DNA of 64,000 nt from Catillopecten margaritatus gill symbiont. GTDB taxonomy: Bacteria; Pseudomonadota; Gammaproteobacteria; PS1; Pseudothioglobaceae. This document shows, one piece after another, positions 1 to 64,000 of this stretch. How positions within the stretch are numbered: the first letter of the stretch is position 1; every line of letters starts with the position of its first letter. The DNA is taken from positions 744,001 through 808,000 of the forward strand of contig CP138327.1 in the NCBI GenBank assembly GCA_037956075.1. Reading direction: 5' to 3'. Under the pieces are notes generated by a model that was not told the origin of the DNA, made no database searches, and worked only from the letters and a program-made list of their open reading frames with translations. Made by a program: the position numbers and the translations under genes.

Positions 1-137
1 CATTGCGTCTGCGGCAAAATCGCATCGATTTGATTTACCAACGGATTGCCTTTGACCTTAAATTTAATCGCCGCATAACCCAAGACTAAACCCAATCCTA
101 ACGCCAATAAAGAGAAAATGAGAATAGAATTAATCAC
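1..137 (-). CDS. rnfB: RnfB, electron transport complex subunit B (N-terminal part only)
   Basis: Only the first 45 codons are inside the window. Read on the minus strand from a GTG start (137-135) that overlaps the TGA stop of rnfA, it gives a hydrophobic N-terminal helix followed by a short linker, as in RnfB, the subunit of the Rnf ion-translocating ferredoxin:NAD oxidoreductase that carries the N-terminal membrane anchor and iron-sulfur clusters. The cluster-binding cysteines lie beyond the window edge. The rnfA-rnfB order and the 4-base overlap (GTGA) support translational coupling and the identification. Confidence 0.85.
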
Positions 138-709
138 GCCAATCCAATGAAACCCATAAATGCCATTGACATTAACCCCGCTGTAATCAACGCAATCGGA
201 ACCCCTTTAAAAACTTCTGGCACATTTGCCCCGTCAATGCGTTCACGAATAGTGGAAAACAATACCAAAACAAAAGAAAAACCAATCGCCGCACCAAAAC
301 CATAAACCGCTGATGCCAAAAACCCATTATCTTGATTGACATTGAGCAATGCCACACCCAGCACCGCACAATTTGTCGTAATCAAAGGCAAGAATACGCC
401 CAAAGATTGGTGTAAAACGGGCGAAGTTTTGTTCACCACTAACTCGGTAAAGCCGACCACACCTGCAATCGTTACGATAAATGCCACCGTGCGTAAATAT
501 TCCATCTCAAACGGAATTAAAATATAAGTATTGATTAAATAACTGCTCACACTTGCCAAAGTCAGCACAAAAGTCGTAGCAAAGCCCATGCCAATCGCCG
601 TTTCCACCTTCTTAGAAACCCCCATAAAGGGACACAAGCCTAAGAATTTTACCAAGACGAAATTATTTACTAAAATCGTGCTGACTAAAATTAAAATATA
701 TTCGTTCAT
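134..709 (-). CDS. rnfA: RnfA, electron transport complex subunit A
   Basis: A 191-residue integral membrane protein with about six hydrophobic segments, matching the usual RnfA length (about 193). RnfA pairs with RnfE in the membrane core of the Rnf complex, which couples electron transfer between ferredoxin and NAD to ion movement. Two conserved cysteines, in LGLCPFMG (about residue 26) and TTNCAVLG (about 114), are the family's ligands for the membrane-embedded 2Fe-2S centre. The gene is followed directly by rnfB with a GTGA overlap, and is probably first in the rnf operon. The ATG start at 709 has no alternative nearby. Confidence 0.93.
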
Positions 710-719
710 AGTGTTGATT

Positions 720-1457
720 TTAACTTAAAAAGAGCTTTAAAAGTCCAAACGAACTAATCAACAACAATGCCGAGCCCACCCAGCGTTTAAATAATGCATC
801 ATTCTGAATAATTTTTTCGTGTAATTTGAGTCCAATGATATGCCCAATTGCCGCTCCAGGAATCAGCATCAATGATAATTGCCAATCAATCGCCACACCC
901 AACGCCACAAAAGTTGCCATTTTAATACTCACCAAAATAAACCACAGCACAAACAGCGTATTGCGCAAATATTCCTTCGCCACATAACGCATATACACCG
1001 CTACCATCAGTGGCGCACCCGTCAGTGAAGTGCCTGCCACATAACCGCCTAAAATCAGTAAGAATTTATCTACCCACGGACGATGTGAAGTGATTTTGCG
1101 GTTAAAAATCCAAGTAATTGCATAGAAAATTGTAATCGAATAAACGAAAATAATCATCACTTTATCAGGCAACGCCAACAACCCAAACACACCAATTAAA
1201 GTCGGCGGAATAATCCACCAAAGCGAGTGTTTAAGATATTTCCAATCGACTTGTTTAATCGATTTTGATAAAGTCAATGATGAGAAAAACAACAGATGAA
1301 GCCCAATGATAGGCAACCAATAAACGGGCGAACCCCCTAAAAGCAACATCAATGGCAAACCCAACGCAGCCCCACCAAAGCCAAGACCTGTACGCACAAA
1401 TCCTGCCCACATAAAAATTAAGACGACTAAAAGTAGCTCTGTATTAGAAAAAATCAT
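720..1457 (-). CDS. TauE/SafE-family sulfite/organic anion exporter
   Basis: A 245-residue protein with about eight hydrophobic helices in two similar halves, the layout of the TauE/SafE (PF01925) permease family, which exports or imports sulfite, sulfoacetate and related anions. Glycine- and proline-rich stretches ([23 protein letters not shown]) near the start of each half fit the family. It ends 10 bases before rnfA on the same strand, so the two may be co-transcribed. In a sulfur oxidiser a sulfite-handling role is attractive, but the substrate cannot be read from sequence. Confidence 0.8.
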
Positions 1458-1500
1458 AGCGCTAATTTTGCCCTAAGAGGCGTGCAATTAGAATAATTTA

Positions 1501-1647
1501 TTAGGATTTTTTGTTAAAAAATATGACAGCAATAACGATAAAGCCAATACCCGTTAACACGGGAGGAATGATGCTGTTTGCTATACCAAGCACTATCATA
1601 ATTAATGCAATTATTATAAGTAAGACTGATAAATATTCTGTTTTCAT
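1501..1647 (-). CDS. Small membrane protein, 48 residues
   Basis: A short reading frame starting at ATG 1647, three bases after the stop of the YHS-domain gene, and ending TAA at 1501. The product begins MKTEYLSVLL and is almost wholly hydrophobic, with two likely membrane passes around a central SIIPP turn and a charged NKKS tail. Its position immediately after the YHS and cytochrome P460 genes suggests one operon. I do not recognise the family; coding status rests on spacing and composition only. Confidence 0.55.
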   Translation of the reverse strand: MKTEYLSVLLIIIALIMIVLGIANSIIPPVLTGIGFIVIAVIFFNKKS

Positions 1648-1650
1648 TTT

Positions 1651-2112
1651 TTAATACACTTCAATAATTGCTTGCCATGCTTTGTCTGCAACTTTTTTGT
1701 ATTCTATCTGGTTGCCTTCAACCCAGCGATTACGCCCTCGTGCTGAATAAAAAAGATGTAATTTCCCAGAAAATATTTCCCAATGTGTGCCGTCAGTTTT
1801 AACCAAACCTTCTCCTAAACTGAGAGCATTTGAGCAATGACCGTTATACACAGGCGCATATTTATCTGGATTTTCAACAAATTTATCCAGATTTTCTTTA
1901 TTGCTAAAATTCCATTTTGCCTCTTTCCAATAATGTTGATACGAACTATTACCGAGTGTCGCTTTATGCTGTTTTATATTGTCAGGCTGATGATAAGCAA
2001 CGGCATCATAACCACCAATCGCAACACCGCCAAAAAAACTCTTACTAACTGGTTCTGCGGCATAAATCAAACCGCAAAACAGCACAAGGCAAGAAAATAA
2101 TATTTTTTTCAT
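1651..2112 (-). CDS. YHS-domain periplasmic protein
   Basis: A 153-residue protein with a cleavable signal peptide (about residues 1-18, ending near LIYA) followed by a YHS-type domain: GGYDAVAYHQPD, then a WNFSNKENLDKFVENPDKYAP segment and NGHCSNALSLGEG. Stand-alone periplasmic YHS proteins are thought to bind metal or haem, but no general reaction is established. It starts 10 bases after the stop of the cytochrome P460 gene and was probably transcribed with it. One cysteine and several histidines of the mature protein could act as ligands. Confidence 0.8.
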   Translation of the reverse strand: MKKILFSCLVLFCGLIYAAEPVSKSFFGGVAIGGYDAVAYHQPDNIKQHKATLGNSSYQHYWKEAKWNFSNKENLDKFVENPDKYAPVYNGHCSNALSLGEGLVKTDGTHWEIFSGKLHLFYSARGRNRWVEGNQIEYKKVADKAWQAIIEVY

Positions 2113-2121
2113 TATATCAGC

Positions 2122-2634
2122 TTAGTGCTTTCTTAAAAAATCCCCAGTGGTAAAAACAAAATCATCTTTAGCAGCGATGGTATGACACCCTATACAAAAA
2201 TTATTCTGTTCTACTTTGCCATTTTGACCTGCAATCCAGCCCCAGTTTTTTGCACTGGGTGTTTTGCTTGATGCCAATTTCACCATAATCGTTAAATCGG
2301 TTGGTTTTTGAGATTTAAACGCCTTCAAATCATCAAATTGTTCCTTTACAATAACAGTGCCTACGGGTAAATTATAAGGGGCAGACCCTTGAAGCGTCTT
2401 TGCACCAATATCATTTACATAAACATCTCTATAACCATTTCTACCTTTATGCACATTACCAACAAAACCCGTTGTATCGCCTGTTGCGGTTTTTCCTTCA
2501 GTTATTTTTGTCCAATTTTTAAAACCTGCCCATCTATTATCAGAAATTTTCGTGTAATCCGCAGAACACCCTGCAAAAAGCACAACTGTTGATAAAAGTA
2601 AGCCCAATCTCATTTTATTCGTTTTTGATTTCAT
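2122..2634 (-). CDS. Cytochrome P460-family c-type haem lipoprotein
   Basis: A 170-residue protein with a lipoprotein signal ending in the lipobox LFAGC (Cys23) and a single c-type haem site, CIGCH, at about residues 147-151, close to the C-terminus as in cytochrome P460 and cytochrome c'-beta. P460 proteins oxidise hydroxylamine and/or bind NO; the true P460 cofactor needs a lysine cross-linked to the haem, which cannot be assigned here without alignment. The downstream YHS and small membrane genes look like the same operon. Start ATG 2634 has a good AAGGAG upstream; the IS1595 element begins only 24 bp upstream of this start, so the native promoter was probably displaced. Confidence 0.85.
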   Translation of the reverse strand: MKSKTNKMRLGLLLSTVVLFAGCSADYTKISDNRWAGFKNWTKITEGKTATGDTTGFVGNVHKGRNGYRDVYVNDIGAKTLQGSAPYNLPVGTVIVKEQFDDLKAFKSQKPTDLTIMVKLASSKTPSAKNWGWIAGQNGKVEQNNFCIGCHTIAAKDDFVFTTGDFLRKH

Positions 2635-2657
2635 TTTTTCTCCTTAATATAAAAATT

Positions 2658-3404
2658 GGGTCTTAACTAGTTAAGCAATTTTTAATTGCTTAAAATACTA
2701 GTTATGAAAAGGAAAAATAAGTATTACAACCGTTCAAGACTTTCAGAGGCAAAATTTAGAGAAGTTATTAAATATTTTTCAGTGGATTTAAGCGCTACTC
2801 AAATAGCACAATTAACCAATCTAAATTTAAACACTGTTAATAAAATTTTGACACTTGTAAGGATAAGAATTTTTGAATTATCAGACCAATATCAACTTCA
2901 ATCTGCCCCACTAGTGGGGCAGATTGAAGTTGATGAAAGCTACTTTGGTGCTCGGCGCGTCCGTGGGAAACGCGGCCGAGGTGCCAGGGGCAAGATAATC
3001 GTATTTGGCTTATTGAAACGAGGTGATAAGGTTTATACTCAAATTATAGAAAAGTGCGATAGAATAACCCTTCACAGCATAATAAAAGACAAAACATCAA
3101 CAGATAGTATTATTAATTCTGACGGATGGCGTGGATATAATGGCTTGGTAGATTTTGGCTATAAAAAGCATTATCGTGTTCATCATGGTAAGAATGAATT
3201 TGCCAGAGGAAATTCTCATATTAACGGCATCGAATCTTTTGGGGTTATGCTAAAATTAGACTAGTAAAATTTAAAGGAATGAATAAAAAAATGTTTAAAT
3301 ATCATCTTAAAGAATGTGAATTTAGATTTAATAATCGTAAGCAAGATATGTATAAAATCTTACTTGATAATTTTAGAAAAGAGCCGCTTAACTAGTTAAG
3401 ACCC
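2658..3404 (+). mobile_element. IS1595-family insertion sequence (ISXO2/IS1016 type)
   Basis: A complete 747-bp element. Both ends carry the same perfect 19-bp inverted repeat, GGGTCTTAACTAGTTAAGC, at 2658-2676 and 3386-3404. An 8-bp direct repeat TAAAAATT flanks it (2650-2657 and 3405-3412), the duplication length typical of the IS1595 family. It encodes one DDE-type transposase, which carries a frameshift. The inner 14 bp of the end (CTTAACTAGTTAAG) is itself palindromic, which makes the two ends direct repeats of each other as well as inverted repeats. Perfect ends and target duplication indicate a recent insertion. Confidence 0.93.
2704..3395 (+). pseudogene. IS1595-family transposase, frameshifted near the C-terminus
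   Basis: The frame from ATG 2704 encodes a helix-turn-helix-like N-terminus and the ISXO2-like DDE domain (VGQIEVDESYFGARR, then SDGWRGYNG and the HHGKNEFARG/INGIESF region). At the run TTTTGGGG (3237-3244) the frame shifts and the protein stops at 3264. One extra T would restore IESFWGYAKIRLVKF and continue through HLKECEFRFNNR to a stop at 3393-3395 inside the right terminal repeat, the expected family C-terminus. So the gene lost one base, unless a ribosomal frameshift on this slippery run rescues it. Confidence 0.85.
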
Positions 3405-3417
3405 TAAAAATTTATAA

Positions 3418-3582
3418 TTAACCTGCTCGTATTATACGACAGATATGGTTAAAAAGTTGCAGGCATAAAATTAACCACTCTCGCTCTTCCATTTTAAGAT
3501 TAGTTAAATGCTTGCCCTCATTGTTCTTTGTATATACCTTGTGTTTGACATTTTTTACTATGACAGAGTAGGATACCAATCT
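3418..3582 (-). pseudogene. Possible C-terminal fragment of an unrecognised gene in a 345-bp gap
   Basis: Between the IS (ends 3404) and the lipoprotein gene at 3758 the only structure I see is this open frame on the minus strand, 54 codons ending in TAA at 3418. It reads like real protein near its end (HLTNLKMEEREWLILCLQLF) but has no plausible start and a stop immediately upstream, with possible frame changes beyond it. It could be the tail of a degraded mobile or accessory gene. I cannot name a family. The rest of the gap is AT-rich with no further signal. Confidence 0.25.
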
Positions 3583-3757
3583 TTATACGCACCAATACTC
3601 TTACCTTGTGGATAACAGCTCCTTTGTTTAAAAAGAAAACTCTATGGCGCTATATTTTAAAAAAAATAATATCAATTTATTTTTTAGGTATACTTTCCAC
3701 GGTTATTTATTCAATAGATTAATAACAAAAATTATTAACTTTTTTTAGGATTTAAAA

Positions 3758-3886
3758 ATGAAAAAATTATTATCAACGCTACCATTTATCGTATTATTAA
3801 CTGCCTGTGGAGAACCTGAAGTAAAGCCAACACCTGTGATGGCGCACGATTTAATTGAAAATCCTGGTGCATTTAAGACCAAATAA
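3758..3886 (+). CDS. Small lipoprotein, 42 residues
   Basis: A 42-residue frame with ATG at 3758 and a classic lipoprotein signal (basic MKK, hydrophobic core, lipobox LLTAC at about residues 13-17) followed by GEPEVKPTP and a short HDLIENPGAF tail. The mature part is only about 26 residues. Its shape, a Cys-anchored short chain ending in an x-ENP-x helix, resembles the small EexN-type entry-exclusion lipoproteins, but the resemblance is weak. It converges on glmM, ending 8 bases from the glmM stop. Confidence 0.65.
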   Translation: MKKLLSTLPFIVLLTACGEPEVKPTPVMAHDLIENPGAFKTK

Positions 3887-3893
3887 GGTCTGA

Positions 3894-5222
3894 TTAACTC
3901 AGTGTCTCGGCTAATGCCTGAGCACTTTGCTGAACCTGCGTTAAGTCCCTACCTTCAACCATCACTCGAATGAGTGGCTCGGTACCAGAGGCACGGATTA
4001 GCACTCTACCCGATTCACCTAAGGTGCTTTCTACTTTGGTTTGTGCTTTTTTTAGCGCCTTGTGGGCTGATAAATCAATTTTTGCTCCGGTTTTAACATT
4101 GATTAAGACTTGGGGATATTTTTGCACTTCGGCTTTCAATTCTGCTAAGGTCTTGTCGCTTTTGATAACAACTTCCAACACCTGTAAGGCGGCAATAATA
4201 GCGTCACCTGAGGTGGTTTGATTGAGGCAAATAATATGCCCTGAACCTTCACCACCGAGAATCGCATTATTTTTTTGCATTTGTTCCATGACAAATCTAT
4301 CGCCAACATCGGACTCTATGAAATTAATGTTTAATGCTTGATAGCCGTGACGCACACCGAGATTGGTCATTTTGGTGCCGACTACGGTGTTGTTGCTTAG
4401 TCGATTTTGTGCTTGCCAAGCTTTGGCAATGATAAAAACCAGCTCGTCACCATCAATCAATTCACCTTGTGAATCTACCATCATTAGGCGGTCACCGTCA
4501 CCGTCGAAAGCGATACCTAAATCGGCTTTTTTCTCGAGCACAGTTGCTTGTAAATTTTTGGTATCGGTTGCACCACAATTGAGATTAATGTTAAAACCAT
4601 CGGGTTGATTGTTGATGACGGTGAGGTTGGCGCCTAATTCGGAAAATACATTTTCGGCAATGTGATAAGTTGCACCATTTGCACAATCTACTATGATATT
4701 AAGACTGGATAAATCAATCTCTTTGTCAAATGAATGTTTGCAAAAATCAATATAACGCCCTAGTGATTGTTCGTGGCGAATGGCTTTGCCGATGTTTTCA
4801 CTGCTGACGCTAAGCATCGGTTGCTGTAGTCGCTCTTCAATGTCTTTTTGGTCTTGATCACTGAGTTTGAAGCCTTTGTCGGAGAAGAATTTAACGCCGT
4901 TATCTTGGAAATGATTGTGCGATGCACTGATTACCACACCTGCTGTGGCGCTATAAGTTTGCGTGAGATAGGCGATAGCAGGGGTTGGCATTGGGCCCAA
5001 AAGCCCAACATCAACACCTGCGGATAAAAAGCCTGCTTCTAATGCTGATTCAAATAAATAGCCTGAAACACGAGTGTCTTTACCAATGACAACACTGGGA
5101 TTTTCATGGTTTTGTGCCAAAACTGAGCCGACTGCCCAGCCTAATTTTAGGAAAAAATCCGCTGTAATTGGCTTAACACCCACTTCACCTCGTATGCCAT
5201 CCGTTCCAAAATAATTAGCCAT
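3894..5222 (-). CDS. glmM: GlmM, phosphoglucosamine mutase
   Basis: A 442-residue enzyme that converts glucosamine-6-phosphate to glucosamine-1-phosphate for UDP-GlcNAc, hence peptidoglycan and lipopolysaccharide. Key motifs are the N-terminal [12 protein letters not shown], the phosphoserine loop [12 protein letters not shown] (about residue 100), the metal-binding DGDGDR and the C-terminal phosphate loop [13 protein letters not shown] take ATG 5222 as the start; an in-frame TTG at 5228 is less likely. It overlaps the 3' end of folP by 8 bases, continuing the common ftsH-folP-glmM arrangement. Confidence 0.96.
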
Positions 5223-6015
5223 TTTCAACCTTGTTTATTACCATTAATGCGTCTTTGGTTGCTAAAACATCATGCACACGCACAATATTAGCCCCTTTTT
5301 GAACGGCTATTATAGCCCCTGCAACGCTACCCACTACCCTTTCATCAACTTTTCTATCATTCAACATTTGCCCAATCATTCGTTTGCGTGACAATCCTGC
5401 CAACAAAGGCAAGCCCAGAGATTTGAATTCATCAAAACGACGCAAAATTTCTAAATTATGTTCATAGGTTTTGCCAAAGCCGAAACCTGGGTCTAAAATC
5501 AATCTGCTTTCACTAATTCCTGCGTCAACACAAGCGTTAATTCTGTCTTTAAAAAAGTGTTTAATATCTGCCACCACATCATCATACTCAGGATTATTTT
5601 GCATACTCCGTGGGCTGCCTTGCATGTGCATCAAGCAAATATCAGCGTCTAATTCAGCCACTGTTTCCAACGCACTTTCGGCACTCAACGCACACACATC
5701 GTTAATCAATTTTGCCCCTGCTTGAACAGCGAGTGTCATCACTTTTGGCTTTGAAGTGTCAATAGAAATGGGAATATTTGTTATTTTAACAAGGGCTTCA
5801 ATCACAGGAATTACTCGTGCAATTTCATCTTCAAGAGAAACCGCTTCCGCACCTGGGCGAGTTGATTCTCCGCCAATATCAATAATATCCGCCCCCTGCT
5901 CAATCATCCGTTGCGCACTTTGAATCGCATCAGTAACCTCAAAATGCCGACCACCATCCGAAAATGAATCGGGTGTTACATTTAACACACCCATAATTTT
6001 AGGCTGAGTAGCCAT
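5215..6015 (-). CDS. folP: FolP, dihydropteroate synthase
   Basis: A 266-residue cytosolic TIM-barrel enzyme that joins dihydropterin pyrophosphate to p-aminobenzoate in folate synthesis. It shows the two family signatures, [14 protein letters not shown] (about residues 9-22) and [15 protein letters not shown] (about 43-57), plus the substrate-binding DPGFGFGKT and the [11 protein letters not shown] loop. It sits 6 bases downstream of ftsH and overlaps glmM, so the three are very likely one operon. Confidence 0.96.
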
Positions 6016-6021
6016 ATCGTT

Positions 6022-7938
6022 TTAAGCGAATTTTTCGTCTAATGGGGCTTCGGTTTCCTCTGTTGTTTTCTCTGTTGTTTCTGTTTCAAGCCCGCTTCCC
6101 AACTCGGTAGAAGCCACATCAGAATCAACAATCACCGCCGCTTCACGCATCGGCACTCTTGCCATTAAATCATCAATTTGTTCTTTATCAATGGTTTCAA
6201 ATTCCATTAATGCTTTCGTCATTGAATGCAAAATATCAACATTGTCTTCCAATATTTTTAGCGCAATCGCGTAATTCGCATCAATAATCGTGCGAATTTC
6301 AGAGTCAATCACTTTAAAAGTGTCCTCTGAAATATGTTTGTGCTTAGTCACTTGTTTACCCAAAAATACTTCACCATCATCTTCGCCATATGCCAAAGGT
6401 CCTAATGCTTCAGACATACCCCATTGTTTAACCATTTTGTGTGCAATTTCAGTGGCGCGTTCAATGTCATTGCTCGCACCTGTCGTTACCGCATCATCGC
6501 CATAAATCAAGCCTTCGGCAATTCGCCCACCAAATAATGAGCATATTTGTGAATTTAATTTGCGTTTAGAAATGCTATAACTGTCTTTTTCTGGCAAGAA
6601 CATCGTTACGCCTAACGCACGCCCTCTCGGAATAATACTAACTTTATAAACAGGGTCGTGCTCAGGCACCAAACGCCCGACAATCGCATGTCCCGCTTCG
6701 TGATAAGCGGTCATTTTCTTCTCAGATTCGTCCATTGCCATCGATTTGCGTTCAGCACCCATCATAATCTTATCTTTGGCTTTTTCAAACTCGTTCATAC
6801 CAACCAATTCTTTGTCCTTGCCTGCGGTAATTAATGCTGCTTCATTACACAAATTTGCCAAATCTGCACCCGAAAAACCCGGTGTTCCCTTAGCAATATT
6901 GACTGATTTCACATTTTTTGCAATTGGTAATTTACCCATATGCACTTTTAAAATCGCATCACGACCATTAATATCTGGCAAGCCCACCATCACTTGACGG
7001 TCAAAACGCCCTGGTCTTAATAACGCAGGGTCTAACACATCGGGGCGGTTGGTGGCAGCGATAACGATAATCCCTTCCGAGCCTTCAAAGCCATCCATTT
7101 CAACCAACATTTGGTTTAAAGTTTGCTCTCGTTCATCATGACCACCGCCCATACCTGCACCTCGTTGGCGACCGACGGCATCAATCTCGTCAATAAAAAT
7201 AATACACGGTGCATTTTTCTTCGCTTGCTCAAACATATCACGCACACGAGAGGCGCCAACACCGACAAACATTTCTACAAAATCAGAACCCGAAATGAAG
7301 AAGAAAGGCACTTCTGCCTCGCCTGCAATGGCTTTGGCTAACAGCGTTTTACCCGTTCCTGGAGGACCAACCAATAAAACGCCTTTAGGGATTTTTCCGC
7401 CTACTTTAGTAAATTTAGTCGGCTCGGATAAGAAATCCACTAATTCTTTTACATCTTCCTTAGCCTCTTCCACGCCTGCGACATCTTTAAAAGTGACTTT
7501 TGATTCATCTTTAGGGATTAATCTCGCCTTAGATTTGCCAAAACTCATTGGATTTTTGCCGCCCATCGCACCGCCAGCCCCTTTCATCGTATACAAAATA
7601 ACACCAATTAACAATAAAATTGGTGCCAAAGAAATAATAAGCTGTTTAAAAAACCCCTCTTTTTCAGGCGGTTTAGCGACCACATTCACGCCATTATTAA
7701 GTAAATCACCCATTAAACCTAGGTCGCCTGGGCTGTATGTAGTAAACTCTTGACCACCAGAACCAACACCCACAATACGACTACCTGCAATAGTTACATC
7801 GGAAACATCGCCTTGCTTAACACTTTGAATAAATTGAGAATAAGTAATATTATTCTTCTCTTCACCAGACTGAAATTGACTAAAAAGTGAACTGGCAACA
7901 CTGCCCAAAACCAACCAAAATAACAAACTTTTAAACAT
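6022..7938 (-). CDS. ftsH: FtsH, membrane-bound ATP-dependent zinc metalloprotease
   Basis: A hexameric inner-membrane AAA+ protease that degrades membrane and regulatory proteins, including LpxC in enterics. Two membrane helices flank a periplasmic domain (helix 1 at the start, helix 2 near [13 protein letters not shown]). Then come Walker A GPPGTGKT, Walker [12 protein letters not shown], the second region of homology ending RPGRFDRQV, and the zinc motif HEAGH. I choose ATG 7938 ([10 protein letters not shown]), giving 638 residues like E. coli FtsH (644). The longer frame from 8010 adds 24 residues that do not belong to the family. Confidence 0.96.
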
Positions 7939-8076
7939 AATATAAAATAAATAAAAATAAGCGAACAAATATACCCTATCTGAGGGCTTCACGACAAAGT
8001 GTTTTTTCAAGGTTTAATGAACAAATAAATTAAAATTCTGTCATAATTACCACTTTACATTTACTCAACAAAAAAC

Positions 8077-8517
8077 ATGTCAAAAATCAACTTACTTTCT
8101 ATTCTTCTTATCTCTAGCTTATTAAGTGCCTGTGGCTTTCACACGCCTAACAACGCTATATCTCTGAACGCATCCATAACTGGTAAATCGGACAGTGCTT
8201 TTGCAACTGAACTTACAAAGCATTTCAACGCTAAAGCAAAACAGTCTTTAATTATTCAAATTGGTGAGGAAGTACAAAAACAACAAGCTACCGCTTATTC
8301 AGGAAATGTCGCTAGCAGCTATACACTAATGCTTAGCGTACCAATTAAAATATCTCGTGATAAAAAAAACCTATTGTCAACAACTTTAACAGCTAGCACA
8401 ACCATTAGCGAAATATCCACATCACAAGCCGATAGACTGAAAATTAATGCAAATTACGCTCAACTTCGAAAAAGACTTGTAACAAACTTATTGAGAAGAT
8501 TAAAAGCGCTTAAATAA
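8077..8517 (+). CDS. lptE: LptE, LPS-assembly lipoprotein
   Basis: A 146-residue outer-membrane lipoprotein with lipobox LLSAC at about residues 15-19, followed by GFHTPNN, the usual start of mature LptE. LptE plugs the LptD barrel and helps insert lipopolysaccharide in the outer leaflet. The identification rests on the lipobox-GFH start, length and the adjacent holA, 6 bases downstream, a conserved gammaproteobacterial pairing. It is divergent from ftsH with about 140 bp between starts. leuS, which often precedes lptE, is not here. Confidence 0.85.
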   Translation: MSKINLLSILLISSLLSACGFHTPNNAISLNASITGKSDSAFATELTKHFNAKAKQSLIIQIGEEVQKQQATAYSGNVASSYTLMLSVPIKISRDKKNLLSTTLTASTTISEISTSQADRLKINANYAQLRKRLVTNLLRRLKALK

Positions 8518-8523
8518 CTTTAA

Positions 8524-9543
8524 ATGCATATTAAGCCTGAACAACTCAAAAGTAATCTAGCCAATCAACTGAATTCGATTTACTTTATTTTTGGTCCAGA
8601 GCTTTTATTGGTTGAGCAAAGTTTAACTCATATTAGAAATACCGCAAAAACACAGGGGTTTGACGATAAAGTCAGTTTTGAAGTGGATGGCAATTTTGAT
8701 TGGGGCGCAATCACAGCCGAACTCTCGGCAGCGTCGTTATTCTCCCCAAAACGCATTATTGAATGTCGTCTTAAAACGGGAAAAATCGGCATTAAAGGCT
8801 CGAAAGCACTGACGGCAATCGCCTCAAATTTACCTAGCGATATTTTGCTTATCCTTTCCACTGGTAAACTTGATTTTGCCCAACAAAAATCAAAATGGTT
8901 TAAAACTTTGGATGCAAACGGTGCGATTGTGCAAGTTTGGGAAGTGCAACGAGAACGCCTTGTTGGCTGGATTGCTAATCATATGGCAGAAGAAGGTTTA
9001 ACCTCTAATCCGAAAATTGCAGAAGGCATCGCCTACTTTACCGAGGGCAATTTACTTGCCTCAATGCAAGAAATTCAGAAGTTAAAAATGGCGTATCCCA
9101 ATGGCAATATCGACACTGATGACTATCTCAAACAACTCAATCAACAATCACATTACACGGTTTATAATTTGGTAGATTCTGCTTTATTGGGCAACAGCGA
9201 ACAAGTACTCAAAATTTATTCAACGATGATTAACGAAAGTGCAATGCCGATTATGTTAAGCAGTATCCTGTATCGAGAAATCAGTGCAATTATTGAAATG
9301 GCGATTGAATTACAACAAGTGAAACAAGTGGAAAGCGTGTTAAACAGCCACCGAGTTTGGCAAAGCAAAAAAGCGGCTATTGGCAATGCACTAAAACACC
9401 ATCCTTACCAACGCCTACAAAAAATGTTATTATCACTCGGACGCATTGACCGATCCATCAAAGGCATGGATAATCTCAATGTGATTGACGAATTACGCAT
9501 ACTCTTACTTACTTTAGCGGGAAAAACACCATGGGCTCAATAA
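8524..9543 (+). CDS. holA: HolA, DNA polymerase III delta subunit
   Basis: A 339-residue subunit of the clamp-loader complex; delta opens the beta clamp. It has the expected N-terminal start MHIKPEQL, the [15 protein letters not shown] segment, a degenerate AAA+ core without a Walker A motif, and the helical C-terminal collar with [10 protein letters not shown] and an [14 protein letters not shown] helix. Length fits the family (about 340). It overlaps the start of proA by 13 bases, suggesting translational coupling of two functionally unrelated genes. Confidence 0.93.
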
Positions 9544-10790
9544 ATGAATTGATTAACACACTGGGTCAAAACGCACGCACAGCAGCAAAAACGCTACGAA
9601 GTGCAACAACCAATCAAAAAAATATGGCTTTAATTCAAATTGCCGAACAAGTGGATAAAAATCGTAAAGATATTTTAACTGCCAATACAAAAGACTGCGC
9701 TAAAGGTGAAGAAAAAGGCTTGGATGCCGCACTTTTAGACCGATTAATGCTAGACAACACTCGCTTAGATGGCATCATTGAAAGTCTTAAGAAAATTACC
9801 ACTTTACCTGACCCAGTTGGCGAAGTAACCGATTTAAAATACCGCCCAAGCGGCATTCAAGTCGGCAAAATGCGTGTGCCACTCGGCGTTATGGGTATCA
9901 TTTACGAATCGCGTCCAAATGTAACAATCGATGCCGCTGCCCTTTGCTTAAAATCAGGCAATGGGGTAATTTTACGTGGTGGATCGGAAGCGATTAATTC
10001 CAACTTAGCCCTTTATACCTGTGTCAAACAAGGCTTGATTAACACAGGTTTGGATGAAAATTGTGTGCAATTAATTAACACCACTGACAGAGCTGCTGTT
10101 ACCGAATTAGTCAAAGCCAAAGAGTTTGTTAATGCCATCATCCCACGAGGCGGAAAAGGTCTGGTTGAGGCCATCAGCGACAATGCTAAAATGCCTGTGA
10201 TTAAGCATTTAAACGGCATTTGCCACACTTACATCGACAAAGATGCTGACGCCAAAAAAGCCATCGACATCGCTTTTAATGGCAAAGCCCGTCGTTATGG
10301 CGTGTGTAATGCCACTGAAACTTTATTAATTCATGCCAATGCAGTCGGTCGCGTTATGCCCGAACTCATCGCAGAATTTGCCACCAAAGGCGTTGAACTC
10401 AGAGGTTGTGAAGAAACGCAAAAACTTTCAAAGCAAATCAAACCCGCCTCCGAAGAAGACTGGGATACCGAATATTTAGACGCTATTTTATCCATCCGCA
10501 TCGTCAATTCAATGACGGATGCCATCGACCACATCGAAAAACACAGCTCTGGTCACACCGAAGCCATCGTCAGCGAAAACTACAGTGCCGCCCGCCGTTT
10601 TATGAGTGAAGTTGATTCATCATCCATTATGGTTAACGCTTCCACTGCCTTTGCCGACGGCTTTGAATATGGGCTTGGTGCAGAAATTGGCATCAGCACC
10701 GACAAATTCCATGTGCGTGGACCAGTCGGATTAGAGGGCCTCACCTCACAAAAATACATCGTCCTTGGCGATGGGCATATCCGAAGTTGA
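9531..10790 (+). CDS. proA: ProA, glutamate-5-semialdehyde dehydrogenase
   Basis: A 419-residue cytosolic enzyme that reduces gamma-glutamyl phosphate to glutamate-5-semialdehyde in proline synthesis. It carries the NADPH-binding [15 protein letters not shown], the ILRGGSEA segment and the catalytic cysteine in [11 protein letters not shown]. The gene starts inside the 3' end of holA. proB is not adjacent, while proC, the last step, lies at 25.1 kb on the same strand. After its stop the Phd/PIN pair begins within 50 bp. Confidence 0.96.
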
Positions 10791-10838
10791 CAACTTGACA
10801 ACTTGTAATTAAAATACAAGTTAAAAAAGGAGAAAGTT

Positions 10839-11090
10839 ATGTTAAATATTTCAAGTGCCAAAGCAAAAAACGAATTTTCTAATGTGTTAAAACAAGTGCA
10901 AAATGGTGAAAGTTTTGTCGTAGAATACGGCAGAAAGCATAAGAAAATTGCCAAAATTATCCCCTATGAAAAACCTAAAAAAACAAATGAAGGTATAAAA
11001 ATAGGTTTGTATGAAAACGACAAAAATGTCAGTATTAAAATACACGATGATTGGGCAATGACAGATGAAGAGTTGTTAGGTTTGGAATAG
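10839..11090 (+). CDS. Phd/YefM-type antitoxin
   Basis: An 83-residue protein starting MLNISSAKAKNEFSNVLKQV, the typical N-terminal DNA-binding fold of Phd/YefM antitoxins, followed by a charged flexible C-terminus (DDWAMTDEELLGLE) that would neutralise the toxin. A strong AAGGAG lies 6 bases before ATG 10839. It overlaps the toxin start by one base (TAGTG). Antitoxins of this type usually repress their own promoter, probably in the short AT-rich gap after proA. Confidence 0.88.
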   Translation: MLNISSAKAKNEFSNVLKQVQNGESFVVEYGRKHKKIAKIIPYEKPKKTNEGIKIGLYENDKNVSIKIHDDWAMTDEELLGLE

Positions 11091-11488
11091 TGAACTACTT
11101 AATTGATACTCATATACTTGTATGGTTAATTAAATATCCCAAAAAAATTTCCCAGCAACAGCTTAATATTTTTCAAAATTCCGAAAATAAAATCTATATT
11201 AGCAACATTAGTTTCTGGGAGATTGCTCTAAAAAGTAACAAAGGAAAAATGGAAATACTTGGGTTTAATCCTGATGACTTACCCATAATTGCTAAAGAAT
11301 TAGGGTTAAAGATATTAGACATAAACTCACAAACAATGGCGAATTCTTACCAACTTAGTGCAGTAGAAAAACACAAGGATCCTTTTGATAGACTGCTGAT
11401 TTGGCACTGCATTCAAAATCATTACACTTTTATTTCAAGCGATAGTAAATTACATAATTACGAAAAACAAGGGCTAAAATGGATTTAG
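11090..11488 (+). CDS. PIN-domain toxin (VapC-like ribonuclease)
   Basis: A 132-residue PIN-domain protein, probably an RNase toxin that cleaves tRNA or rRNA. Acidic active-site residues are visible in order: LIDTHILVW (Asp6), the Glu of [19 protein letters not shown] (the DPFDR motif) and the Asp of [10 protein letters not shown]. It starts with GTG at 11090, overlapping the antitoxin stop, and its last ten bases overlap the start of tyrS. That overlap means tyrS translation may be coupled to the toxin, so the module is locked into an essential gene's operon. Confidence 0.88.
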
Positions 11489-12663
11489 AACAACAATTAG
11501 AAATATTTTTAAGAGGCACGAATGAAATCTTGCCCCTTGAAGAACTCAAAGACAAACTCAAACGCAAAAAAGTGTTAAAAATCAAAGCAGGGTTTGATCC
11601 AACAGCCCCTGATTTACATTTAGGGCATACGGTTTTAATTAACAAACTCAAAATGTTACAAGATTTAGGGCATGAAATTCAATTTCTGATTGGCGATTTT
11701 ACTGCAATGATTGGCGACCCAACTGGCAAGAGCAAAACGCGTCCACCACTTTCGCGTGAGCAAGTAGTGGAAAATGCCAAAAGTTACACCGAGCAGGTTT
11801 TTAAAATTTTAGATAAAGAAAAAACCACGGTTATTTTTAATTCTCAGTGGATGGACAAATTAACCCCAATGGAATTTATCAAACTCGCGTCAATGCGCAC
11901 TGTTGCCAGAATGTTGGAACGCAATGACTTTGATACCCGCTACAAAAATGGTGATGACATTGCCATTCACGAATTTTTATACCCGCTTGCACAAGGTTAC
12001 GATTCCGTTGAATTAGAAAGCGATGTTGAGGTGGGAGGTACCGACCAAAAATTTAATTTATTAGTCGGTAGAGAATTGCAAAAACGCTATGGAAAAGAAC
12101 AACAAGTTATCCTTACAATGCCGATTTTAGAAGGCTTAGATGGCGTACAAAAAATGTCAAAATCGTTAGACAATTACATCGGTATTGACGATGCAGCCGA
12201 TGAAATGTTTGGCAAAATTATGTCAATTTCAGATGAATTAATGTGGCGTTATTTTGAGTTATTGAGTTTTAAAAGTTTAAAAGACATCGCAAATTTAAAG
12301 CAGGAAATGGAAGGTGGCAAAAACCCAAGGGACATTAAGTTTATCCTCGCCGAGGAAATTATCACCCGCTTTCATAACGCCGAATCTGCCAAACAAGCGC
12401 AACAAAATTTTATCGACCGCTTCGCCAAGAATCAAATTCCCGATGAAATGACAGAGTTCACTTTTGATGCAGGCATCAAAATTGCCAACCTACTAAAAGA
12501 TGCAGGGCTGTGTGCCAGCACTTCAAATGCCTACCAAATGATTAAACAAGGCGGTGCAAAAATTGACGGAAAAAATATTACCAATAAAAGCTTTGAACCC
12601 GAAGTAGGCACCGCTGTTTATCAAATCGGTAAACGAAAATTTGCCAGAATCACAATTCAGTAG
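11479..12663 (+). CDS. tyrS: TyrS, tyrosyl-tRNA synthetase
   Basis: A 394-residue class I aminoacyl-tRNA synthetase that charges tRNA-Tyr. It shows the HIGH-equivalent LHLGHTVLI (about residues 42-50), the second signature KMSKSLDN (about 226) and a C-terminal S4 RNA-binding domain ([16 protein letters not shown]). Start ATG 11479 lies within the toxin gene's last codons; no better start follows. The gene ends 21 bp before mature tmRNA, whose promoter therefore sits in the tyrS 3' end. Confidence 0.95.
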
Positions 12664-12672
12664 GTGTATAAT
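12641..12672 (+). promoter_or_regulatory. Probable ssrA promoter
   Basis: A perfect TATAAT at 12667-12672 lies 12 bases before the mature 5' end of tmRNA. TTGCCA at 12641-12646 is a candidate -35 box, but its 20-base spacing is longer than ideal, so the -35 assignment is weak. The boxes overlap the last codons and stop of tyrS. Confidence 0.5.
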
Positions 12673-12684
12673 GTTTTGCTTCCA

Positions 12685-13029
12685 GGGGATGACATGGCTT
12701 CGACGAGGAGTTGGATTTCAGGGATGCATGCCGAGGATGAGAATAACTCGTAACCGTTTCTCAAAAAAGATAGTTGCAAACGAAAACAACTACGCTCTAG
12801 CTGCATAGCTAGCCGCTCCCTTGAAATTGTCTGTGTTTCTTGGACAGCGGTCGATTACAGACTCGCTAGGATTATTGGTTTAGGGTGATTCGGTTAAAAC
12901 TTACTAAAATCGCTGCTTACATCCCTGATGGTCGGGTGGTAGGTGGTTAACTCAATTGACCAAGCTAAGCATGTAGATTCTCTGTTTGAAAGTTTTCGGA
13001 CGGCGGTTCGATCCCGCCCATCTCCACCA
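12685..13029 (+). ncRNA. ssrA: tmRNA (ssrA)
   Basis: tmRNA rescues stalled ribosomes and tags the unfinished protein for proteolysis. The 5' end GGGGATGACATGGCTTCGAC pairs with the 3' end CATCTCC before the encoded ACCA, including the G3-U pair that alanyl-tRNA synthetase recognises. The T arm GGTTCGATCCC is near 13005-13016. The tag frame at 12776-12808 reads ANENNYALAA followed by TAG, a variant of the proteobacterial ANDENYALAA tag. Length 345 nt is typical. A strong terminator follows. Confidence 0.97.
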
Positions 13030-13037
13030 ACTTTTGT

Positions 13038-13071
13038 AAAAAAATGCCCATTTTTTAATGGGCATTTTTTT
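13038..13071 (+). terminator. Rho-independent terminator of ssrA
   Basis: An AATGCCCATT / AATGGGCATT hairpin with a TTTT loop, preceded by a run of A and followed by a run of seven T. It lies nine bases after the tmRNA CCA end. Because of the A run on the other side it could also terminate minus-strand transcription from rhlE. Confidence 0.9.
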
Positions 13072-13100
13072 AACAAATTTTTGACAGACGAAAAAAATGA

Positions 13101-13200
13101 CCTTGACCGAAAGCCAAGACCAAAATGGCCCTGTGAGAGGACCGATAAGCTCAGGGGCAACCACACCCCTTAAACTCAGAGGCACCTCGTAAAGTCAAGG
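13101..13200. other. Structured, GC-richer intergenic block of unknown function
   Basis: Between the ssrA terminator and the rhlE stop is a 100-bp block closed by CCTTGAC (13101-13107) and GTCAAGG (13194-13200). Inside, GCCCTGTGAG pairs with CTCAGGGGC as a stem with one bulge, so a branched RNA fold is possible. It is clearly less AT-rich than its surroundings. Open frames through it are antisense to tmRNA and look spurious. It could be a structured RNA, a repeat element or part of the rhlE 3' untranslated region. Confidence 0.3.
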
Positions 13201-13236
13201 TACAGGGTATATTTTAAAGTAAGAACAGTTTAGTTG

Positions 13237-14535
13237 TTAGGTTTTTTTCTTGGGTTTGTTACCCCAGAATCCTTTCTTTTTCTTGGATTTATTCTCAGCA
13301 GAGTTGCTGTCTTTTCCGTATCTTGGCTTGCTACGACCCTTGTTTTTCTTGGGTTTTTTGTTTTTAGGTGGGTGTAGTTTTTTGCCTGTTTCTGGCACAT
13401 CGTGGCTGGGGATAAAGTCATCTACCATAATGCGCTCAAGTTTTTTCTGGGTTAAGCGCTCAATATCAAATAGTTGCTTGGCTTCATCGGCACTGACTAA
13501 TGAAATGGCTTCCCCTTTTGAGCCAGCACGCCCTGTTCTGCCGATGCGGTGCACATAATCTTCAGGGACATTGGGTAAATCGAAATTAATCACATGGGGT
13601 AATTCAACGATGTCGATGCCTCGGGCGGCGATGTCGGTGGCAACTAAGACATTGACTTTACCCGCTTTAAAATCTGCTAAGGCACGGGTGCGGGCACCTT
13701 GTGATTTGTTGCCGTGAATGGCGGCTGCGGTAATGCCTTTCTTACCGAGTTGTGTGGCAATACGATTAGCGCCATGTTTGGTGCGGCTAAATACTAGGAC
13801 TTGATACCAGCTGTGTTCTTGAATAAGGTGGGTTAATAGGGCTTGTTTTTTAGATTTATCAACGGGGTGAATCCATTGTTTGACGGATTTTACGGTGGTA
13901 TTTCTTGGAGTAACTGAAATTTCCACTGGGTCATTAACCAAAGTTTTGGCTAATTTTCTGATTTCATCGGAGAAGGTTGCGGAAAACATTAAGGTTTGTC
14001 TTTTTTCAGGCAAAATTCTTAAAATGCGTTTAATGTCGTGGATAAAACCCATATCGAGCATTCTGTCTGCTTCGTCCATTACCAATATTTCTAATTGGTC
14101 AAATTTCACCGCATTTTGTGAATATAAGTCTAATAATCTACCTGGAGTTGCGACCAAAATATCCACACCGCCTCTGAGTTTTTGCATTTGTGGGTTGATT
14201 TTCACACCGCCAAAAACCACGGTTGATTTAAGTGACAAACCCTTGCTATAATCAACAACACTGGCATTCACTTGAGCGGCGAGCTCACGGGTTGGGGTTA
14301 AAATCAATGTGCGGACTTGGTTAGATTTTGCAGGGGTGCCTTTTGATAACAGTTGCAAGATTGGCAAGGTGAAGCCCGCTGTTTTTCCTGTGCCTGTTTG
14401 GGCAGCAGCCATAATATCTTTGCCTTGTAAGACAACGGGGATTGCTTGCTCTTGAATTGGTGATGGTTTGTCGTAGCCTTTTTTGGTTACAGCGTCGAGA
14501 ATGGAATCAGATAAACCTAGTTTTGAAAAACCCAT
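13237..14535 (-). CDS. rhlE: RhlE-type DEAD-box RNA helicase
   Basis: A 432-residue ATP-dependent RNA helicase with motifs in order: Q motif ([11 protein letters not shown]), [22 protein letters not shown] in FSATFS, and [10 protein letters not shown], followed by a lysine-rich tail of about 60 residues that should bind RNA. The short N-terminus before the Q motif and the basic tail suit RhlE, involved in ribosome maturation, better than DeaD or SrmB. The ATG at 14535 starts [10 protein letters not shown], typical of the subgroup. Confidence 0.88.
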
Positions 14536-14594
14536 AAGAAGTTATTTTTTGAAATAAAGGTATGCATTTTACATTAGCATCTTATAATGTATTT

Positions 14595-14790
14595 ATGAAT
14601 AATATTAAAACATCTTGCACTCTAGAGCATTCTCTCTTGCCCTTAGGTAATTCACCTTGTCTTGGCATTGTGCATTATTGTATTGCTAATGGGACTGTTG
14701 AATGTTTGTCATGGTAACCTTACTTATCAAGGTGTTTGTGATGCTCATAATTTGCTTTTTGTGGATGCACGAACTTACCTTAAAGGTTAG
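14595..14790 (+). pseudogene. Degenerate small gene, unrecognised
   Basis: In the 290-bp gap between rhlE and the glutathione transferase gene, a frame from ATG 14595 encodes 40 residues (MNNIKTSC, then GNSPCLGIVHYC and GTVECLSW) and stops at TAA 14715. Shifting by one base continues NLTYQGVCDAHNLLFVDART to a TAG at 14788. Both parts look coding and are cysteine-rich, so this may be one small gene with a frameshift. TATAAT at 14583-14588 lies just before the ATG. I do not recognise the family. Confidence 0.3.
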
Positions 14791-14828
14791 TGCATGGTAT
14801 GATATTCGTTTTGGAAAAAGGGTAAAAA

Positions 14829-15482
14829 ATGTCAAATTTAACACTGGTTATCGGTAATAAAAATTATTCATCTTGGTCGTTGCGACCTTAGATTTTTTTA
14901 AAACAATTTCAAATTGAATTTAAAGAAAAGAAAATCTTTTTATTTACCGATACAACTGACCAAGAGTTATCTGAATACAATTCTAATTCAAAAGTACCTG
15001 TATTATTAGACGGTGATTTAGTCATTTTGGATTCTTTGGCAATTCTTGAATACTTATCAGAAAATTATTTATCGGGTGCTGGACTACCTAACTCTACTGC
15101 TGATCGTGCAATTGCTCGTTCAGTCAGTGCAGAAATGCATTCAAGTTTCTTCAACATTAGAAATAATTTACCGATGAATTGCAGAAGACCACTCAGCACA
15201 CTTTCTTTACCCAAAGAAACCCAAGAAGAAGTCAAACGAATTGCTAATATCTGGCGCCAATGCCGAGAAAAATACAGCAACAAAGGTGAGTGGCTATTTG
15301 GCGAGTATTCAATTGCCGACGCAATGTTTGCCCCAGTGGTTTTGCGTTTTCATACCTATGGCGTCAAACTTGACGGATTGGCACAGGCGTATATGCAAAG
15401 CGTCCTTCAGCAACCCGATATTATTGAATGGATAGCCTCAGGTGCAGCAGAAACTGCCATTATAAAATCAGGCGAAATTTAA
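14829..15482 (+). pseudogene. Glutathione S-transferase-like gene with an in-frame stop
   Basis: From ATG 14829 the frame encodes a thioredoxin-fold start, LTLVIGNKNYSSWSLRP, then meets TAG at 14889-14891 (codon 21) and continues in the same frame to 15482: FLKQFQIEF, SKVPVLLDGD, then DSLAILEYLSEN and the helical C-terminal domain. Many relatives have SSWSLRPW at this spot, so the stop is probably a TGG to TAG change. The downstream part alone (from ATG 15027) lacks the glutathione-binding N-terminus. Without readthrough the enzyme is lost. It overlaps the BolA-like gene tail to tail by four bases. Confidence 0.85.
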
Positions 15483-15709
15483 CCAACTTCAGAAGGTGTT
15501 CTCGCTTTAATGCTCAAAGCGTGCAACTCGCCACTGTCAATTTCTGAACGCACGGTAGCCAACACCATTTTTTGTCTATTTAATAACGACATGCCTTCAA
15601 AAGCAGGTGAAACTACTAGGGTTGAGCAATTGCAACCATCGCCTTCCATGGTAACGGTTGAATTTTCAATACCTGCTTCGAGTTTTGTTTGGATTTCTTC
15701 TAGTGTCAT
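15479..15709 (-). CDS. BolA/IbaG-family protein
   Basis: A 76-residue single-domain BolA protein. BolA-type proteins partner with monothiol glutaredoxins and affect iron-sulfur handling, acid stress and envelope genes. The core is visible: ENSTVTMEGDGCNCSTLVVSPAFEGMSLLNRQKMV followed in the chain by GELHALSIKARTP, with the conserved late histidine. It overlaps the Pit transporter stop by ATGA, indicating coupling to the phosphate genes, an unusual neighbour for this family. Length fits IbaG (about 84) slightly better than BolA (about 105). Confidence 0.85.
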   Translation of the reverse strand: MTLEEIQTKLEAGIENSTVTMEGDGCNCSTLVVSPAFEGMSLLNRQKMVLATVRSEIDSGELHALSIKARTPSEVG

Positions 15710-16974
15710 GCGCCAAAGGCTCCTTTAAGTGCAAAGAAAAATAAGATTGACATCAATGCCCCTGCGGGCAGTGTAATCAACCACGATAAAAATATTTTGT
15801 TAATCATCCGCATATTTAATGCTGCCATACCACGCGCCAGACCAACCCCTAACACTGCACCTACCAATACTTGCGTCGTTGATACTGGTAAGCCTGTGCC
15901 TGAAGCAATCACAACGGTTGCTGCTGCTGCCAAGGTCGCTGCAAAACCTCGTGATGGGGTTAATTGTGTGATACCCGTCCCAACAGTCGCAATCACTTTA
16001 TGCCCATAAGTGACCAAACCGAAGACGATACCTGCACCGCCCACCAATAAAATACCAACAGGTAACGCACTTTTGGAGCCGATTAAACCACCACTTTCAA
16101 TCACGCCGTAAATAGCGGCTAAGGGGCCGATTGCATTTGCGACATCATTTGATCCATGTGCAAATGCCATGGCGGCTGCGGTAATTACCATTAACACGCT
16201 GAATATTCTTTCCATTGAGGTAAAGTGAAAATCTTTATTTTCTTTAGGGTCAACTTGGATACGGCGAATAATCACAGTACCAACAAGAGCAACCAGTACA
16301 CCAAATGTGAAAGCTAATAAATAACTAGTGCTTGTATCAAACTCTAAACCAATGTGTTTAAGTCCTTTAAAAATTGTAACTAAAGAAATAATAAATCCCA
16401 CTAAAAACATATAAAACGGTACATATTTTTTAGCATTATCAAATGGATCAGCTGTATCAATAATGAGTTTTTGCAGACTTTTAAATAATACAAATGCAAT
16501 ACTACCTGCCAAAATCGGCGACACAATCCAACTCATAGCGATATTGCCAACCTTGCTCCAAGCAACCGCATCAATGCCCACACCAACTGCACCAAATCCC
16601 ACAATCGCACCAACAATTGAGTGCGTTGTTGACACGGGCCAGCCGAGCGAAGAGGCAATCATTAACCAAAATCCTGCTGCCAATAAAGATGCCAACATAC
16701 CATAAACCAATAAATGTGGGTCGTGGGTAAAAACATTGGCATCTAAAATGCCTTTACGAATGGTGGCTGTTACTTCGCCCCCTGCTAAAACTGCCCCTGC
16801 AAATTCAAAAATAACTGCAATAACAATCGCCTGTTTAACAGTAATAGCACCCGAGCCTACTGAAGTGCCCATCGCATTTGCCACATCATTTGCACCCACG
16901 CCCCACGCCATAAACAAGCCAAAAATGACAGCAAGAATTAATAAAATATCACCGTAATTTGCAATAATTTCCAT
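15706..16974 (-). CDS. PiT-family inorganic phosphate transporter
   Basis: A 422-residue inner-membrane symporter for phosphate (or a metal-phosphate complex). The inverted duplicated halves each carry the family signatures: GANDVANAMG with GWPVSTTHS in the first, GSNDVANAIG with GLPVSTTQV in the second. About ten membrane helices are evident. It lies 9 bases downstream of the PhoU-like gene, a standard pairing, and is followed by the BolA-like gene with an ATGA overlap. Confidence 0.94.
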   Translation of the reverse strand: MEIIANYGDILLILAVIFGLFMAWGVGANDVANAMGTSVGSGAITVKQAIVIAVIFEFAGAVLAGGEVTATIRKGILDANVFTHDPHLLVYGMLASLLAAGFWLMIASSLGWPVSTTHSIVGAIVGFGAVGVGIDAVAWSKVGNIAMSWIVSPILAGSIAFVLFKSLQKLIIDTADPFDNAKKYVPFYMFLVGFIISLVTIFKGLKHIGLEFDTSTSYLLAFTFGVLVALVGTVIIRRIQVDPKENKDFHFTSMERIFSVLMVITAAAMAFAHGSNDVANAIGPLAAIYGVIESGGLIGSKSALPVGILLVGGAGIVFGLVTYGHKVIATVGTGITQLTPSRGFAATLAAAATVVIASGTGLPVSTTQVLVGAVLGVGLARGMAALNMRMINKIFLSWLITLPAGALMSILFFFALKGAFGA

Positions 16975-16983
16975 AATACCCTC

Positions 16984-17661
16984 TTACTTTGCAAGTAAAA
17001 CTTCTAAGCGGGAACCGACTTTTTGAGCGGAATCTGCTAACTCACCTAACCACTCAACTGCACGGTAATAAAACATTACATCTACTGGCGGATAATCTTC
17101 TTCTAATGGAAATAATTTAGTACGAATTTCATGTTGGATTTTATCTGACTGACTTTCAAGTTCATTCACTTCATCAATAATAGAACTTACTACTTTGCGC
17201 TCTCTACTACCAAAAGCTGTTTCCATTAACTCATCCAACTCATTTACCGCTTTCAGTGCGGCAGCGGAAGTTTGAATGCATACACTTGTAAGCTCAATTA
17301 CATCAGCAGAAATCTCCTCTGGCAAGGTCATTTTTCGATTAATGATTAACCCTGCAACATCTTTGGTAGTGTTGGCAATAGAATCTTGAATTAACAACAA
17401 GTCTAATAAATCACGACGAGAAAACGGCATCATAAAAGTTGAAGGCAGTCTTGAGCGTAATTTTTTCTTCAAAACATCTGCCTCCCCTTCTTTGTGTCCA
17501 ATTTCTTTTCTAATTTTTTGCGCCTCCTCCCATTCTCTTTTATCAATGGCAACCATAAAACTTTTAAGTAATGAAATACACGAATGCACACTAGTCATAT
17601 GCTGTTGTAATGGGCTAATTGGTGATTTTCCAAATAGTCCGTCAATAATACTTTTTTGCAT
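16984..17661 (-). CDS. PhoU-like DUF47 protein partnering the Pit transporter
   Basis: A 225-residue all-helical cytosolic protein of the TIGR00153/DUF47 family, which is nearly always encoded beside Pit transporters and probably regulates them. Start ATG 17661 (MQKSIIDGLFGKSPISPL) has GAAGAGGA at a good distance; the in-frame TTG at 17676 overlaps that Shine-Dalgarno sequence and is rejected. Repeated charged helices such as DEVNELESQSDKIQHEI match the PhoU fold. The two genes should be one operon. Confidence 0.9.
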   Translation of the reverse strand: MQKSIIDGLFGKSPISPLQQHMTSVHSCISLLKSFMVAIDKREWEEAQKIRKEIGHKEGEADVLKKKLRSRLPSTFMMPFSRRDLLDLLLIQDSIANTTKDVAGLIINRKMTLPEEISADVIELTSVCIQTSAAALKAVNELDELMETAFGSRERKVVSSIIDEVNELESQSDKIQHEIRTKLFPLEEDYPPVDVMFYYRAVEWLGELADSAQKVGSRLEVLLAK

Positions 17662-17766
17662 TTTTTTCCTCTTCAAATTTATGGCGTTAGTTTAAACCAA
17701 CAATAGGGTGAATTTTCAACAAATAAGTCCGTATGTCAAGTTTTATTTTAGATTTTTTAATTAATA

Positions 17767-17927
17767 GAGACCTTTGCATAAATAGGGATGATTAGCAAAA
17801 TGACAAGTTTTATTAAATTGGGAATTTTTTAAATCCACTCCTAGCAAGGCTAAGGGTGTTTTTAAAAAGTTTTCAATTTGATGAAAAGTGGTGTTTTGAT
17901 AATTATTCATATTTATGCAAAGGTCTC
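17767..17927. mobile_element. MITE, 161 bp, with GAGACCTTTGCAT ends
   Basis: A non-coding element with imperfect inverted ends of about 33 bp; the outer 18 bases, GAGACCTTTGCATAAATA, are identical. The direct repeat TAATA flanks it on both sides (17762-17766 and 17928-17932). No protein is encoded. The ends resemble those of IS5-group elements, which is an inference from memory. It occupies most of the 330-bp gap between the PhoU-like gene and accA; the rest is AT-rich with no clear signal. Confidence 0.82.
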
Positions 17928-17994
17928 TAATAATTCAAACCCACAAAATGATATAATTCACCGCATTATTATAAAAACATTATTTTAACTTGAT

Positions 17995-18945
17995 ATGAAT
18001 TTAGATTATCTTGATTTCGAACAACCAATTGCCGACTTAGAAAGCAAAATTGAAGCACTACAAAATATTAAGAACAAACTTGATATTTCCGATGAAATAC
18101 AGGCGTTAGAAGAAAAAAGCAGGTCGTTAACAGAAAAGATTTTTTCCTCTCTATCAGATTGGCAAATTGCACAATTAGCACGCCACCCTAATCGGCTCTA
18201 CACCCTCGATTACATTGACTCTGTATTTGATGAATTTACCGAACTGCACGGTGACCGCGCTTATGCAGATGATCATGCGATTATTGGCGGACTTGCTAAA
18301 CTTGATGGTACGCCAGTGATGTTTATTGGGCAGCAAAAAGGGCGTACTACGCAAGATAAAATCAAATATAATTTTGGTATGCCAAAGCCAGAAGGTTATC
18401 GAAAAGCCTTGCGTTTAATGAAAATGGCAGAGAAATTTTCCTTACCTATTATTACTTTTATCGATACACCTGGTGCTTATCCAGGCATTGGCGCCGAAGA
18501 ACGCGGACAGTCTGAGGCGATTGCCAAAAACTTATTTGAAATGTCCACTATAAAAACCCCAGTTATCTCTGTTGTCATCGGTGAAGGGGGTTCTGGCGGT
18601 GCATTGGCTATCGGTGTGGCAGATAGAATGATGATGTTTGAATACAGCATTTACTCGGTGATTTCACCTGAAGGTTGTGCCTCTATCCTTTACAAAGATG
18701 CGACTAAAGCGAGTATTGCCGCCGAATCTCTAAAATTAACAAGCACCCATCTTAAAAAAGAAGGTTTGATTGACAGCATTATTAACGAACCACTCGGTGG
18801 CATTCATCGTAACCCTGAGGAATCCAAAATAATACTCAGAGGCGCTTTAAAAAAACAACTCAACGAAGTGGCTACCATTAGCATTGAACAGTTAGTAGAT
18901 CAGCGCGCAGAAAAACTCTTAGGTTTTGGAAAGTTTCAAGAATAA
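17995..18945 (+). CDS. accA: AccA, acetyl-CoA carboxylase carboxyltransferase alpha subunit
   Basis: A 316-residue subunit that, with AccD, moves the carboxyl group from biotin to acetyl-CoA for fatty-acid synthesis. It begins with the helical domain [18 protein letters not shown] and carries [18 protein letters not shown], the oxyanion-forming [12 protein letters not shown] loop and the SPEGCASIL signature. Length matches E. coli AccA (319). tilS starts within its last 20 bases. No clear Shine-Dalgarno sequence precedes ATG 17995. Confidence 0.96.
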
Positions 18946-20095
18946 AGATGCCTTCTTAAAAGGCAAAAATATCGTCCTCGGCTTAAGTGGTGGCATTGAT
19001 TCAGTCGTTTTACTGTATTATCTACATACTCACTACCCCAATAAAGTCCGTGCCGTGCACTGCAACCACCACCTTTCAACCCATTGCGATGAGTGGCAGG
19101 CGTTTTGTGCAGACTTATGCAATTCTTTAGGCGTTACCTTCAAAAACACCCACCTTTCCCTTGAAAAATCGTCTAATGTGGAAGAAAATGCACGCAAAAG
19201 TCGTTATCTTTCCCTATCTTCAGAATTAAAAAAAGACGAGGTACTGTGCACTGCCCACCATAAAAACGACCAAGCAGAGACCTTGTTATTACAACTATTT
19301 CGTGGCTCTGGCGTGGCTGGATTAGCAGCAATGCCAAAATCCAAACCGTTTGGCAAAGGGCTGCATTACCGCCCACTGCTTACGATTGAAAAATCTGAAA
19401 TTCTTCAATATGCCAAAAATAATAAGCTTGCTTGGGTGGAAGATGACAGCAATACCAACACTCGTTTCCGCCGTAACTTTTTAAGGCTTGATGTTATTCC
19501 AAGATTGGAAGCTGTTTATAAAAATCTCACTCATACTTTGGCACGCAGTGCAAAACACCAATCTGAATCTTTGCAACTAACGCAAGATTTGGCAAAAGCA
19601 GATATTGAACAATGCCAACTAATTGCAAATGAGCGATTACAGGTTAAACACTTGACACAACTCAAACCTTATCGCATTAAAAATATTTTGCGTTACCATT
19701 TGTCAAACTTAGATTTTTTACCCCCCGCTGATAAAGTAATGCAACAAATTTTAGAGCTACTCTCTGCCAAAGAAGACGCCACCCCGCTCGTCAGCTGGGG
19801 GGGCTTTGAAATTCGTCGTTACCAAAATGAACTATATTTCATTAATACACAAATTACAGCACCTGATAATTGCCCTTATCATACTGAATTTAAAGATAAA
19901 AAATATTTCTCCCTTCGCTACCGTAACGAAGGGCAACGCATTAAATTACCCAACAAAACCCACTCACAATCCCTAAAAAAAATCTTACAAGAAGCCAATA
20001 TCCCACCCTGGGAACGCAATACTCTAAAAATGTATTACATTAAAGACGAACTATGCGCAATGGAACGCATCGGCTATGTGCAACACGCTGAATGA
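18926..20095 (+). CDS. tilS: TilS, tRNA-Ile lysidine synthase
   Basis: A 389-residue enzyme that converts C34 of the CAU anticodon of tRNA-Ile2 to lysidine so that it reads AUA. The PP-loop [11 protein letters not shown] is at about residues 18-28 and the second motif [12 protein letters not shown] at about 107; a C-terminal TilS-type domain follows ([15 protein letters not shown]). The start must be TTG 18926, inside accA, because the next ATG (18948) is out of frame. Its substrate tRNA is encoded at 34932. Confidence 0.94.
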
Positions 20096-20096
20096 C

Positions 20097-20534
20097 TTAA
20101 TAGGGATTATTTATCCCTAATCCATCAAGGATTCTGACTTCTAAATTTTCCATCGTTTCCGCTTCACCATTTTCAATATGGTCATAGCCTAACAAATGCA
20201 ATACACCGTGAATAGCCATATGTGTCAAATGATGCTCAAAAGTTTTACCTTGTGCTTTGCTCTCTTCTCGCACCACTTCAATGCAAATAACCACATCGCC
20301 CAAAATCGCTTCTTCAATTTCCACGGGCAAATCGCTCGGAAAAGACAATACATTTGTTGGTTGATTTTTTCCACGGTAAGTATTGTTTAAATCTTGAATT
20401 TCATTTTTATCCACCAGTCGAATCAGCAACTCACTATCGCCTTTACCCAAGTCAACAATGACTTTTTGTAAAATATTCGTCAGATTTTGCTCATCAATTG
20501 ATGCATCTTTAATACTATTTTGAATAACAACCAT
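20097..20534 (-). CDS. ybeY: YbeY, endoribonuclease / rRNA maturation factor
   Basis: A 145-residue zinc-dependent endoribonuclease involved in 16S rRNA 3' processing and ribosome quality control. The metal motif is HMAIHGVLHLLGYDH (about residues 112-126), with the H-x3-H-x5-H arrangement, and TNVLSFP is the other family signature. I use ATG 20534 rather than the TTG two codons earlier. It converges with tilS, one base apart. In enterics ybeY sits with ybeZ, which is absent here. Confidence 0.95.
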   Translation of the reverse strand: MVVIQNSIKDASIDEQNLTNILQKVIVDLGKGDSELLIRLVDKNEIQDLNNTYRGKNQPTNVLSFPSDLPVEIEEAILGDVVICIEVVREESKAQGKTFEHHLTHMAIHGVLHLLGYDHIENGEAETMENLEVRILDGLGINNPY

Positions 20535-20589
20535 ATGCAACTATTCGCTTATTGATAAAATGATTTATTTTATCAACTAATTCACTTTT

Positions 20590-22554
20590 TTGTCATCAAT
20601 CCTTGAAGTTGCCATTCCCGTCCCACTTAACACAACTTTTGATTATTTGTGCGATCAAGAAGTGGCTGTTGGCGTGCGTGTCAAAGTGCCGTTTAGGCGC
20701 AAAAAAGTCATCGGTGTAGTGCTTGCAATAAAAGAAAAAAGCGATTTCGACAAATTAAAAAATGTGGATGAAGTTTTGGATGACACGCCAATTTTAGACA
20801 AGCCCATCCTTGATTTCCTGCATTGGTCGGCAAATTATTACCATCACCCAATCGGCGAAGTGATTGCCACCGCCCTACCCAAAAATCTACGCATCGGTAA
20901 AGAAGCCATTATCAAAAAAGTCATCGGACTCCCTCTTGAAGTCAGCGAGCCTGATTTCACCCCTACCAATGAACAACAAGATTCAATTGATACAATTATT
21001 GGCTCTTTAAACGAATATCACGGCTTTCTACTCCACGGTGTGACAGGCAGCGGTAAAACCGAAGTCTATTTACGCATCGCCCAAGAAACCCTTAACCAAG
21101 GCAAGCAAGTATTAGTCCTTGTGCCCGAAATTGGACTCACGCCACAAATGATTGCACGCTTTGAGTCCAGACTGAATACCCGTATTGTTTCCATCCACTC
21201 ACAACGCAATGAAACGCAAAAATTAGATGCTTATTTAATGGCAAAAAGTGGCGAGGCTGGCGTGGTGTTAGGCACTCGAAGTGCACTTTTTGCCCCGATG
21301 CCAAACCTCGGATTAATCATCATTGACGAAGAACACGACAGTTCTTTCAAGCAACAATCCAGTTTCCGTTACTCTGCCAGAGATTTATGTTTTGTTCGTG
21401 CCAAACAAGCTAATATCCCTGTTGTACTCGGCACAGCAACGCCGTCATTAGAATTATTAAAGCAGGTAATAGACAAAAAAATCACCCGCTTAAAACTTGC
21501 CAATCGTGCCAGCGGTGCATTGTTGCCAAAAGTGAGTTTAATCGATATGCGCACCGAAACTGGTGGTGCGTTATCCGCTTTGTTAGTCGGCAAAATGAAA
21601 CAACACTTAAAAAACAGCAAGCAAGTGATGCTGTTCATCAACCGCCGTGGCTACGCCCCCGTGTATTTTTGCACCGAATGTGGCTGGAAAGCAGAATGCA
21701 CTCATTGCGACTCAGGAATGATTTACCACCGCCACATCAACCGCCTAAAATGCCACCATTGTGGTGATGAACAAATGCCACAGCCTACCTGTCCAGAGTG
21801 TAAACAATCAACTTTAGAAGTTTTTGGTTACGGCACTGAGCGCCTAGAAGAAACCCTCTCATCGCACTTTCCAAACACACCAATTATCCGTATCGACCGC
21901 GATACCACACGACGCAAAAAAGCCTTTGAACAACACTTAAAACAAATCAATTCGGGGGAACCCTGCATCATCGTCGGCACCCAAATGCTCGCCAAAGGAC
22001 ACGATTTTTCCAACCTCGCCATGGTCGGTGTTTTAGACATCGACGGTGGATTATTATCCAACAATTTCCGTGCCACAGAATACTTAGCCCAACTTCTTAT
22101 CCAAGTCTCAGGTCGTGCAGGCAGAACTGGCGACCAGGGCGAAGTCGCCATCCAAACCCGCTACCCTGAGCACCCAATTTTCAATTTCGTCCTCTCCAAT
22201 CGCTACACCCAATTCGCCAATATCCTACTCAAACAACGCACCCAAGCACTGATGCCCCCCTTCTCGCAACAGGCTTTACTCTGTGCCAACGCCAAAAACA
22301 AACAACTCGCCGAAGATTTTCTACACGAAGCCGTCGCCCTACTCAAACGCATCAAAATAGACAGTGTGGAAATTTGGGGTCCAGTTGCCAATAGTATTGA
22401 AAAAAAATCCGACTATTATTATTTCAATGTTTATCTACAATCTATCAACAGAAAAGATTTGCACCAAATGTTATCGACTTTCAATCAACACACCGACACA
22501 CTCAAACTCAAAAACAAAGTGCGCTGGTATTTGGATGTTGATCCAATAGAATAA
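20590..22554 (+). CDS. priA: PriA, primosomal replication restart helicase
   Basis: A 654-residue 3'-to-5' helicase that reloads the replisome at stalled forks. It has the N-terminal DNA-binding domain (LEVAIPVPLNTTFDYL), Walker A GVTGSGKTEVY, DEEHD in motif II, and a zinc-binding region with eight cysteines (CTECGW, CTHC, CHHC, CPEC, about residues 360-405). The helicase C-terminus holds VGTQMLAKGHDF and QVSGRAGR. It is shorter than E. coli PriA (732). It starts with TTG at 20590; no upstream ATG is available. Confidence 0.95.
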   Translation: MSSILEVAIPVPLNTTFDYLCDQEVAVGVRVKVPFRRKKVIGVVLAIKEKSDFDKLKNVDEVLDDTPILDKPILDFLHWSANYYHHPIGEVIATALPKNLRIGKEAIIKKVIGLPLEVSEPDFTPTNEQQDSIDTIIGSLNEYHGFLLHGVTGSGKTEVYLRIAQETLNQGKQVLVLVPEIGLTPQMIARFESRLNTRIVSIHSQRNETQKLDAYLMAKSGEAGVVLGTRSALFAPMPNLGLIIIDEEHDSSFKQQSSFRYSARDLCFVRAKQANIPVVLGTATPSLELLKQVIDKKITRLKLANRASGALLPKVSLIDMRTETGGALSALLVGKMKQHLKNSKQVMLFINRRGYAPVYFCTECGWKAECTHCDSGMIYHRHINRLKCHHCGDEQMPQPTCPECKQSTLEVFGYGTERLEETLSSHFPNTPIIRIDRDTTRRKKAFEQHLKQINSGEPCIIVGTQMLAKGHDFSNLAMVGVLDIDGGLLSNNFRATEYLAQLLIQVSGRAGRTGDQGEVAIQTRYPEHPIFNFVLSNRYTQFANILLKQRTQALMPPFSQQALLCANAKNKQLAEDFLHEAVALLKRIKIDSVEIWGPVANSIEKKSDYYYFNVYLQSINRKDLHQMLSTFNQHTDTLKLKNKVRWYLDVDPIE

Positions 22555-22598
22555 CTTACCTCAAACCCAAAAGGGCTGTTGAATATTGAGAGTGCGAC

Positions 22599-22685
22599 TT
22601 AGGGAATGCAGAAAATAGTCCCTTTTCTGCCTAAAAATAAGGAGAATAGCCGGCTATTTGACGCCTTTTGTGACAGTTCATACAT
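22599..22685 (-). pseudogene. Remnant of a ParE-type toxin gene
   Basis: Directly overlapping the antitoxin stop (ATGTATGA, the usual parD-parE overlap) is an ATG at 22685 followed by MYELSQKAS, a plausible ParE N-terminus. After about eight codons the sequence changes to non-toxin sequence containing the palindrome AATAGCCGGCTATT and runs to a stop at 22599. The 5' tip of parE survives and the rest has been replaced, probably by a mobile-element fragment. No other ParE sequence is visible nearby. Confidence 0.55.
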
Positions 22686-22917
22686 GATGGCGTTTTTTAG
22701 CATTCATCAAAATTGTATCCATACGCACTTGACTGACACCACTCTGTTCGCCTTTAATAAGAGCTGATTGCAATACGGAAATTTTGGTTTTTTGTTGTTG
22801 ATCTGAACGAATTAAATCACAAATATACTCACTATCATTGCCATAATGCCCCGTGTTGATTTGAGATTTAACCCAAGACTCCTGTTCGGAGGTAATAGTA
22901 ATTGTTTTTCTTTGCAT
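22678..22917 (-). CDS. ParD-type antitoxin, now orphaned
   Basis: A 79-residue protein starting MQRKTITITSEQESWVKSQI, with a ribbon-helix-helix N-terminus and the family pattern GHYGNDSEYICDLIRSDQ, followed by a charged toxin-binding tail. ParD antitoxins bind ParE gyrase poisons and repress their own operon. Its toxin survives only as a short remnant overlapping the stop codon, so the product can at most act as a repressor or neutralise related toxins in trans. Rated as ParD family from sequence pattern alone. Confidence 0.8.
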   Translation of the reverse strand: MQRKTITITSEQESWVKSQINTGHYGNDSEYICDLIRSDQQQKTKISVLQSALIKGEQSGVSQVRMDTILMNAKKRHHV

Positions 22918-22957
22918 TTTTTAATCTTAATTCATTAAAAAGTATGATTTTATCATA

Positions 22958-23120
22958 CCCCTAATCCAAAAATAGAAAATGCAAATATGACGCCAACCCT
23001 TACTACCACAGTATTTCAAAAAAATCGCCGTGGAACCACTCGGTGGCACTAAGATTTTTTTAAAACACTGTGATAGCAAGTCTTAACGCCATATTCACAC
23101 TTTCTATCTTCGGATTAGGG
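22958..23120. mobile_element. MITE, 163 bp, with CCCTAATCC ends
   Basis: A long imperfect palindrome: the left half starts CCCTAATCCAAAAATAGAAA and the right half ends with a near inverse, TTTCTATCTTCGGATTAGGG, and the similarity runs through about 80 bp of each arm. The centre holds a small CCGTGG / CCACTCGG hairpin. A 4-bp direct repeat CATA flanks it (22954-22957 and 23121-23124). No protein is encoded. A truncated relative occurs at 36858. Confidence 0.78.
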
Positions 23121-23136
23121 CATACTAAATTTACTT

Positions 23137-24375
23137 TTAACGCTGTTCAACTATTTTTTTTATGGTTTGTGTGAGTATGGATAATTCATCATCGCTAATG
23201 ACAAACGGTGGCATTGTATAAAGTAATTTACCATACGGTCGAAGCCAAACACCATTTTCAATCAGTTGGTTTTGGACTTTTTCTACCTCAATTTCATCGA
23301 CCATTTCAACCACGCCAATGGCACCTAAAATGCGAACGCTGGCTACTTTTTCATTTTGACTAAGGGGAGATAAATGCGTGTAAAAATGTTTTTCGATACG
23401 GGCGATGTTGTCTTGCCATGGTTCGTTGAGCAGGAGTTCGATACTGGCATTTGCCACGGCACAGGCGAGTGGGTTTGCCATAAAGGTTGGGCCATGCATC
23501 AAGGTGCCAACTGTGTTGGCGATTTCATCGCTGGTGAGTGTGGCAGCGAGGGTCATATAACCGCCAGTAAGGGCTTTTCCAAGACAGAGAATATCGGGCT
23601 CAACATCAACATATTCTAAGGCAAATAGTTCGCCTGTTCTGCCAAAACCTGTGGCGATTTCATCTAAGATAAAGAGTGCTTTATATTGTTTACACAGGGC
23701 TTTGGCTTTGGTTAAATATTGTGGGTTGTAAATTCGCATACCGCCTGCTCCCTGCACCACAGGCTCTAAAATCATCGCTGCGATTGAGTCGGAATTTTCT
23801 TTGAGTGTGGTTTCTAAATCTGCAAGTGCTTCATCCATTACGACCATTGAGGGGCTTTTGACAAAATATTGTTGTGTCAAAATGCCCTTAAATAAATGGT
23901 GCATACCATTATCAGGGTCGCAGACACTCATTGCACCAAACGAATCGCCATGGTAACCACCACGAATAGTAATGATTTTTTGTTTATTGGGTTGTTTTTT
24001 ATTGTGCCAATATTGCAATGCCATTTTCAAGGCAACTTCGACAGAGATTGAACCTGAATCGCTAAAAAACACCTTGGTTAAATTATCGGGGGTAATATTA
24101 ACCAGTGTTTTGGCAAGGTCAATCGCAGGTTGATGGGTCAAGCCACCAAACATCACATGTGACATTTTTTTCAATTGCTCATTAACCGCTTGATTTAAAA
24201 CAGGATGATTGTAGCCGTGAATCGCACTCCACCACGAACTCATCCCGTCAATCACCTGTTTTCCGCTTGCCAATGTTAAATAAACACCTTCGGCAGATTC
24301 AACTAAATGCGTGGGAATGTGATTGGGAACTTTGGCATAAGGATGCCAGATATGTTGATTATCAAACGCATCCAT
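23137..24375 (-). CDS. bioA: BioA, adenosylmethionine-8-amino-7-oxononanoate transaminase
   Basis: A 412-residue PLP enzyme of biotin synthesis that makes 7,8-diaminopelargonate using S-adenosylmethionine as amino donor. The N-terminus WHPYAK and the segment GMSSWWSAIHGYNHP are characteristic of BioA. The PLP-binding lysine is in LCLGKALTGGY, and the aspartate in LFILDEIATGFGRTG. It follows gph by nine bases on the same strand. No other biotin gene is in the window. Confidence 0.93.
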   Translation of the reverse strand: MDAFDNQHIWHPYAKVPNHIPTHLVESAEGVYLTLASGKQVIDGMSSWWSAIHGYNHPVLNQAVNEQLKKMSHVMFGGLTHQPAIDLAKTLVNITPDNLTKVFFSDSGSISVEVALKMALQYWHNKKQPNKQKIITIRGGYHGDSFGAMSVCDPDNGMHHLFKGILTQQYFVKSPSMVVMDEALADLETTLKENSDSIAAMILEPVVQGAGGMRIYNPQYLTKAKALCKQYKALFILDEIATGFGRTGELFALEYVDVEPDILCLGKALTGGYMTLAATLTSDEIANTVGTLMHGPTFMANPLACAVANASIELLLNEPWQDNIARIEKHFYTHLSPLSQNEKVASVRILGAIGVVEMVDEIEVEKVQNQLIENGVWLRPYGKLLYTMPPFVISDDELSILTQTIKKIVEQR

Positions 24376-24384
24376 ACTCGTGCG

Positions 24385-25053
24385 TTATAGATATTTTGTT
24401 AATTCAGCCATTGAATCAATCACCACATCTGGATTGGCATCACGGATGTCGTTACCGTGATTGTAGCCATACGACATACAAATAATATCAAACCCTGCGG
24501 CGCGCGAGGCTTTTACATCACTGATTGAATCGCCTAACATCATTGAATCTTTTGGGTCAATGCCAAAAAATTCTGCCGAATGTAATAACGGCAATGGGTC
24601 AGGTTTTTTCTTAGCTAAAGTGTCGCCAGAAACGACGATGCCAAAATAATCAAAAATACCCAAATCCTTTAAAATGGGTAAAGTAAATTGCTTCGCCTTG
24701 TTAGTTACACAACCCAAGGTGTAACCTTGTGCTTTCATATAATCCAAACCCTCTTGCACCCCTGGATAAAGCGACGAACGCCCCGAAGTATTCTCGGCGT
24801 ATAAATCCAAGAAAATTGGATAAGCTTTGTCAAAATCTGCTTGATTAACTGTGCCTTCTAACTCGCCTGTCAACGAACGCTCTACCAATTTTGGCACGCC
24901 ATTACCGACCCAGTGACGCACTTTGGCTTCGCCCCATTTTTCGCGCCCCATTGTCGCCATTAGTTCATCGACGCAATACGCCAAATCTGGCACGCTATCG
25001 ACCAAAGTGCCATCGACATCAATCATAATAAGTTTTGGGTTAAATTTTTTCAT
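24385..25053 (-). CDS. gph: Gph, phosphoglycolate phosphatase (HAD superfamily)
   Basis: A 222-residue HAD hydrolase. Motif I is MIDVDGTLVDSVPDL with the catalytic Asp pair near residues 10 and 12, motif II the T of CVTNKAKQF, motif III around KKPDPLPLL and motif IV MLGDSISDV. This combination and length fit Gph, which removes 2-phosphoglycolate, a by-product of Rubisco or DNA repair. ATG 25053 with AAGGAAAG upstream is the start; the 14-residue extension to a TTG at 25095 is rejected. Confidence 0.88.
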   Translation of the reverse strand: MKKFNPKLIMIDVDGTLVDSVPDLAYCVDELMATMGREKWGEAKVRHWVGNGVPKLVERSLTGELEGTVNQADFDKAYPIFLDLYAENTSGRSSLYPGVQEGLDYMKAQGYTLGCVTNKAKQFTLPILKDLGIFDYFGIVVSGDTLAKKKPDPLPLLHSAEFFGIDPKDSMMLGDSISDVKASRAAGFDIICMSYGYNHGNDIRDANPDVVIDSMAELTKYL

Positions 25054-25107
25054 TTTGCTTTCCTTTAATTGGTAGAATGTTGTTTTTTTATTCAAGGTAA
25101 TATTTTA

Positions 25108-25932
25108 ATGGAAAAGACAACAACAATCGGTTTTATTGGTGCAGGAAATATGGCGTATGCTTTAATTTCTGGATTATGTAATGGTGAATTTTCAGCAAAA
25201 AACATCAAAGTCTGTGATAAAGACGAGGCTTTGTTAGCACAAAGAAAATCTGAATTTGGAATTGAAACTTTTGTCGATAATACGCAAATGGTTAGGCAAT
25301 GCGATGTTATTGTCCTTGCCGTCAAACCGCAAATACTCTCAATAGTTTGCCAAGAATTACAAGCTCATATCAATCACAACCCCCTAATGATTTCTATTGC
25401 AGCAGGTGCCAAATCAACCAGCATCAATCAATGGCTCGGTGGCAATGCACCGATTGTTCGCACGATGCCAAACACCCCTGCACTCTTAGGGATGGGGGCA
25501 ACGGGAATGATGGCAAATGATGCAGTTAGTGATGGACAAAAAAAATTAACCGAACAAATTTTAGGCTCTGTTGGCGAATGTTTTTGGGTGGCAGAAGAAA
25601 CAATGTTAGATGCAGTTACCGCACTTTCTGGTAGCGGTCCAGCGTATTTCTTTTTAATGATTGAGTCAATGACGAATGCGGGTGTCGCACTTGGACTTGA
25701 CCAAGAAATTGCCAAAAAACTCAGCATTCAAACCGCCCTAGGTGCCAGTATGATGGCAGACCAAAGTGAGGATTCTGCCCACGAATTGCGTGCCCAAGTT
25801 ACCTCAAAAAACGGCACAACACAAGCGGCAATTGAATCTTTTCAAGACCAAAATTTTGAGGCTGTGGTCTCTCACGCAATGCGCTCTGCTTTTGACCGTG
25901 CCAAAGAAATTGGCTTTGAATTGGACAAATGA
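25108..25932 (+). CDS. proC: ProC, pyrroline-5-carboxylate reductase
   Basis: A 274-residue NAD(P)H-dependent enzyme for the last step of proline synthesis. The N-terminal Rossmann motif is IGFIGAGNMAYALISGL, and the family signature ALSGSGPAYFFLM lies at about residues 170-182, followed by TSKNGTTQAAI. ATG 25108 gives the normal length and start; a TTG-initiated extension at 25069 would put unrelated residues in front. It overlaps the next gene by ATGA. Confidence 0.95.
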   Translation: MEKTTTIGFIGAGNMAYALISGLCNGEFSAKNIKVCDKDEALLAQRKSEFGIETFVDNTQMVRQCDVIVLAVKPQILSIVCQELQAHINHNPLMISIAAGAKSTSINQWLGGNAPIVRTMPNTPALLGMGATGMMANDAVSDGQKKLTEQILGSVGECFWVAEETMLDAVTALSGSGPAYFFLMIESMTNAGVALGLDQEIAKKLSIQTALGASMMADQSEDSAHELRAQVTSKNGTTQAAIESFQDQNFEAVVSHAMRSAFDRAKEIGFELDK

Positions 25933-26330
25933 GCAACCAACTAAGCGTTCAAATCTACGCATCCAAAACTTACCTAACCCTTAGCATTGGCGTTTATTTA
26001 CTCGGCATATTTTGTGCTTGGGTTTATTTTTACACTATTTGGCTAAGTCTTTCTGTGAGTGTTGGATTCTCAATATGGTTGTTTTATTTTTTGCCAAAAC
26101 TACAACTCACACACCCAAACTCTGTTGTTAAAATATCTTTAGACGAAGATAAACTTGCTATCGAAAGAAACGACCAATCCACTCAACAATATGTTACTTT
26201 TCATCGTCAATTTCAATCTCGTTTTTTAGTCATTATCAGCGCTGGCAAAGAATCCATCGTCATTTTCAAAGACGCCTTAACTGCCCGTTCCCTTTCCAAA
26301 ATCAACAAATATTTCAATGCTCACACCTGA
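25929..26330 (+). CDS. YgfX/CptA-like small membrane protein
   Basis: A 133-residue protein with two adjacent membrane helices (about residues 17-55, separated by a short turn) and a cytosolic beta-rich tail ending in FKDALTARSLSKINKYF. This layout resembles YgfX (CptA), described in E. coli as an inner-membrane protein affecting the cytoskeleton and working with SdhE; SdhE is not encoded here. Sequence similarity by eye is low. It overlaps proC at its start (ATGA) and dsrS at its end (14 bases). Confidence 0.5.
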   Translation: MSNQLSVQIYASKTYLTLSIGVYLLGIFCAWVYFYTIWLSLSVSVGFSIWLFYFLPKLQLTHPNSVVKISLDEDKLAIERNDQSTQQYVTFHRQFQSRFLVIISAGKESIVIFKDALTARSLSKINKYFNAHT

Positions 26331-27357
26331 AGACACCCTCAAACTCAATGTACTAATGGCAACCTGCGATGCAATTCGTATTGATGTTTATAAATTAATC
26401 GTGGTCGGTTTGACGGCGGATAAAAAAGAACAAACCATCAGCCTTACACCCTCTGGCGATAGTAGTAAATACATTCAAGCCGTGCAAAAATTGTTGGTTT
26501 CTCAAGTATTAGGCAGTATGGGTGGCTATCCGTCGTATCTCAAACGCTGGTCAAGAATGGGGCAAGTGGAATCTGCTAACTTAAAATCATTGCTAAAAAT
26601 TGGCAATATTGAAGCCGTTGTTGCCGTGTCAAATTCTCAAAATTTAAATAATGAGGTGTTAGAATTAGTGTGGTGGTGCGCAACTAACACTGACCAACAA
26701 GCAGAAATCGGACGCTTTTTACTCACCCGAGATTTTGTCGTTACCCACGAAGTTGGTAAAAAAATTGCCGATTATTTATTAGAATTTTTACCCTTTACAG
26801 ACGACACCACGCAATTAATTGACACCACTAATTTACTCTTACAAGGCGATTTAATCTCACAACAAGCAAAAGACAAACTCTGGAAGCAAGGGCAAAGAAA
26901 AACCGCCTTTTTAGTCGGCTTCATCGAGAGAGATACCAACAATTTACCGAATAATGACAACACAATTGCGTTAGATAGCGACATTAAAGAACTAAAGTGC
27001 GTCAACAGCGAACAAGGACAAATCCTACTAAAAACCATCGCCACCATCCTCAAAAAAATCAATCAAGAACATGTTTTATATCGCACCTTGGAAGTCTTGG
27101 GTAACCATCTATCACACCCAATGATACAACCTTTAGGCGACATCGAACAATGCCAAACTCAAGCACAAAATGTTTTAGAAAACCTAGGTCTAGAAGATGA
27201 AAAAGTCAAAGCACGATTATTTTTAGCCAGCGTTAGTGAACAATTAGTCGTTAGCACCATCTCCGCCCATAGTTTGGCAGGCTCTGCCATTCGCAAAAAA
27301 TTGTCCAACATACTAACACCTATTCAGAGTGCTTTAAAATTACTAACTGCCCCATAA
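26317..27357 (+). CDS. dsrS: DsrS-like sulfur oxidation protein
   Basis: A 346-residue soluble, mainly helical protein resembling DsrS of sulfur-oxidising bacteria such as Allochromatium vinosum, where it belongs to the dsr system and affects its proper expression or function. The recognisable parts are the N-terminal EDTLKLNVLMA with AIRID, and VLGSMGGYPSYLKRWSRMGQ at about residues 64-84. No enzymatic motif is visible. Here it is not in a dsr cluster but between a YgfX-like gene and rsmE. This gene is the window's best metabolic clue to a sulfur oxidiser; the call is from family memory. Confidence 0.72.
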   Translation: MLTPEDTLKLNVLMATCDAIRIDVYKLIVVGLTADKKEQTISLTPSGDSSKYIQAVQKLLVSQVLGSMGGYPSYLKRWSRMGQVESANLKSLLKIGNIEAVVAVSNSQNLNNEVLELVWWCATNTDQQAEIGRFLLTRDFVVTHEVGKKIADYLLEFLPFTDDTTQLIDTTNLLLQGDLISQQAKDKLWKQGQRKTAFLVGFIERDTNNLPNNDNTIALDSDIKELKCVNSEQGQILLKTIATILKKINQEHVLYRTLEVLGNHLSHPMIQPLGDIEQCQTQAQNVLENLGLEDEKVKARLFLASVSEQLVVSTISAHSLAGSAIRKKLSNILTPIQSALKLLTAP

Positions 27358-28059
27358 TAATTGCATATTAGCAATCGCCACTAACGAGGCAGTTTCCGTT
27401 CTCAACACTCGAGAACCCAGCAATAAAGGTTGGCAACCCGCTTGAGTGGCTTGGGTGATTTCTACCTCGCTAAGTCCACCTTCGGGACCGATTAAGATGG
27501 TGGCTTCATTCACTAATTCCAATTCTAGTAGGGTTTTTTTGCAACGATGATGTAAAACAAAACCATTAGTAATTGGTTGTTGTAAAAAATCGTCTAATTT
27601 CATTGGAGCAACGACTTCTGGCACGATGGAGCGACCAGATTGTTCGCAAGCACCGATGACAATTTTTTGCCAATGTGTGTGGCGTTTTGTTAATTTCTCG
27701 CCTTTGAGTCGAACGACACAGTGGTCGGTGAAAATGGGGATGATTTTGTTGACACCGAGTTCAACCGCTTTTTGTATTAAAAAATCCATTTTTTCACCTT
27801 TTGCGATACCTTGGACTAAGGTTAAATTGAGTTTTGACTCAGAGAGGTTTTCGGTTTTCTCTAAAATTTTAACAATGCACTCTTTCTTTGTTTTTAACAC
27901 TTCGGCACTATAATTTGCACCGTCGCCGTTAAATAAAGTGACAGTTTGCCCTTGTGGAAAACGCAAAACCTTCATCAAATGGTGTGAGGCGTAGGCATCC
28001 AGCGTTAAGTCATCATTAACATTAATCGGGGTATTTTGGTAAAGTCGTGGGTTTTTCAT
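27343..28059 (-). CDS. rsmE: RsmE, 16S rRNA m3U1498 methyltransferase
   Basis: A 238-residue SPOUT-class methyltransferase with an N-terminal PUA-like domain (residues about 1-70, including YASHHLMKVLRFPQGQ) and the trefoil-knot SAM site ATILIGPEGGLSEVEI with LGSRVLRTETA near the C-terminus. It methylates U1498 in 16S rRNA. Its 3' end overlaps that of dsrS by 15 bases, tail to tail, and its start codon is only 16 bases from that of the divergent pepP. Confidence 0.95.
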   Translation of the reverse strand: MKNPRLYQNTPINVNDDLTLDAYASHHLMKVLRFPQGQTVTLFNGDGANYSAEVLKTKKECIVKILEKTENLSESKLNLTLVQGIAKGEKMDFLIQKAVELGVNKIIPIFTDHCVVRLKGEKLTKRHTHWQKIVIGACEQSGRSIVPEVVAPMKLDDFLQQPITNGFVLHHRCKKTLLELELVNEATILIGPEGGLSEVEITQATQAGCQPLLLGSRVLRTETASLVAIANMQLLWGS

Positions 28060-28062
28060 CTC

Positions 28063-28068
28063 TATAAT
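28063..28068 (+). promoter_or_regulatory. Candidate -10 box for pepP (leaderless start)
   Basis: TATAAT lies seven bases before the pepP ATG at 28076, and no Shine-Dalgarno sequence is present. If this is a real -10 box, transcription would begin at or next to the start codon. No convincing -35 at normal spacing is visible (TTGGTA is 21 bases upstream), so this remains tentative. Confidence 0.35.
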
Positions 28069-28075
28069 TATACAA

Positions 28076-29293
28076 ATGATAAATCAGTACAGACAACAAA
28101 AATTACTTAATCAATTAAATGACGGTGCGGTAGCAATTATTGCCACCAACCCTGAGCAAACTCGTAATAATGATGTGCTTTATCCGTTTCGCCCACACAG
28201 TGATTTTTGGTATTTGACGGGGTTTACTGAACCTGAATCGGTGGCGGTTTTTACCAAAGAAACCTATATAATTTTCTTGCGAGAGAAAGATCCGAAACGA
28301 GAGATTTGGGATGGTGAACGCTTGGGAATTGGTGCTGCACCACAGGCTTTAAAGGCAAATCAAGCCTATCCGATTAGTGCATTGAAAACGCAATTGCCGC
28401 AGTTAATAAAGAAAGCAACTACTATTTATTACGACTTTAAACCTTGTTCGTTAGATGATGCGATTATGGAGTGTTTGGGAGTGGCAAAAACACACTCTTT
28501 AGGCGAATATTTACACGAAATGCGTTTGTTTAAAGAAAAAAGTGAAATTGCGTTGATGCAAAAAGCGGCGGATATTTCGGTAGAGACGCACAAAATGGCG
28601 ATGCAACAAACCCAAGCGGGATTATTTGAGTATGAAGTGGCAAGTATTTTTGATGGGAATTTTAGAAAATATAATGCTGAACATGCCTATACACCAATTG
28701 TAGCGGGGGGTGAAAATGCCTGCGTGTTACATTATATTGAGAATAATCAAGAATTGAAAGAGGGGGATTTATTGTTGATTGATGCGGGTAGCGAAGTAGA
28801 AGGCTATGCATCGGACATTACCCGCACTTTCCCAATTAACGGGAAATTCAGCGAAGCGCAACGACAAATTTATCAAATTGTTTTAGATGCACAACTTGCA
28901 GCGATTGCAGCGATTAAACCAGGTGCAACGATTACTATGCCACATAAAATTGCATCGCAAATTATTCAACAAGGTCTGATTGATTTGGGAATTTTGGCAA
29001 AAAATGGTGATTTAAAACAATTTTATATGCACGGTACGGGGCATTGGCTCGGGCTAGATGTCCACGATGTCGGGCGTTATCAACAAGACAATCAAGATAG
29101 AAAATACGAAGCGGGGATGGTAACGACAGTGGAACCCGGTATTTATATCCGTAAGAGTGATAAAATTGACGCCAAATATTGGAACATCGGTATTCGCATT
29201 GAAGATGATGTGCTGGTTACTGAGGATGGAAATCGGGTGCTGACACAGGCGTTAGCGAAAGAAATTGATGAAATAGAGAAAATAATGAAATGA
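28076..29293 (+). CDS. pepP: PepP, Xaa-Pro aminopeptidase
   Basis: A 405-residue M24B metallopeptidase that removes N-terminal residues preceding proline. An N-terminal creatinase-like domain (NDVLYPFRPHSDFWYLTGF) precedes the pita-bread fold. Dimetal ligands are visible in LLIDAGSEVEGYASDITRTF (two Asp), HGTGHWLGLDVHD (His), VEPGIYI (Glu) and IRIEDDVLVTE (Glu). Its end overlaps the trpD start by ATGA. In many gammaproteobacteria pepP precedes ubiH; here trpD follows instead. Confidence 0.94.
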   Translation: MINQYRQQKLLNQLNDGAVAIIATNPEQTRNNDVLYPFRPHSDFWYLTGFTEPESVAVFTKETYIIFLREKDPKREIWDGERLGIGAAPQALKANQAYPISALKTQLPQLIKKATTIYYDFKPCSLDDAIMECLGVAKTHSLGEYLHEMRLFKEKSEIALMQKAADISVETHKMAMQQTQAGLFEYEVASIFDGNFRKYNAEHAYTPIVAGGENACVLHYIENNQELKEGDLLLIDAGSEVEGYASDITRTFPINGKFSEAQRQIYQIVLDAQLAAIAAIKPGATITMPHKIASQIIQQGLIDLGILAKNGDLKQFYMHGTGHWLGLDVHDVGRYQQDNQDRKYEAGMVTTVEPGIYIRKSDKIDAKYWNIGIRIEDDVLVTEDGNRVLTQALAKEIDEIEKIMK

Positions 29294-30309
29294 ATATACA
29301 AGAAGCAATAAAAGCAGTCATTGCCAAGCAAGATTTGAGCGAAGCACAAATGCACAGCGTGATGAGCGATATTATGACAGGCAAAACTGAGGATGCACAA
29401 ATTGGTGGTTTTTTGGTTGGTTTGTCAATGAAAGGCGAAACCGTTGCTGAAATTACAGCGGCGGCAAAAGTGATGCGTTCGTTGGTAACGGGTGTTAAAC
29501 TCCATAACCCAAAACATTTGGTAGATACCTGTGGTACGGGCGGTGATGGGCTCGGTTTGTTCAATATTTCCACGGCTTGCGCCTTTGTCGTCGCAGCAGC
29601 GGGTGCACAGGTTGCCAAACATGGTAATCGCAGTATTTCTTCTAAATCAGGCAGTGCCGATGTGTTGGAAGCAGCGGGTGTTAACTTGGATATGACCCCC
29701 GAAGCAATTAGCAAATCGGTGCAAAAAATTGGCGTTGGTTTTATGTTTGCCCCCGCCCATCACTCGGCAATGAAACATGCCATCGGGGCGAGAAAATCTT
29801 TAGCCGTTCGCACGATTTTTAATGTGCTAGGCCCACTGACCAATCCTGCTAAAGCACCCCATCAAGTGATGGGCGTGTATGACAAAAATTTAATTGAACC
29901 GATTGCAAATGTGCTAAAAAGTTTAGGGTCTAAGCATGTAATGGTGGTGCATTCTAAAGATGGGCTGGATGAAATTTCAATTGCCGACGATACCTTTGTG
30001 GCAGAACTCAAAGACGGTAAAGTAACGACTTATACCGTTAACCCAACGGATTTTGGCTTGCCGCTGGGTGATTTAAATGACATTAAAGCAGAAGACGCAG
30101 AAAGCTCGCTCACGCTAATTCAAAATGCACTAGATGGTGTAGAAGGTGCAGGGAAAAATATCATTGCCTTAAATGCAGGTGCGGCGATTTATGTATCAGG
30201 CGTGGCAAATTCGCTACAAGCAGGCATTGATAAAGCGGTGCAAATTTTAAACAGTGGCGTGGCACATCAAAAACTTGATGACTTCGTCAAAGAAAGCACA
30301 GGATGTTAA
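29290..30309 (+). CDS. trpD: TrpD, anthranilate phosphoribosyltransferase
   Basis: A 339-residue enzyme of tryptophan synthesis that adds a phosphoribosyl group from PRPP to anthranilate. The PRPP loop [11 protein letters not shown] is at about residues 76-86, with [18 protein letters not shown] after it and the HPAVRT-equivalent [18 protein letters not shown]. It overlaps pepP by four bases and is followed one base later by orn. trpG and trpE are not adjacent, so the trp genes are dispersed. Confidence 0.95.
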
Positions 30310-30310
30310 G

Positions 30311-30856
30311 ATGAGCGATAGAGAAACAAATTTAATTTGGATTGATTTGGAAATGACGGGTTTATTACCAGAAAGCGATGTTATTATTGAAATTGCCACA
30401 ATTGTAACCGATAAAGATTTGAATATTTTGGCAGAGGGTCCTGCCCTGGCCATTCATCAAAGCGATGCACTTTTGAACGGAATGGATGAGTGGAATACCG
30501 AGCATCATACGAATTCTGGCTTGGTTAAACGCGTTAAAGAAAGCCTAGTTTCCACTGAGCAAGCTGAGATTGAAACCATAGAATTTTTAAAAGAATGGGT
30601 CAATGAAGGTGCCTCGCCGATGTGTGGCAATACTATTTGTCAAGACCGTCGTTTTCTTTACAATACTATGCCGACTTTAGAAAAATTCTTCCACTATCGC
30701 CACATCGATGTTAGCACCTTGAAAGAGTTAATTAAACGCTGGAAACCCGATGCTGCCTTAGTGCGTGAAGGCGAATCTGAGCACTTGGCGTTGGCAGATA
30801 TTCGTGAGTCTATCAGAGAACTCAAACATTACCGCAACACTTTTATTAATGTCTAA
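30311..30856 (+). CDS. orn: Orn, oligoribonuclease
   Basis: A 181-residue DEDDh 3'-5' exonuclease that finishes degradation of 2- to 5-nt RNA, including pGpG. Catalytic motifs are [11 protein letters not shown] (first Asp and Glu), the Asp in [11 protein letters not shown] and the C-terminal [11 protein letters not shown] (His and Asp). ATG 30311 begins [10 protein letters not shown], the normal start; longer upstream frames run into trpD. Length matches E. coli Orn (181). It overlaps ispE by eight bases. Confidence 0.95.
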
Positions 30857-31694
30857 AATTTGGCTTTCTCCTGCAAAACTTAACCTGTTTTTGCATATTA
30901 ATTCCAAACGAAAAGACGGGTATCACAACCTGCAAAGTATTTTCCAATTATTGGATTATTACGATGAATTGTCGTTTGACATCCGTCAAGATGGGGTTAT
31001 TTCTCGTGTTTCTGGTAATAAAACTGTACCAGAAGCAGAGGATTTGATTGTTCGAGCAGCCAAAGCATTACAAAAATCCGCAAATACGAATTTAGGAGTA
31101 GATATTTCCGTGCTAAAGCGCATTCCTGCGGGTGGAGGTTTGGGGGGAGGAAGTTCAAATGCTGCCACGACACTCATTGCACTTAATCAATTATGGGATG
31201 TGCAATATTCCACTCAACAACTATCAGAAATTGGTCTATCTCTAGGTGCCGATGTGCCGATTTTCATTGCTGGGCATAGTGCTTGGGCGGAAGGTGTGGG
31301 AGAAATTTTGACCCCGATGACGCTACCAAAACACAGCTTTTTAGTGGTGTCAATTAACAAACATATTTCTACTCAGAAAATATTCTCACATAAAGCATTG
31401 ACAATGACACCTGTTATAGGGAAAATGCACCCTTTCTCAGAGTTAATCAATCCATACAATGATTGTCTTGAGGCTGCCATAGAGTTAGAGGTTGAGGTTT
31501 TAGAGGCGTTAGCGCATTTAGAATCAGCCAAAAATTATCTTTATGAGCCGAGGATGACGGGCACAGGTTGTTGTGTGTTTGTGGAGTTTAAAGATGAGAA
31601 AGATGCTTTGGTGGCGTTGAAAAATGTACCAAAGCGATGGGCGGGTTTTGTTGCTAAGGCACTTGATACCTCGCCCACTATTAACGAAAGTTAA
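30849..31694 (+). CDS. ispE: IspE, 4-diphosphocytidyl-2-C-methyl-D-erythritol kinase
   Basis: A 281-residue GHMP kinase in the MEP pathway for isoprenoids. It begins [17 protein letters not shown], the conserved substrate-binding start, and has the ATP loop [19 protein letters not shown] (about residues 92-110) and the C-terminal [13 protein letters not shown] place the start at ATG 30849, within orn, rather than the upstream in-frame ATG at 30765. The ispE - tRNA-Gln - prs order that follows is a classic gammaproteobacterial arrangement. Confidence 0.95.
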
Positions 31695-31702
31695 TCCTTA
31701 AT

Positions 31703-31777
31703 TGGGCTGTCGCCAAGCGGTAAGGCAACGGGTTTTGATCCCGTCATGCGCAGGTTCAAATCCTGCCAGCCCAGCCA
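31703..31777 (+). tRNA. tRNA-Gln (TTG)
   Basis: A 75-nt cloverleaf starting TGGGCTG and closing CAGCCCA with encoded GCCA. D arm GCCAAGCGGTAAGGC, anticodon loop TTTTGAT with anticodon TTG, T arm GCAGGTTCAAATCCTGC. Very close in pattern to E. coli tRNA-Gln. Located between ispE and prs as in many relatives. Confidence 0.96.
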
Positions 31778-31783
31778 ATTTAC

Positions 31784-31915
31784 TTTTTTCGCTGCGTCTT
31801 TTTTCCTTCTGCGGCGTTAAATTTTTAAAATACTCAAGTTGTGTAGGTCGCCCTACACGCCTTCGTATTTTAAAAATTTGCCTTACAGAAGAAAAAAATA
31901 CTTTGCGAAAAAAAA
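31784..31915. repeat. Long imperfect inverted repeat (about 130 bp)
   Basis: Arms of about 60 bp run from TTTTTTCGC (31784) to GCGAAAAAA (about 31905-31913), sharing a run AATTTTTAAAATAC / GTATTTTAAAAATT and TTCTG / CAGAA blocks. The centre, 31841-31858, is a perfect hairpin GTGTAGG-TCGC-CCTACAC. It lies between tRNA-Gln and prs and fills most of that gap. It may be a MITE or a large transcription-ending structure. No target duplication is obvious. Confidence 0.6.
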
Positions 31916-32043
31916 CAAAACCCCTATTCATATAAAACTATTTTAATATTTAGGGATTTTTGTGTCTTTTTTGTTGGTAATTCGTGGGATATTTTATTTT
32001 ATCATTGTATAATTTACACACTTTATAACAAGTCAACTCTTAT

Positions 32044-33006
32044 ATGTCACTCGACACAATTAAAATTTTTAGCGGCAATGCAAATCCGCAACTTTCTGGT
32101 GAAATTATTTCTCATTTAAATGTGATTCAAGGCAAAGCCTTAGTGAGTCAGTTTAGTGATGGGGAGGCACAGGTTGAGATTTTGGAAAATGTGCGTGGAT
32201 GTGATGTGTTTGTTTTACAGCCAACTTGTGGGCCTTCTCCTGCGGAAACTTTAATGGAATTGTTGATTATTGTGGATGCGTTGAAGCGTTCTTCGGCATC
32301 GAGAATTACGGCGGTGGTGCCTTATCTTGGTTATTCTCGTCAAGACCGTCGTTCGCGTTTGACGCGTGTGCCGATTACGGCGAAATTGGCGGCGAAAATG
32401 ATTGAAGCGGCAGGGGTTGATAGAATTTTAACGGTTGATTTACACGCTGATCAAATTCAAGGATTTTTTAATATTCCAATCGATAATATTTATGCGCAGC
32501 CCGTTTTATTAGAAGATATTATGGCACAAAACTATGACGATATCGTTGTGGTATCGCCTGATGTGGGTGGCGTGGTGCGTGCGCGTGCGGCAGCTAAAAA
32601 ATTGAATGATGCCGATTTAGCAATTATCGACAAACGCCGCCCCAAAGCGAATGTTGTGGAAGTGATGAATGTGATTGGCGAGGTTGAGGGGTGTACTTGT
32701 ATTTTGATTGACGATATGGTTGATACCGCAGGCACACTATGTCAAGCGGCAGATATTTTGAAGGAAAAAGGTGCTAAAAAAGTGGTTGCTTACACAACCC
32801 ACGCCGTCTTATCTGGAAAAGCGATTGACAATATCAACAATTCAGCATTAGATGAATTGGTAGCAACCAATACCATTCCTTTATCGGGCCCAGCAGCGAG
32901 TTGTCAGAAAATCAGACAATTATCTTTTGCGCCAAAATTAGCGGAAGTTATTAAACGCATCAGTGAAGAGCAATCTATTATCAACATTTTCTCTGATGCT
33001 GAATAA
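32044..33006 (+). CDS. prs: Prs, ribose-phosphate pyrophosphokinase
   Basis: A 320-residue enzyme that makes PRPP from ribose-5-phosphate and ATP, feeding nucleotides, histidine and tryptophan (TrpD in this window uses it). Motifs include [10 protein letters not shown], the flexible loop YSRQDRRSR, the metal-site [24 protein letters not shown] and the PRPP loop [19 protein letters not shown] at 32008-32013 may be the -10 of its promoter. rplY, which often follows prs, is absent; rpoD comes next. Confidence 0.96.
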
Positions 33007-33109
33007 TAAAAAATAGCACTTGAAATTTAAATTTAGACCCTTATATAAAAGTCTATATATGTATAATCACCCCTTAAACGCCCTATTTATCGTAATATAA
33101 AAATCATTT

Positions 33110-34921
33110 ATGAAATCTACAACAAAAGCACATAAGCAAGCACTCGAAAAACTCATCATGATTGGTAAGGATAAAGGTTATTTGACCTACGCCGAACTAA
33201 ATGATTTGCTACCAAAAGACTTATTAACACAAGATCAAATTGAGCCAATTGTTACTATTTTAGAAGAATTGGATATTGTTGTCTCTGAAACCATTCCTGA
33301 TGTAGACACCTTGGTTGTAGAATCAGGTGCAAAAGCACAATCAACTTCCGCAGAAGCGGCAGTTGCAGCACTTGCAGCACTTGACTCAGAATTTGGCAGA
33401 ACTACCGATCCTGTAAGAATGTATATGCGTGAAATGGGTGTGGTTGACTTATTAGAGCAAGAAGATGAAATCCGTATTGCTAAAGAAATCGAAGCTGGTA
33501 TTTTTGAAATTATGCAAGCAATTACGCTCTACCCTTCTATTGCTGACCAGTTTTTCAAAGCACATATGCGACTTGAAGAAGGTAAGTGCAAGATGACCGA
33601 TGTCATTATTGGCTATCAAAATGATGCACAAGATTTTGCTAAGAAAAAAGCAGCGTTTGATGCGGGTGAATATGACGATGATGAAGAATATGCAGACATG
33701 GAAGAAATGGAATACACAGGTCCAGATGAAGACCAAGTATATGTGCGCTTTGACAAAATTTTAAAATCTTTTAAAAAGTATCAAGTTGCCAATGAAAAGC
33801 ACGGTCTTCGCGATGAAAAAACAGTAGCTGCGCGTACAAAATTATCGGTCAATTTATCAGATCTACGCTTAGCACCAAAACTGGTTAATACCATGGTAGA
33901 AGTTGTTTGTGACCGCGTCAATGAGATTAAAAAACAAGAAAAATCTATTCAAAATACTTGCCTATATGCAGGCATGGAACGCAAGCAATTTTTCGAATTA
34001 TTCACCAACAATGAGACTGATTTTGATTGGTTGGCAAAAGCTAAGTTAGATGAAAAAATTGCAGGAAAGTTGAAAGAAAGTAAAGACAAGATTTACTATG
34101 CGCAAAAAAATCTTAGAAACCATGAAGAAGAAATGCAACTCACAATTACCGAGTTAAAAGCACTCAACAAACTCTATCGCCGTGGCGACCGTCGTGCGAA
34201 GCAAGCAAAATCACAAATGATTGAAGCGAATTTGCGTTTGGTTATTTCAATTGCTAAAAAATATGCCAATCGTGGTTTGCAATTTTTAGACCTCATTCAA
34301 GAGGGCAATGTTGGTTTGATGAAAGCCGTTGATAAATTTGAATACCGTCGTGGTTACAAATTCTCAACCTATGCAACTTGGTGGATTCGCCAAGCCATTA
34401 CCCGTTCAATCGCTGACCAAGCGCGCACCATTCGTATTCCTGTGCATATGATTGAAACCATCAACAAACTGAACCGTGTGAAGCGTCAACTCCTGCAAAA
34501 ATACGGCAGAGAGGCGACACCTGAAGAGTTGGCAACAGAGATGGAATTGCCAGAATACAAAATTATTAAGATTTTAAAAATTGCCAAAGAGCCTTTATCA
34601 ATGGAAACCCCAGTTGGTGATGATGAAGACTCAAATATCGGTGATTTCATTGAAGATACACACTTATCTTCCCCTGTGGACATCACCACCAAAGAAAGCC
34701 TTAGAGAAACTACTGGTGACCTACTTGCCAACCTTTCTCCAAGAGAAGCAAAAGTATTAAAAATGCGTTTCGGTATCGATATGAATACCGACCACACCCT
34801 TGAAGAAGTTGGGCGTCAATTTGATGTAACGCGTGAGCGTATCCGTCAAATCGAAGCCAAAGCATTGCGCAAACTCAGACACCCATCAAGAGCGCACAAA
34901 CTTGCAAGTTTTCTAGAGTAA
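33110..34921 (+). CDS. rpoD: RpoD, primary sigma factor (sigma-70)
   Basis: A 603-residue housekeeping sigma factor. Region 1.1 spans about residues 1-80; region 1.2 has [15 protein letters not shown]; a non-conserved acidic insert follows ([15 protein letters not shown]). Region 2 holds [21 protein letters not shown] in two parts and [17 protein letters not shown] for -10 recognition, region 4.2 [19 protein letters not shown] for the -35. These match E. coli sigma-70 (613). dnaG is not upstream; prs is. The tRNA-Ile2 gene follows 10 bases after the stop. Confidence 0.97.
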
Positions 34922-34931
34922 CTCTTTACAC

Positions 34932-35008
34932 GGGCCTATAGCTCAGTTGGTTAGAGCAATCGACTCATAATCGATTGGTCCTTGGTTCAAGTCCAAGTAG
35001 GCCCACCA
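34932..35008 (+). tRNA. tRNA-Ile2 (CAT; lysidine-modified)
   Basis: A 77-nt tRNA with acceptor stem GGGCCTA / TAGGCCC, D arm GCTCAGTTGGTTAGAGC, anticodon loop CTCATAA (anticodon CAT), T arm CTTGGTTCAAGTCCAAG and encoded CCA. A CAT anticodon could be Met or Ile2. The acceptor pairs C4-G69 and C5-G68 are the TilS identity elements of E. coli tRNA-Ile2 and differ from tRNA-Met. The position just after rpoD also matches the E. coli rpoD-ileX neighbourhood. tRNA-Met remains the alternative. Confidence 0.83.
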
Positions 35009-35017
35009 TATGACAAA

Positions 35018-35052
35018 TAAAAAAATACCGACTTAAAGTCGGTATTTTTTTT
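35018..35052. terminator. Bidirectional Rho-independent terminator
   Basis: The stem ATACCGAC / GTCGGTAT with loop TTAAA, flanked by a run of A before and eight T after. It can end tRNA-Ile2/rpoD transcription on the plus strand and hipA transcription arriving on the minus strand. Confidence 0.9.
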
Positions 35053-35090
35053 GTTGGGCAATATGAATATTTTAAAAGACTTGGGTAAAG

Positions 35091-36383
35091 TTATTGCAAA
35101 CCAAAGTGTTTGATATTGACATTAATTTCTTTACTTATTTTAACTCTTTGCTTGTCACTCACACCATTTTTACTGGCAAAAGCATCCCAATTTAACAATG
35201 CATTTTTCACTTCATCAATCATCTTGTCTGGCTTATTAATGGAAAATTTCCTAGCCACTCCAACCAAGTCTTCTCGTCTAATTTCGTTGATGCCTGCTTT
35301 TCCATTAATAAGCATCTGATGTTTACTCGTCCAATCACCGTTGGGATTATAAGCATGGGTAACATCAAAGGCAGGGGCAAGTAACCATTTGCCTGTTTTA
35401 TCCATTAAAAACGAAAAGTTTTTTGTGTGGTCGTCGCAATTGTTGGACAGGACATTGAACACCATTCGTTTGTAGATTTCGGCAATGGATTTTTTGCTAA
35501 TATCCAATCTTTGAGCGGTGCGTAGTAGTAGCGAATAGTCAGTCACATAAGGAATGTTAAAATCTTGATGTGCTAATGCACAGAAAGATTGCATATGAAT
35601 TTTTTGCCCATCAACACGATCAAAACGCTTGGTCATAAAGTGCGTTCGGTCACCGTCTTTGAGTAATTTACACTCACTCATTTGAATACCTGCTTCTTGC
35701 GCCATTAAATAATATACATATTCTATACATCCATAGCCATTACCACCACCAAGCTCTTTGTCCTCGCCTACACCGTCGAATTTTAGCAACCAATGTTCAT
35801 AATCTTCTGGCAATTCAAATTGTCCAGCAATAATATTTTTAGTCTCTCGGTTCCAACCAATCACTGCTTTTGGTCGTGCACCGCCTGCTGATGAACCAAT
35901 TTGTATCAAGTTGCTAGCAACTTCTGACAGTTTTCCTTGGATAGCCTTTCTAGCGCTCTCAACCAAATCACTCATCGCTAATGGATAATGACTCACTTCT
36001 TCTTGTGCAGATGCAGGTTCAAATTCCAATGCACCCATGCCCCGTTTACCCATATAAAGTAGGCGGTCTAGTGCGGTTATTTTGTCCTTATCGATACCTT
36101 TTTTTTCCATATACTGATCAACCAATGCGTTACCAAAATTATCGGGCAACGAATCAGCAATCATCCCTGGCAAACCTTTAAAGGTTTTTTTAGAAAGGTC
36201 AAAATCATAGACTTCATTATTAACTGGCATATAAATAGGTGCTGGATTTATGCCTGTTGAAATGCCATCTGCATATTGAAATAAATAAAAACCATTAGAC
36301 CTGGGTTTTTCATAAATTGACCCAATATGTTGCCCCCACAACATAACATCGACCACTTGGTTTTTTTTGTCAAAATTCGCCAT
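35091..36383 (-). CDS. hipA: HipA-family serine/threonine kinase toxin
   Basis: A 430-residue HipA-like kinase. HipA of E. coli phosphorylates glutamyl-tRNA synthetase and induces persistence; the target here is unknown. The N-terminal domain includes FKGLPGMIADSLPDNFGN. The glycine/serine loop is IQIGSSAGGARPKAVIG (about residue 162), the catalytic motif NCDDHTKNFSF (about 315) and the metal motif APAFDVT (about 335). It overlaps the antitoxin gene by one base (TAATG). The SSAGGARPK loop form suggests the broader HipA/YjjJ-type group rather than strict E. coli HipA. Confidence 0.9.
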   Translation of the reverse strand: MANFDKKNQVVDVMLWGQHIGSIYEKPRSNGFYLFQYADGISTGINPAPIYMPVNNEVYDFDLSKKTFKGLPGMIADSLPDNFGNALVDQYMEKKGIDKDKITALDRLLYMGKRGMGALEFEPASAQEEVSHYPLAMSDLVESARKAIQGKLSEVASNLIQIGSSAGGARPKAVIGWNRETKNIIAGQFELPEDYEHWLLKFDGVGEDKELGGGNGYGCIEYVYYLMAQEAGIQMSECKLLKDGDRTHFMTKRFDRVDGQKIHMQSFCALAHQDFNIPYVTDYSLLLRTAQRLDISKKSIAEIYKRMVFNVLSNNCDDHTKNFSFLMDKTGKWLLAPAFDVTHAYNPNGDWTSKHQMLINGKAGINEIRREDLVGVARKFSINKPDKMIDEVKNALLNWDAFASKNGVSDKQRVKISKEINVNIKHFGLQ

Positions 36384-36754
36384 TACAAACCCTTAAAACC
36401 TGTAATCTTTGGAAATGTCCCCGTATTTTCAAAACTTGTACTTGGGCGAATTCTTTGAACAGGTTTCTTTTTTTGCTTCTTAGACATTTCTATTGGAGAT
36501 ATTGCCACCTCTTCAGGCACTAGATTATTGAGCTTAGATAACAAGCCCATTGCACGAAGAATGGCAATCAATGGCAAGAGTGAAATTTCACCTTTTTGCT
36601 CAAAACGCGCTACTGTACTGCGTGATATACCTGCACGCTCTGCTAACTCACTTTGAGACATTTGGCGAGTACTGTCATTCAGTCTCAAATTTCTAATTCT
36701 GACGGCAATTTCAGCAACTGCTTCTCTATCGGTATTAAATTTATCAATTTTCAT
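36383..36754 (-). CDS. hipB: HipB-like helix-turn-helix antitoxin/repressor
   Basis: A 123-residue DNA-binding protein with a Cro/C1-type helix-turn-helix at about residues 33-60 (MSQSELAERAGISRSTVARF). In the hip system the repressor binds HipA and the operon promoter. The C-terminal 50 residues, basic then rich in Pro/Ser/Thr, could contact HipA. The upstream region has palindromic GACTCA sites that are good operator candidates. The gene order repressor-kinase with TAATG coupling is standard. Confidence 0.88.
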   Translation of the reverse strand: MKIDKFNTDREAVAEIAVRIRNLRLNDSTRQMSQSELAERAGISRSTVARFEQKGEISLLPLIAILRAMGLLSKLNNLVPEEVAISPIEMSKKQKKKPVQRIRPSTSFENTGTFPKITGFKGL

Positions 36755-36766
36755 ATCATTATTATA

Positions 36767-36812
36767 GACTCAATAATGAGTCATTAACAACTGTTTTTAT
36801 ACTTAATGACTC
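36767..36812. promoter_or_regulatory. Candidate HipB operator
   Basis: The perfect palindrome GACTCAATAATGAGTC at 36767-36782 starts 13 bases upstream of the hipB start codon. A second TTAATGACTC half or full site follows at 36803-36812, with its GACTC 36 bases beyond the first. Paired palindromes in front of a hip repressor gene are the expected autoregulatory layout; binding is inferred. Confidence 0.6.
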
Positions 36813-36857
36813 AAATATGATACAATTAAAAATATTTTTTTAGTTTGTATATGACTG

Positions 36858-36940
36858 CTCTAATCCAAAAGTAGAGATTGCAAATATAGTGCCATTCCTT
36901 GTTCTGCCTGTGTTTGCAAAAAATATGAGTCCCACTCATA
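36858..36940. mobile_element. Truncated copy of the CTAATCC MITE (left half)
   Basis: From CTAATCCAAAAGTAGAGATT the sequence aligns along about 80 bp with the left arm of the element at 22958-23120, with scattered differences. The right arm is missing. It stops where a different MITE begins (36942), suggesting that the second insertion or a deletion removed the other half. Confidence 0.6.
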
Positions 36941-36941
36941 G

Positions 36942-37092
36942 AGATCCCTGCATTAGAGATAAATACTGAATAAAAGTTAAATTTTATTTAGTTGGTAATT
37001 TTTACAAAGCAAGGTTAATGTAGGTTTTGTAAAAATTAACAAATGGATGAAGGTTGGCTTTTAGGCGGTATTTATCTCTAATGCAGGGGTCT
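36942..37092. mobile_element. MITE, 151 bp, with AGACCCCTGCATTAGAG ends
   Basis: Inverted ends of 25 bp (left AGATCCCTGCATTAGAGATA, right the inverse of AGACCCCTGCATTAGAGATA, continuing AATAC) with a single mismatch. No coding potential. No clear target duplication. Together with the truncated element before it this fills the 360-bp gap between hipB and the RND gene. The ends resemble but are not the same as those at 17767. A single similar end (CTAATGCAAGGGTCTCA) is also present at about 43880-43896. Confidence 0.72.
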
Positions 37093-37113
37093 AAATAATT
37101 GCACTAAAGAGTG

Positions 37114-39993
37114 TTATTTTCTATCACTAAATACATACTTTGGCTTAAACACATAAACCAATAACGGGATGATAGTCAATGCAATAACTACATCAATAAT
37201 CAACGCTTCGGAGATGAAGATAGCGAGCGCCCAAGTGTTCGCCAACTGAGTCATTAGTAATGGTATAAAACTACCCAGCAGCACTAAAATTGATGCAAAT
37301 ACAGCAGCACCTGTGGTTTCCAGTGTATTTTTGAGTGCGTCTGTCCATTTGCCACCTGTGGCATGCATTTCTTCTTTTAGACGCGATATCATATAAATAC
37401 CGTAATCCACACCTAATCCCATTGCGATTGATAAACTTACCAAGGTGGCAAAATGCAGATTGCCCGACCAGTTTTCAACACTGGTGAAATAAGCACCTAA
37501 GCCATATTGAGCAAATAAGGTAATCAACAATGTACCTGTCAAAATACTGGCAATCAATGGCGAACCAAATATCAAGGCAGTGATAATAAAGATAGCGAGC
37601 GCAGTAACGAGTGGCGACTTGATATATTCCACTTCTGCGACATCGTGGGTGGCTTCAGTAGCCCCTAAGAAACCGCCGACGGCTATTGTATCAGTGCCAC
37701 TGTCTTCGACTCGCACAGTTTTGCCACTTTCAGGCATTTTGATAATATCACCCGACTTATAACCCCAATTTACCAAATTAAAACCTGATTCGTTTTCGTG
37801 CTTCTTAAAAAATGCCTGAATGTCTTTCACGGTTTGATGCGTTTTGACAGGATCCATTGTGTTCACAAAGCCCATAATCACACCTTCATTCCAGTCTTTA
37901 TGCACGAAGGATTCTAAATCACCAGCGTTGGTATTAGCTTCTAACAAACCATTGAAACCTGTTACGATTTCGTTGGCATTTGGCACCCATTCTGGGTCTT
38001 CCTTGTCGCCATAGACATCCATATTTTTGGCAATAAATGCGTCATTCGGCACATGGAAATAACGCAAATCAGGCTCCTGCCCTTCTGGGGTCATCATTAG
38101 CATATTAACAATTTTCAAAAACTGAATGTAAGAACCTGTAAAGCCGATATTTGGGTGTGCACGCATCCAGTCTTCGGTTTTTTCAATCGCTGCCATTACT
38201 TCAGCATTATTGAAAGCACCTTGTGGAGCGTCCTCATCTTCGTCCCAACATTTCGTACCTTCTGGCATTGAGCCGTCATAAGTACAGGCTGGTAACATTG
38301 GGAAGTTTGCGATCTTACCCTTAATCGGAATATTGACCGAAATCACCCCTGGCATTACCTCACCAAGGCGACGCAAATCAATATTGGCATCTGAATCGTA
38401 TTTAAAGGCAGCACGGGAATAGTTAATTCCGACTTCTAAACCTGGCATTGGACTATCCTTCGTCGGTGTTAAAATCTTGGTTTGCATAGCACTCCATACA
38501 ATCAAAGCAACAATCATTGTAATCGGAATATATTTAAGTTTGGTGGTAATTACACTCACCAAAAAACCTGCCATATTGGTCTCAAATTTGGAACTTTGGC
38601 ACTCATATTTTTCTTTATCTTTTTGTAAATCTGCTGGGCAAAAAGTTGCCATTAGAATCGGTGCAATGGTCGTCGTCGTTAGTAAAATTGTGAGCATTCC
38701 AAACATCCCAAAATACGCATACGCCTTGTAAAAAGAAATGTCCACAAACGACAAAGTAAAGAAACCCACCATATCCGTTACAATTGCCAAAGTCGCAGGC
38801 ACAATTGTCGCAGCAATTGCCGCCTGTGCCGCTTCCATCGGCGCCAAACTCTTGTTGTGCAATTCACTCAAATAGCGTCTTACTACTTGCACAGCATGTC
38901 CTGTGCCAATCGCTAATAATAGCATCGGTGTCAGCACCATCATTGTGGTGAGTTTGTATTGAGTAAAACCCATTAAGCCCAAAGTGATAATAATGGTGGA
39001 AACCACACCAATCAATGGGAATACCGACCCACGCCAGCCTTTATTGAGTCGCCACAAGGCAGCCACCACAATCAAGAATGAAATTAAAAACAACCACCAT
39101 TTTTGCACCAAATCATACAACATAAATGCCAAAAAATAGGGCTCGCCTGCAATACGCACTTCCACCCTGTCGCCATGTTCTGCCTTAATTTCATCCACCA
39201 GTTTAATCACCGAAGATACCCATGGTAGATAATCGTTTTTCACACTGTCCGAATAATCACCAACGATAAAGAAACCTTTGGCACGACACTCATCATACCA
39301 ACCCTCTTTAGCAAATTCGCAACGAACACCGTCGGCTGTTTGCTTGAGCATCAACATCGGTGCCAACACAGGATTGGTTTCAATGCCTTTTTTCAAATGT
39401 GCTATTTGCTTTTTAGCCACCACCGCATCATCACTAATCCCCTCCACAGGTATCAAGCGTTCAAACTTCAAACCACCATCGCTCGAAGTCCCCATATATT
39501 TGATTTTCTGCGCTGCAATATCCATAAAGTTATTGCCTCGTGCATGTTTAAGTGCCACCATATCGTTATGTGCTTTTTGCACCATATTGATAAACCATGG
39601 CTGATATACATCTTTGCTGTCCTCCCAAGTACCTTTCGCATTTTCACAAATGGCTTGCGTCATTTTCACCGCATCCGATTCATTAATACGCAATCCAGTT
39701 TGTGGGTCAAAACGCACAATTTTGTCCGCATCAGCATAAGGATTATCCCCACCCACACACTGTTTCAACACAAAACCAACCACCATAATATTGCCAAACC
39801 CAAACTTCTGCTCGCCATACGCATTCGTTGCCACATAGCGATTAGATTCTGGCAATAAGGTATCGGGGTCGTTACGGATATCTAAGTCTTTAATAAAAAA
39901 AGCAGACAACAGGGTGAACACCCCCATAAATATCAGTAAAGCCTTGCGATTGCGTATCACAAAAGTAGCGTATTTTGTGGCAAAGTTATTCAT
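37114..39993 (-). CDS. RND-superfamily (MMPL-type) exporter
   Basis: A 959-residue inner-membrane pump with a duplicated layout: a membrane helix at residues about 15-32, a large periplasmic domain, a block of five to six helices (about 290-450), a second periplasmic domain, and a final helix block (about 780-950). It belongs to the predicted-exporter group that includes MMPL and HpnN-like proteins, driven by proton flow and often moving lipids. GTGHAVQVVRR and GLGVDYGIYMISR are the conserved helix-4-type motifs. The genes upstream on this strand encode an outer-membrane barrel and a LolA-like protein, pointing to transport of a hydrophobic substrate across the envelope. Confidence 0.88.
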   Translation of the reverse strand: MNNFATKYATFVIRNRKALLIFMGVFTLLSAFFIKDLDIRNDPDTLLPESNRYVATNAYGEQKFGFGNIMVVGFVLKQCVGGDNPYADADKIVRFDPQTGLRINESDAVKMTQAICENAKGTWEDSKDVYQPWFINMVQKAHNDMVALKHARGNNFMDIAAQKIKYMGTSSDGGLKFERLIPVEGISDDAVVAKKQIAHLKKGIETNPVLAPMLMLKQTADGVRCEFAKEGWYDECRAKGFFIVGDYSDSVKNDYLPWVSSVIKLVDEIKAEHGDRVEVRIAGEPYFLAFMLYDLVQKWWLFLISFLIVVAALWRLNKGWRGSVFPLIGVVSTIIITLGLMGFTQYKLTTMMVLTPMLLLAIGTGHAVQVVRRYLSELHNKSLAPMEAAQAAIAATIVPATLAIVTDMVGFFTLSFVDISFYKAYAYFGMFGMLTILLTTTTIAPILMATFCPADLQKDKEKYECQSSKFETNMAGFLVSVITTKLKYIPITMIVALIVWSAMQTKILTPTKDSPMPGLEVGINYSRAAFKYDSDANIDLRRLGEVMPGVISVNIPIKGKIANFPMLPACTYDGSMPEGTKCWDEDEDAPQGAFNNAEVMAAIEKTEDWMRAHPNIGFTGSYIQFLKIVNMLMMTPEGQEPDLRYFHVPNDAFIAKNMDVYGDKEDPEWVPNANEIVTGFNGLLEANTNAGDLESFVHKDWNEGVIMGFVNTMDPVKTHQTVKDIQAFFKKHENESGFNLVNWGYKSGDIIKMPESGKTVRVEDSGTDTIAVGGFLGATEATHDVAEVEYIKSPLVTALAIFIITALIFGSPLIASILTGTLLITLFAQYGLGAYFTSVENWSGNLHFATLVSLSIAMGLGVDYGIYMISRLKEEMHATGGKWTDALKNTLETTGAAVFASILVLLGSFIPLLMTQLANTWALAIFISEALIIDVVIALTIIPLLVYVFKPKYVFSDRK

Positions 39994-40047
39994 CGTATTT
40001 TCCTTTCTTATATCAGTTTATTATTATTTTCTTATTTTCTTTTCATG

Positions 40048-40079
40048 CAAAAAAAATCCCGCAAAATACGGGATTTTTG
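40048..40079. terminator. Hairpin terminator or attenuator
   Basis: The stem ATCCCG / CGGGAT with a CAAAATA loop, an A run on one side and TTTTT on the other. It lies between the 59-residue gene and the RND pump gene on the minus strand, so it could reduce read-through into the pump gene. Confidence 0.7.
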
Positions 40080-40102
40080 TCACTCTAAATATCGCAAAGC
40101 AC

Positions 40103-40282
40103 TTACTTTATACCATGCAACAAGGTAATCATATATCCCATACCAATAATTAAAATACCTGACATTACTTCAAGTCTAATTAACCAAAAATCAAAATGCG
40201 TCACTTCTTCTGAGGCAGCTTGTGCTTTTTCAGGGCTTGCACCTGCTTCAATTAAAGCATCATAAGTTTTTGATAACATCAT
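40103..40282 (-). CDS. Small coiled-coil/membrane protein, 59 residues
   Basis: An overlooked short frame from ATG 40282 (a second ATG follows at once) to TAA 40103. The product starts MMLSKTYDALIEAGASPEKA, a helix with the pattern seen in DUF1640-like coiled-coil proteins, and ends with one membrane helix (SGILIIGMGYMITLLHGIK). It sits between the barrel and pump genes with AAAGAAAGGG upstream. It may be an accessory subunit of the RND module; no function is known to me. Confidence 0.65.
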   Translation of the reverse strand: MMLSKTYDALIEAGASPEKAQAASEEVTHFDFWLIRLEVMSGILIIGMGYMITLLHGIK

Positions 40283-40326
40283 TGCCCTTTCTTTACCCCA
40301 AATAAACTAACTAAGTTGCATTATGC

Positions 40327-42843
40327 TTAGAAAGTATATTTAAGTCCAATTTGGATATTTGAGGTGTTTTTCAACTGCCCAAACTGGGTATTTTCATCAC
40401 CCCAGTATTTGTTATATTCAACCGTGGCAACCGTGTCATCATTGATAGAAAACTCAGCATCTAAACGATTCCACTTGCCACCATTCTCTTCAAACATAAA
40501 GATGTTATTCCATCTGTGTTCGCCCGATGCACCAAACGGCTTAGAGAAGAATAAAGAATAGAAATCTTTATTTTTCTCAGCCTGTTGAAAGCCATTAGAT
40601 AAATGCATAGTTGCATAATCTGTAGTATAGCCACTTGCATCATCCACATAATCTAGGTTTCTATCTTGAATGAACTGTGCAGACACCAGCATATTTTTCA
40701 GCACAGTAATATCTGCACCTAATACATATTTAAATCTATCTGCTTTTTTCATTTGCAAAGCACCAACCAAACCACCAATCGATAAACGAGATTTATTCAT
40801 CACTGGCGAGTAACCATCTTTGGTATAAAGTGCCTCACCACGAATTACTACAGAACCAAATGCTTTGGTTTCAATCGCCGTATCAAATGAGCCACCAATT
40901 TGTTTCACTCGTTTAACTTCTTGTGAGAATTGTAGAGTTGCCGCCTTTCCACCTGAGCCGCCATAAAGCCCATTATCGGTGCCAGTACCAGCAGTGTAAT
41001 ATGTATCGCTGCTATTTCCAGCAGCAACACCACCAGGTGCTGTTGCATTCGCAGTATCAACTACCTGCAAAGTTGTGGTGTTATATTGAACGCCTGCCAC
41101 TGGATTTGCGTTATAACCCGTTGTATTTTGCGTGCCATTCGCATTGTAAGTAGTTTTCACTTCGTGTACAGTTAATTCTTGCCCTACATTACCCCTCCAA
41201 GATAAATCAATAATTGGATTTTTGTCGTAGTTATATGACGCATTCACCGAGTAGTTCACTCCATCCCTTGAACCTTTAAATCTTGCAGCCACATCTACAT
41301 CGGTATCTTTCGGCATATTATAAACATACTGAGATTTTGCATTTACAAACGCATCAAAGGTTCTAAAAGTAGTGTTAGTCATATATTCAACAGCAGAATT
41401 TTTCTTACCATCACTAAAAGAGGAAAGGTTTGAATTGTATAACGGCTGAAAACCTGCATCTAACATAACAGCACCCGTTAAATCACCAGCATTAAGAAGG
41501 TCTGTACTAGTGCTAGCATCAAAATCAACAACATTACCTGTTGTATCCGTATGTTTTAAACCATATTTTGCAACAATAGCGGCTTTAGCTTCGGAGTTAG
41601 TCATTCCAGCGCCCATATAGCCACCAATCAAACCATTATAAGTATCCATAATGGCTTTTTTAAAACCAGGGGTAACAAACGCTAAACTATTATCAGTATT
41701 AGCATTCCAAGTTGCACCACCCGCATTAGCCAAATTATTGTTAAGCCCTCTCGCTCCAGTTATTCTCATTTTACTAAAACCAGCAACGGTAAAACCTTCC
41801 ATTGCCGCACCATTTAAGCCACCAAAGCCAGCACCACCAATTTTTTGGTTAAAAGCTAAAATACTGGCGGCATCAACCGCATTATATTTTCCATCAGCAC
41901 CTACTGCCACAGTATTTCCATTAATCGTAGTTGCAGAATTATTAAGATTAACCTCTATATCATCGTTAGTAGATGTAGCATCATCTCTTGTAAATGCCAT
42001 CGCAAAACGACTAGCCACTGAGCCTAAATCAGGCACAATATTTAAGAAACCATTGCGTGCACCTGTAATCGTATCAGGGCCTTTCATCATAAAAGCATGT
42101 CCAGAGTCAGTACCATTGTTTAATGTGTTATCTATCACTGGATCTTGCTGGAGAGTACCCAAATTAATTCCGTTCATCCTAACACTAGTGTCAATATTAC
42201 GATTTAAACCAGCAAAAATATTTTCTTTTGGTTGAGAAATCACGATTTGAATATTACTACCATCCTCTAAGTCTTTTTCAGCATTCAGCATCCAAGTAGT
42301 AATACGGGAATCTTCCATCTGGTTTTGTGCCATTTCTGAGTAATCTGTTGGATTAATTAAATCTAACAATTTCGCACCATCTGCCGTCCCCCAAACCACT
42401 TGTTGCTTGCCCGCACGAATAGCCCAATCACCTGCTTCGGTATCAATATATGCCTCGCGTAATGGATCTCGTTGTGTGTAAGCCTCAACGGAATCATAAG
42501 TTTTAATGGCTTTGCCGTCAAATACACCTTGGACTTCCACATGAAAAGTCGAATCTTTAACATCGCCATCAAAGAATACCTGCGCTTTAGCTTCTGATTT
42601 AAACACATCTGAACTATGTGATGGCGTAGCATCATTTGTCACTAAACCATAACGAGGGTTAGAGCCATTACCGCCAGTAGCATCAACCGCCGAATCACCA
42701 AAATTACCAATCGTAGAACCCGAATTAGTAAAGCCAGCCGCCTCGTAAGTCATCTTACCTGTAACTTCCGTCTCTGCTGATGCCAGCGAACTGGCGAGTA
42801 GTGCCGAGATTGCAACGGCTAATAGTTTGTTAGTTTGTTTCAT
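40327..42843 (-). CDS. DUF1302-family outer-membrane beta-barrel
   Basis: An 838-residue protein with a clear signal peptide (to about residue 23, LASSLASAE) and a C-terminus ending in phenylalanine (IQIGLKYTF), the outer-membrane barrel signature. The segment WAIRAGKQQVVWGTADGAKL followed by LDLINPTDYSEMAQ is characteristic of DUF1302. Long Asn/Gly/Ala/Thr-rich stretches (about residues 280-470, 580-640) look like surface loops or insertions and exceed the usual family length. Encoded between a LolA-like protein and the pump, it is a likely outer-membrane exit or receptor. Confidence 0.85.
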   Translation of the reverse strand: MKQTNKLLAVAISALLASSLASAETEVTGKMTYEAAGFTNSGSTIGNFGDSAVDATGGNGSNPRYGLVTNDATPSHSSDVFKSEAKAQVFFDGDVKDSTFHVEVQGVFDGKAIKTYDSVEAYTQRDPLREAYIDTEAGDWAIRAGKQQVVWGTADGAKLLDLINPTDYSEMAQNQMEDSRITTWMLNAEKDLEDGSNIQIVISQPKENIFAGLNRNIDTSVRMNGINLGTLQQDPVIDNTLNNGTDSGHAFMMKGPDTITGARNGFLNIVPDLGSVASRFAMAFTRDDATSTNDDIEVNLNNSATTINGNTVAVGADGKYNAVDAASILAFNQKIGGAGFGGLNGAAMEGFTVAGFSKMRITGARGLNNNLANAGGATWNANTDNSLAFVTPGFKKAIMDTYNGLIGGYMGAGMTNSEAKAAIVAKYGLKHTDTTGNVVDFDASTSTDLLNAGDLTGAVMLDAGFQPLYNSNLSSFSDGKKNSAVEYMTNTTFRTFDAFVNAKSQYVYNMPKDTDVDVAARFKGSRDGVNYSVNASYNYDKNPIIDLSWRGNVGQELTVHEVKTTYNANGTQNTTGYNANPVAGVQYNTTTLQVVDTANATAPGGVAAGNSSDTYYTAGTGTDNGLYGGSGGKAATLQFSQEVKRVKQIGGSFDTAIETKAFGSVVIRGEALYTKDGYSPVMNKSRLSIGGLVGALQMKKADRFKYVLGADITVLKNMLVSAQFIQDRNLDYVDDASGYTTDYATMHLSNGFQQAEKNKDFYSLFFSKPFGASGEHRWNNIFMFEENGGKWNRLDAEFSINDDTVATVEYNKYWGDENTQFGQLKNTSNIQIGLKYTF

Positions 42844-42856
42844 TTTTTCTCCTCAA

Positions 42857-43795
42857 TTATTTAATCTTTCTTGGTATTTTTCTAAGGGTCTTAGTTGACC
42901 ATAGATTTTTTGCTTTATATTTGTGATTGACCTTAGTAACATTCGATGGAATGAATGCCATAGTTTCGTGACCTGTGGCATGTGTAGTGCCATACCAATA
43001 ACCCCAGTAATTCGCACGAGCATCGTCTAAATTGGCTGAAACCCAACTTCTGTCAATGATTTTGATTTTGTTACCCTCTTTGAAATATTCGGTGCGGTAG
43101 TCAACAAAAGTTTTGCTGTCGATGTAACTAACACGATTGTCATACCACCAGTTAGCATCTTTTGTGGTTGATTTGAGTTTGTAAACTGCTTTGCCGTCAA
43201 CAGAGCAATCAGCTTTGATGTTGGCTTTTTGCGTGTATTTGTTGCGTTTAACATTTTGCATCACACTCAAACAGCCCGACATTGTTGTTTTACCAAGCAG
43301 CTCATGAGTTTCGTGCTTGGGTTTACGCAAAGTTACATCGCCAAAGGTAAAATCTGAACCACCCCAAGCGTCATCTCGTGCTGGCTGTGCAAAACGACGC
43401 ACTTTGCGAATAGAAGGGATAAAAATTTCATACGATTGCGATTTACTCTGATCCTTAAAATCGGTAATCAACATACCTGTACCTTTCAACTTGCCCGAAC
43501 GGAAAATTGCCAAGTCTTGCGCATTGACATTCGATTTTTTCGGTGCATTATTCAAATAACGCTCCAAAGTCAATGTTAATGGATTTGAGCCTTTTGGCCT
43601 AAGAATCAAAGCGGTAATATCCTTACCTTTTTTAGTAATCGCATAGTTTTTAAAACTATAAAAATGATTGACAAAATAATTCTGATTCGCTACTTCATTT
43701 GCTGATACATCTCCTGACGGATACGCCAAGTCTTTTGTCACTGTCGCCTGTGCAACGCCTGTTGCAAGGACTATTGATAAAGCAATATGCTTCAT
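42857..43795 (-). CDS. LolA-like outer-membrane lipoprotein-sorting family protein
   Basis: A 312-residue periplasmic protein with a signal peptide (residues 1-17, ending GVAQA). The core has the PF17131-type pattern of LolA-like proteins: LKGTGMLITDFKDQSKS, IPSIRKVRRFAQPARDDAWG, then GSDFTFGDV. Such proteins share the half-barrel fold that shields acyl chains. It lies 13 bases upstream of the DUF1302 barrel gene and is first in the operon that ends with the RND pump. It is probably a hydrophobic-ligand carrier rather than true LolA. Confidence 0.82.
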   Translation of the reverse strand: MKHIALSIVLATGVAQATVTKDLAYPSGDVSANEVANQNYFVNHFYSFKNYAITKKGKDITALILRPKGSNPLTLTLERYLNNAPKKSNVNAQDLAIFRSGKLKGTGMLITDFKDQSKSQSYEIFIPSIRKVRRFAQPARDDAWGGSDFTFGDVTLRKPKHETHELLGKTTMSGCLSVMQNVKRNKYTQKANIKADCSVDGKAVYKLKSTTKDANWWYDNRVSYIDSKTFVDYRTEYFKEGNKIKIIDRSWVSANLDDARANYWGYWYGTTHATGHETMAFIPSNVTKVNHKYKAKNLWSTKTLRKIPRKIK

Positions 43796-43914
43796 AATTC
43801 CCTCCTTAAAAAATTAATAACTATCCATTAATACCTTGTTTTTCAAAGAAAGCAATTTTATCAGTATATGGTAATATCCTAATGCAAGGGTCTCACCCTA
43901 GGTATCATAGTCAA

Positions 43915-44685
43915 ATGGAATTTAATAAAATTTTATCCCCATTAATTAAACTAACCATCGAAGTTGGCGATGAGATTTTACTGCATTATAAAACGGACTT
44001 AAAAGTTGAATCAAAAGCAGATGAAACACCGTTAACAATTGCCGATAAAAATGCACACCAGTCCATTGTAAACGCCTTGTCCAAACTCACGCCAAACACG
44101 CCTATTTTATCGGAAGAGTCGGATGTGATTGGATTTGATGAGCGTTCAAAATGGGATGAGTATTGGCTGATTGACCCATTGGATGGCACACGAGATTTCT
44201 TGGAGCAAACGGGGGAATTTTGTATTTGCATTGCTTATATTAAAAATCATTCGGCAATTTTTGGGCTGGTTTATGCGCCGATTACTGGGGTGCATTATTA
44301 TGGGTTTAATGGAAAGTCTTACAAATATCAAAATGGTGCCCATAAGCAGATTAATACTTGTATTGCCAAACAGCCATTACGCGTGATAACAGGGCATCAT
44401 TCAGCACATAACCCGACATTAAAAACGCATCTTGCAGCATTGAGTGATATGAGTGATATTCAAATTAGTCATTTAGGCAGTGCGTTAAAATTTTGTGAAA
44501 TTGCACAGGGACATTACGATTATTACCCCAGATTTGGACCTTGTTCTGAGTGGGATACGGCAGCAGGTGGGTGTATTTTGCAAAATGCAGGTGGCTCTGT
44601 GGTTGACGAAAATGGCAAGCCCCTTAGATACAACACACAAGATAGCTTGCTGTCGCCGACTTTTTTTGCATCAGGTAAATCTTAA
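43915..44685 (+). CDS. cysQ: CysQ, 3'(2'),5'-bisphosphate nucleotidase
   Basis: A 256-residue magnesium-dependent phosphatase of the inositol-monophosphatase fold that removes phosphate from PAP, a by-product of sulfate assimilation. Motifs are ESKADETPLTIADKNAH, PILSEES, the metal site LIDPLDGTRDFLEQTGEF and CSEWDTAAGGCIL. ATG 43915 begins MEFNKILSPL; an 11-residue extension into the repeat-like upstream region is rejected. Its end overlaps nadC by 15 bases on the opposite strand. Confidence 0.93.
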   Translation: MEFNKILSPLIKLTIEVGDEILLHYKTDLKVESKADETPLTIADKNAHQSIVNALSKLTPNTPILSEESDVIGFDERSKWDEYWLIDPLDGTRDFLEQTGEFCICIAYIKNHSAIFGLVYAPITGVHYYGFNGKSYKYQNGAHKQINTCIAKQPLRVITGHHSAHNPTLKTHLAALSDMSDIQISHLGSALKFCEIAQGHYDYYPRFGPCSEWDTAAGGCILQNAGGSVVDENGKPLRYNTQDSLLSPTFFASGKS

Positions 44686-45489
44686 TGATAAATCGATTGC
44701 TCGGATATTTTTGGTAATACTGCCAGTGGAAATGTAATTGATGCCTGTTTCTGCCACAGCAATAATCGTGTTTTCATCAATATTACCTGATGCTTCCAAC
44801 GGTAGGATGTTGCTTGCTAATTTCACGGCTTGAATCAAATCAGCGATTGAAAAGTTATCACACAAGATACGAGTGATACTCGATAAATTCAGTGCTTCGC
44901 TCAATTGAGTTAAATTTTCTACCTCAACAATCAAAGGCAAATCTGCATATTTGGCACTGGCTGATTGCACGGCTTTGGTAATTGAGCCTGCGGCAATAAT
45001 GTGATTTTCTTTCAACATTACCGCATCATATAAACCGATACGATGATTAACACCACCCCCACACTTGACTGCGTATTTTTGCGCTAACCTAAGGGCAGGA
45101 ATGGTTTTGCGTGTGTCTAATAATTGCGTATTGGTGTGGGCAATTTTATCGACCAAAGTTTTGGTTTGCGTGGCAACAGCGCTGAGCATTTGTAGGAAAT
45201 TCAACGCTACCCTTTCGGCGCTAATAATGCCGTTCGCTGAACCCGATAAAGTGCATAAAATTTGCCCCGCTTGAATGGTCTCGCCGTCCTGAAAATGCCA
45301 TTTTATTTGACTGCGCTTATCCAAAGATAAAAAAGCCACTTGTGCATATTCCACTCCACAAATAACCGCCCTTTCTCTAGCAATAATTTGCGCCGAGACG
45401 ATTTTATCCTCCAACAAACTGGCAGACACATCCCCCGTACCAATGTCCTCACGCAATGCAATCGCAACAATGTCGTGGACTTCATTCAT
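44671..45489 (-). CDS. nadC: NadC, nicotinate-nucleotide pyrophosphorylase (quinolinate PRTase)
   Basis: A 272-residue enzyme that converts quinolinate and PRPP to nicotinate mononucleotide in NAD synthesis. It shows REDIGTGDVSASLL near the N-terminus, SAERVALNFLQMLSAVATQT, the DTRKTIPALRLAQKYAVKCG region read in two parts, and ASGNIDENTI with YISTGSITKN at the end. ATG 45489 is chosen; the longer frame reads backward into lpxB coding sequence. The first eight bases overlap the lpxB stop, so translation is likely coupled. Confidence 0.94.
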   Translation of the reverse strand: MNEVHDIVAIALREDIGTGDVSASLLEDKIVSAQIIARERAVICGVEYAQVAFLSLDKRSQIKWHFQDGETIQAGQILCTLSGSANGIISAERVALNFLQMLSAVATQTKTLVDKIAHTNTQLLDTRKTIPALRLAQKYAVKCGGGVNHRIGLYDAVMLKENHIIAAGSITKAVQSASAKYADLPLIVEVENLTQLSEALNLSSITRILCDNFSIADLIQAVKLASNILPLEASGNIDENTIIAVAETGINYISTGSITKNIRAIDLSLRFT

Positions 45490-46567
45490 TGACAAACTCA
45501 CTGATAATGCGTGCCGATTCCACACTGGCATTTAGGTTTAATTGCTGATGAATTTTTTTAAATTCTTGCGTCAATGCCTCGGTATCGCCATGCAAAACAT
45601 CCATTGCATATTTGGCAATATTCGCCCCATTCGCCTCCCCTTGAATTAACTCTGGCACCAGTGATTTTTTGGCAATAATATTGGGCAAACTGACCTTGTC
45701 AATCTTAACCAATCGAGAGGCAATAAAATAACTAAACGCCGATAATTTATACACCACCACCATCGGCACCCCCAACAACGCCAACTCCAAAGCCGCCGTA
45801 CCACTTGCCACCAACACCAAATCCGCCTGTGGCATCCGCTGATGTGCCTCCCCCGTAGAAACACTCACCCCTGCTTTTTCCGCCAAAGGCTTTGCCCATT
45901 CAAACAATTCATCATTTGCTAATGCCAAATGAAAAGTTAATTGTAAATCTTGCTCTGCCATTATCGCCACCGCTGCCAACATTTCAGGCAACAACCGAGT
46001 TACTTCACTGACGCGTGAGCCAGGCATTAATAAAATATTTTTAGTGGGTTGATAATTGACTCTCGGCTGCAATGTTTCAGCCAATGGATGCCCAACAAAC
46101 ACGGCTCGTTGTTGATATTGTTGATAAAAATCCACCTCAAAAGGAAACAAACACAACACTAAATCAGTAGATTTTTTGATTTTTTTAACCCGACTCTGCC
46201 GCCACGCCCACACCGATGGCGAGATAAAATGCACAGTTTTAACGCCCTGTCGCTTGAGTTTTTTCTCAATCACAAAATTAAAATCAGGGCCATCCACCCC
46301 AATAAAAACATCGGGCTTGTCCTTGGTAAAATATTGAATAATGACTTGCCTAAGTCGCAGTAACGCAGGTAATTTTTTCAGCACTTCACTGAACCCCATC
46401 ACATTCACCCGCTTTTGATCCCACAACTGCTCGCATCCAGCGTCAATCATCTTATCACCCGCCAATCCTTGGATTTGAACATCAGGATTTTGCGCTTTCA
46501 ATGCCGCCACCAATTTAGCGCCAATCACATCGCCCGAAGTTTCAGCGGCACTGATGGCAATTTTCAT
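45482..46567 (-). CDS. lpxB: LpxB, lipid-A-disaccharide synthase
   Basis: A 361-residue peripheral membrane glycosyltransferase (family GT19) that joins UDP-diacylglucosamine and lipid X in lipid A synthesis. It shows the start ISAAETSGDVIGAKLVAAL, GVDGPDFNF, the HFISPSVWAWRQSR motif, VGHPLAE, LLMPGSRVSEV and ASGTAALELAL. Length is slightly under E. coli LpxB (382). It is flanked by yhbY (one-base overlap) and nadC rather than by lpxA and rnhB. Confidence 0.95.
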   Translation of the reverse strand: MKIAISAAETSGDVIGAKLVAALKAQNPDVQIQGLAGDKMIDAGCEQLWDQKRVNVMGFSEVLKKLPALLRLRQVIIQYFTKDKPDVFIGVDGPDFNFVIEKKLKRQGVKTVHFISPSVWAWRQSRVKKIKKSTDLVLCLFPFEVDFYQQYQQRAVFVGHPLAETLQPRVNYQPTKNILLMPGSRVSEVTRLLPEMLAAVAIMAEQDLQLTFHLALANDELFEWAKPLAEKAGVSVSTGEAHQRMPQADLVLVASGTAALELALLGVPMVVVYKLSAFSYFIASRLVKIDKVSLPNIIAKKSLVPELIQGEANGANIAKYAMDVLHGDTEALTQEFKKIHQQLNLNASVESARIISEFVNE

Positions 46568-46869
46568 TACTTGCGTGGCAAGATAATTTCAGGTTCTTCG
46601 TCAAACGCACGATAGATCACCATCACCGCACCAATCACTTGTATCAAATGCGCCTTAGTCACACTAATAATCTCATCAATCATCCGCTGCCTATCCTCTC
46701 TATCATCCGCACGGATTTTAATCTTCAACAACTCGTGCTTAGTCATACTAATGTCCAATTCCGTCAACACCGACTCACTCAAACCATGTTGTCCAATCAT
46801 AACAACGGGTTTAAGACTGTGCCCACGAGAACGAAGGAATTTTTTTTGATTGTTGGTTAGTTTTTTCAT
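46567..46869 (-). CDS. yhbY: YhbY, CRM-domain ribosome-associated protein
   Basis: A 100-residue RNA-binding protein of the CRM family, associated with pre-50S ribosomes. The fold's signature is the GxxG loop in PVVMIGQHGLSESVLTEL (about residues 22-39), with KKLTNNQKKFLRSRGHSLKP before it and VIGAVMVIYRAFDEEP after. It overlaps lpxB by one base. The canonical neighbour rlmE (ftsJ) is not here; an AT-rich accessory stretch begins just upstream. Confidence 0.93.
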   Translation of the reverse strand: MKKLTNNQKKFLRSRGHSLKPVVMIGQHGLSESVLTELDISMTKHELLKIKIRADDREDRQRMIDEIISVTKAHLIQVIGAVMVIYRAFDEEPEIILPRK

Positions 46870-46882
46870 TATTTTATTGTTT

Positions 46883-47122
46883 TTAAAAAATATATTGGCT
46901 TTTTAAACGCTTAACTTTTATATTGTAGCCCCATTTTTCCAAGCCGTATTTAGACATATTAGTATCAGCTTCATGTACATCACCATCTGGCACTAAACGA
47001 TTAGCGAACTTTTTTGCGGAATCATAATTAATATCATAGTTGGGGTATTTTTTATGGATATTTTCTTCATCCACCTCTATTTTGTATTCTAGTACACATT
47101 TAAAAATCATTTTATAACTCAC
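46883..47122 (-). CDS. Unknown 79-residue protein beside an HNH nuclease
   Basis: A 79-residue, charged and tyrosine-rich soluble protein (start MSYKMIFKCVLEYKIEVDEE) with no recognised motif. Its ATG abuts the stop of the HNH nuclease gene (one-base overlap), so the two are almost certainly co-translated. It could be an immunity or partner protein of the nuclease, by position only. Base composition is more AT-rich than the neighbouring housekeeping genes, which suggests acquisition. Confidence 0.6.
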   Translation of the reverse strand: MSYKMIFKCVLEYKIEVDEENIHKKYPNYDINYDSAKKFANRLVPDGDVHEADTNMSKYGLEKWGYNIKVKRLKSQYIF

Positions 47123-47793
47123 TATTCCTGAAAAATAAATTCCTCATGATACTGCAAAAATGCCTCTCGTCCATTAATTTTTAGATTATTAATAATTTGC
47201 CCATCAATAACACCCAACCTGTTGGCATTTTCCTTTAGTTTACTAGAAAATCGTATTCTTTTATCAGGTGTAAAAGTAATTAACCCAACTCTCATATCAA
47301 ACAATTTATCAAATAATGGCGATAATAAAATACCATTCTTTGGGTTTAATTTTTCCTCGTTAGAACTGTGTGACCAAGGTTTAATATGTCCTGCAATTAA
47401 TAATTTTGAATTGTCAATTTGTGTAATTGGGCATATTTTCCCAACATCATTTATCAGTGCTTTTTTAAACTTATCTTGTCCAATTCTTGTTTTGCTAACA
47501 ACGGTTTTTTCGGTTGACTGATTGACTTTAAAGATAACTTCCTTGCCTTCTTGAAAGATGAAATTACCCAAGTTTTTATCCTCAACCTCATTAATAAATT
47601 CAGTCAATCCCCAAACACCTTTTGATATTCTTGTAAAAATATCTCTTATTTGAACCTCGCCTGCAATCGTATCATCTGGCGTTAACCCCGTTCTTATTCT
47701 ATATTTTTCAAAGTTTTTATAAATAAATTGCAATGAGGCAAAACCACCATTATCAATCATCACTTTTTCAATCGCTTGGGAATAAGTTAGCAT
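47122..47793 (-). CDS. HNH endonuclease
   Basis: A 223-residue protein. The N-terminal 100 residues (MLTYSQAIEKVMIDNGGFA onward) look like a small winged-helix or HARE-like domain that reads FTRISKGVWGLTEF. The C-terminal part is an HNH domain: CPITQIDNSKLLIAGHIKPW, then NPKNGILLSPLFDKLFD, with the catalytic His in AGHIKPW and the Asn in the NGILLSP motif. This form is common in restriction-type or defence nucleases. It is the upstream gene of a two-gene unit in an AT-rich island; the role (restriction, abortive infection or mobile) is unresolved. Confidence 0.78.
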   Translation of the reverse strand: MLTYSQAIEKVMIDNGGFASLQFIYKNFEKYRIRTGLTPDDTIAGEVQIRDIFTRISKGVWGLTEFINEVEDKNLGNFIFQEGKEVIFKVNQSTEKTVVSKTRIGQDKFKKALINDVGKICPITQIDNSKLLIAGHIKPWSHSSNEEKLNPKNGILLSPLFDKLFDMRVGLITFTPDKRIRFSSKLKENANRLGVIDGQIINNLKINGREAFLQYHEEFIFQE

Positions 47794-47848
47794 AATATTT
47801 CCTGTATCTCTTTCTTAATGTTTCTTATATGATACTCATCATTTTATA

Positions 47849-48836
47849 TCATTCTTTATTCTTTTGATGAACTTCATCTATAGCCTTTTGTAATTCTTCT
47901 AACAGTGGCTCTAAATCCGTTCTTTCCAATTCTTCCACCAAATGTGGTGAACCTGACCTGTAATTTGTTCTAAAAAATATATATTATTTTTCTCTTGTAA
48001 TGGATATTGCTTTATTTCTTCTATTAAGTCGTCATTTATTTCTATAAATTTTTCTATTGCTAAAAATAATTTAAATGTAATTTTTAAACCATAATTACTA
48101 ACCTCTGATTCGTCATCTCCTACAATCTTGTTCAAGTTAATAATACCCAGCACATATGTTTTAATCAAGTCCTGTATTTCATCGTTAGAAATATAATACA
48201 AATCAATTAAAAAACCTTGGGATATTTGTATTTGTTGCTGTATTTCATAACTTTTTAGTTTGTTTAAAAAGTCTTCTATTAAAATTTTGTTTGAATATTT
48301 CCACTCTTTTTTCCACTTCATAACGGGGTTATACAAGTAATTACCCTTAACAGCTTTGTTATCCCATATACTTCCTTTGTCGTAAATAATTTTATTTATC
48401 ATTAACTCTATAATTACTATTAATTCATTTTTATTTATACTTTTTTGATTGCCAATAAATTCGTTGATTAACATGTAAACATCTAAAGTTATTTTACTAT
48501 TATTAATCAATTCTTTAAATTGTGCTAAAACTATTTCTAACTGTAATTTTTTTAGTGACTGTACATTAACAACAAGTAAATAAATAATATTTTTCAATTC
48601 ATTATTAAAATAAGAAATAAAGGCTTTATTTTCATTAAAAATTTTAACTATATTGGGCAATACTTTTTTTGTTAGCCAGTTAATATTTTTTGTCGTTAGT
48701 TTAAGTTTTGGTTCTTTTAATAATTTTATTAAATCTTCATATTTCACATATTTAATAGTTGCATATAACTCCATTTTATCTAGCGTTAAATTATCTTTTT
48801 GCATTTGCCTAATTAGACTAATTTCAATTAATTTTT
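47849..48836 (-). pseudogene. Truncated and frameshifted unknown accessory gene
   Basis: A very AT-rich reading frame; the longest ATG frame (48804-47911) gives 297 helical, Lys/Ile/Asn-rich residues with no known motif. Two signs of decay: upstream the frame stays open (VKTQKLIEISLIRQ) right up to the 22-bp palindrome at 48837, so its 5' part seems to be missing. Downstream, a shift at the A6 run (47972-47977) would exchange the short tail for RSGSPHLVEELERTDLEPLL and run on to a stop at 47849, a much more protein-like end. Probably a relic of a larger accessory protein. Confidence 0.55.
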
Positions 48837-48858
48837 GGGTCTTAACTAGTTAAGACCC
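48837..48858. repeat. 22-bp perfect palindrome: apparent IS1595 excision scar
   Basis: GGGTCTTAACT followed by its exact inverse. The left 18 bases match the left end and the right 18 bases match the right end of the IS at 2658-3404. Because the inner 14 bp of that end is palindromic, recombination between an element's two ends would leave exactly this sequence. Flanks are AT-rich (TAATTTTT, TTTATTTT) but do not form an 8-bp duplication, so sequence next to it may also have been lost. Confidence 0.7.
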
Positions 48859-48902
48859 TTTATTTTTATCATTAGCGTTTCTTAAGATATTTAAATCACA
48901 GT

Positions 48903-50159
48903 TCATTTTTTAGGGTTACTTTTTAAGTACAAACGCTCCTGTGCAAACAATTCTTGCACAGTTTCTCGTTCACGCACGCATTGATGGTTGGCACCTGACA
49001 CCATCACTTCTGCGACTCGAGGGCGGGAGTTGTAGTTGGAACTCATGGTAAAGCCGTAAGCGCCTGCGGACATTAGGGCTAAGTAATCGCCTTCGGTGAG
49101 GGATAAATTACGGTTTTTGGCAAGAAAGTCGCCAGTTTCACAGATAGGGCCGACTATGTCCCATTGGGCTTTGATGCCAGTGGGGTTTTTGTTAATGGGT
49201 AAAACATTGTGATGGGCGTTGTAGAAACTGGGGCGCAGTAAATCGTTCATAGCACCATCGACGATGGCGAAGGCGTGATCTGAATTTTGCTTTAGGAATT
49301 CAACTTTGGTAACAAAAATGCCAGCATTGCCAACAATGGCTCTGCCAGGTTCTAAAATTATCTCGGTTTGTCCTGCTTTGCTGACGATGGCGTCGATGTA
49401 GGATTGGATGTTGATGGTTTCTTCGCCTTCGTAATCGATGCCGACACCGCCCCCTAAATCTAAGTGATGAATGGAGATGCCCTCGTTGTTTAATTGTTCA
49501 ACTAAGGCTAAAATTTTGTCGAGTGCGTCTAAAAATGGGGCAACATCGGTGATTTGTGAGCCGATGTGGCAGTCTAAACCTTGCACGGATAAAGACTCAG
49601 AATTTTGTGCTTTTTTGTATAAATTAATGGCTTCGTCAATATCAACGCCGAATTTATTTTCTTTTAAACCTGTGGAAATATATGGGTGGGTTTTGGCGTC
49701 AACATTGGGGTTAACACGGATGGAAATGGGTGCTTTTTTGCCGACGGATTGGGCAACGGTTTCGATGCGGTCTAATTCAGACTCGGATTCTACATTGAAA
49801 CAACGCACGCCGACTTCAAGGGCGCGTTTGATTTCAAGGGCGGTTTTTGCTACGCCTGAGAATACGCATTTGCCTGCCTCGCCCCCTGCGGCAAGCACGC
49901 GTTCTAATTCACCAATGGAAACGATGTCAAAACCTGCACCGCACTTGACCAAAACATTAAGCACGGCAAGGTTGGAATTTGCCTTGACTGCGTAGCAAAT
50001 TAAATGTGGATGTGTGCCGAATGCTTGGTCAAATTCACGCCAATTGTTTTCAATATCCGTACGAGAATAGACATACAGTGGTGAGCCATAAGTGTCCATC
50101 AAATCTGTTATCGCAACAGATTCAGCGTGTAGGATTTGATTTTGATAAGAAAAGCCCAA
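48903..50159 (-). CDS. lysA: LysA, diaminopimelate decarboxylase
   Basis: A 418-residue PLP enzyme for the last step of lysine synthesis. The PLP lysine is in HLICYAVKANSNLAVL, with LDCHIGSQITD, HLDLGGGVGI, the phosphate loop EPGRAIVGNAG and the C-terminal CETGDFLAKNR / MSAGAYGFTMSSNYN motifs. The start appears to be TTG 50159 (LGFSYQNQILHAE aligns with relatives' FxYxxxxLxAE); no ATG lies between it and the lptM stop six bases upstream. Confidence 0.94.
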   Translation of the reverse strand: MGFSYQNQILHAESVAITDLMDTYGSPLYVYSRTDIENNWREFDQAFGTHPHLICYAVKANSNLAVLNVLVKCGAGFDIVSIGELERVLAAGGEAGKCVFSGVAKTALEIKRALEVGVRCFNVESESELDRIETVAQSVGKKAPISIRVNPNVDAKTHPYISTGLKENKFGVDIDEAINLYKKAQNSESLSVQGLDCHIGSQITDVAPFLDALDKILALVEQLNNEGISIHHLDLGGGVGIDYEGEETINIQSYIDAIVSKAGQTEIILEPGRAIVGNAGIFVTKVEFLKQNSDHAFAIVDGAMNDLLRPSFYNAHHNVLPINKNPTGIKAQWDIVGPICETGDFLAKNRNLSLTEGDYLALMSAGAYGFTMSSNYNSRPRVAEVMVSGANHQCVRERETVQELFAQERLYLKSNPKK

Positions 50160-50165
50160 AATTGA

Positions 50166-50294
50166 TTATGCTGTGTGTGTGATGCTTGGTGTGGTTGATG
50201 AAGTTTTAACACGCTCTAAGTCGCCTGTTCTGCCACAAGCGGCGATGCCAAGGATAAAAAGTGTTAATGCCGTTAGTTTGATAAAATTTTTCAT
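50166..50294 (-). CDS. lptM: LptM (YifL)-type small lipoprotein
   Basis: A 42-residue lipoprotein with start ATG 50294, signal MKNFIKLTALTLFILGIA and lipobox IAAC followed by GRTGDLERV. The C-G-x-x-G-x-L pattern directly after the lipidated cysteine and the position just upstream of lysA are the hallmarks of LptM, which in E. coli helps LptD-LptE mature. LptE is also encoded in this window (8077). AAGGGTCC lies upstream of the start. Confidence 0.82.
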   Translation of the reverse strand: MKNFIKLTALTLFILGIAACGRTGDLERVKTSSTTPSITHTA

Positions 50295-50320
50295 AAGGGT
50301 CCTTTTTTAATAATTCACCG

Positions 50321-50995
50321 CTATTTTAACAGTAATTCTTGCAATTTTTGAATGAACGCATCACGGGTGATATTGAACGCACCCAAACTTTTTAAATGCG
50401 CACTTTCCACTTGACAATCAATCAACTCGTAGCCCATTTTTTGCACCAAATGCACGAAGGCAATTTTTGAGGCATTATCCACCTTCGAGAACATCGATTC
50501 GCCAAAAAATACTTTGCCCATACTCACGCCATATAGCCCACCCACCAACTGATTGCCCTGATACAACTCAACTGATTGCACTACGCCTTGTTTATGCAAT
50601 TCTGTATAGGCACGCACCATATCGGTGTCAATCCAAGTACCATTTTGGTCTTTACGCACCACGCTTTTGCAATGATGAATGACGCTGGGGAAATCGGTGT
50701 TAGTTTTAATTTCGAATTGCTTGGATTGCTTGGATTTTAGGGTTTTTGCCAAACTTTTAGAAATATGCAAGGTATCAGGTGTAATAATCATCCGTGGATT
50801 TGGACTATACCAAAGCACGGGTTCGCCCTCACTATACCACGGGAAAATCCCCTGCTGATAAGCGTTAATTAGTCGCTCAGAGGACAAATCACCGCCAATC
50901 GCAATCAACCCATTCGGCTCGTCAAGTGCCAGGGAAACATCAGGAAATGGGGTGTCGTGCGATTGTAAAATAAACGCCTGTGGAATGTCTATCAC
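50321..50995 (-). CDS. aat: Aat, leucyl/phenylalanyl-tRNA-protein transferase
   Basis: A 224-residue enzyme that adds Leu or Phe to proteins with N-terminal Lys or Arg, marking them for ClpAP. Family signatures are FPDVSLALDEPNGLIAIGGD, YQQGIFPWYSEGEPVLWYSP (residues about 47-66), GTWIDTDMVRAY and GGLYGVSMGKVFFGESMF. It overlaps nudE by four bases. clpA/clpS and bpt, often nearby, are not in view. Confidence 0.95.
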   Translation of the reverse strand: MIDIPQAFILQSHDTPFPDVSLALDEPNGLIAIGGDLSSERLINAYQQGIFPWYSEGEPVLWYSPNPRMIITPDTLHISKSLAKTLKSKQSKQFEIKTNTDFPSVIHHCKSVVRKDQNGTWIDTDMVRAYTELHKQGVVQSVELYQGNQLVGGLYGVSMGKVFFGESMFSKVDNASKIAFVHLVQKMGYELIDCQVESAHLKSLGAFNITRDAFIQKLQELLLK

Positions 50996-51537
50996 TGATT
51001 TTTAATGATTTCCTTTGCCATGTAAAGCGCCGCAATGGTTCTGGCTTCGGTCAAATCTTCGTTATAAACCAAGTTTTCTAAATCGGAAAGTTTATGCTTA
51101 ACCACTTCCAACGGTTCTGGCTCATCCCCTGTTGCACTGTCTTCATACAAATCTTGCGCTAAAACGATATGAATATAATTAGACTGATAACCTGGTGCAA
51201 GCGTCATCGTTTTCACAAACGACAATTTTTTAGCCCCATAACCAATCTCTTCCACTAACTCACGATTTGCCGCCTCAATCGGTGACTCGCCCGCATCAAT
51301 CTTGCCCTTCGTCAACGCCAATTCATACCTATCCGTGCCGCCAGAATATTCATAAATCATCAAAACCGTATCGTCATCTAGCATTGGAATCACCAACACA
51401 GCCCCATCGCCATCAGGTTTCAAGCGTTCGTATTGTCGTTTTTCGCCATTAGAAAATTCAATATCCATCGACTGAATATTGAAAAACTTGGTGGTGGCAA
51501 TATTTTTTACATTGGTAACGGTTGGTTTTTTTCTCAT
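50992..51537 (-). CDS. nudE: NudE-like Nudix hydrolase (ADP-ribose/NADH/Ap3A)
   Basis: A 181-residue Nudix hydrolase. The Nudix box starts GKIDAGESPIEAANREL and ends VEEIGY (about residues 86-108), with all key Glu and Arg residues present. The N-terminal MDIEFSNGEKRQYERL and TLAPGYQSNYIHIVLAQDL match NudE, which hydrolyses ADP-containing compounds. It is translated into aat through an ATGA-type overlap. The exact substrate is inferred from family. Confidence 0.85.
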   Translation of the reverse strand: MRKKPTVTNVKNIATTKFFNIQSMDIEFSNGEKRQYERLKPDGDGAVLVIPMLDDDTVLMIYEYSGGTDRYELALTKGKIDAGESPIEAANRELVEEIGYGAKKLSFVKTMTLAPGYQSNYIHIVLAQDLYEDSATGDEPEPLEVVKHKLSDLENLVYNEDLTEARTIAALYMAKEIIKNQ

Positions 51538-51555
51538 TGGCTTATTATAGCGTTT

Positions 51556-51822
51556 TTAACAACAATTGTTATCCGTTGGACAACATTGTGACTTAAACCA
51601 AGATAAAACCGTTGCTTTATCAGGGATCCCGCCCACATGTATAATTCTGCCACTAACCATAACACCTGGTGTAGCGGTGATGCCGTAAGATAAAATATCG
51701 GATGGATTTTGAATTTTTCTTAAAGTAATTGGAATGGCATTGTCGCTACACACCTTTTCAATTAATTTTTGAGTTTCTTTATAATCCACACTTTCTACAC
51801 CTAATACTTTAACTTCAATCAT
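51556..51822 (-). CDS. Thioredoxin-like protein lacking the CXXC site
   Basis: An 88-residue single-domain protein resembling the small thioredoxin_3 / redox-active disulfide protein 2 family: beta strand IEVKVLGV, helix KETQKLIEKVC, then the cis-proline segment GITATPGVMVSGRIIHVGG. The position of the usual CPNC motif reads VESVDYK, so both catalytic cysteines are missing. Instead there is a C-terminal cluster, QCCPTDNNCC, that could bind metal. It is divergent from the metallo-hydrolase gene. Confidence 0.72.
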   Translation of the reverse strand: MIEVKVLGVESVDYKETQKLIEKVCSDNAIPITLRKIQNPSDILSYGITATPGVMVSGRIIHVGGIPDKATVLSWFKSQCCPTDNNCC

Positions 51823-51900
51823 TAATTTATATTTGTATTTAAATGCACTATTATAATTATTGTTGTATCATATTAAGTTATTAATTTAAGAGGAGATGTG

Positions 51901-52848
51901 ATGAAAAAAATATTGTCAATATTGGTAGTGATTGCCGCTATCGCTTGGTATTTATGCGATGATGAGAGATATAAATTTGAAAAAATCGCTGAAAATGTCT
52001 ATATCATGCATGGCCCACTTGACGAGCCTAACCCAGAAAATCGGGGTTTTATGAATAATCCTGGATTAGTGGTTGGTGAAAATGGTGCTGCCATTATCGA
52101 CCCAGGCGGCGCTTACGAGGTGGGTAAAAATGTCATCGCTGCCGCAGAAAAAATCACTGATAAACCGATTGTTGTTGTTTTTAATACCCATGTTCATGGT
52201 GACCACTGGCTCGGCAATCAGGCGGTTGTTGAGCGTTATCCTAATGTCAAAATTTACGCCCACACCAATATGATTAAACAAGCCAAAGATGGCAAAGGCG
52301 ATACTTGGTTGGCGTTAATGCGCAATTTAACCGAAGGCGCCACTAACGACACGGTTGCCGTTTACCCAACCGATGCGACAACCCATTTACAAGTGATTAA
52401 AGCAGGCGGTGAAACTTTTAAAATCCACCACGATATTACCGGCGTAGCACATACCAATACCGATATTATGGTCGAGCATGTGAGCAGTAAAACGCTGTTT
52501 TTAGGCGATAATGGTTTTATTAATAGGCAAGGAAGGTTTGACAATACTTCCGATATGCACGGCAATATTAAAGCACTAGAATATGCAATTGATTTGGATT
52601 TGACTCATTATGTTCCTGGTCACGGTAAAACAGGTGATGTAGAGCACAGTGTAAAACCTTTCTTAAATTATTTACGCATCGTGCGTGATGAAGTCAAAAA
52701 AGGTTACGAAAAAGACTTAGCCGACTACGAAATTAAGCCAGCCGTCCATCAAAAATTAACCGATTATCACCACTGGCATGGCTATGAGGATGGCATAGGC
52801 AAGTATGTTGGTAAAATGTTTAATGAGATTGAGGCCTTAGACGAATAA
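51901..52848 (+). CDS. Metallo-beta-lactamase-fold hydrolase, exported
   Basis: A 315-residue protein with an N-terminal signal anchor (about residues 1-18) and a zinc-binding MBL domain: THVHGDHWLGN (about residue 96), His in GVAHTNTDIMV, LFLGDNGF (Asp) and HYVPGHGKTG (His). Similar exported hydrolases (SoxH or quinoprotein-relay type) occur in sulfur oxidisers; a thiol-ester or sulfur substrate is possible but unproven. AGGAG at 51891-51895 selects ATG 51901 over the adjacent GTG. The stop codon lies inside the first copy of a 28-bp tandem repeat. Confidence 0.85.
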   Translation: MKKILSILVVIAAIAWYLCDDERYKFEKIAENVYIMHGPLDEPNPENRGFMNNPGLVVGENGAAIIDPGGAYEVGKNVIAAAEKITDKPIVVVFNTHVHGDHWLGNQAVVERYPNVKIYAHTNMIKQAKDGKGDTWLALMRNLTEGATNDTVAVYPTDATTHLQVIKAGGETFKIHHDITGVAHTNTDIMVEHVSSKTLFLGDNGFINRQGRFDNTSDMHGNIKALEYAIDLDLTHYVPGHGKTGDVEHSVKPFLNYLRIVRDEVKKGYEKDLADYEIKPAVHQKLTDYHHWHGYEDGIGKYVGKMFNEIEALDE

Positions 52849-52922
52849 CAAGGCTACTATCATCCTGGACGAGTAACAAGGCTACTGTCATCCTGGACGA
52901 GTAACAAGGCTACTGTCATCCC
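52839..52922. repeat. Three tandem 28-bp repeats at the 3' end of the MBL gene
   Basis: Units at 52839-52866, 52867-52894 and 52895-52922, each a variant of GACGAGTAACAAGGCTACTG followed by TCATCC. The first copy differs at three or four positions and contains the last codons and TAA stop of the MBL gene; later copies are nearly identical. It looks like duplication of the gene's 3' tail. The last copy runs into the palindrome that follows. Confidence 0.85.
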
Positions 52923-52982
52923 GAGCGTAGTCGAGGGATCTTGCAAAACAGATAAAGATTCCTCGACTACGCTCGGAATGAC
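52915..52982. repeat. REP-like palindrome (CGAGCGTAGTCGAGG)
   Basis: A 68-bp inverted repeat with arms GTCATCCCGAGCGTAGTCGA and its near inverse TCGACTACGCTCGGAATGAC, continued by GGGATCTT / AAGATTCC, around a loop of about 14 bases. This motif is a widely scattered bacterial extragenic repeat. It lies between the convergent MBL and glutaredoxin genes. A single related arm (GGCTACGCTCGGAATGACA) occurs in each copy of the 2385-bp unit, at about 55312, 57697 and 60082. Confidence 0.78.
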
Positions 52983-53015
52983 AAAGTGGGATTAACTCGA
53001 GACGATAAAGTGGGC

Positions 53016-53255
53016 TTAATCAAAAAATCCGTCCATATGCAATTCAGTTAAATCGCTAAATCCACCGATGTGCTTATCGTCAATGACAATTTGTGGCACC
53101 ATTCTAGCGCCATCCGTAACTTTTGAAAACTCTGCCATTAAGGCACGGTCTTCATCAATCATTTTTTGTTCAAAGGGTAAGTTCCATTTGTTTAATAAGG
53201 TTTTAGTTTTGACGCAAATTGGACAGGTATTGGTGGAATAGACGACTATTTTCAT
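53016..53255 (-). CDS. Glutaredoxin-like protein
   Basis: A 79-residue glutaredoxin-fold protein with active site [14 protein letters not shown] (CPIC at about residues 11-14), the cis-proline in [19 protein letters not shown] and the GG glutathione-site motif. The CPIC site differs from the usual CPYC. It overlaps the end of leuB by four bases on the same strand, so it is the last gene of the unit peroxiredoxin, rubredoxin, leuB, glutaredoxin. A redox partnership with the upstream peroxiredoxin is plausible. Confidence 0.9.
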
Positions 53256-54319
53256 AACGCTTCTACCACCAAATCACCCATTTTACTTGTGCCAACAATT
53301 ATATCGCCCTCGCTGGCAATATCTTGAGTGCGGTAGCCTTGGTCTAAAACGCTATTAACGGCTGCTTCAATTTTCTCTGCAAGGGTTTCTTGATTGAGTG
53401 AATAACGCAACATCATTGCTACTGAAAGAATGGTTGCTAATGGGTTTGCTAAATCTTGTCCAGCAATGTCAGGAGCACTGCCGTGAATTGGCTCGTACAT
53501 ACCAAAACCGTCTTTATTGAGTGATGCCGATGGCAACATACCAATCGAACCTGTCAACATTGCTGCACAATCCGACAGCACATCGCCAAACAAATTACTG
53601 GTTACCATGACATCAAATTGCTTGGGTGCTTTGACGAGTTGCATCGCTGCATTGTCCACATACATATGCGAAAGTTCAACATCTGGGTATTCTTTTGCCA
53701 CTTCTTCCATGGTTTCACGCCATAATTCACATACTTCTAACACATTCGCTTTATCCACTGAACAAACACGCTTGTCTCGCAATTGAGCAATTTTAAAGGC
53801 TGAATGTCCGATGCGTTTGATTTCAGATTCAAAATAAGTTGCGGTATTAAAACCGTATTTTTCGCCATTTTTCTCTTCCACGCCTCGTGGTTGACCAAAA
53901 TAAATCCCTGCCACCAACTCACGCACAATCATCAAATCCAAACCCGAAACCACCTCTTCTTTTAAAGTCGAGGCACTGGCGAGTTGCGGATACAAAATCG
54001 CAGGGCGCAAGTTAGAAAACAAATCCATCTCTGCACGCAAACCTAACAAGCCTCGCTCTGGACGCAAATCTCGTTCCAACTTTTCCCACTGATAACCACC
54101 CACAGCACCCAACAAAATAGAATCACATTCTGCCGCCGCATCTAGCGTCGCCTGTGGCAATGGCGAACCCGTGTCATCATACGCCGTGCCACCAATTAAC
54201 CCGTGTACCAATGCCATATTAAGTTCGTTATTTTCATTCAGAAAATTGATAACTTTCAACGCCTGCTCGACAATCTCTTGCCCAATGCCATCACCTGGTA
54301 ATATTAATACTTTTGACAT
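53252..54319 (-). CDS. leuB: LeuB, 3-isopropylmalate dehydrogenase (only intact copy)
   Basis: A 355-residue NAD-dependent enzyme of leucine synthesis. It shows [16 protein letters not shown], the substrate loop [22 protein letters not shown], the Asp metal ligands in [17 protein letters not shown] and the NAD site [17 protein letters not shown]. It starts in the TAATG overlap with the rubredoxin stop. Two 61-codon 5' fragments of this gene occur further right as part of the triplication; this copy alone is complete. leuC and leuD are not adjacent. Confidence 0.95.
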
Positions 54320-54483
54320 TAAATTTCAACCATTTCAAATTGATCCTTAGTCACGCCACAATCAGGGCAAACCCAATCTTCTGGCACATCTTCCCATTTT
54401 GTACCTGGCGCAAGCCCTTCTTTTTCAGAACCTTTTGCTTCATCATAAACCCAACCACAAACCATACATTTATACTTTTTCAT
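54319..54483 (-). CDS. Rubredoxin, copy 1
   Basis: A 54-residue one-iron electron carrier with the two cysteine pairs CMVCGW and CPDCGV (about residues 6-9 and 39-42) and the YDEAKGS / [11 protein letters not shown] core. ATG 54483 has GCAGGAG at a good distance; the longer frame from 54519 reads through the terminator hairpin and is rejected. The stop overlaps leuB (TAATG). Rubredoxins can pass electrons to peroxide- or superoxide-reducing enzymes, which fits the peroxiredoxin gene just upstream. Confidence 0.95.
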
Positions 54484-54496
54484 CTTTTTCTCCTGC

Positions 54497-54530
54497 AAAA
54501 AAAAGGGAGTGAAACCCACTCCCTTTTTTA
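54497..54530 (-). terminator. Hairpin between peroxiredoxin and rubredoxin (copy 1)
   Basis: The stem GGGAGTG / CACTCCC with a five-base loop and A/T runs on both sides. On the minus strand it should end or reduce transcription after the peroxiredoxin gene and before the rubredoxin gene, leaving a lower level for rubredoxin-leuB. The same hairpin recurs at 56882-56915 and 59267-59300. Confidence 0.85.
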
Positions 54531-54548
54531 TTAAATTTTTTAACGCAA

Positions 54549-55148
54549 TTACAGCTTGTCAGCGTTCTTAGTTAGATACTCAGCCACACCCTCTGGCGTG
54601 TCCTTCATACCTTCATCGCCCTTATTCCAACCTGCTGGACAAACCTCGCCGTGTGTTGTGTGGAAATCAAGCGCATCTACCATACGCAACATCTCATCAA
54701 CATCACGACCCAATGGCAAATCATTGACAACTTGATGACGCACATCAAAATTCTCATCAATCAAAAATGACGCACGAAGCGCAATACCCGCTGGATGAAC
54801 AACGCCGTAAGATTCCATAATCGAATGATTAACATCCGCAACCAATGGAAAATCAATCTTGCCTAAACCGCCATCTTTCGGGTCAGTATTTCTCCAAGCG
54901 TTATGCGTGAATTGTGAATCAATAGAAACGCCTACCACTTCAACACCCTTTTCAGCGAACTTCGCCATACGGTGATGATGTGCCAAAATCTCAGAAGGAC
55001 ATACAAAAGTGAAGTCCAACGGATAAAAGAATAACATAATTTTCTTACCCTTAAGGCTTGAAAGAGTAAAGTCATCTACGATTGACCCATCTGCCAATAC
55101 CGCCGCAGAAGTAAAGTCTGGTGCTTGTTGTGTTACTAAAACGCTCAT
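54549..55148 (-). CDS. Typical 2-Cys peroxiredoxin (AhpC/Prx1 type), copy 1
   Basis: A 199-residue thiol peroxidase that reduces hydrogen peroxide and organic peroxides. The peroxidatic cysteine is in [10 protein letters not shown] (about residue 52) and the resolving cysteine in GEVCPAGW (about 170), the 2-Cys Prx1/AhpC arrangement. ATG 55148 ([12 protein letters not shown]) has GGAGAAAA upstream; the frame to 55208 is not credible. ahpF is absent; thioredoxin, glutaredoxin or rubredoxin could be the reductant. Confidence 0.94.
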
Positions 55149-55415
55149 ATTTTTCTCCAAAATTACAATATATAAAGTGCTAATTATACAACCCAATAGC
55201 CTTCTCAATCATATAAAAGTGGGAAATATTTTTATTCAACTTATTTGTAATTGATATTTTGTTACCTTGGATGTAGCTAAAAGACCTTTGTTAACTTTAT
55301 AAGATTCATCGGCTACGCTCGGAATGACAGTGGAAATTGAACATTTATTGATGCTTATTAGAATTACAAGGTCAAAAATCAGTCTGAACCATACGCCTTA
55401 CTTTATGGTTTTAAT

Positions 55416-56520
55416 TTAAAAATCAAAGTTGTAGCGTAGAACTAAACTGGTTTTATTCTGGTCGGGAAAATAGGCTTTGTATTCACTATCCACATCGCCA
55501 GTAGTTTGTGAGTGAGAGACATTGAGTTGCAGGTTGTTAGCAAGGTCGTGGCTCCATTTTAGAGTATTTAGGGCGGAGTTGTCAGTGCTGGTACGACGGC
55601 TGAGGCTGAGTTCGTGGGTGTTGAATTTTTTGCCCAAACGCAAAAAATGATAGCGTTGGCGTAGTCCATTTGGGCGAACTAGGGCTAAACCTGCAGCACC
55701 TCTGAGTTTGTAATTTTGCCATTCTTGGTTGTTCATACCTCGGTCGTCTTGGCTAATTTCAGCGATAAGATTGGTGTTATTATCACTGATCCAGTGCCAG
55801 CCTAGCATTGAACGGGTATAGCGTCTTCCATCATTTTCTCGGTATGTGCCTACCGTTGCAGTTGGCATATTCAAACTTGCTAGAGTGGTGCCTTTACGGG
55901 TGAAAAAGGATCCGTAGAGTTTTGAATTATCATTGGCAATGTGGCGAAAACCTGCACCAAAACCTGTTTTAACGCCTTCTTTTTTATGAATAATGAACGA
56001 TAAATCAGTGTTATTATTGAGAAAATAATTGAGCCTAACACCTTGTGATTTGTAGCCATAGCCACGCACGGCATTGCGTTGTTTTGTATCATCGCCCATA
56101 TAAAAATCTAAGGCGCCATTTTCTAAAATGTAACGAGTGGCAATGGCATTGATACCGAGTTTTTCGTTTAAATCATCGTTATTATTAGGTGGATGATAGG
56201 GGTCGGTAACAGCCAAAGGATTAAAGGCGTAGCCGAGTTGCCAGTTTTCGATAAATTTACCTATTTGCACGCTTAATTCATCGTTAATATCTTTGATATA
56301 AAAGAGTTTCTGGATGGTGGTTTTTTCGGCTTCTGTTTCATATTTGAGTTGATATTCAACGCCTAACATATCACCATTAAATGACAAAATAGCGTTGGTT
56401 TTTTCTGCGCCCCTTAGCGTGTTTGACACAACTGGGTTTTCCCATAGTCCATCTCTGTCCAGCTTGTAACTGTGAGTGGTGATATTGAGTTGGTTGACAG
56501 GTTTGGCAACGGCGTTGCCG
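55416..56520 (-). pseudogene. Outer-membrane barrel gene, 5'-truncated (copy 1)
   Basis: Identical to the intact gene at 60186-61328 except that its first 38 bases (start codon and most of the signal peptide) are replaced by leuB sequence at the junction 56520/56521. The remaining frame can start only at an internal GTG (56429), giving 337 residues with no signal peptide, so the product should not reach the outer membrane. It may still be transcribed from the unit to its right. The barrel C-terminus ends LRYNFDF as in the parent. Confidence 0.9.
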
Positions 56521-56704
56521 CCGCATCTAGCGTCGCCTGTGGCAATGGCGAACCCGTGTCATCATACGCCGTGCCACCAATTAACCCGTGTACCAATGCC
56601 ATATTAAGTTCGTTATTTTCATTCAGAAAATTGATAACTTTCAACGCCTGCTCGACAATCTCTTGCCCAATGCCATCACCTGGTAATATTAATACTTTTG
56701 ACAT
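56521..56704 (-). pseudogene. leuB 5' fragment (copy 2)
   Basis: The first 61 codons of leuB, identical to the intact gene, starting at ATG 56704 in the TAATG overlap with rubredoxin. After the junction the frame continues out of phase into the barrel gene for about 35 residues and stops at 56414, predicting a 96-residue chimera with no expected function. The NAD and metal sites are missing. Confidence 0.92.
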
Positions 56705-56868
56705 TAAATTTCAACCATTTCAAATTGATCCTTAGTCACGCCACAATCAGGGCAAACCCAATCTTCTGGCACATCTTCCCATTTTGTACCTGGCGCAAGC
56801 CCTTCTTTTTCAGAACCTTTTGCTTCATCATAAACCCAACCACAAACCATACATTTATACTTTTTCAT
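56704..56868 (-). CDS. Rubredoxin, copy 2
   Basis: Identical 54-residue rubredoxin within the second unit, with the same ATG, GCAGGAG site and TAATG overlap, here with the truncated leuB. The CXXC pairs are intact, so it should be functional. Selection for rubredoxin dosage is possible, although it may simply be carried along with the peroxiredoxin gene. Confidence 0.94.
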
Positions 56869-56933
56869 CTTTTTCTCCTGCAAAAAAAAGGGAGTGAAAC
56901 CCACTCCCTTTTTTATTAAATTTTTTAACGCAA

Positions 56934-57533
56934 TTACAGCTTGTCAGCGTTCTTAGTTAGATACTCAGCCACACCCTCTGGCGTGTCCTTCATACCTTCA
57001 TCGCCCTTATTCCAACCTGCTGGACAAACCTCGCCGTGTGTTGTGTGGAAATCAAGCGCATCTACCATACGCAACATCTCATCAACATCACGACCCAATG
57101 GCAAATCATTGACAACTTGATGACGCACATCAAAATTCTCATCAATCAAAAATGACGCACGAAGCGCAATACCCGCTGGATGAACAACGCCGTAAGATTC
57201 CATAATCGAATGATTAACATCCGCAACCAATGGAAAATCAATCTTGCCTAAACCGCCATCTTTCGGGTCAGTATTTCTCCAAGCGTTATGCGTGAATTGT
57301 GAATCAATAGAAACGCCTACCACTTCAACACCCTTTTCAGCGAACTTCGCCATACGGTGATGATGTGCCAAAATCTCAGAAGGACATACAAAAGTGAAGT
57401 CCAACGGATAAAAGAATAACATAATTTTCTTACCCTTAAGGCTTGAAAGAGTAAAGTCATCTACGATTGACCCATCTGCCAATACCGCCGCAGAAGTAAA
57501 GTCTGGTGCTTGTTGTGTTACTAAAACGCTCAT
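56934..57533 (-). CDS. 2-Cys peroxiredoxin, copy 2
   Basis: Identical to the copy at 54549-55148, 199 residues with both catalytic cysteines. The whole upstream intergenic region (57534-57800) is duplicated too, so any promoter in it is present in each copy. The terminator hairpin after it is also retained. Intact and presumably expressed, raising total enzyme dosage. Confidence 0.93.
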
Positions 57534-57800
57534 ATTTTTCTCCAAAATTACAATATATAAAGTGCTAATTATACAACCCAATAGCCTTCTCAATCATATA
57601 AAAGTGGGAAATATTTTTATTCAACTTATTTGTAATTGATATTTTGTTACCTTGGATGTAGCTAAAAGACCTTTGTTAACTTTATAAGATTCATCGGCTA
57701 CGCTCGGAATGACAGTGGAAATTGAACATTTATTGATGCTTATTAGAATTACAAGGTCAAAAATCAGTCTGAACCATACGCCTTACTTTATGGTTTTAAT

Positions 57801-58905
57801 TTAAAAATCAAAGTTGTAGCGTAGAACTAAACTGGTTTTATTCTGGTCGGGAAAATAGGCTTTGTATTCACTATCCACATCGCCAGTAGTTTGTGAGTGA
57901 GAGACATTGAGTTGCAGGTTGTTAGCAAGGTCGTGGCTCCATTTTAGAGTATTTAGGGCGGAGTTGTCAGTGCTGGTACGACGGCTGAGGCTGAGTTCGT
58001 GGGTGTTGAATTTTTTGCCCAAACGCAAAAAATGATAGCGTTGGCGTAGTCCATTTGGGCGAACTAGGGCTAAACCTGCAGCACCTCTGAGTTTGTAATT
58101 TTGCCATTCTTGGTTGTTCATACCTCGGTCGTCTTGGCTAATTTCAGCGATAAGATTGGTGTTATTATCACTGATCCAGTGCCAGCCTAGCATTGAACGG
58201 GTATAGCGTCTTCCATCATTTTCTCGGTATGTGCCTACCGTTGCAGTTGGCATATTCAAACTTGCTAGAGTGGTGCCTTTACGGGTGAAAAAGGATCCGT
58301 AGAGTTTTGAATTATCATTGGCAATGTGGCGAAAACCTGCACCAAAACCTGTTTTAACGCCTTCTTTTTTATGAATAATGAACGATAAATCAGTGTTATT
58401 ATTGAGAAAATAATTGAGCCTAACACCTTGTGATTTGTAGCCATAGCCACGCACGGCATTGCGTTGTTTTGTATCATCGCCCATATAAAAATCTAAGGCG
58501 CCATTTTCTAAAATGTAACGAGTGGCAATGGCATTGATACCGAGTTTTTCGTTTAAATCATCGTTATTATTAGGTGGATGATAGGGGTCGGTAACAGCCA
58601 AAGGATTAAAGGCGTAGCCGAGTTGCCAGTTTTCGATAAATTTACCTATTTGCACGCTTAATTCATCGTTAATATCTTTGATATAAAAGAGTTTCTGGAT
58701 GGTGGTTTTTTCGGCTTCTGTTTCATATTTGAGTTGATATTCAACGCCTAACATATCACCATTAAATGACAAAATAGCGTTGGTTTTTTCTGCGCCCCTT
58801 AGCGTGTTTGACACAACTGGGTTTTCCCATAGTCCATCTCTGTCCAGCTTGTAACTGTGAGTGGTGATATTGAGTTGGTTGACAGGTTTGGCAACGGCGT
58901 TGCCG
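57801..58905 (-). pseudogene. Outer-membrane barrel gene, 5'-truncated (copy 2)
   Basis: Same structure as the truncated copy at 55416-56520: the first 38 bases are lost at the junction 58905/58906 and replaced by leuB sequence. The only start is the internal GTG at 58814. Without a signal peptide the product would remain in the cytosol. No further decay is visible, which argues that the event is recent. Confidence 0.9.
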
Positions 58906-59089
58906 CCGCATCTAGCGTCGCCTGTGGCAATGGCGAACCCGTGTCATCATACGCCGTGCCACCAATTAACCCGTGTACCAATGCCATATTAAGTTCGTTA
59001 TTTTCATTCAGAAAATTGATAACTTTCAACGCCTGCTCGACAATCTCTTGCCCAATGCCATCACCTGGTAATATTAATACTTTTGACAT
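58906..59089 (-). pseudogene. leuB 5' fragment (copy 3)
   Basis: Second 61-codon leuB fragment, joined to the barrel gene at the same TGCCG junction and giving the same 96-residue out-of-frame chimera (59089-58799). Identity of the two junctions shows that the third copy came from recombination between existing copies and not from an independent event. Confidence 0.92.
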
Positions 59090-59253
59090 TAAATTTCAAC
59101 CATTTCAAATTGATCCTTAGTCACGCCACAATCAGGGCAAACCCAATCTTCTGGCACATCTTCCCATTTTGTACCTGGCGCAAGCCCTTCTTTTTCAGAA
59201 CCTTTTGCTTCATCATAAACCCAACCACAAACCATACATTTATACTTTTTCAT
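59089..59253 (-). CDS. Rubredoxin, copy 3
   Basis: Identical to the other two copies, with both CXXC pairs. It belongs to the rightmost unit, the one still attached to the intact barrel gene and therefore probably the original upstream context of the rubredoxin-peroxiredoxin pair. The leuB fragment follows it by TAATG. Confidence 0.94.
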
Positions 59254-59318
59254 CTTTTTCTCCTGCAAAAAAAAGGGAGTGAAACCCACTCCCTTTTTTA
59301 TTAAATTTTTTAACGCAA

Positions 59319-59918
59319 TTACAGCTTGTCAGCGTTCTTAGTTAGATACTCAGCCACACCCTCTGGCGTGTCCTTCATACCTTCATCGCCCTTATTCCAA
59401 CCTGCTGGACAAACCTCGCCGTGTGTTGTGTGGAAATCAAGCGCATCTACCATACGCAACATCTCATCAACATCACGACCCAATGGCAAATCATTGACAA
59501 CTTGATGACGCACATCAAAATTCTCATCAATCAAAAATGACGCACGAAGCGCAATACCCGCTGGATGAACAACGCCGTAAGATTCCATAATCGAATGATT
59601 AACATCCGCAACCAATGGAAAATCAATCTTGCCTAAACCGCCATCTTTCGGGTCAGTATTTCTCCAAGCGTTATGCGTGAATTGTGAATCAATAGAAACG
59701 CCTACCACTTCAACACCCTTTTCAGCGAACTTCGCCATACGGTGATGATGTGCCAAAATCTCAGAAGGACATACAAAAGTGAAGTCCAACGGATAAAAGA
59801 ATAACATAATTTTCTTACCCTTAAGGCTTGAAAGAGTAAAGTCATCTACGATTGACCCATCTGCCAATACCGCCGCAGAAGTAAAGTCTGGTGCTTGTTG
59901 TGTTACTAAAACGCTCAT
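59319..59918 (-). CDS. 2-Cys peroxiredoxin, copy 3
   Basis: Identical 199-residue enzyme. It lies 268 bases downstream of the intact barrel gene (60186) on the same strand. That gap holds the REP-like half-arm near 60082 and AT-rich sequence, and is where the gene's own promoter should be; I cannot fix the boxes. It is followed by the same hairpin as the other copies. Confidence 0.93.
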
Positions 59919-60185
59919 ATTTTTCTCCAAAATTACAATATATAAAGTGCTAATTATACAACCCAATAGCCTTCTCAATCATATAAAAGTGGGAAATATT
60001 TTTATTCAACTTATTTGTAATTGATATTTTGTTACCTTGGATGTAGCTAAAAGACCTTTGTTAACTTTATAAGATTCATCGGCTACGCTCGGAATGACAG
60101 TGGAAATTGAACATTTATTGATGCTTATTAGAATTACAAGGTCAAAAATCAGTCTGAACCATACGCCTTACTTTATGGTTTTAAT

Positions 60186-61328
60186 TTAAAAATCAAAGTT
60201 GTAGCGTAGAACTAAACTGGTTTTATTCTGGTCGGGAAAATAGGCTTTGTATTCACTATCCACATCGCCAGTAGTTTGTGAGTGAGAGACATTGAGTTGC
60301 AGGTTGTTAGCAAGGTCGTGGCTCCATTTTAGAGTATTTAGGGCGGAGTTGTCAGTGCTGGTACGACGGCTGAGGCTGAGTTCGTGGGTGTTGAATTTTT
60401 TGCCCAAACGCAAAAAATGATAGCGTTGGCGTAGTCCATTTGGGCGAACTAGGGCTAAACCTGCAGCACCTCTGAGTTTGTAATTTTGCCATTCTTGGTT
60501 GTTCATACCTCGGTCGTCTTGGCTAATTTCAGCGATAAGATTGGTGTTATTATCACTGATCCAGTGCCAGCCTAGCATTGAACGGGTATAGCGTCTTCCA
60601 TCATTTTCTCGGTATGTGCCTACCGTTGCAGTTGGCATATTCAAACTTGCTAGAGTGGTGCCTTTACGGGTGAAAAAGGATCCGTAGAGTTTTGAATTAT
60701 CATTGGCAATGTGGCGAAAACCTGCACCAAAACCTGTTTTAACGCCTTCTTTTTTATGAATAATGAACGATAAATCAGTGTTATTATTGAGAAAATAATT
60801 GAGCCTAACACCTTGTGATTTGTAGCCATAGCCACGCACGGCATTGCGTTGTTTTGTATCATCGCCCATATAAAAATCTAAGGCGCCATTTTCTAAAATG
60901 TAACGAGTGGCAATGGCATTGATACCGAGTTTTTCGTTTAAATCATCGTTATTATTAGGTGGATGATAGGGGTCGGTAACAGCCAAAGGATTAAAGGCGT
61001 AGCCGAGTTGCCAGTTTTCGATAAATTTACCTATTTGCACGCTTAATTCATCGTTAATATCTTTGATATAAAAGAGTTTCTGGATGGTGGTTTTTTCGGC
61101 TTCTGTTTCATATTTGAGTTGATATTCAACGCCTAACATATCACCATTAAATGACAAAATAGCGTTGGTTTTTTCTGCGCCCCTTAGCGTGTTTGACACA
61201 ACTGGGTTTTCCCATAGTCCATCTCTGTCCAGCTTGTAACTGTGAGTGGTGATATTGAGTTGGTTGACAGGTTTGGCAACGGCGTTGCCGATTAACAAAC
61301 TAACGAGGACAATGAGGAGGCTTTTCAT
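60186..61328 (-). CDS. Outer-membrane beta-barrel, DUF1302-like (only intact copy)
   Basis: A 380-residue protein with signal peptide MKSLLIVLVSLLIGNAVA and a mature domain of alternating beta strands ending LRYNFDF, a C-terminal Phe typical of outer-membrane barrels. The segment VQIGKFIENWQLGYAFNPL with DPYHPP parallels the GK-x-W-x-NP-x-DY segment of the larger DUF1302 barrel at 40327. Start ATG 61328 overlaps the LolA-like gene's TGA. It is the fourth gene of an ABC transporter operon and presumably its outer-membrane component. Two truncated copies lie to its left. Confidence 0.85.
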   Translation of the reverse strand: MKSLLIVLVSLLIGNAVAKPVNQLNITTHSYKLDRDGLWENPVVSNTLRGAEKTNAILSFNGDMLGVEYQLKYETEAEKTTIQKLFYIKDINDELSVQIGKFIENWQLGYAFNPLAVTDPYHPPNNNDDLNEKLGINAIATRYILENGALDFYMGDDTKQRNAVRGYGYKSQGVRLNYFLNNNTDLSFIIHKKEGVKTGFGAGFRHIANDNSKLYGSFFTRKGTTLASLNMPTATVGTYRENDGRRYTRSMLGWHWISDNNTNLIAEISQDDRGMNNQEWQNYKLRGAAGLALVRPNGLRQRYHFLRLGKKFNTHELSLSRRTSTDNSALNTLKWSHDLANNLQLNVSHSQTTGDVDSEYKAYFPDQNKTSLVLRYNFDF

Positions 61329-62014
61329 CTTATTGCGTTACGCATTCCTCTACTGGTTAAAAGGCGTTTTGGAATTTTTTTGCCTTTGACACCGAGGAAA
61401 TTCATCACGGTTTTTTGCTTTTTTGAGGTGTAAGTAATGCTTTTCAAAGTGTCGTCTTTGACATTGTAGTGCATTTTTTTATACAGTTTTCCACTTCTTA
61501 AATACGCCTGTGCGTCAATAGGTCTTTGGTCATCTTGGGCAATGACTAAAACAATTTTGTGATAAGTAGCGCTGGATTTTTTGGCAATAAGTTTTAAAGT
61601 AATCGTATTTTTTGCTTGTTTTAAAATCGTTGGCGTATAGTTTTCACTGAAACGCAAACCCGCAAGGTCGCCATACGATGCTTGCCCTAACAACCGCTGA
61701 ATTGGGGTAATACGCACGGCACGACTGCTGTTTTTTGGGGCAACAAACATACCTTTATGACTGAGTAAAATACGATTACCTTTGTCGCTACCATCTAAAA
61801 CACTGACCAAACTTTGTCCATCTTGGTGGAAAACTTTATAGTGTCGGCTTTTTTTAATTTTCCCATTTTTATACTCGTCAATTTTTATATCTAATTGTGC
61901 GTGGGTGAATGGTGAACGAAAAGTGTCTGCCTTAACTAATAATTCCATAGCACTCATTTGTGCCATGGCGGGTAAAGCGAACAATGCTAAAAATAATAGG
62001 TTTAAAATATTCAT
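61325..62014 (-). CDS. LolA-like outer-membrane lipoprotein-sorting family protein
   Basis: A 229-residue periplasmic protein with signal peptide (about residues 1-18, ending LPAMAQ). The mature part opens SAMELLVKADTFRSPFTHA and has ITPIQRLLGQASYGDLAGLRF followed by an ITLKLIAKK strand, the pattern of PF17131-type LolA-like proteins found beside ABC or RND exporters. It probably shuttles a lipidated or hydrophobic substrate from the ABC permease to the barrel. It is shorter than its counterpart at 42857 (312 residues). It overlaps the barrel gene by four bases. Confidence 0.83.
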   Translation of the reverse strand: MNILNLLFLALFALPAMAQMSAMELLVKADTFRSPFTHAQLDIKIDEYKNGKIKKSRHYKVFHQDGQSLVSVLDGSDKGNRILLSHKGMFVAPKNSSRAVRITPIQRLLGQASYGDLAGLRFSENYTPTILKQAKNTITLKLIAKKSSATYHKIVLVIAQDDQRPIDAQAYLRSGKLYKKMHYNVKDDTLKSITYTSKKQKTVMNFLGVKGKKIPKRLLTSRGMRNAIR

Positions 62015-62016
62015 AA

Positions 62017-63258
62017 TTATGTGTGTGAAAGTTGCTCAACCACTTTCTTTTTTAAAATTTTATTAATCGGTAAATAGGAAGCGACAACGCCCAACAAACT
62101 CATCGCCAGCAACACCCAAACTGCCATATCCACAGTTGGCAATATTAGCAATGGGTATTGTGTGGAACGCCCTGGTGGAGGTGGCATCATAATACCCGCT
62201 TGACTAATGAAAAACGCCAAAACAAAGCCCAATATCACACCAAAAATAGCACCCATAAAACCAATGATTAAACCCTCAAAAACGAAGTTAAGTCGCAGTT
62301 GCCATTTTTCAATACCAAAGGCTCGCAAGGTGCCGATTTCTGGCACTCGTTCATTCACCGTTGTGCCCATCACATTTGCCACGGACAGCAAGGCGACTGT
62401 CATAATAATCACACCCATTACGGTGAAAATCGAATAATAAATAACCTCTACCGCCTTGAAATACGGCTTAATGTCATACCAAGGTCGTACGGTCATTTTT
62501 GTGTTTTTCACTAAGTTTTCGACTGCGGGTAAGACGGCTTTGGTTGCTTCAATATCACGCAATTGCACGACAATACTACTGACTTTATCCGTGAACAATA
62601 ATTTTTGTGCTAAGGCAATTGGCACTTTGATGTTTAATTGGTTAGTAATCGGAATACCTGTGTCGTAAATACCGCTCACGGTAGCATCAATAGCATTAAT
62701 TCCCCCTTCAACGGTATTGGCAAGTAGCACAACTTCATCGCCAACATCGACGCTGAGTTTTTTGGCCAAATCAATGGCTAACACAGCTTGAAAAGGATTT
62801 TTATCGGTGTTTTTAAACATTGCACCTTTAATGAAAGCACCTGATGCATTGCCTTGTTGCAGGCGTTTTTCTTTGAGATTTTCAATACCTGTGCCGCGAA
62901 ATACGGTGCTGATACTGTCGTCTTTTGAGAGGATGCCAGTGAATAAAATGCGTTTCATTGCACGACGAACGGACTTAGTTTTTTCTAATTTTATGACGGT
63001 TTCATCAGCAGTTTTGCTACTGAGTCCGAACTCTAATAATTCGGTTTCAAAATCTGTTACCATGCGTTTATCCACGATTTGCATATTGCCTGTTCCGCCT
63101 TGAACGATGACCCTAGTTAAGCCCCAAAAAGTGAAATTGATGTAGCCATGTGCCACAATAATGGCACTAGAGACAATTGCCACTGTCCAGATTGCTACCA
63201 TTGAACGACGCTTGTTACGCACAACATTTCGCCATGCCATTTTGAACCATTTATTCAT
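62017..63258 (-). CDS. FtsX/LolC-like ABC transporter permease
   Basis: A 413-residue permease with the MacB/LolC layout: an N-terminal membrane helix (about 20-42) following MAWRNVVRNKRRS, a large periplasmic domain (about 45-265), and three C-terminal helices (about 270-400) with the FtsX-type stretch VNERVPEIGTLRAFGIEKWQ. Such permeases act as mechanotransmission devices extracting substrates from the inner membrane or periplasm. One permease gene only, so a homodimer is likely. Start ATG 63258 overlaps the ATPase stop. Confidence 0.9.
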   Translation of the reverse strand: MNKWFKMAWRNVVRNKRRSMVAIWTVAIVSSAIIVAHGYINFTFWGLTRVIVQGGTGNMQIVDKRMVTDFETELLEFGLSSKTADETVIKLEKTKSVRRAMKRILFTGILSKDDSISTVFRGTGIENLKEKRLQQGNASGAFIKGAMFKNTDKNPFQAVLAIDLAKKLSVDVGDEVVLLANTVEGGINAIDATVSGIYDTGIPITNQLNIKVPIALAQKLLFTDKVSSIVVQLRDIEATKAVLPAVENLVKNTKMTVRPWYDIKPYFKAVEVIYYSIFTVMGVIIMTVALLSVANVMGTTVNERVPEIGTLRAFGIEKWQLRLNFVFEGLIIGFMGAIFGVILGFVLAFFISQAGIMMPPPPGRSTQYPLLILPTVDMAVWVLLAMSLLGVVASYLPINKILKKKVVEQLSHT

Positions 63259-63923
63259 ACTAGTTCTCCGTCAAGCAAATTGATTGTATTGTTGACCTTA
63301 TTAAGCAAGCGCTCATCGTGGGTGGAAAATAGAAAAGTTGTACCCAAGTCTTGGTTTAGTTTTTTCATCAAGTCAATTAAGACAAAGGTATTTTCTGAAT
63401 CTAAGTTTGCCGTTGGCTCGTCTGCCAAAATCAGTTTTGATTCGCCCATCAATGAACGCGCCACTGACACTCTTTGCTGTTGTCCGCCGGACAATTGATT
63501 GGGAAAAGCATTCATTTTGTCTTTTAGCCCAACTTGCTTTAAAAAATATTGCGCTTGTGCTTTGCGTTCTTTGGCATTTGGAATGCTGGCAAGTGCCGAC
63601 ATTTCTACATTTTCTAATGCCGTTAGGACAGGCAATAAATTAAAATCTTGAAAAATAAAACCTAAATCAAAGGCACGCAAATGGTTGATATGTGCTTCAT
63701 CGTTATTATTAATTTTCACCCCATCAAAATAATACTCGCCACTACTCGCATCATCCAACAAGCCAATAATATTTAACAAAGTGCTTTTACCTGAACCACT
63801 CGGCCCAGAAACCGCAGTAAATGCCCCTGCTTCAATTTCCAAATCAATGCCTTTGAGTGCCTTGACTTCGGCAATCCCTTCGCCAAAAGTTTTGTTGATA
63901 TTTTTTAAACGAATTAAACTCAA
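63255..63923 (-). CDS. LolD/MacB-like ABC transporter ATP-binding protein
   Basis: A 222-residue ATPase with Walker A GPSGSGKST, the Q-loop in LGFIFQDFNLLP, signature LSGGQQQRVSVARSL, Walker B LILADEPTANLDS and the H-loop STHDE. These place it in the LolD/MacB/FtsE group that pairs with FtsX-type permeases. The start is TTG 63923 with GGGAG upstream. It is the first clearly visible gene of the module; an upstream gene ends 10 bases earlier. Confidence 0.92.
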   Translation of the reverse strand: MSLIRLKNINKTFGEGIAEVKALKGIDLEIEAGAFTAVSGPSGSGKSTLLNIIGLLDDASSGEYYFDGVKINNNDEAHINHLRAFDLGFIFQDFNLLPVLTALENVEMSALASIPNAKERKAQAQYFLKQVGLKDKMNAFPNQLSGGQQQRVSVARSLMGESKLILADEPTANLDSENTFVLIDLMKKLNQDLGTTFLFSTHDERLLNKVNNTINLLDGELV

Positions 63924-63933
63924 CTTAGTCTCC

Positions 63934-64000
63934 CTACATCACATCCAAACTAATATCCGCACCAGACTCTTTTAACTCAAACTGTGCTTCGGAAAAAGGC
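63934..64000 (-). CDS. C-terminal end of an unidentified gene
   Basis: The last 21 codons of a minus-strand gene whose start lies beyond the window. The tail reads FSEAQFELKESGADISLDVM before TAG at 63934-63936. Ten bases separate it from the ABC ATPase start, so it is likely part of the same operon. Too short to identify. Confidence 0.5.
   Translation of the reverse strand, partial: PFSEAQFELKESGADISLDVM

Follow-up and report, generated by a model that had tools for sequence, protein, structure and literature searches.

A tandem triplication of a peroxiredoxin and rubredoxin unit joined through five shared bases in a scallop gill symbiont

Introduction

How did three copies of a 2385-bp stretch come to lie head to tail between leuB and a neighbouring gene in this bacterium, and does their identity reveal when this happened? 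Short-junction tandem duplication followed by RecA-dependent amplification is a known process for bacterial genes, and the locus was analysed here as a candidate case. The window, that is, the whole stretch of DNA analysed, comprises 64,000 nucleotides, and all positions refer to it unless stated otherwise. The DNA most likely comes from Candidatus Thiodubiliella margaritatus, which probably lives on deep-sea scallop gills. No title or abstract opening retrieved by searching the literature for peroxiredoxin, either with Bathymodiolus symbionts or with gene amplification and symbiont, reported such an amplification, and the main text of PMC10999363, which names Thiodubiliella margaritatus, gave no match for "peroxi", "oxidative" or "antioxid".

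Results

Structure of the array

The window was compared with itself, and identity at an offset of 2385 was found as one exact run from 54131 to 58905 (partner end 61290). The tract is 7160 bp long (3 x 2385 + 5) and consists of three head-to-tail copies, letter-for-letter identical (0 differences) and all in direct order, with no inverted middle copy; its length and identity rule out chance.

54131-61290, no strand: whole repeated tract, 3 x 2385 bp plus 5-bp overlap
54136-56520, no strand: unit 1, adjoining leuB
56521-58905, no strand: unit 2
58906-61290, no strand: unit 3, adjoining the intact start of the barrel gene

The tandem triplication proposed in a preliminary description, made from the sequence alone, was thus exact to the base. 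On the 1,542,691-bp contig, the three full copies were accompanied by at least 32 short matches (40 of 70 first-look candidates scored).

Genes of the unit and its surroundings

53252-54319, minus strand: leuB, 3-isopropylmalate dehydrogenase, intact, left parental gene, 355 aa (TIGR00169, 504 bits)
54319-54483, minus strand: rubredoxin, copy 1 (PF00301, E 1.9e-24); copies 2 and 3 at +2385 and +4770
54499-54529, no strand: terminator-like hairpin in the gap between the peroxiredoxin and rubredoxin genes (terminator scan); repeats at +2385 and +4770
54552-55148, minus strand: AhpC/2-Cys type peroxiredoxin, copy 1; copies 2 and 3 at 56937-57533 and 59322-59918
55183-55188, minus strand: TATAAT, a -10-like hexamer within the unit, about 35 nt upstream of the peroxiredoxin ATG (by eye)
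55416-56429, minus strand: barrel ORF without native start, unit 1 (ORF list); in unit 2 at 57801-58814
56414-56704, minus strand: 5' end of leuB (63 residues) with an out-of-frame tail over junction 1 (96-aa ORF); over junction 2 at 58799-59089
60186-61328, minus strand: barrel-type gene, intact, right parental gene, 380 aa (ORF list)
61325-63923, minus strand: genes for a LolA-like protein, a LolC/E-like permease and a LolD-like ATPase (NCBIfam matches below cut-offs)

Within each unit the rubredoxin and 2-Cys peroxiredoxin genes are complete, leuB is represented by its 5' end and the barrel gene lacks its start. The locus has three complete copies of both redox genes, a single whole leuB, a single whole barrel gene and two truncated versions of each parental gene; the whole parental genes stand at the edges, as had been described. 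The inner barrel copies lack the native start and first 38 nt (61291-61328), and their ORFs as listed (337 aa) start at an internal GTG, residue 44. "Barrel" is the label of the preliminary description; a Pfam/NCBIfam search with the gene at 60186-61328 gave no match. The Lol-like genes are the remainder of an apparent operon that ends in the barrel gene, and lie outside the amplified unit. The terminator scan assigned the hairpin to the plus strand; the genes lie on the minus strand, where by eye the T run is part of the stem. At the TATAAT hexamer no promoter was listed by a promoter scan of the window. The likely effect of three copies would be more peroxiredoxin and rubredoxin protein.

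Junctions and parental sites

54131-54135, plus strand: TGCCG, leuB parental site; its first base is also the final base of the hairpin AGAAT-CAC-ATTCT (54119-54131)
61275-61290, plus strand: palindrome GGCAAC-GGC-GTTGCC (61275-61289) overlapping TGCCG (61286-61290), barrel parental site
56516-56520, plus strand: junction 1, barrel gene to leuB via TGCCG (sequence comparison)
58901-58905, plus strand: junction 2, identical to junction 1 (sequence comparison)

The two parental sites overlap in exactly TGCCG, with mismatches on both sides. About 0.7% of breakpoint pairs drawn at random share a junction homology of 5 bp or more (fraction 0.00712, n = 200,000; 2206 of 300,000 in a second count), which makes homology-assisted joining a reasonable reading. 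Longer words common to leuB and the barrel gene (11 bp at 54154/60907; 10 bp at three pairs) were left unused by the join. The join point itself consists of a few shared bases, with no long repeat or insertion sequence at the unit ends in a check that covered IS30-like relatives and the proteins of the unit and its neighbours.

In each of the two parental sites, TGCCG lies at the base of a small hairpin, an observation that is new here and had escaped the preliminary description. Among 579,773 comparable 5-bp repeat pairs, a hairpin ended at the homology at both sites and on the same side as here in 547 (0.1%), and on any side in 2,234 (0.4%); the test is post hoc, having been framed once the parental sites had been seen. 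Palindromes with 6-bp arms and no demand on G+C lay within 5 nt of 3.2% of positions, or 6.3% for either of two breakpoints, these base rates, like the repeat-pair counts, being calculated outside the adhesin-repeat-rich stretches L052, L063 and L070 and the window from 54131 on. A first estimate from the window only (array included, loops to 5 nt) had been higher: a GC-rich palindrome was close to 0.93% of positions, and a palindrome of any kind to 5.2%; with the same loops, GC-rich palindromes outside the excluded stretches gave 0.54% versus this 0.93%. The leuB hairpin has five pairs only and is AT-rich, local folding at the parental sites was only moderately better than in shuffles (z -1.6 to -2.7), and at the barrel site the plus strand folds best into a structure other than the simple hairpin.

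Copy number and gene order in relatives

Relatives were compared by using one genome per species. The peroxiredoxin gene is present in three copies here versus one in each of the 61 other family genomes with a match (E 1e-50 or better; 83 searched), 16 of which are one-contig genomes. Searching for the junction, as had been suggested earlier, located it in this genome alone among the 12 of the genus; the array was seen in none of the relatives searched (12 genus genomes for the junction, 83 family genomes for peroxiredoxin). The single-copy order leuB-rubredoxin-peroxiredoxin was found in 18 of 19 genomes with leuB and peroxiredoxin together among the loci examined, and in the B. brooksi symbiont the barrel operon is whole and adjacent. 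This arrangement is likely to represent the state before duplication. The order is not universal: leuB lies far from peroxiredoxin in two one-contig family genomes (G013 and G023).

Repeats, mobile elements and replication

A scan of 464,000 bases, made up of the window and 400 kb of sampled stretches, found no other exact tandem unit with a period above 1 kb. Several-kb stretches of adhesin genes recur 6.9-9.5 kb apart at 98-99.5% identity in L052 and L070; large repeats are thus not scarce in this genome. A 29-nt dispersed repeat, which accounts for 31 of the 32 short unit matches on the contig, occurs inside the unit (55301-55329) and to the left of leuB (52955-52983); it was rejected as the cause of the join because it is absent from both breakpoints. 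A mobile element was likewise rejected: the scanned proteins included no transposase or integrase, and a search of the window for relatives of the genome's IS30-like transposase was negative.

The genome carries a recA gene. The best DnaA match lies at C1:1247 kb and the array at 798-805 kb. An origin close to the DnaA match would place the array mid-arm and make a terminus effect unlikely. Each of the window's four 16-kb bins has negative GC skew, which together with the position of the DnaA match points to a fork moving leftward through the window.

Discussion

Proposed origin

The tract at 54131-61290 is an unusually clean case of a form of gene amplification that is well known in bacteria. 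We consider it probable that it is a real chromosomal tandem amplification, founded by a hairpin-paused template switch via TGCCG and enlarged by RecA-type expansion. A fork moving leftward, a direction that assumes an origin near dnaA, would copy minus-strand sequence and pause in leuB just past CGGCA, at the base of the small hairpin. The 3' end would then re-anneal 2.38 kb back at CGGCA, at the base of the palindrome near the barrel gene start, and this backward switch would duplicate the stretch between the two sites. Unequal exchange of the RecA type between 2385-bp copies would yield the third; the recA gene makes homologous expansion possible. TGCCG at a hairpin base at both sites and the presumed leftward fork fit such a course, and the microhomology joining and homologous expansion favoured in the preliminary description agree with it. 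A template switch over 2.4 kb is an assumption, the published slippage model being concerned with deletions.

Alternative explanations

A minor but appreciable chance is given to an old array, held identical by gene conversion and by selection for extra peroxiredoxin, in place of a young event. The preliminary description had taken identity to imply a very young, possibly still fluctuating amplification; the identity stands, and the age is weakened by an autotransporter barrel domain of adhesins, present in the same assembly in 15 near-identical copies at four places (over 900 nt, 78 of 105 pairs are identical and none differs by more than 3), so that gene conversion or polishing can also give identical copies. 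Against great age, the inner leuB and barrel fragments, though truncated, also show 0 differences, and no relative searched shares the array, albeit with one genome per species. This reading concerns age and is compatible with the proposed founding step.

That the assembler or polisher wrote three copies where one or two are real appears quite unlikely. A single assembly is the sole support for the copy number and for the exact identity; all three copies are identical, short polishing reads cannot be uniquely placed in 2.4-kb repeats, and near-identical repeats abound elsewhere in this assembly. Against this, the barrel-to-leuB junction joins unrelated sequences, and collapse or expansion of repeats alone cannot produce it: a real junction molecule is needed. 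The same assembly also keeps multi-kb adhesin genes with differing repeat numbers. As described in the available text of PMC10999363, and provided that this likely source study is the right one, the assembly was made from Nanopore (ligation-kit library) and Illumina reads, polished with Racon and Pilon, and gave a single circular contig with 99.99% completeness.

Excision of a 2385-bp circle by TGCCG-TGCCG joining, with re-entry by homologous recombination, predicts the same junction and array and would use the TGCCG copies that flank the unit as direct repeats, but we give it little credence, as it requires two rare steps, the scanned unit proteins include no integrases, transposases or replication proteins, and the IS30-like search of the window was negative.

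Comparison with known systems

Tandem inversion duplication is associated with small palindromes at its join points; the array differs from it in having three direct units and no inverted copy. With short-junction amplification it has in common direct-order copies, a few-kb unit, a few-base join between unrelated genes and whole parental genes at the edges; it differs in lying in an uncultured symbiont under no known selection, with copies that carry redox genes. Amplifications of sdrM with microhomology or no homology at the joints are cited in PMC11721125. In the slippage model of PMC4134008, as presented in its available text, polymerase pauses at hairpin bases and realigns on direct repeats. 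A direct repeat at a hairpin base, with an expected pause before realignment, is found here too, whereas their events are deletions with the hairpin between the repeats, and here a 2.4-kb duplication has one hairpin per repeat. Tandem duplication via a 9-bp microhomology was engineered in E. coli and B. subtilis (PMC11111574); the available text of that study states that the founding join is possible without recA, but is less efficient and less precise, and that an earlier study found microhomology unnecessary. Microhomology at the unit borders is shared with that system, which was designed and drug-selected, with 9-bp GC-rich borders versus the natural 5 bp here.

Biological meaning

The event is of a known kind, and it may have been selected or may be a passing by-product. 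Speculatively, and with only a slight chance of being right, the locus may be a gene accordion in an animal ectosymbiont, in which a selected, still variable copy number of peroxiredoxin and rubredoxin would differ among scallops and track exposure to oxygen or peroxide at the gill surface, the founding join being predictable from paired hairpin-based microhomologies. Most known gene amplifications arose in the laboratory or under drug selection. A clean case resolved to the base in an uncultured symbiont of an animal, for which the reads (BioProject PRJNA1029732) are public according to the likely source study, would provide a route to the frequency and stability of amplifications in nature, and the paired hairpins at both join points offer a testable hint on how such joins start.

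Array structure and copy number

At an offset of 2385, a single uninterrupted run of identity spans the tract 54131-61290, and its three 2385-bp units are identical, with an overlap of 5 bp (TGCCG). The offset run and the unit comparison confirm that the repeat is exact and the units are joined through TGCCG: the array is real and the preliminary description of it precise, its interpretation (tandem triplication by 5-bp microhomology, then homologous expansion) being sound in outline. Searching the entire 1,542,691-bp contig with BLAST, where 40 of 70 first-look candidates were scored, returned three full unit copies plus 32 short matches; of the latter, 31 are to a 29-nt dispersed repeat located within the unit. 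No other exact tandem units longer than 1 kb were found in the 464,000 bases scanned, where adhesin repeats of several kb (98-99.5% identity) are present. The array adds one more example of a familiar process, in which only the pairing of hairpins at the join sites, with a putative role, is new.

The 29-nt repeat (AAGATTC...CTCGGAATGACA; window positions 55301-55329 and 52914-52983, and ca. 30 more places in the genome) occurs partly as inverted pairs, such as 52914-52942 with 52955-52983, and is REP-like. A 28-nt repeat in three tandem copies (52840-52923) runs out of the end of a metallo-beta-lactamase-fold gene.

Gene content of the unit

The parental gene order on the minus strand, right to left, is ABC ATPase, permease, LolA-like protein, barrel gene, peroxiredoxin, rubredoxin and leuB. 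"Barrel" is the label of the preliminary description; the protein had no match in Pfam or NCBIfam. One unit boundary lies inside the barrel gene, the other inside leuB.

Features of each unit
Peroxiredoxin gene: complete in each unit, minus strand (PF00578, E 6.4e-33)
Rubredoxin gene: complete in each unit, minus strand (PF00301, E 1.9e-24)
Terminator-like hairpin: between peroxiredoxin and rubredoxin, listed on the plus strand by the scan
TATAAT box: ca. 35 nt upstream of the peroxiredoxin start, read by eye and absent from the promoter scan list

The inner leuB pieces run for 63 correct residues and then end; the inner barrel copies are without the first 38 nt, and the ORFs listed for them start at residue 44. 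Thus, peroxiredoxin and rubredoxin were tripled, and no other complete gene.

Relatives and probable ancestral state

Peroxiredoxin was matched at E 1e-50 or better in 62 of the 83 family genomes searched (own genome counted). The window's genome has three copies and the other 61 have one apiece; 16 of these 61 consist of a single contig, and in draft genomes identical tandem copies could go unseen. Among 12 genus genomes, a junction-crossing query was matched at full length in the window's genome only.

Twenty-two loci, picked for an earlier match to the region or the barrel protein, were inspected by tblastn. leuB and peroxiredoxin occur together at 20 of them (19 genomes), with rubredoxin in between at 19 (18 genomes). 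The order is not universal: G013 and G023, two family genomes of one contig each, have leuB far from peroxiredoxin. Next to leuB-rubredoxin-peroxiredoxin, the B. brooksi symbiont carries a whole barrel operon; that of the B. septemdierum Lau symbiont is adjacent as well, yet truncated or frameshifted. The array likely arose from single-copy genes arranged as in the B. brooksi symbiont. At the Lau symbiont locus (L045, 7362-10811) the barrel match ends at residue 228, LolA and the permease each match in separate pieces, and the operon looks decayed or frameshifted.

Join sites

Junction homology of at least 5 bp is expected at ca. 0.7% of random breakpoint pairs (fraction 0.00712 of 200,000; 2206 of 300,000). 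At the barrel site, TGCCG and the 3' arm of GGCAAC-GGC-GTTGCC overlap; at the leuB site, the first base of TGCCG is the last base of AGAAT-CAC-ATTCT. CGGCA is absent from the aligned leuB position in the 10 relatives aligned (read by eye). Palindromes with a loop of up to 3 and arms of 6 bp or longer that include four or more G or C lie within 5 nt of 0.37% of 394,130 bases, or 3.2% once the G+C demand is dropped.

Hairpins (arms of at least 5, loop 3-5) were scored at 579,773 pairs of non-extendable 5-bp repeats spaced 1385-3385 bp apart. In this test, designed after the site had been seen, both sites carried hairpins on the same side as in the array in 547 pairs, on one same side, whichever, in 1,163, and on any side in 2,234. 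Folded alone, the join-site hairpins are weak to moderate, and on the plus strand of the barrel site the simple hairpin is not the best fold.

By eye, a different perfect palindrome (GGCATT-GCA-AATGCC; L048, near 9100) lies at the same place near the barrel gene start in the B. brooksi symbiont, and an imperfect one at the corresponding place in the Lau symbiont; both could be due to chance.

Replication direction and proposed origin

DnaA has its best match at 1247 kb and a second, weak one at 268 kb, and all four bins of the window show negative GC skew; a fork should therefore pass leftward through the window, provided that the origin is near dnaA, as assumed here. Leading-strand synthesis would then copy CGGCA immediately ahead of each hairpin or while entering it. 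Such an arrangement matches the pausing model of hairpin-promoted slippage (PMC4134008). A duplication would follow from a pause in leuB if the new strand realigned 2.38 kb back, in the barrel gene, and ordinary unequal exchange could take two copies to three. A recA gene was found in the genome.

Age of the array and assembly background

With zero differences among its three units, the array looks young. In the same assembly, an autotransporter barrel domain is present across four places in 15 copies that differ by 0 to 3 positions over 900 nt, with 78 of the 105 copy pairs identical. Of 17 copies, the two whose alignments are longer (98.35% protein identity) were excluded from this count. 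Copies in this assembly can thus owe their identity to conversion or polishing, and identity alone was not accepted as proof of a "very young, possibly still fluctuating" amplification.

PMC10999363 describes a Thiodubiliella ectosymbiont of the deep-sea scallop Catillopecten margaritatus whose 1.54-Mb genome forms one circular contig (99.99% completeness, 0% contamination), assembled from Nanopore reads with Canu and polished with Racon and Pilon. The window's genome comprises 1.543 Mb in one contig, with values of 99.99 and 0; we infer that it is this Candidatus Thiodubiliella margaritatus genome.

Adhesin family

Inverse autotransporters (PF11924) form a large family in the genome, with 17 matches versus 0 to 10 in 11 other genus genomes. 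Many of the adhesin genes are adjoined or separated by a transposase-like ORF of 327 aa (HTH_38, weak rve match), which we take to be IS30-like; its copies are mostly 99.7-100% identical, and one is degenerate.

Locations in the genome (L, stretches of it)
Inverse autotransporter loci: contig positions 7-94, 908-924, 1088-1096 and 1416-1438 kb (L052, L063, L070, L073-L079)
Transposase-like ORF copies: L052 5450-6433; L063 11417-12400; L070 10244-11227 and 18871-19854; others too

The proteins carry cadherin-type repeats of ca. 98 aa (Pfam on two proteins), and each of 14 ORFs of at least 500 aa has 1 to 16 matches to one repeat. The barrel domains resemble one another at 98-100%, and the full-length C-terminal domains resemble one reference at 84.5-100%. 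Cadherin, adhesin and autotransporter are unmentioned in the main text of the scallop paper (PMC10999363). The inverse autotransporters are candidate host-surface adhesins of variable length, and this family is perhaps of more interest than the array itself.

Follow-up and report, generated by a model that had tools for sequence, protein, structure and literature searches.

An ABC-type carrier-barrel operon and a parallel RND module in the Catillopecten margaritatus gill symbiont

Genes of the ABC operon and the RND module

We analyzed a 64,000-nucleotide stretch of the genome of the Catillopecten margaritatus gill symbiont (contig CP138327.1, positions 744,001 to 808,000; hereafter, the window). 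Positions 60186 to 63923 carry an ABC ATPase, a permease, a LolA-like carrier, and an outer-membrane barrel, and an RND module with a carrier and a barrel of its own spans 37114 to 43795 in the gene order LolA-barrel-RND. The features are as follows.

63934-64000, minus strand: 3' end of a DUF2141 gene (PF09912), with the remainder beyond the window (to L003:12377 or 12470)
63255-63923, minus strand: LolD/MacB-type ABC ATPase with a TTG start; Walker A/B, signature, and H-loop present
62017-63258, minus strand: FtsX/MacB-type (type VII) permease with one N-terminal transmembrane segment, a periplasmic domain, and C-terminal transmembrane segments
61325-62014, minus strand: ABC-type LolA-like periplasmic carrier (PF17131), signal peptide without a lipobox cysteine
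60186-61328, minus strand: outer-membrane beta-barrel with a signal peptide and about 18 to 20 strands, OprD/AlgE-type fold, no Pfam family
54131-61290, no strand assigned: 2385-base unit (leuB 5' piece, ahpC, and 3' portion of the ABC barrel gene) present as three exact copies in tandem
42857-43795, minus strand: LolA-like carrier of the RND module, PF17131 match in two pieces
40327-42843, minus strand: RND-module barrel with a large insertion (about residues 205 to 500)
37114-39993, minus strand: RND transporter of the MMPL/HAE3 type, the motor of the RND module

The initial annotation had described the four ABC genes as an operon with four-base overlaps. All four lie where it had placed them, and a 4-base overlap was found at two of the three junctions, including that between the LolA-like and barrel genes, but the permease and LolA-like genes are separated by a 2-base gap. 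The DUF2141 gene ends 10 bases ahead of the ATPase. Five ABC operons of the family were read (the window, L044, L045, L058, and L061), and each has this gene upstream of its ATPase; it is likely the first gene of the operon. Among the three tandem copies, only that at 60186 to 61328 contains the whole barrel gene. No cargo gene adjoins the ABC operon in this genome.

The ATPase retains its motifs intact (GPSGSGKS, LSGGQ, LILADEP, and HD). Pfam matches above cut-off in the operon were ABC_tran, FtsX with MacB_PCD, and PF17131 (LolA_like), and the barrel matched no Pfam family. The ATPase scored 217.8 bits against the LolD model (cut-off, 307.75) and the permease scored 86.6 bits against the lolCE model (cut-off, 362.45), both under the cut-off. 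Since the operon has a sole permease gene, the permease is probably a homodimer. The two window carriers scored 66.9 and 66.2 bits with PF17131, compared with a gathering cut-off of 30. The ABC set is driven by ATP, and the RND module probably by the proton gradient.

Homology of the two carriers and the two barrels

Pairwise BLASTP between the ABC and RND carriers and barrels detected no relation, and no link was detected by shallow profiles (4 to 9 sequences) of either protein. These two approaches alone would wrongly refute homology, and we therefore built deep profiles from synteny-picked sequence sets. We refer to the window-type RND module as RND-C, and used as an intermediate a third, RND/DUF1302-type module (RND-A), found in the same bacterial family with a DUF1302 barrel, a PF17131 plus DUF1329 carrier, and an MMPL transporter. 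The RND-A barrel profile set excludes two carriers from tandem carrier genes.

With deep profiles, the ABC barrel matched the RND-C barrel directly at 92.5% (E 5e-7) and the RND-A barrel at 99.3% (E 4e-20, 307 columns), and the RND-C and RND-A barrels matched each other at 98.8%. Reversed profiles reached at most 22.7 bits and 20 shuffles at most 24.2 bits, compared with 155 bits. The ABC barrel profile gave 1.2% with Porin_4 and 23.5% with AlgE, and a porin control reached 73% against the RND-C barrel, at the signal-peptide end; barrel profile scores may partly reflect general features common to beta-barrels. Iterated HMM searches likewise joined the barrels, a result on which we did not rely since such iteration can drift. 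Besides, the GK-x-W-x-NP-type segment pointed out by the initial annotation is indeed common to both window barrels (GKFIENWQLGYAFNP, 100 to 114; GKQQVVWGTADGAKLLDLINP, 145 to 165). A loose pattern of this segment was present in 57/67 ABC barrels and in 21/29 and 21/22 RND barrels, compared with 0/20 Porin_4 proteins, 0/20 AlgE-type proteins, and 65/1020 background open reading frames.

The proposed DUF1302-like character of the barrels would hold at most at the profile level, and neither window barrel matches PF06980 itself. This family (DUF1302) was above the Pfam cut-off in 0/30 ABC barrels and not in the window RND barrel, and was matched by 2/14 RND-C relatives. Against a profile of four DUF1302 sequences the ABC barrel gave 14.7%, and the RND-A barrel matched DUF1302 at 97%. 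Structure models, based on an alignment without two plasmid rows, matched OprD/Occ and AlgE for both window barrels (Z 20 to 22). For the ABC barrel (380 residues), which has no Omp85 family match, the model is a plain barrel resembling OprD/AlgE. Confidence in the RND barrel model is moderate (pLDDT 64), and this barrel starts with the same strand order as the ABC barrel.

The ABC and RND-A carriers matched at 99.3% and the RND-A and RND-C carriers at 99.8%, whereas the ABC and RND-C carriers compared directly gave a nonsignificant 3.3%. The relation between the latter two thus passes via the RND-A group and the Pfam model. Both carrier profiles matched the solved proteins 9tp6 and 3bk5, and the ABC carrier profile matched the solved structure 3BUU at 185 bits. 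The claim that the LolA-like and barrel pair corresponds to the pair at 40 to 44 kb was put to these comparisons and stood, both partners being homologous by deep profiles. Sequence evidence thus supports homology of the two LolA-like proteins and of the two barrels, invisible to plain sequence comparison.

In the carrier tree, one deep branch (SH-aLRT 100) separates all ABC carriers from the RND carriers. For the barrels, where long branches are present, a single ABC clade was not rejected (p-AU 0.83). Within each type, carrier and barrel identities co-varied (rho 0.84 and 0.88), and correlated divergence of neighboring genes is expected from shared descent alone. Frequent motor swapping was considered and rejected, the carrier tree having one split only.

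Distribution and genomic context in relatives

The ABC quartet was found in 70 of 80 sampled relatives, ranging from Vibrio to Acidobacteriota, and the motor with the carrier in 76 of them. A carrier search returned 420 related places in about 85,000 genomes. A His_kinase gene (PF06580) lies downstream in 49/80 relatives and a LytTR regulator gene is found in 49/80; neither gene accompanies the operon in the window or those of its close relatives. Some quartets adjoin biosynthetic genes: ketosynthase, ketoreductase, and thioesterase genes in L065, ketosynthase and malonyltransferase genes in L042, a polyketide-like set in L111, and LanB/LanC in L081 and L123. These neighbors, anecdotal and from other lineages, fit a lipid-like or amphiphilic product.

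Following a suggestion of the initial annotation, co-occurrence of both modules was surveyed. In a class sample of 369 genomes, 17 of the 32 ABC genomes also matched the RND-carrier profile compared with 5.0 expected, a raw excess uncontrolled for genome size and kinship. The RND-carrier match was checked as RND-adjacent in at least 12 of these 32 ABC-bearing gammaproteobacteria, and 5 of 20 inspected matches to the RND-carrier profile lacked any RND gene nearby (L191, L193, L196, L197, and L199). Carrying both modules is thus not special to this genome. In its own family, both window module types occur in 1/83 genomes, namely this one, compared with 0.84 expected, and we rejected the idea that pairing characterizes the family.

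A proposed transfer line and its known relatives

The initial annotation held that two motors power the same outer-membrane route. An ABC motor in one set and an RND motor in the other were indeed found, but each motor has its own LolA-like protein and barrel. Together with the single deep carrier split, this indicates two old sister systems that follow parallel routes of one design, and not a single exit for both motors. We consider it probable that 60186 to 63923 encodes a dedicated line transferring a hydrophobic or amphiphilic molecule from the inner to the outer membrane, and that the RND line runs in parallel with separate cargo and a common carrier-barrel ancestor. The ATPase-permease dimer would extract the molecule from the inner membrane in the manner of LolCDE/MacB, the LolA-like protein would ferry it over the periplasm inside its greasy half-barrel cavity, and the barrel of 18 to 20 strands may take it and insert it into the outer membrane or release it through that membrane. 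The RND module at 37114 to 43795 shares the carrier-plus-barrel design, here with an RND motor, and both lines would have parted once, long ago, by motor type from one ancestral pair.

Other readings were weighed. The operon might be a second lipoprotein-sorting (Lol) line, in which lipoproteins are freed by the ABC part, ferried by the LolA-like protein, and placed on the surface with the aid of the barrel. The nearest named models are indeed LolD and LolCE, and in Borrelia a cluster combining the same motor with a LolA-like protein has been read as a possible lipoprotein exporter (PMC13078400). We regard this as unlikely, given that every Lol score is far under its cut-off, that a LolC/E-type permease with LolD (L005) and a canonical LolA (PF03548, at 1188361) are encoded elsewhere in the genome, and that the window carrier matches PF17131 only, with no PF03548 at E<=1. 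Besides, the ABC operon has no LolB-like gene, and no lipoprotein gene was found to be a steady neighbor. Slightly less credible is that carrier and barrel are common envelope folds joined independently to two motors, the parallel being functionally meaningless. PF17131 proteins with no nearby motor do exist (L191, L193, L196, and L199), and the BLASTP, shallow-profile, and direct carrier comparisons fit this reading, but both partners are homologous across the modules, are encoded by adjacent genes, and score far above unrelated barrels or shuffles, and their divergence is in step.

It is still less likely that both modules import or work in both directions, with hydrophobic compounds entering via the barrel, although the barrel fold resembles substrate-specific OprD-type porins. 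Type VII ABC proteins serve in export or extraction and are not known to import, and some ABC quartets adjoin biosynthetic, not catabolic, genes. The Pseudomonas putida DUF1302/DUF1329 genes PP_0765/0766, with PP_2018/2019, are needed for growth on Tween 20 (PMC10866462), and in Thalassolituus an MMPL-LolA fusion protein and a predicted porin next to it are upregulated on long alkanes (PMC6304351), whereas deletion in a related RND set led to lower tolerance and more dye influx, as for export (PMC6394551). Least of all do we expect the ABC unit to be mainly a sensor signaling to a kinase, like BceAB-type FtsX/MacB relatives, with transport secondary. The downstream kinase and regulator genes of many relatives would suit it, but the window operon and its close relatives have neither, and a carrier or an outer-membrane barrel would be superfluous for a sensor.

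Returning to the transfer line, we tentatively go further, at somewhat less than even confidence: the ABC quartet may be an undescribed and widespread pathway across the envelope that moves lipid-like cargo other than lipoproteins and is commonly under its own LytTR two-component system. It would be the ABC sister of RND/LolA/DUF1302 systems, a single exchange in the distant past having joined one carrier-barrel unit to two unrelated motors. Most of the described routes that deliver lipids or lipid-like molecules to the outer membrane rely on a single type of motor. That a carrier-barrel unit occurs with two unrelated motors suggests that the part of the line in the periplasm and outer membrane forms a separate module. 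The ABC barrel lies outside all Pfam families despite the many related carrier places. The ABC-type carrier NE2245 (3BUU) has been described only as uncharacterized. Its structure being solved, structure-led identification of the cargo can begin now.

In the open-access literature, we found no paper describing the ABC quartet as such or the kinship of the ABC and RND sets. In line with the initial annotation, we found no description there of the paired systems, but each half has a published relative (PMC6394551 and PMC13078400). The Borrelia BBJ23-29 ABC-LolA-Omp85 cluster (PMC13078400) has an ATPase, an FtsX/MacB-type permease, and a LolA-like gene in the same order, with homologous motor genes (BBJ26/27 matched at E 2e-36 and 3e-28; L043) and helical periplasmic proteins close by, as in many relatives. 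Its LolA-like gene gave no match in a sequence search, and its outer-membrane part is the Omp85 protein BBJ25, unlike the plain barrel of the ABC operon. MacAB-TolC shares the MacB-type permease domain (MacB_PCD and FtsX), but the ATPase is a separate gene in the ABC operon, and neither a MacA adaptor nor TolC was found in the operon or the flanks read. LolCDE-LolA-LolB is alike in mechanistic design, an ABC extractor with a half-barrel carrier, whereas the ABC operon is below the Lol cut-offs and has one permease gene, a PF17131 carrier, and a barrel in place of LolB. The aryl polyene export genes apeL/apeM/apeN (PMC8253772) likewise combine a dedicated motor and a LolA-like carrier for a lipid-like product of the outer membrane, which supports a lipid-like cargo class for the ABC line; unlike it, they have an RND motor, a LolB-like (DUF3261) acceptor, and no barrel, and their transport role is a proposal.

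Published RND-LolA-barrel systems include AmeABCD (PMC6394551) and the P. putida genes (PMC10866462), and the RND-A modules belong to the AmeABCD type. AmeABCD-type RND (HAE3)-DUF1329/PF17131-DUF1302 systems differ from the window operon in having an RND motor instead of an ABC ATPase and FtsX permease and a fourth periplasmic protein, AmeC, and the ABC barrel is below the DUF1302 Pfam threshold. They resemble it in their adjacent genes, a carrier of the same Pfam clan, and a homologous barrel; indeed, the ABC carrier and barrel are both homologous to their RND-A partners.

The ABC operon and the adjoining tandem repeat

We confirmed the four genes of the ABC operon at the positions proposed by the initial annotation, all on the minus strand:

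63255-63923, minus strand, ABC ATPase (Pfam ABC_tran), with a full set of ATPase motifs
62017-63258, minus strand, permease (Pfam FtsX and MacB_PCD)
61325-62014, minus strand, LolA-like carrier (Pfam PF17131)
60186-61328, minus strand, outer-membrane barrel, for which the Pfam search matched no family

The four-base overlaps claimed between them hold for two of the three junctions, the remaining one being a 2-base gap. A DUF2141 gene, just outside the window, ends 10 bases ahead of the ATPase, as such a gene precedes it in 5/5 ABC operons read in the bacterial family. The host genome is a single contig of 1.54 Mb, with mussel-gill sulfur symbionts as its nearest named relatives. In the operon of a close relative (a Ca. 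Thiodubiliella MAG; L058:7326-11262, genome G004), the permease, carrier, and barrel frames are broken, reflecting either decay or long-read sequence errors.

At 54131-61290, a 2385-base unit occurs in three exact tandem copies, each with a 5' piece of leuB, the complete peroxiredoxin gene ahpC, and the 3' portion of the barrel gene from the ABC operon. The ahpC gene is single-copy in the congeners searched, and the repeat junction carries 5 bases of microhomology (TGCCG); the repeat is either a recent amplification tripling ahpC or an assembly error. Its by-products, which are unlikely to reach the outer membrane, are as follows:

55416-56429 and 57801-58814, barrel-gene copies without the first 43 codons and signal peptide

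Homology with the RND module

The initial annotation had drawn a parallel between this operon and the RND module at 37-44 kb. BLASTP found no match between the ABC and RND carriers and barrels of the window, seemingly refuting it, and few-sequence profiles reached only 2.7% and 21.6%. Because both approaches were blank, we picked gene sets by position instead of similarity and compared their profiles using hhalign, which overturned that result. The sets comprised 82 ABC carriers, 28 from window-type RND modules (RND-C), and 34 from another RND type in this bacterial family, with a DUF1302-type barrel (RND-A), with barrels taken as the genes directly after the carrier (59 used from ABC operons, 14 from RND-C, and 29 from RND-A).

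The ABC barrels matched those of RND-A at 99.3% (E 4e-20, 307 columns, score 155.6) and those of RND-C at 92.5% (E 5e-7, score 61.5), and RND-C matched RND-A at 98.8%. Reversed profiles scored at most 22.7, and the highest scores from twenty column shuffles were 23.8 and 24.2. As controls, Porin_4, AlgE, and DUF1302 reached 1.2%, 23.5%, and 14.7% against the ABC barrels, and Porin_4 reached 73% against the RND-C barrels, at the N-terminal end. For the carriers, ABC versus RND-A gave 99.3% and RND-A versus RND-C 99.8%, with 3.3% for ABC versus RND-C directly. Both window carriers exceed the PF17131 cut-off, and both carrier profiles match the solved proteins 9tp6 and 3bk5. Carrier and barrel are therefore both homologous between the modules, with the link running via RND-A.

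As modelled by AlphaFold2, the ABC barrel (pLDDT 78.2, pTM 0.77) and the RND barrel (pLDDT 64.2, pTM 0.68) start alike, with five strands and the GK motif on strand five; next comes a stretch that is conserved but of low confidence (about 106-131 and 151-179, respectively). OprD/Occ and AlgE barrels match both models over the whole length at Z of about 20-22. Between its first and second halves, the RND barrel (40327-42843) has a large insertion of low model confidence (residues about 205-500), which varies among relatives.

Distribution of the two modules

The genome survey suggested by the initial annotation found the ABC carrier in 5 and the window-type RND carrier in 14 of the 83 family genomes, with both only in the host genome (0.84 expected). 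In the class (369 genomes), 32 have the ABC carrier, 58 an RND-profile match, and 17 both, versus 5.0 expected (p 2e-7, genome size and kinship uncontrolled); RND gene adjacency was confirmed in 12 of these 17. Thus, the pairing is common in the class and no special trait of the host genome. Three family genomes of about 1.2 Mb (G029, G085, and G088) retain RND-carrier remnants full of stops, and a 1.5-Mb member of the same genus has a whole carrier; the RND module has therefore been lost in the course of genome reduction.

Across roughly 85,000 species genomes scanned, the ABC carrier had 420 relatives. Among the best 80 of these 420 places, motor and carrier occur together in 76, and with a recognised barrel in 70; a His_kinase gene and a LytTR regulator each lie nearby in 49, in most cases downstream and in the same orientation, and in 43 the ATPase is preceded by a secreted protein, about 200 residues long, that belongs to no Pfam family. 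Quartet hosts include Vibrio, Photobacterium, Pseudoalteromonas, Massilia, Acidovorax, giant sulfur bacteria, Geobacteraceae, and Acidobacteriota. All 35 of 35 ABC carriers fall on one side of the carrier tree (SH-aLRT 100), and a single ABC clade is not rejected in the barrel tree. Carrier and barrel divergence are correlated within types (rho 0.84 and 0.88), a pattern that shared ancestry by itself could produce. NE2245, whose solved structure (PDB 3BUU) is labelled only as an uncharacterized member of the LolA superfamily, has the sequence of an ABC-type carrier (185 bits). Motorless PF17131 carriers also exist, with no RND or ABC gene within several kilobases (L191, L193, L196, and L199).

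Proposed function and comparison with known systems

Most likely, a cargo molecule, hydrophobic or amphiphilic, would be pulled out of the inner membrane by the ATPase-permease dimer and ferried through the periplasm by the LolA-like carrier, after which the barrel would pass it to the outer membrane or through it; the RND module would do the same job with a different motor and its own carrier and barrel. The outward direction is based on the known action of type VII ABC proteins. We infer the cargo class from the cavity of LolA-type proteins and, in a few relatives, from neighbouring biosynthetic genes, namely, a ketoreductase, ketosynthase, and thioesterase (locus L065), a ketosynthase and malonyltransferase (L042), a polyketide-like set (L111), and, in Pseudoalteromonas (L081:8335-12687 and L123:8293-12663), LanC-like and LanB-type lanthipeptide genes right behind the ABC carrier, with barrel, kinase, and LytTR genes upstream. 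The ABC module is probably not a lipoprotein sorter (Lol), because it scores far under the Lol cut-offs and the genome has separate Lol genes. Rather than powering the same outer-membrane route by two motors, as originally suggested, the modules are two sister routes, one for each motor.

A search of the open-access literature turned up no account of an ABC quartet that includes this barrel, nor of its relatedness to the RND systems. RND-carrier-barrel systems have been published as AmeABCD (PMC6394551) and as the DUF1302/DUF1329 pair of P. putida (PMC10866462), as have a porin accompanied by an MMPL-LolA fusion (PMC6304351) and a proposed aryl polyene export route with RND and LolA-like proteins (PMC8253772). 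A single 1051-residue open frame at L194:3728-6880 combines an RND transporter with a LolA-like domain and is followed by a barrel, resembling TOL_3187/3188 of Thalassolituus. The Borrelia cluster (PMC13078400) shares an ABC motor and a LolA-like protein with the quartet, whereas its outer-membrane protein is an Omp85 protein.
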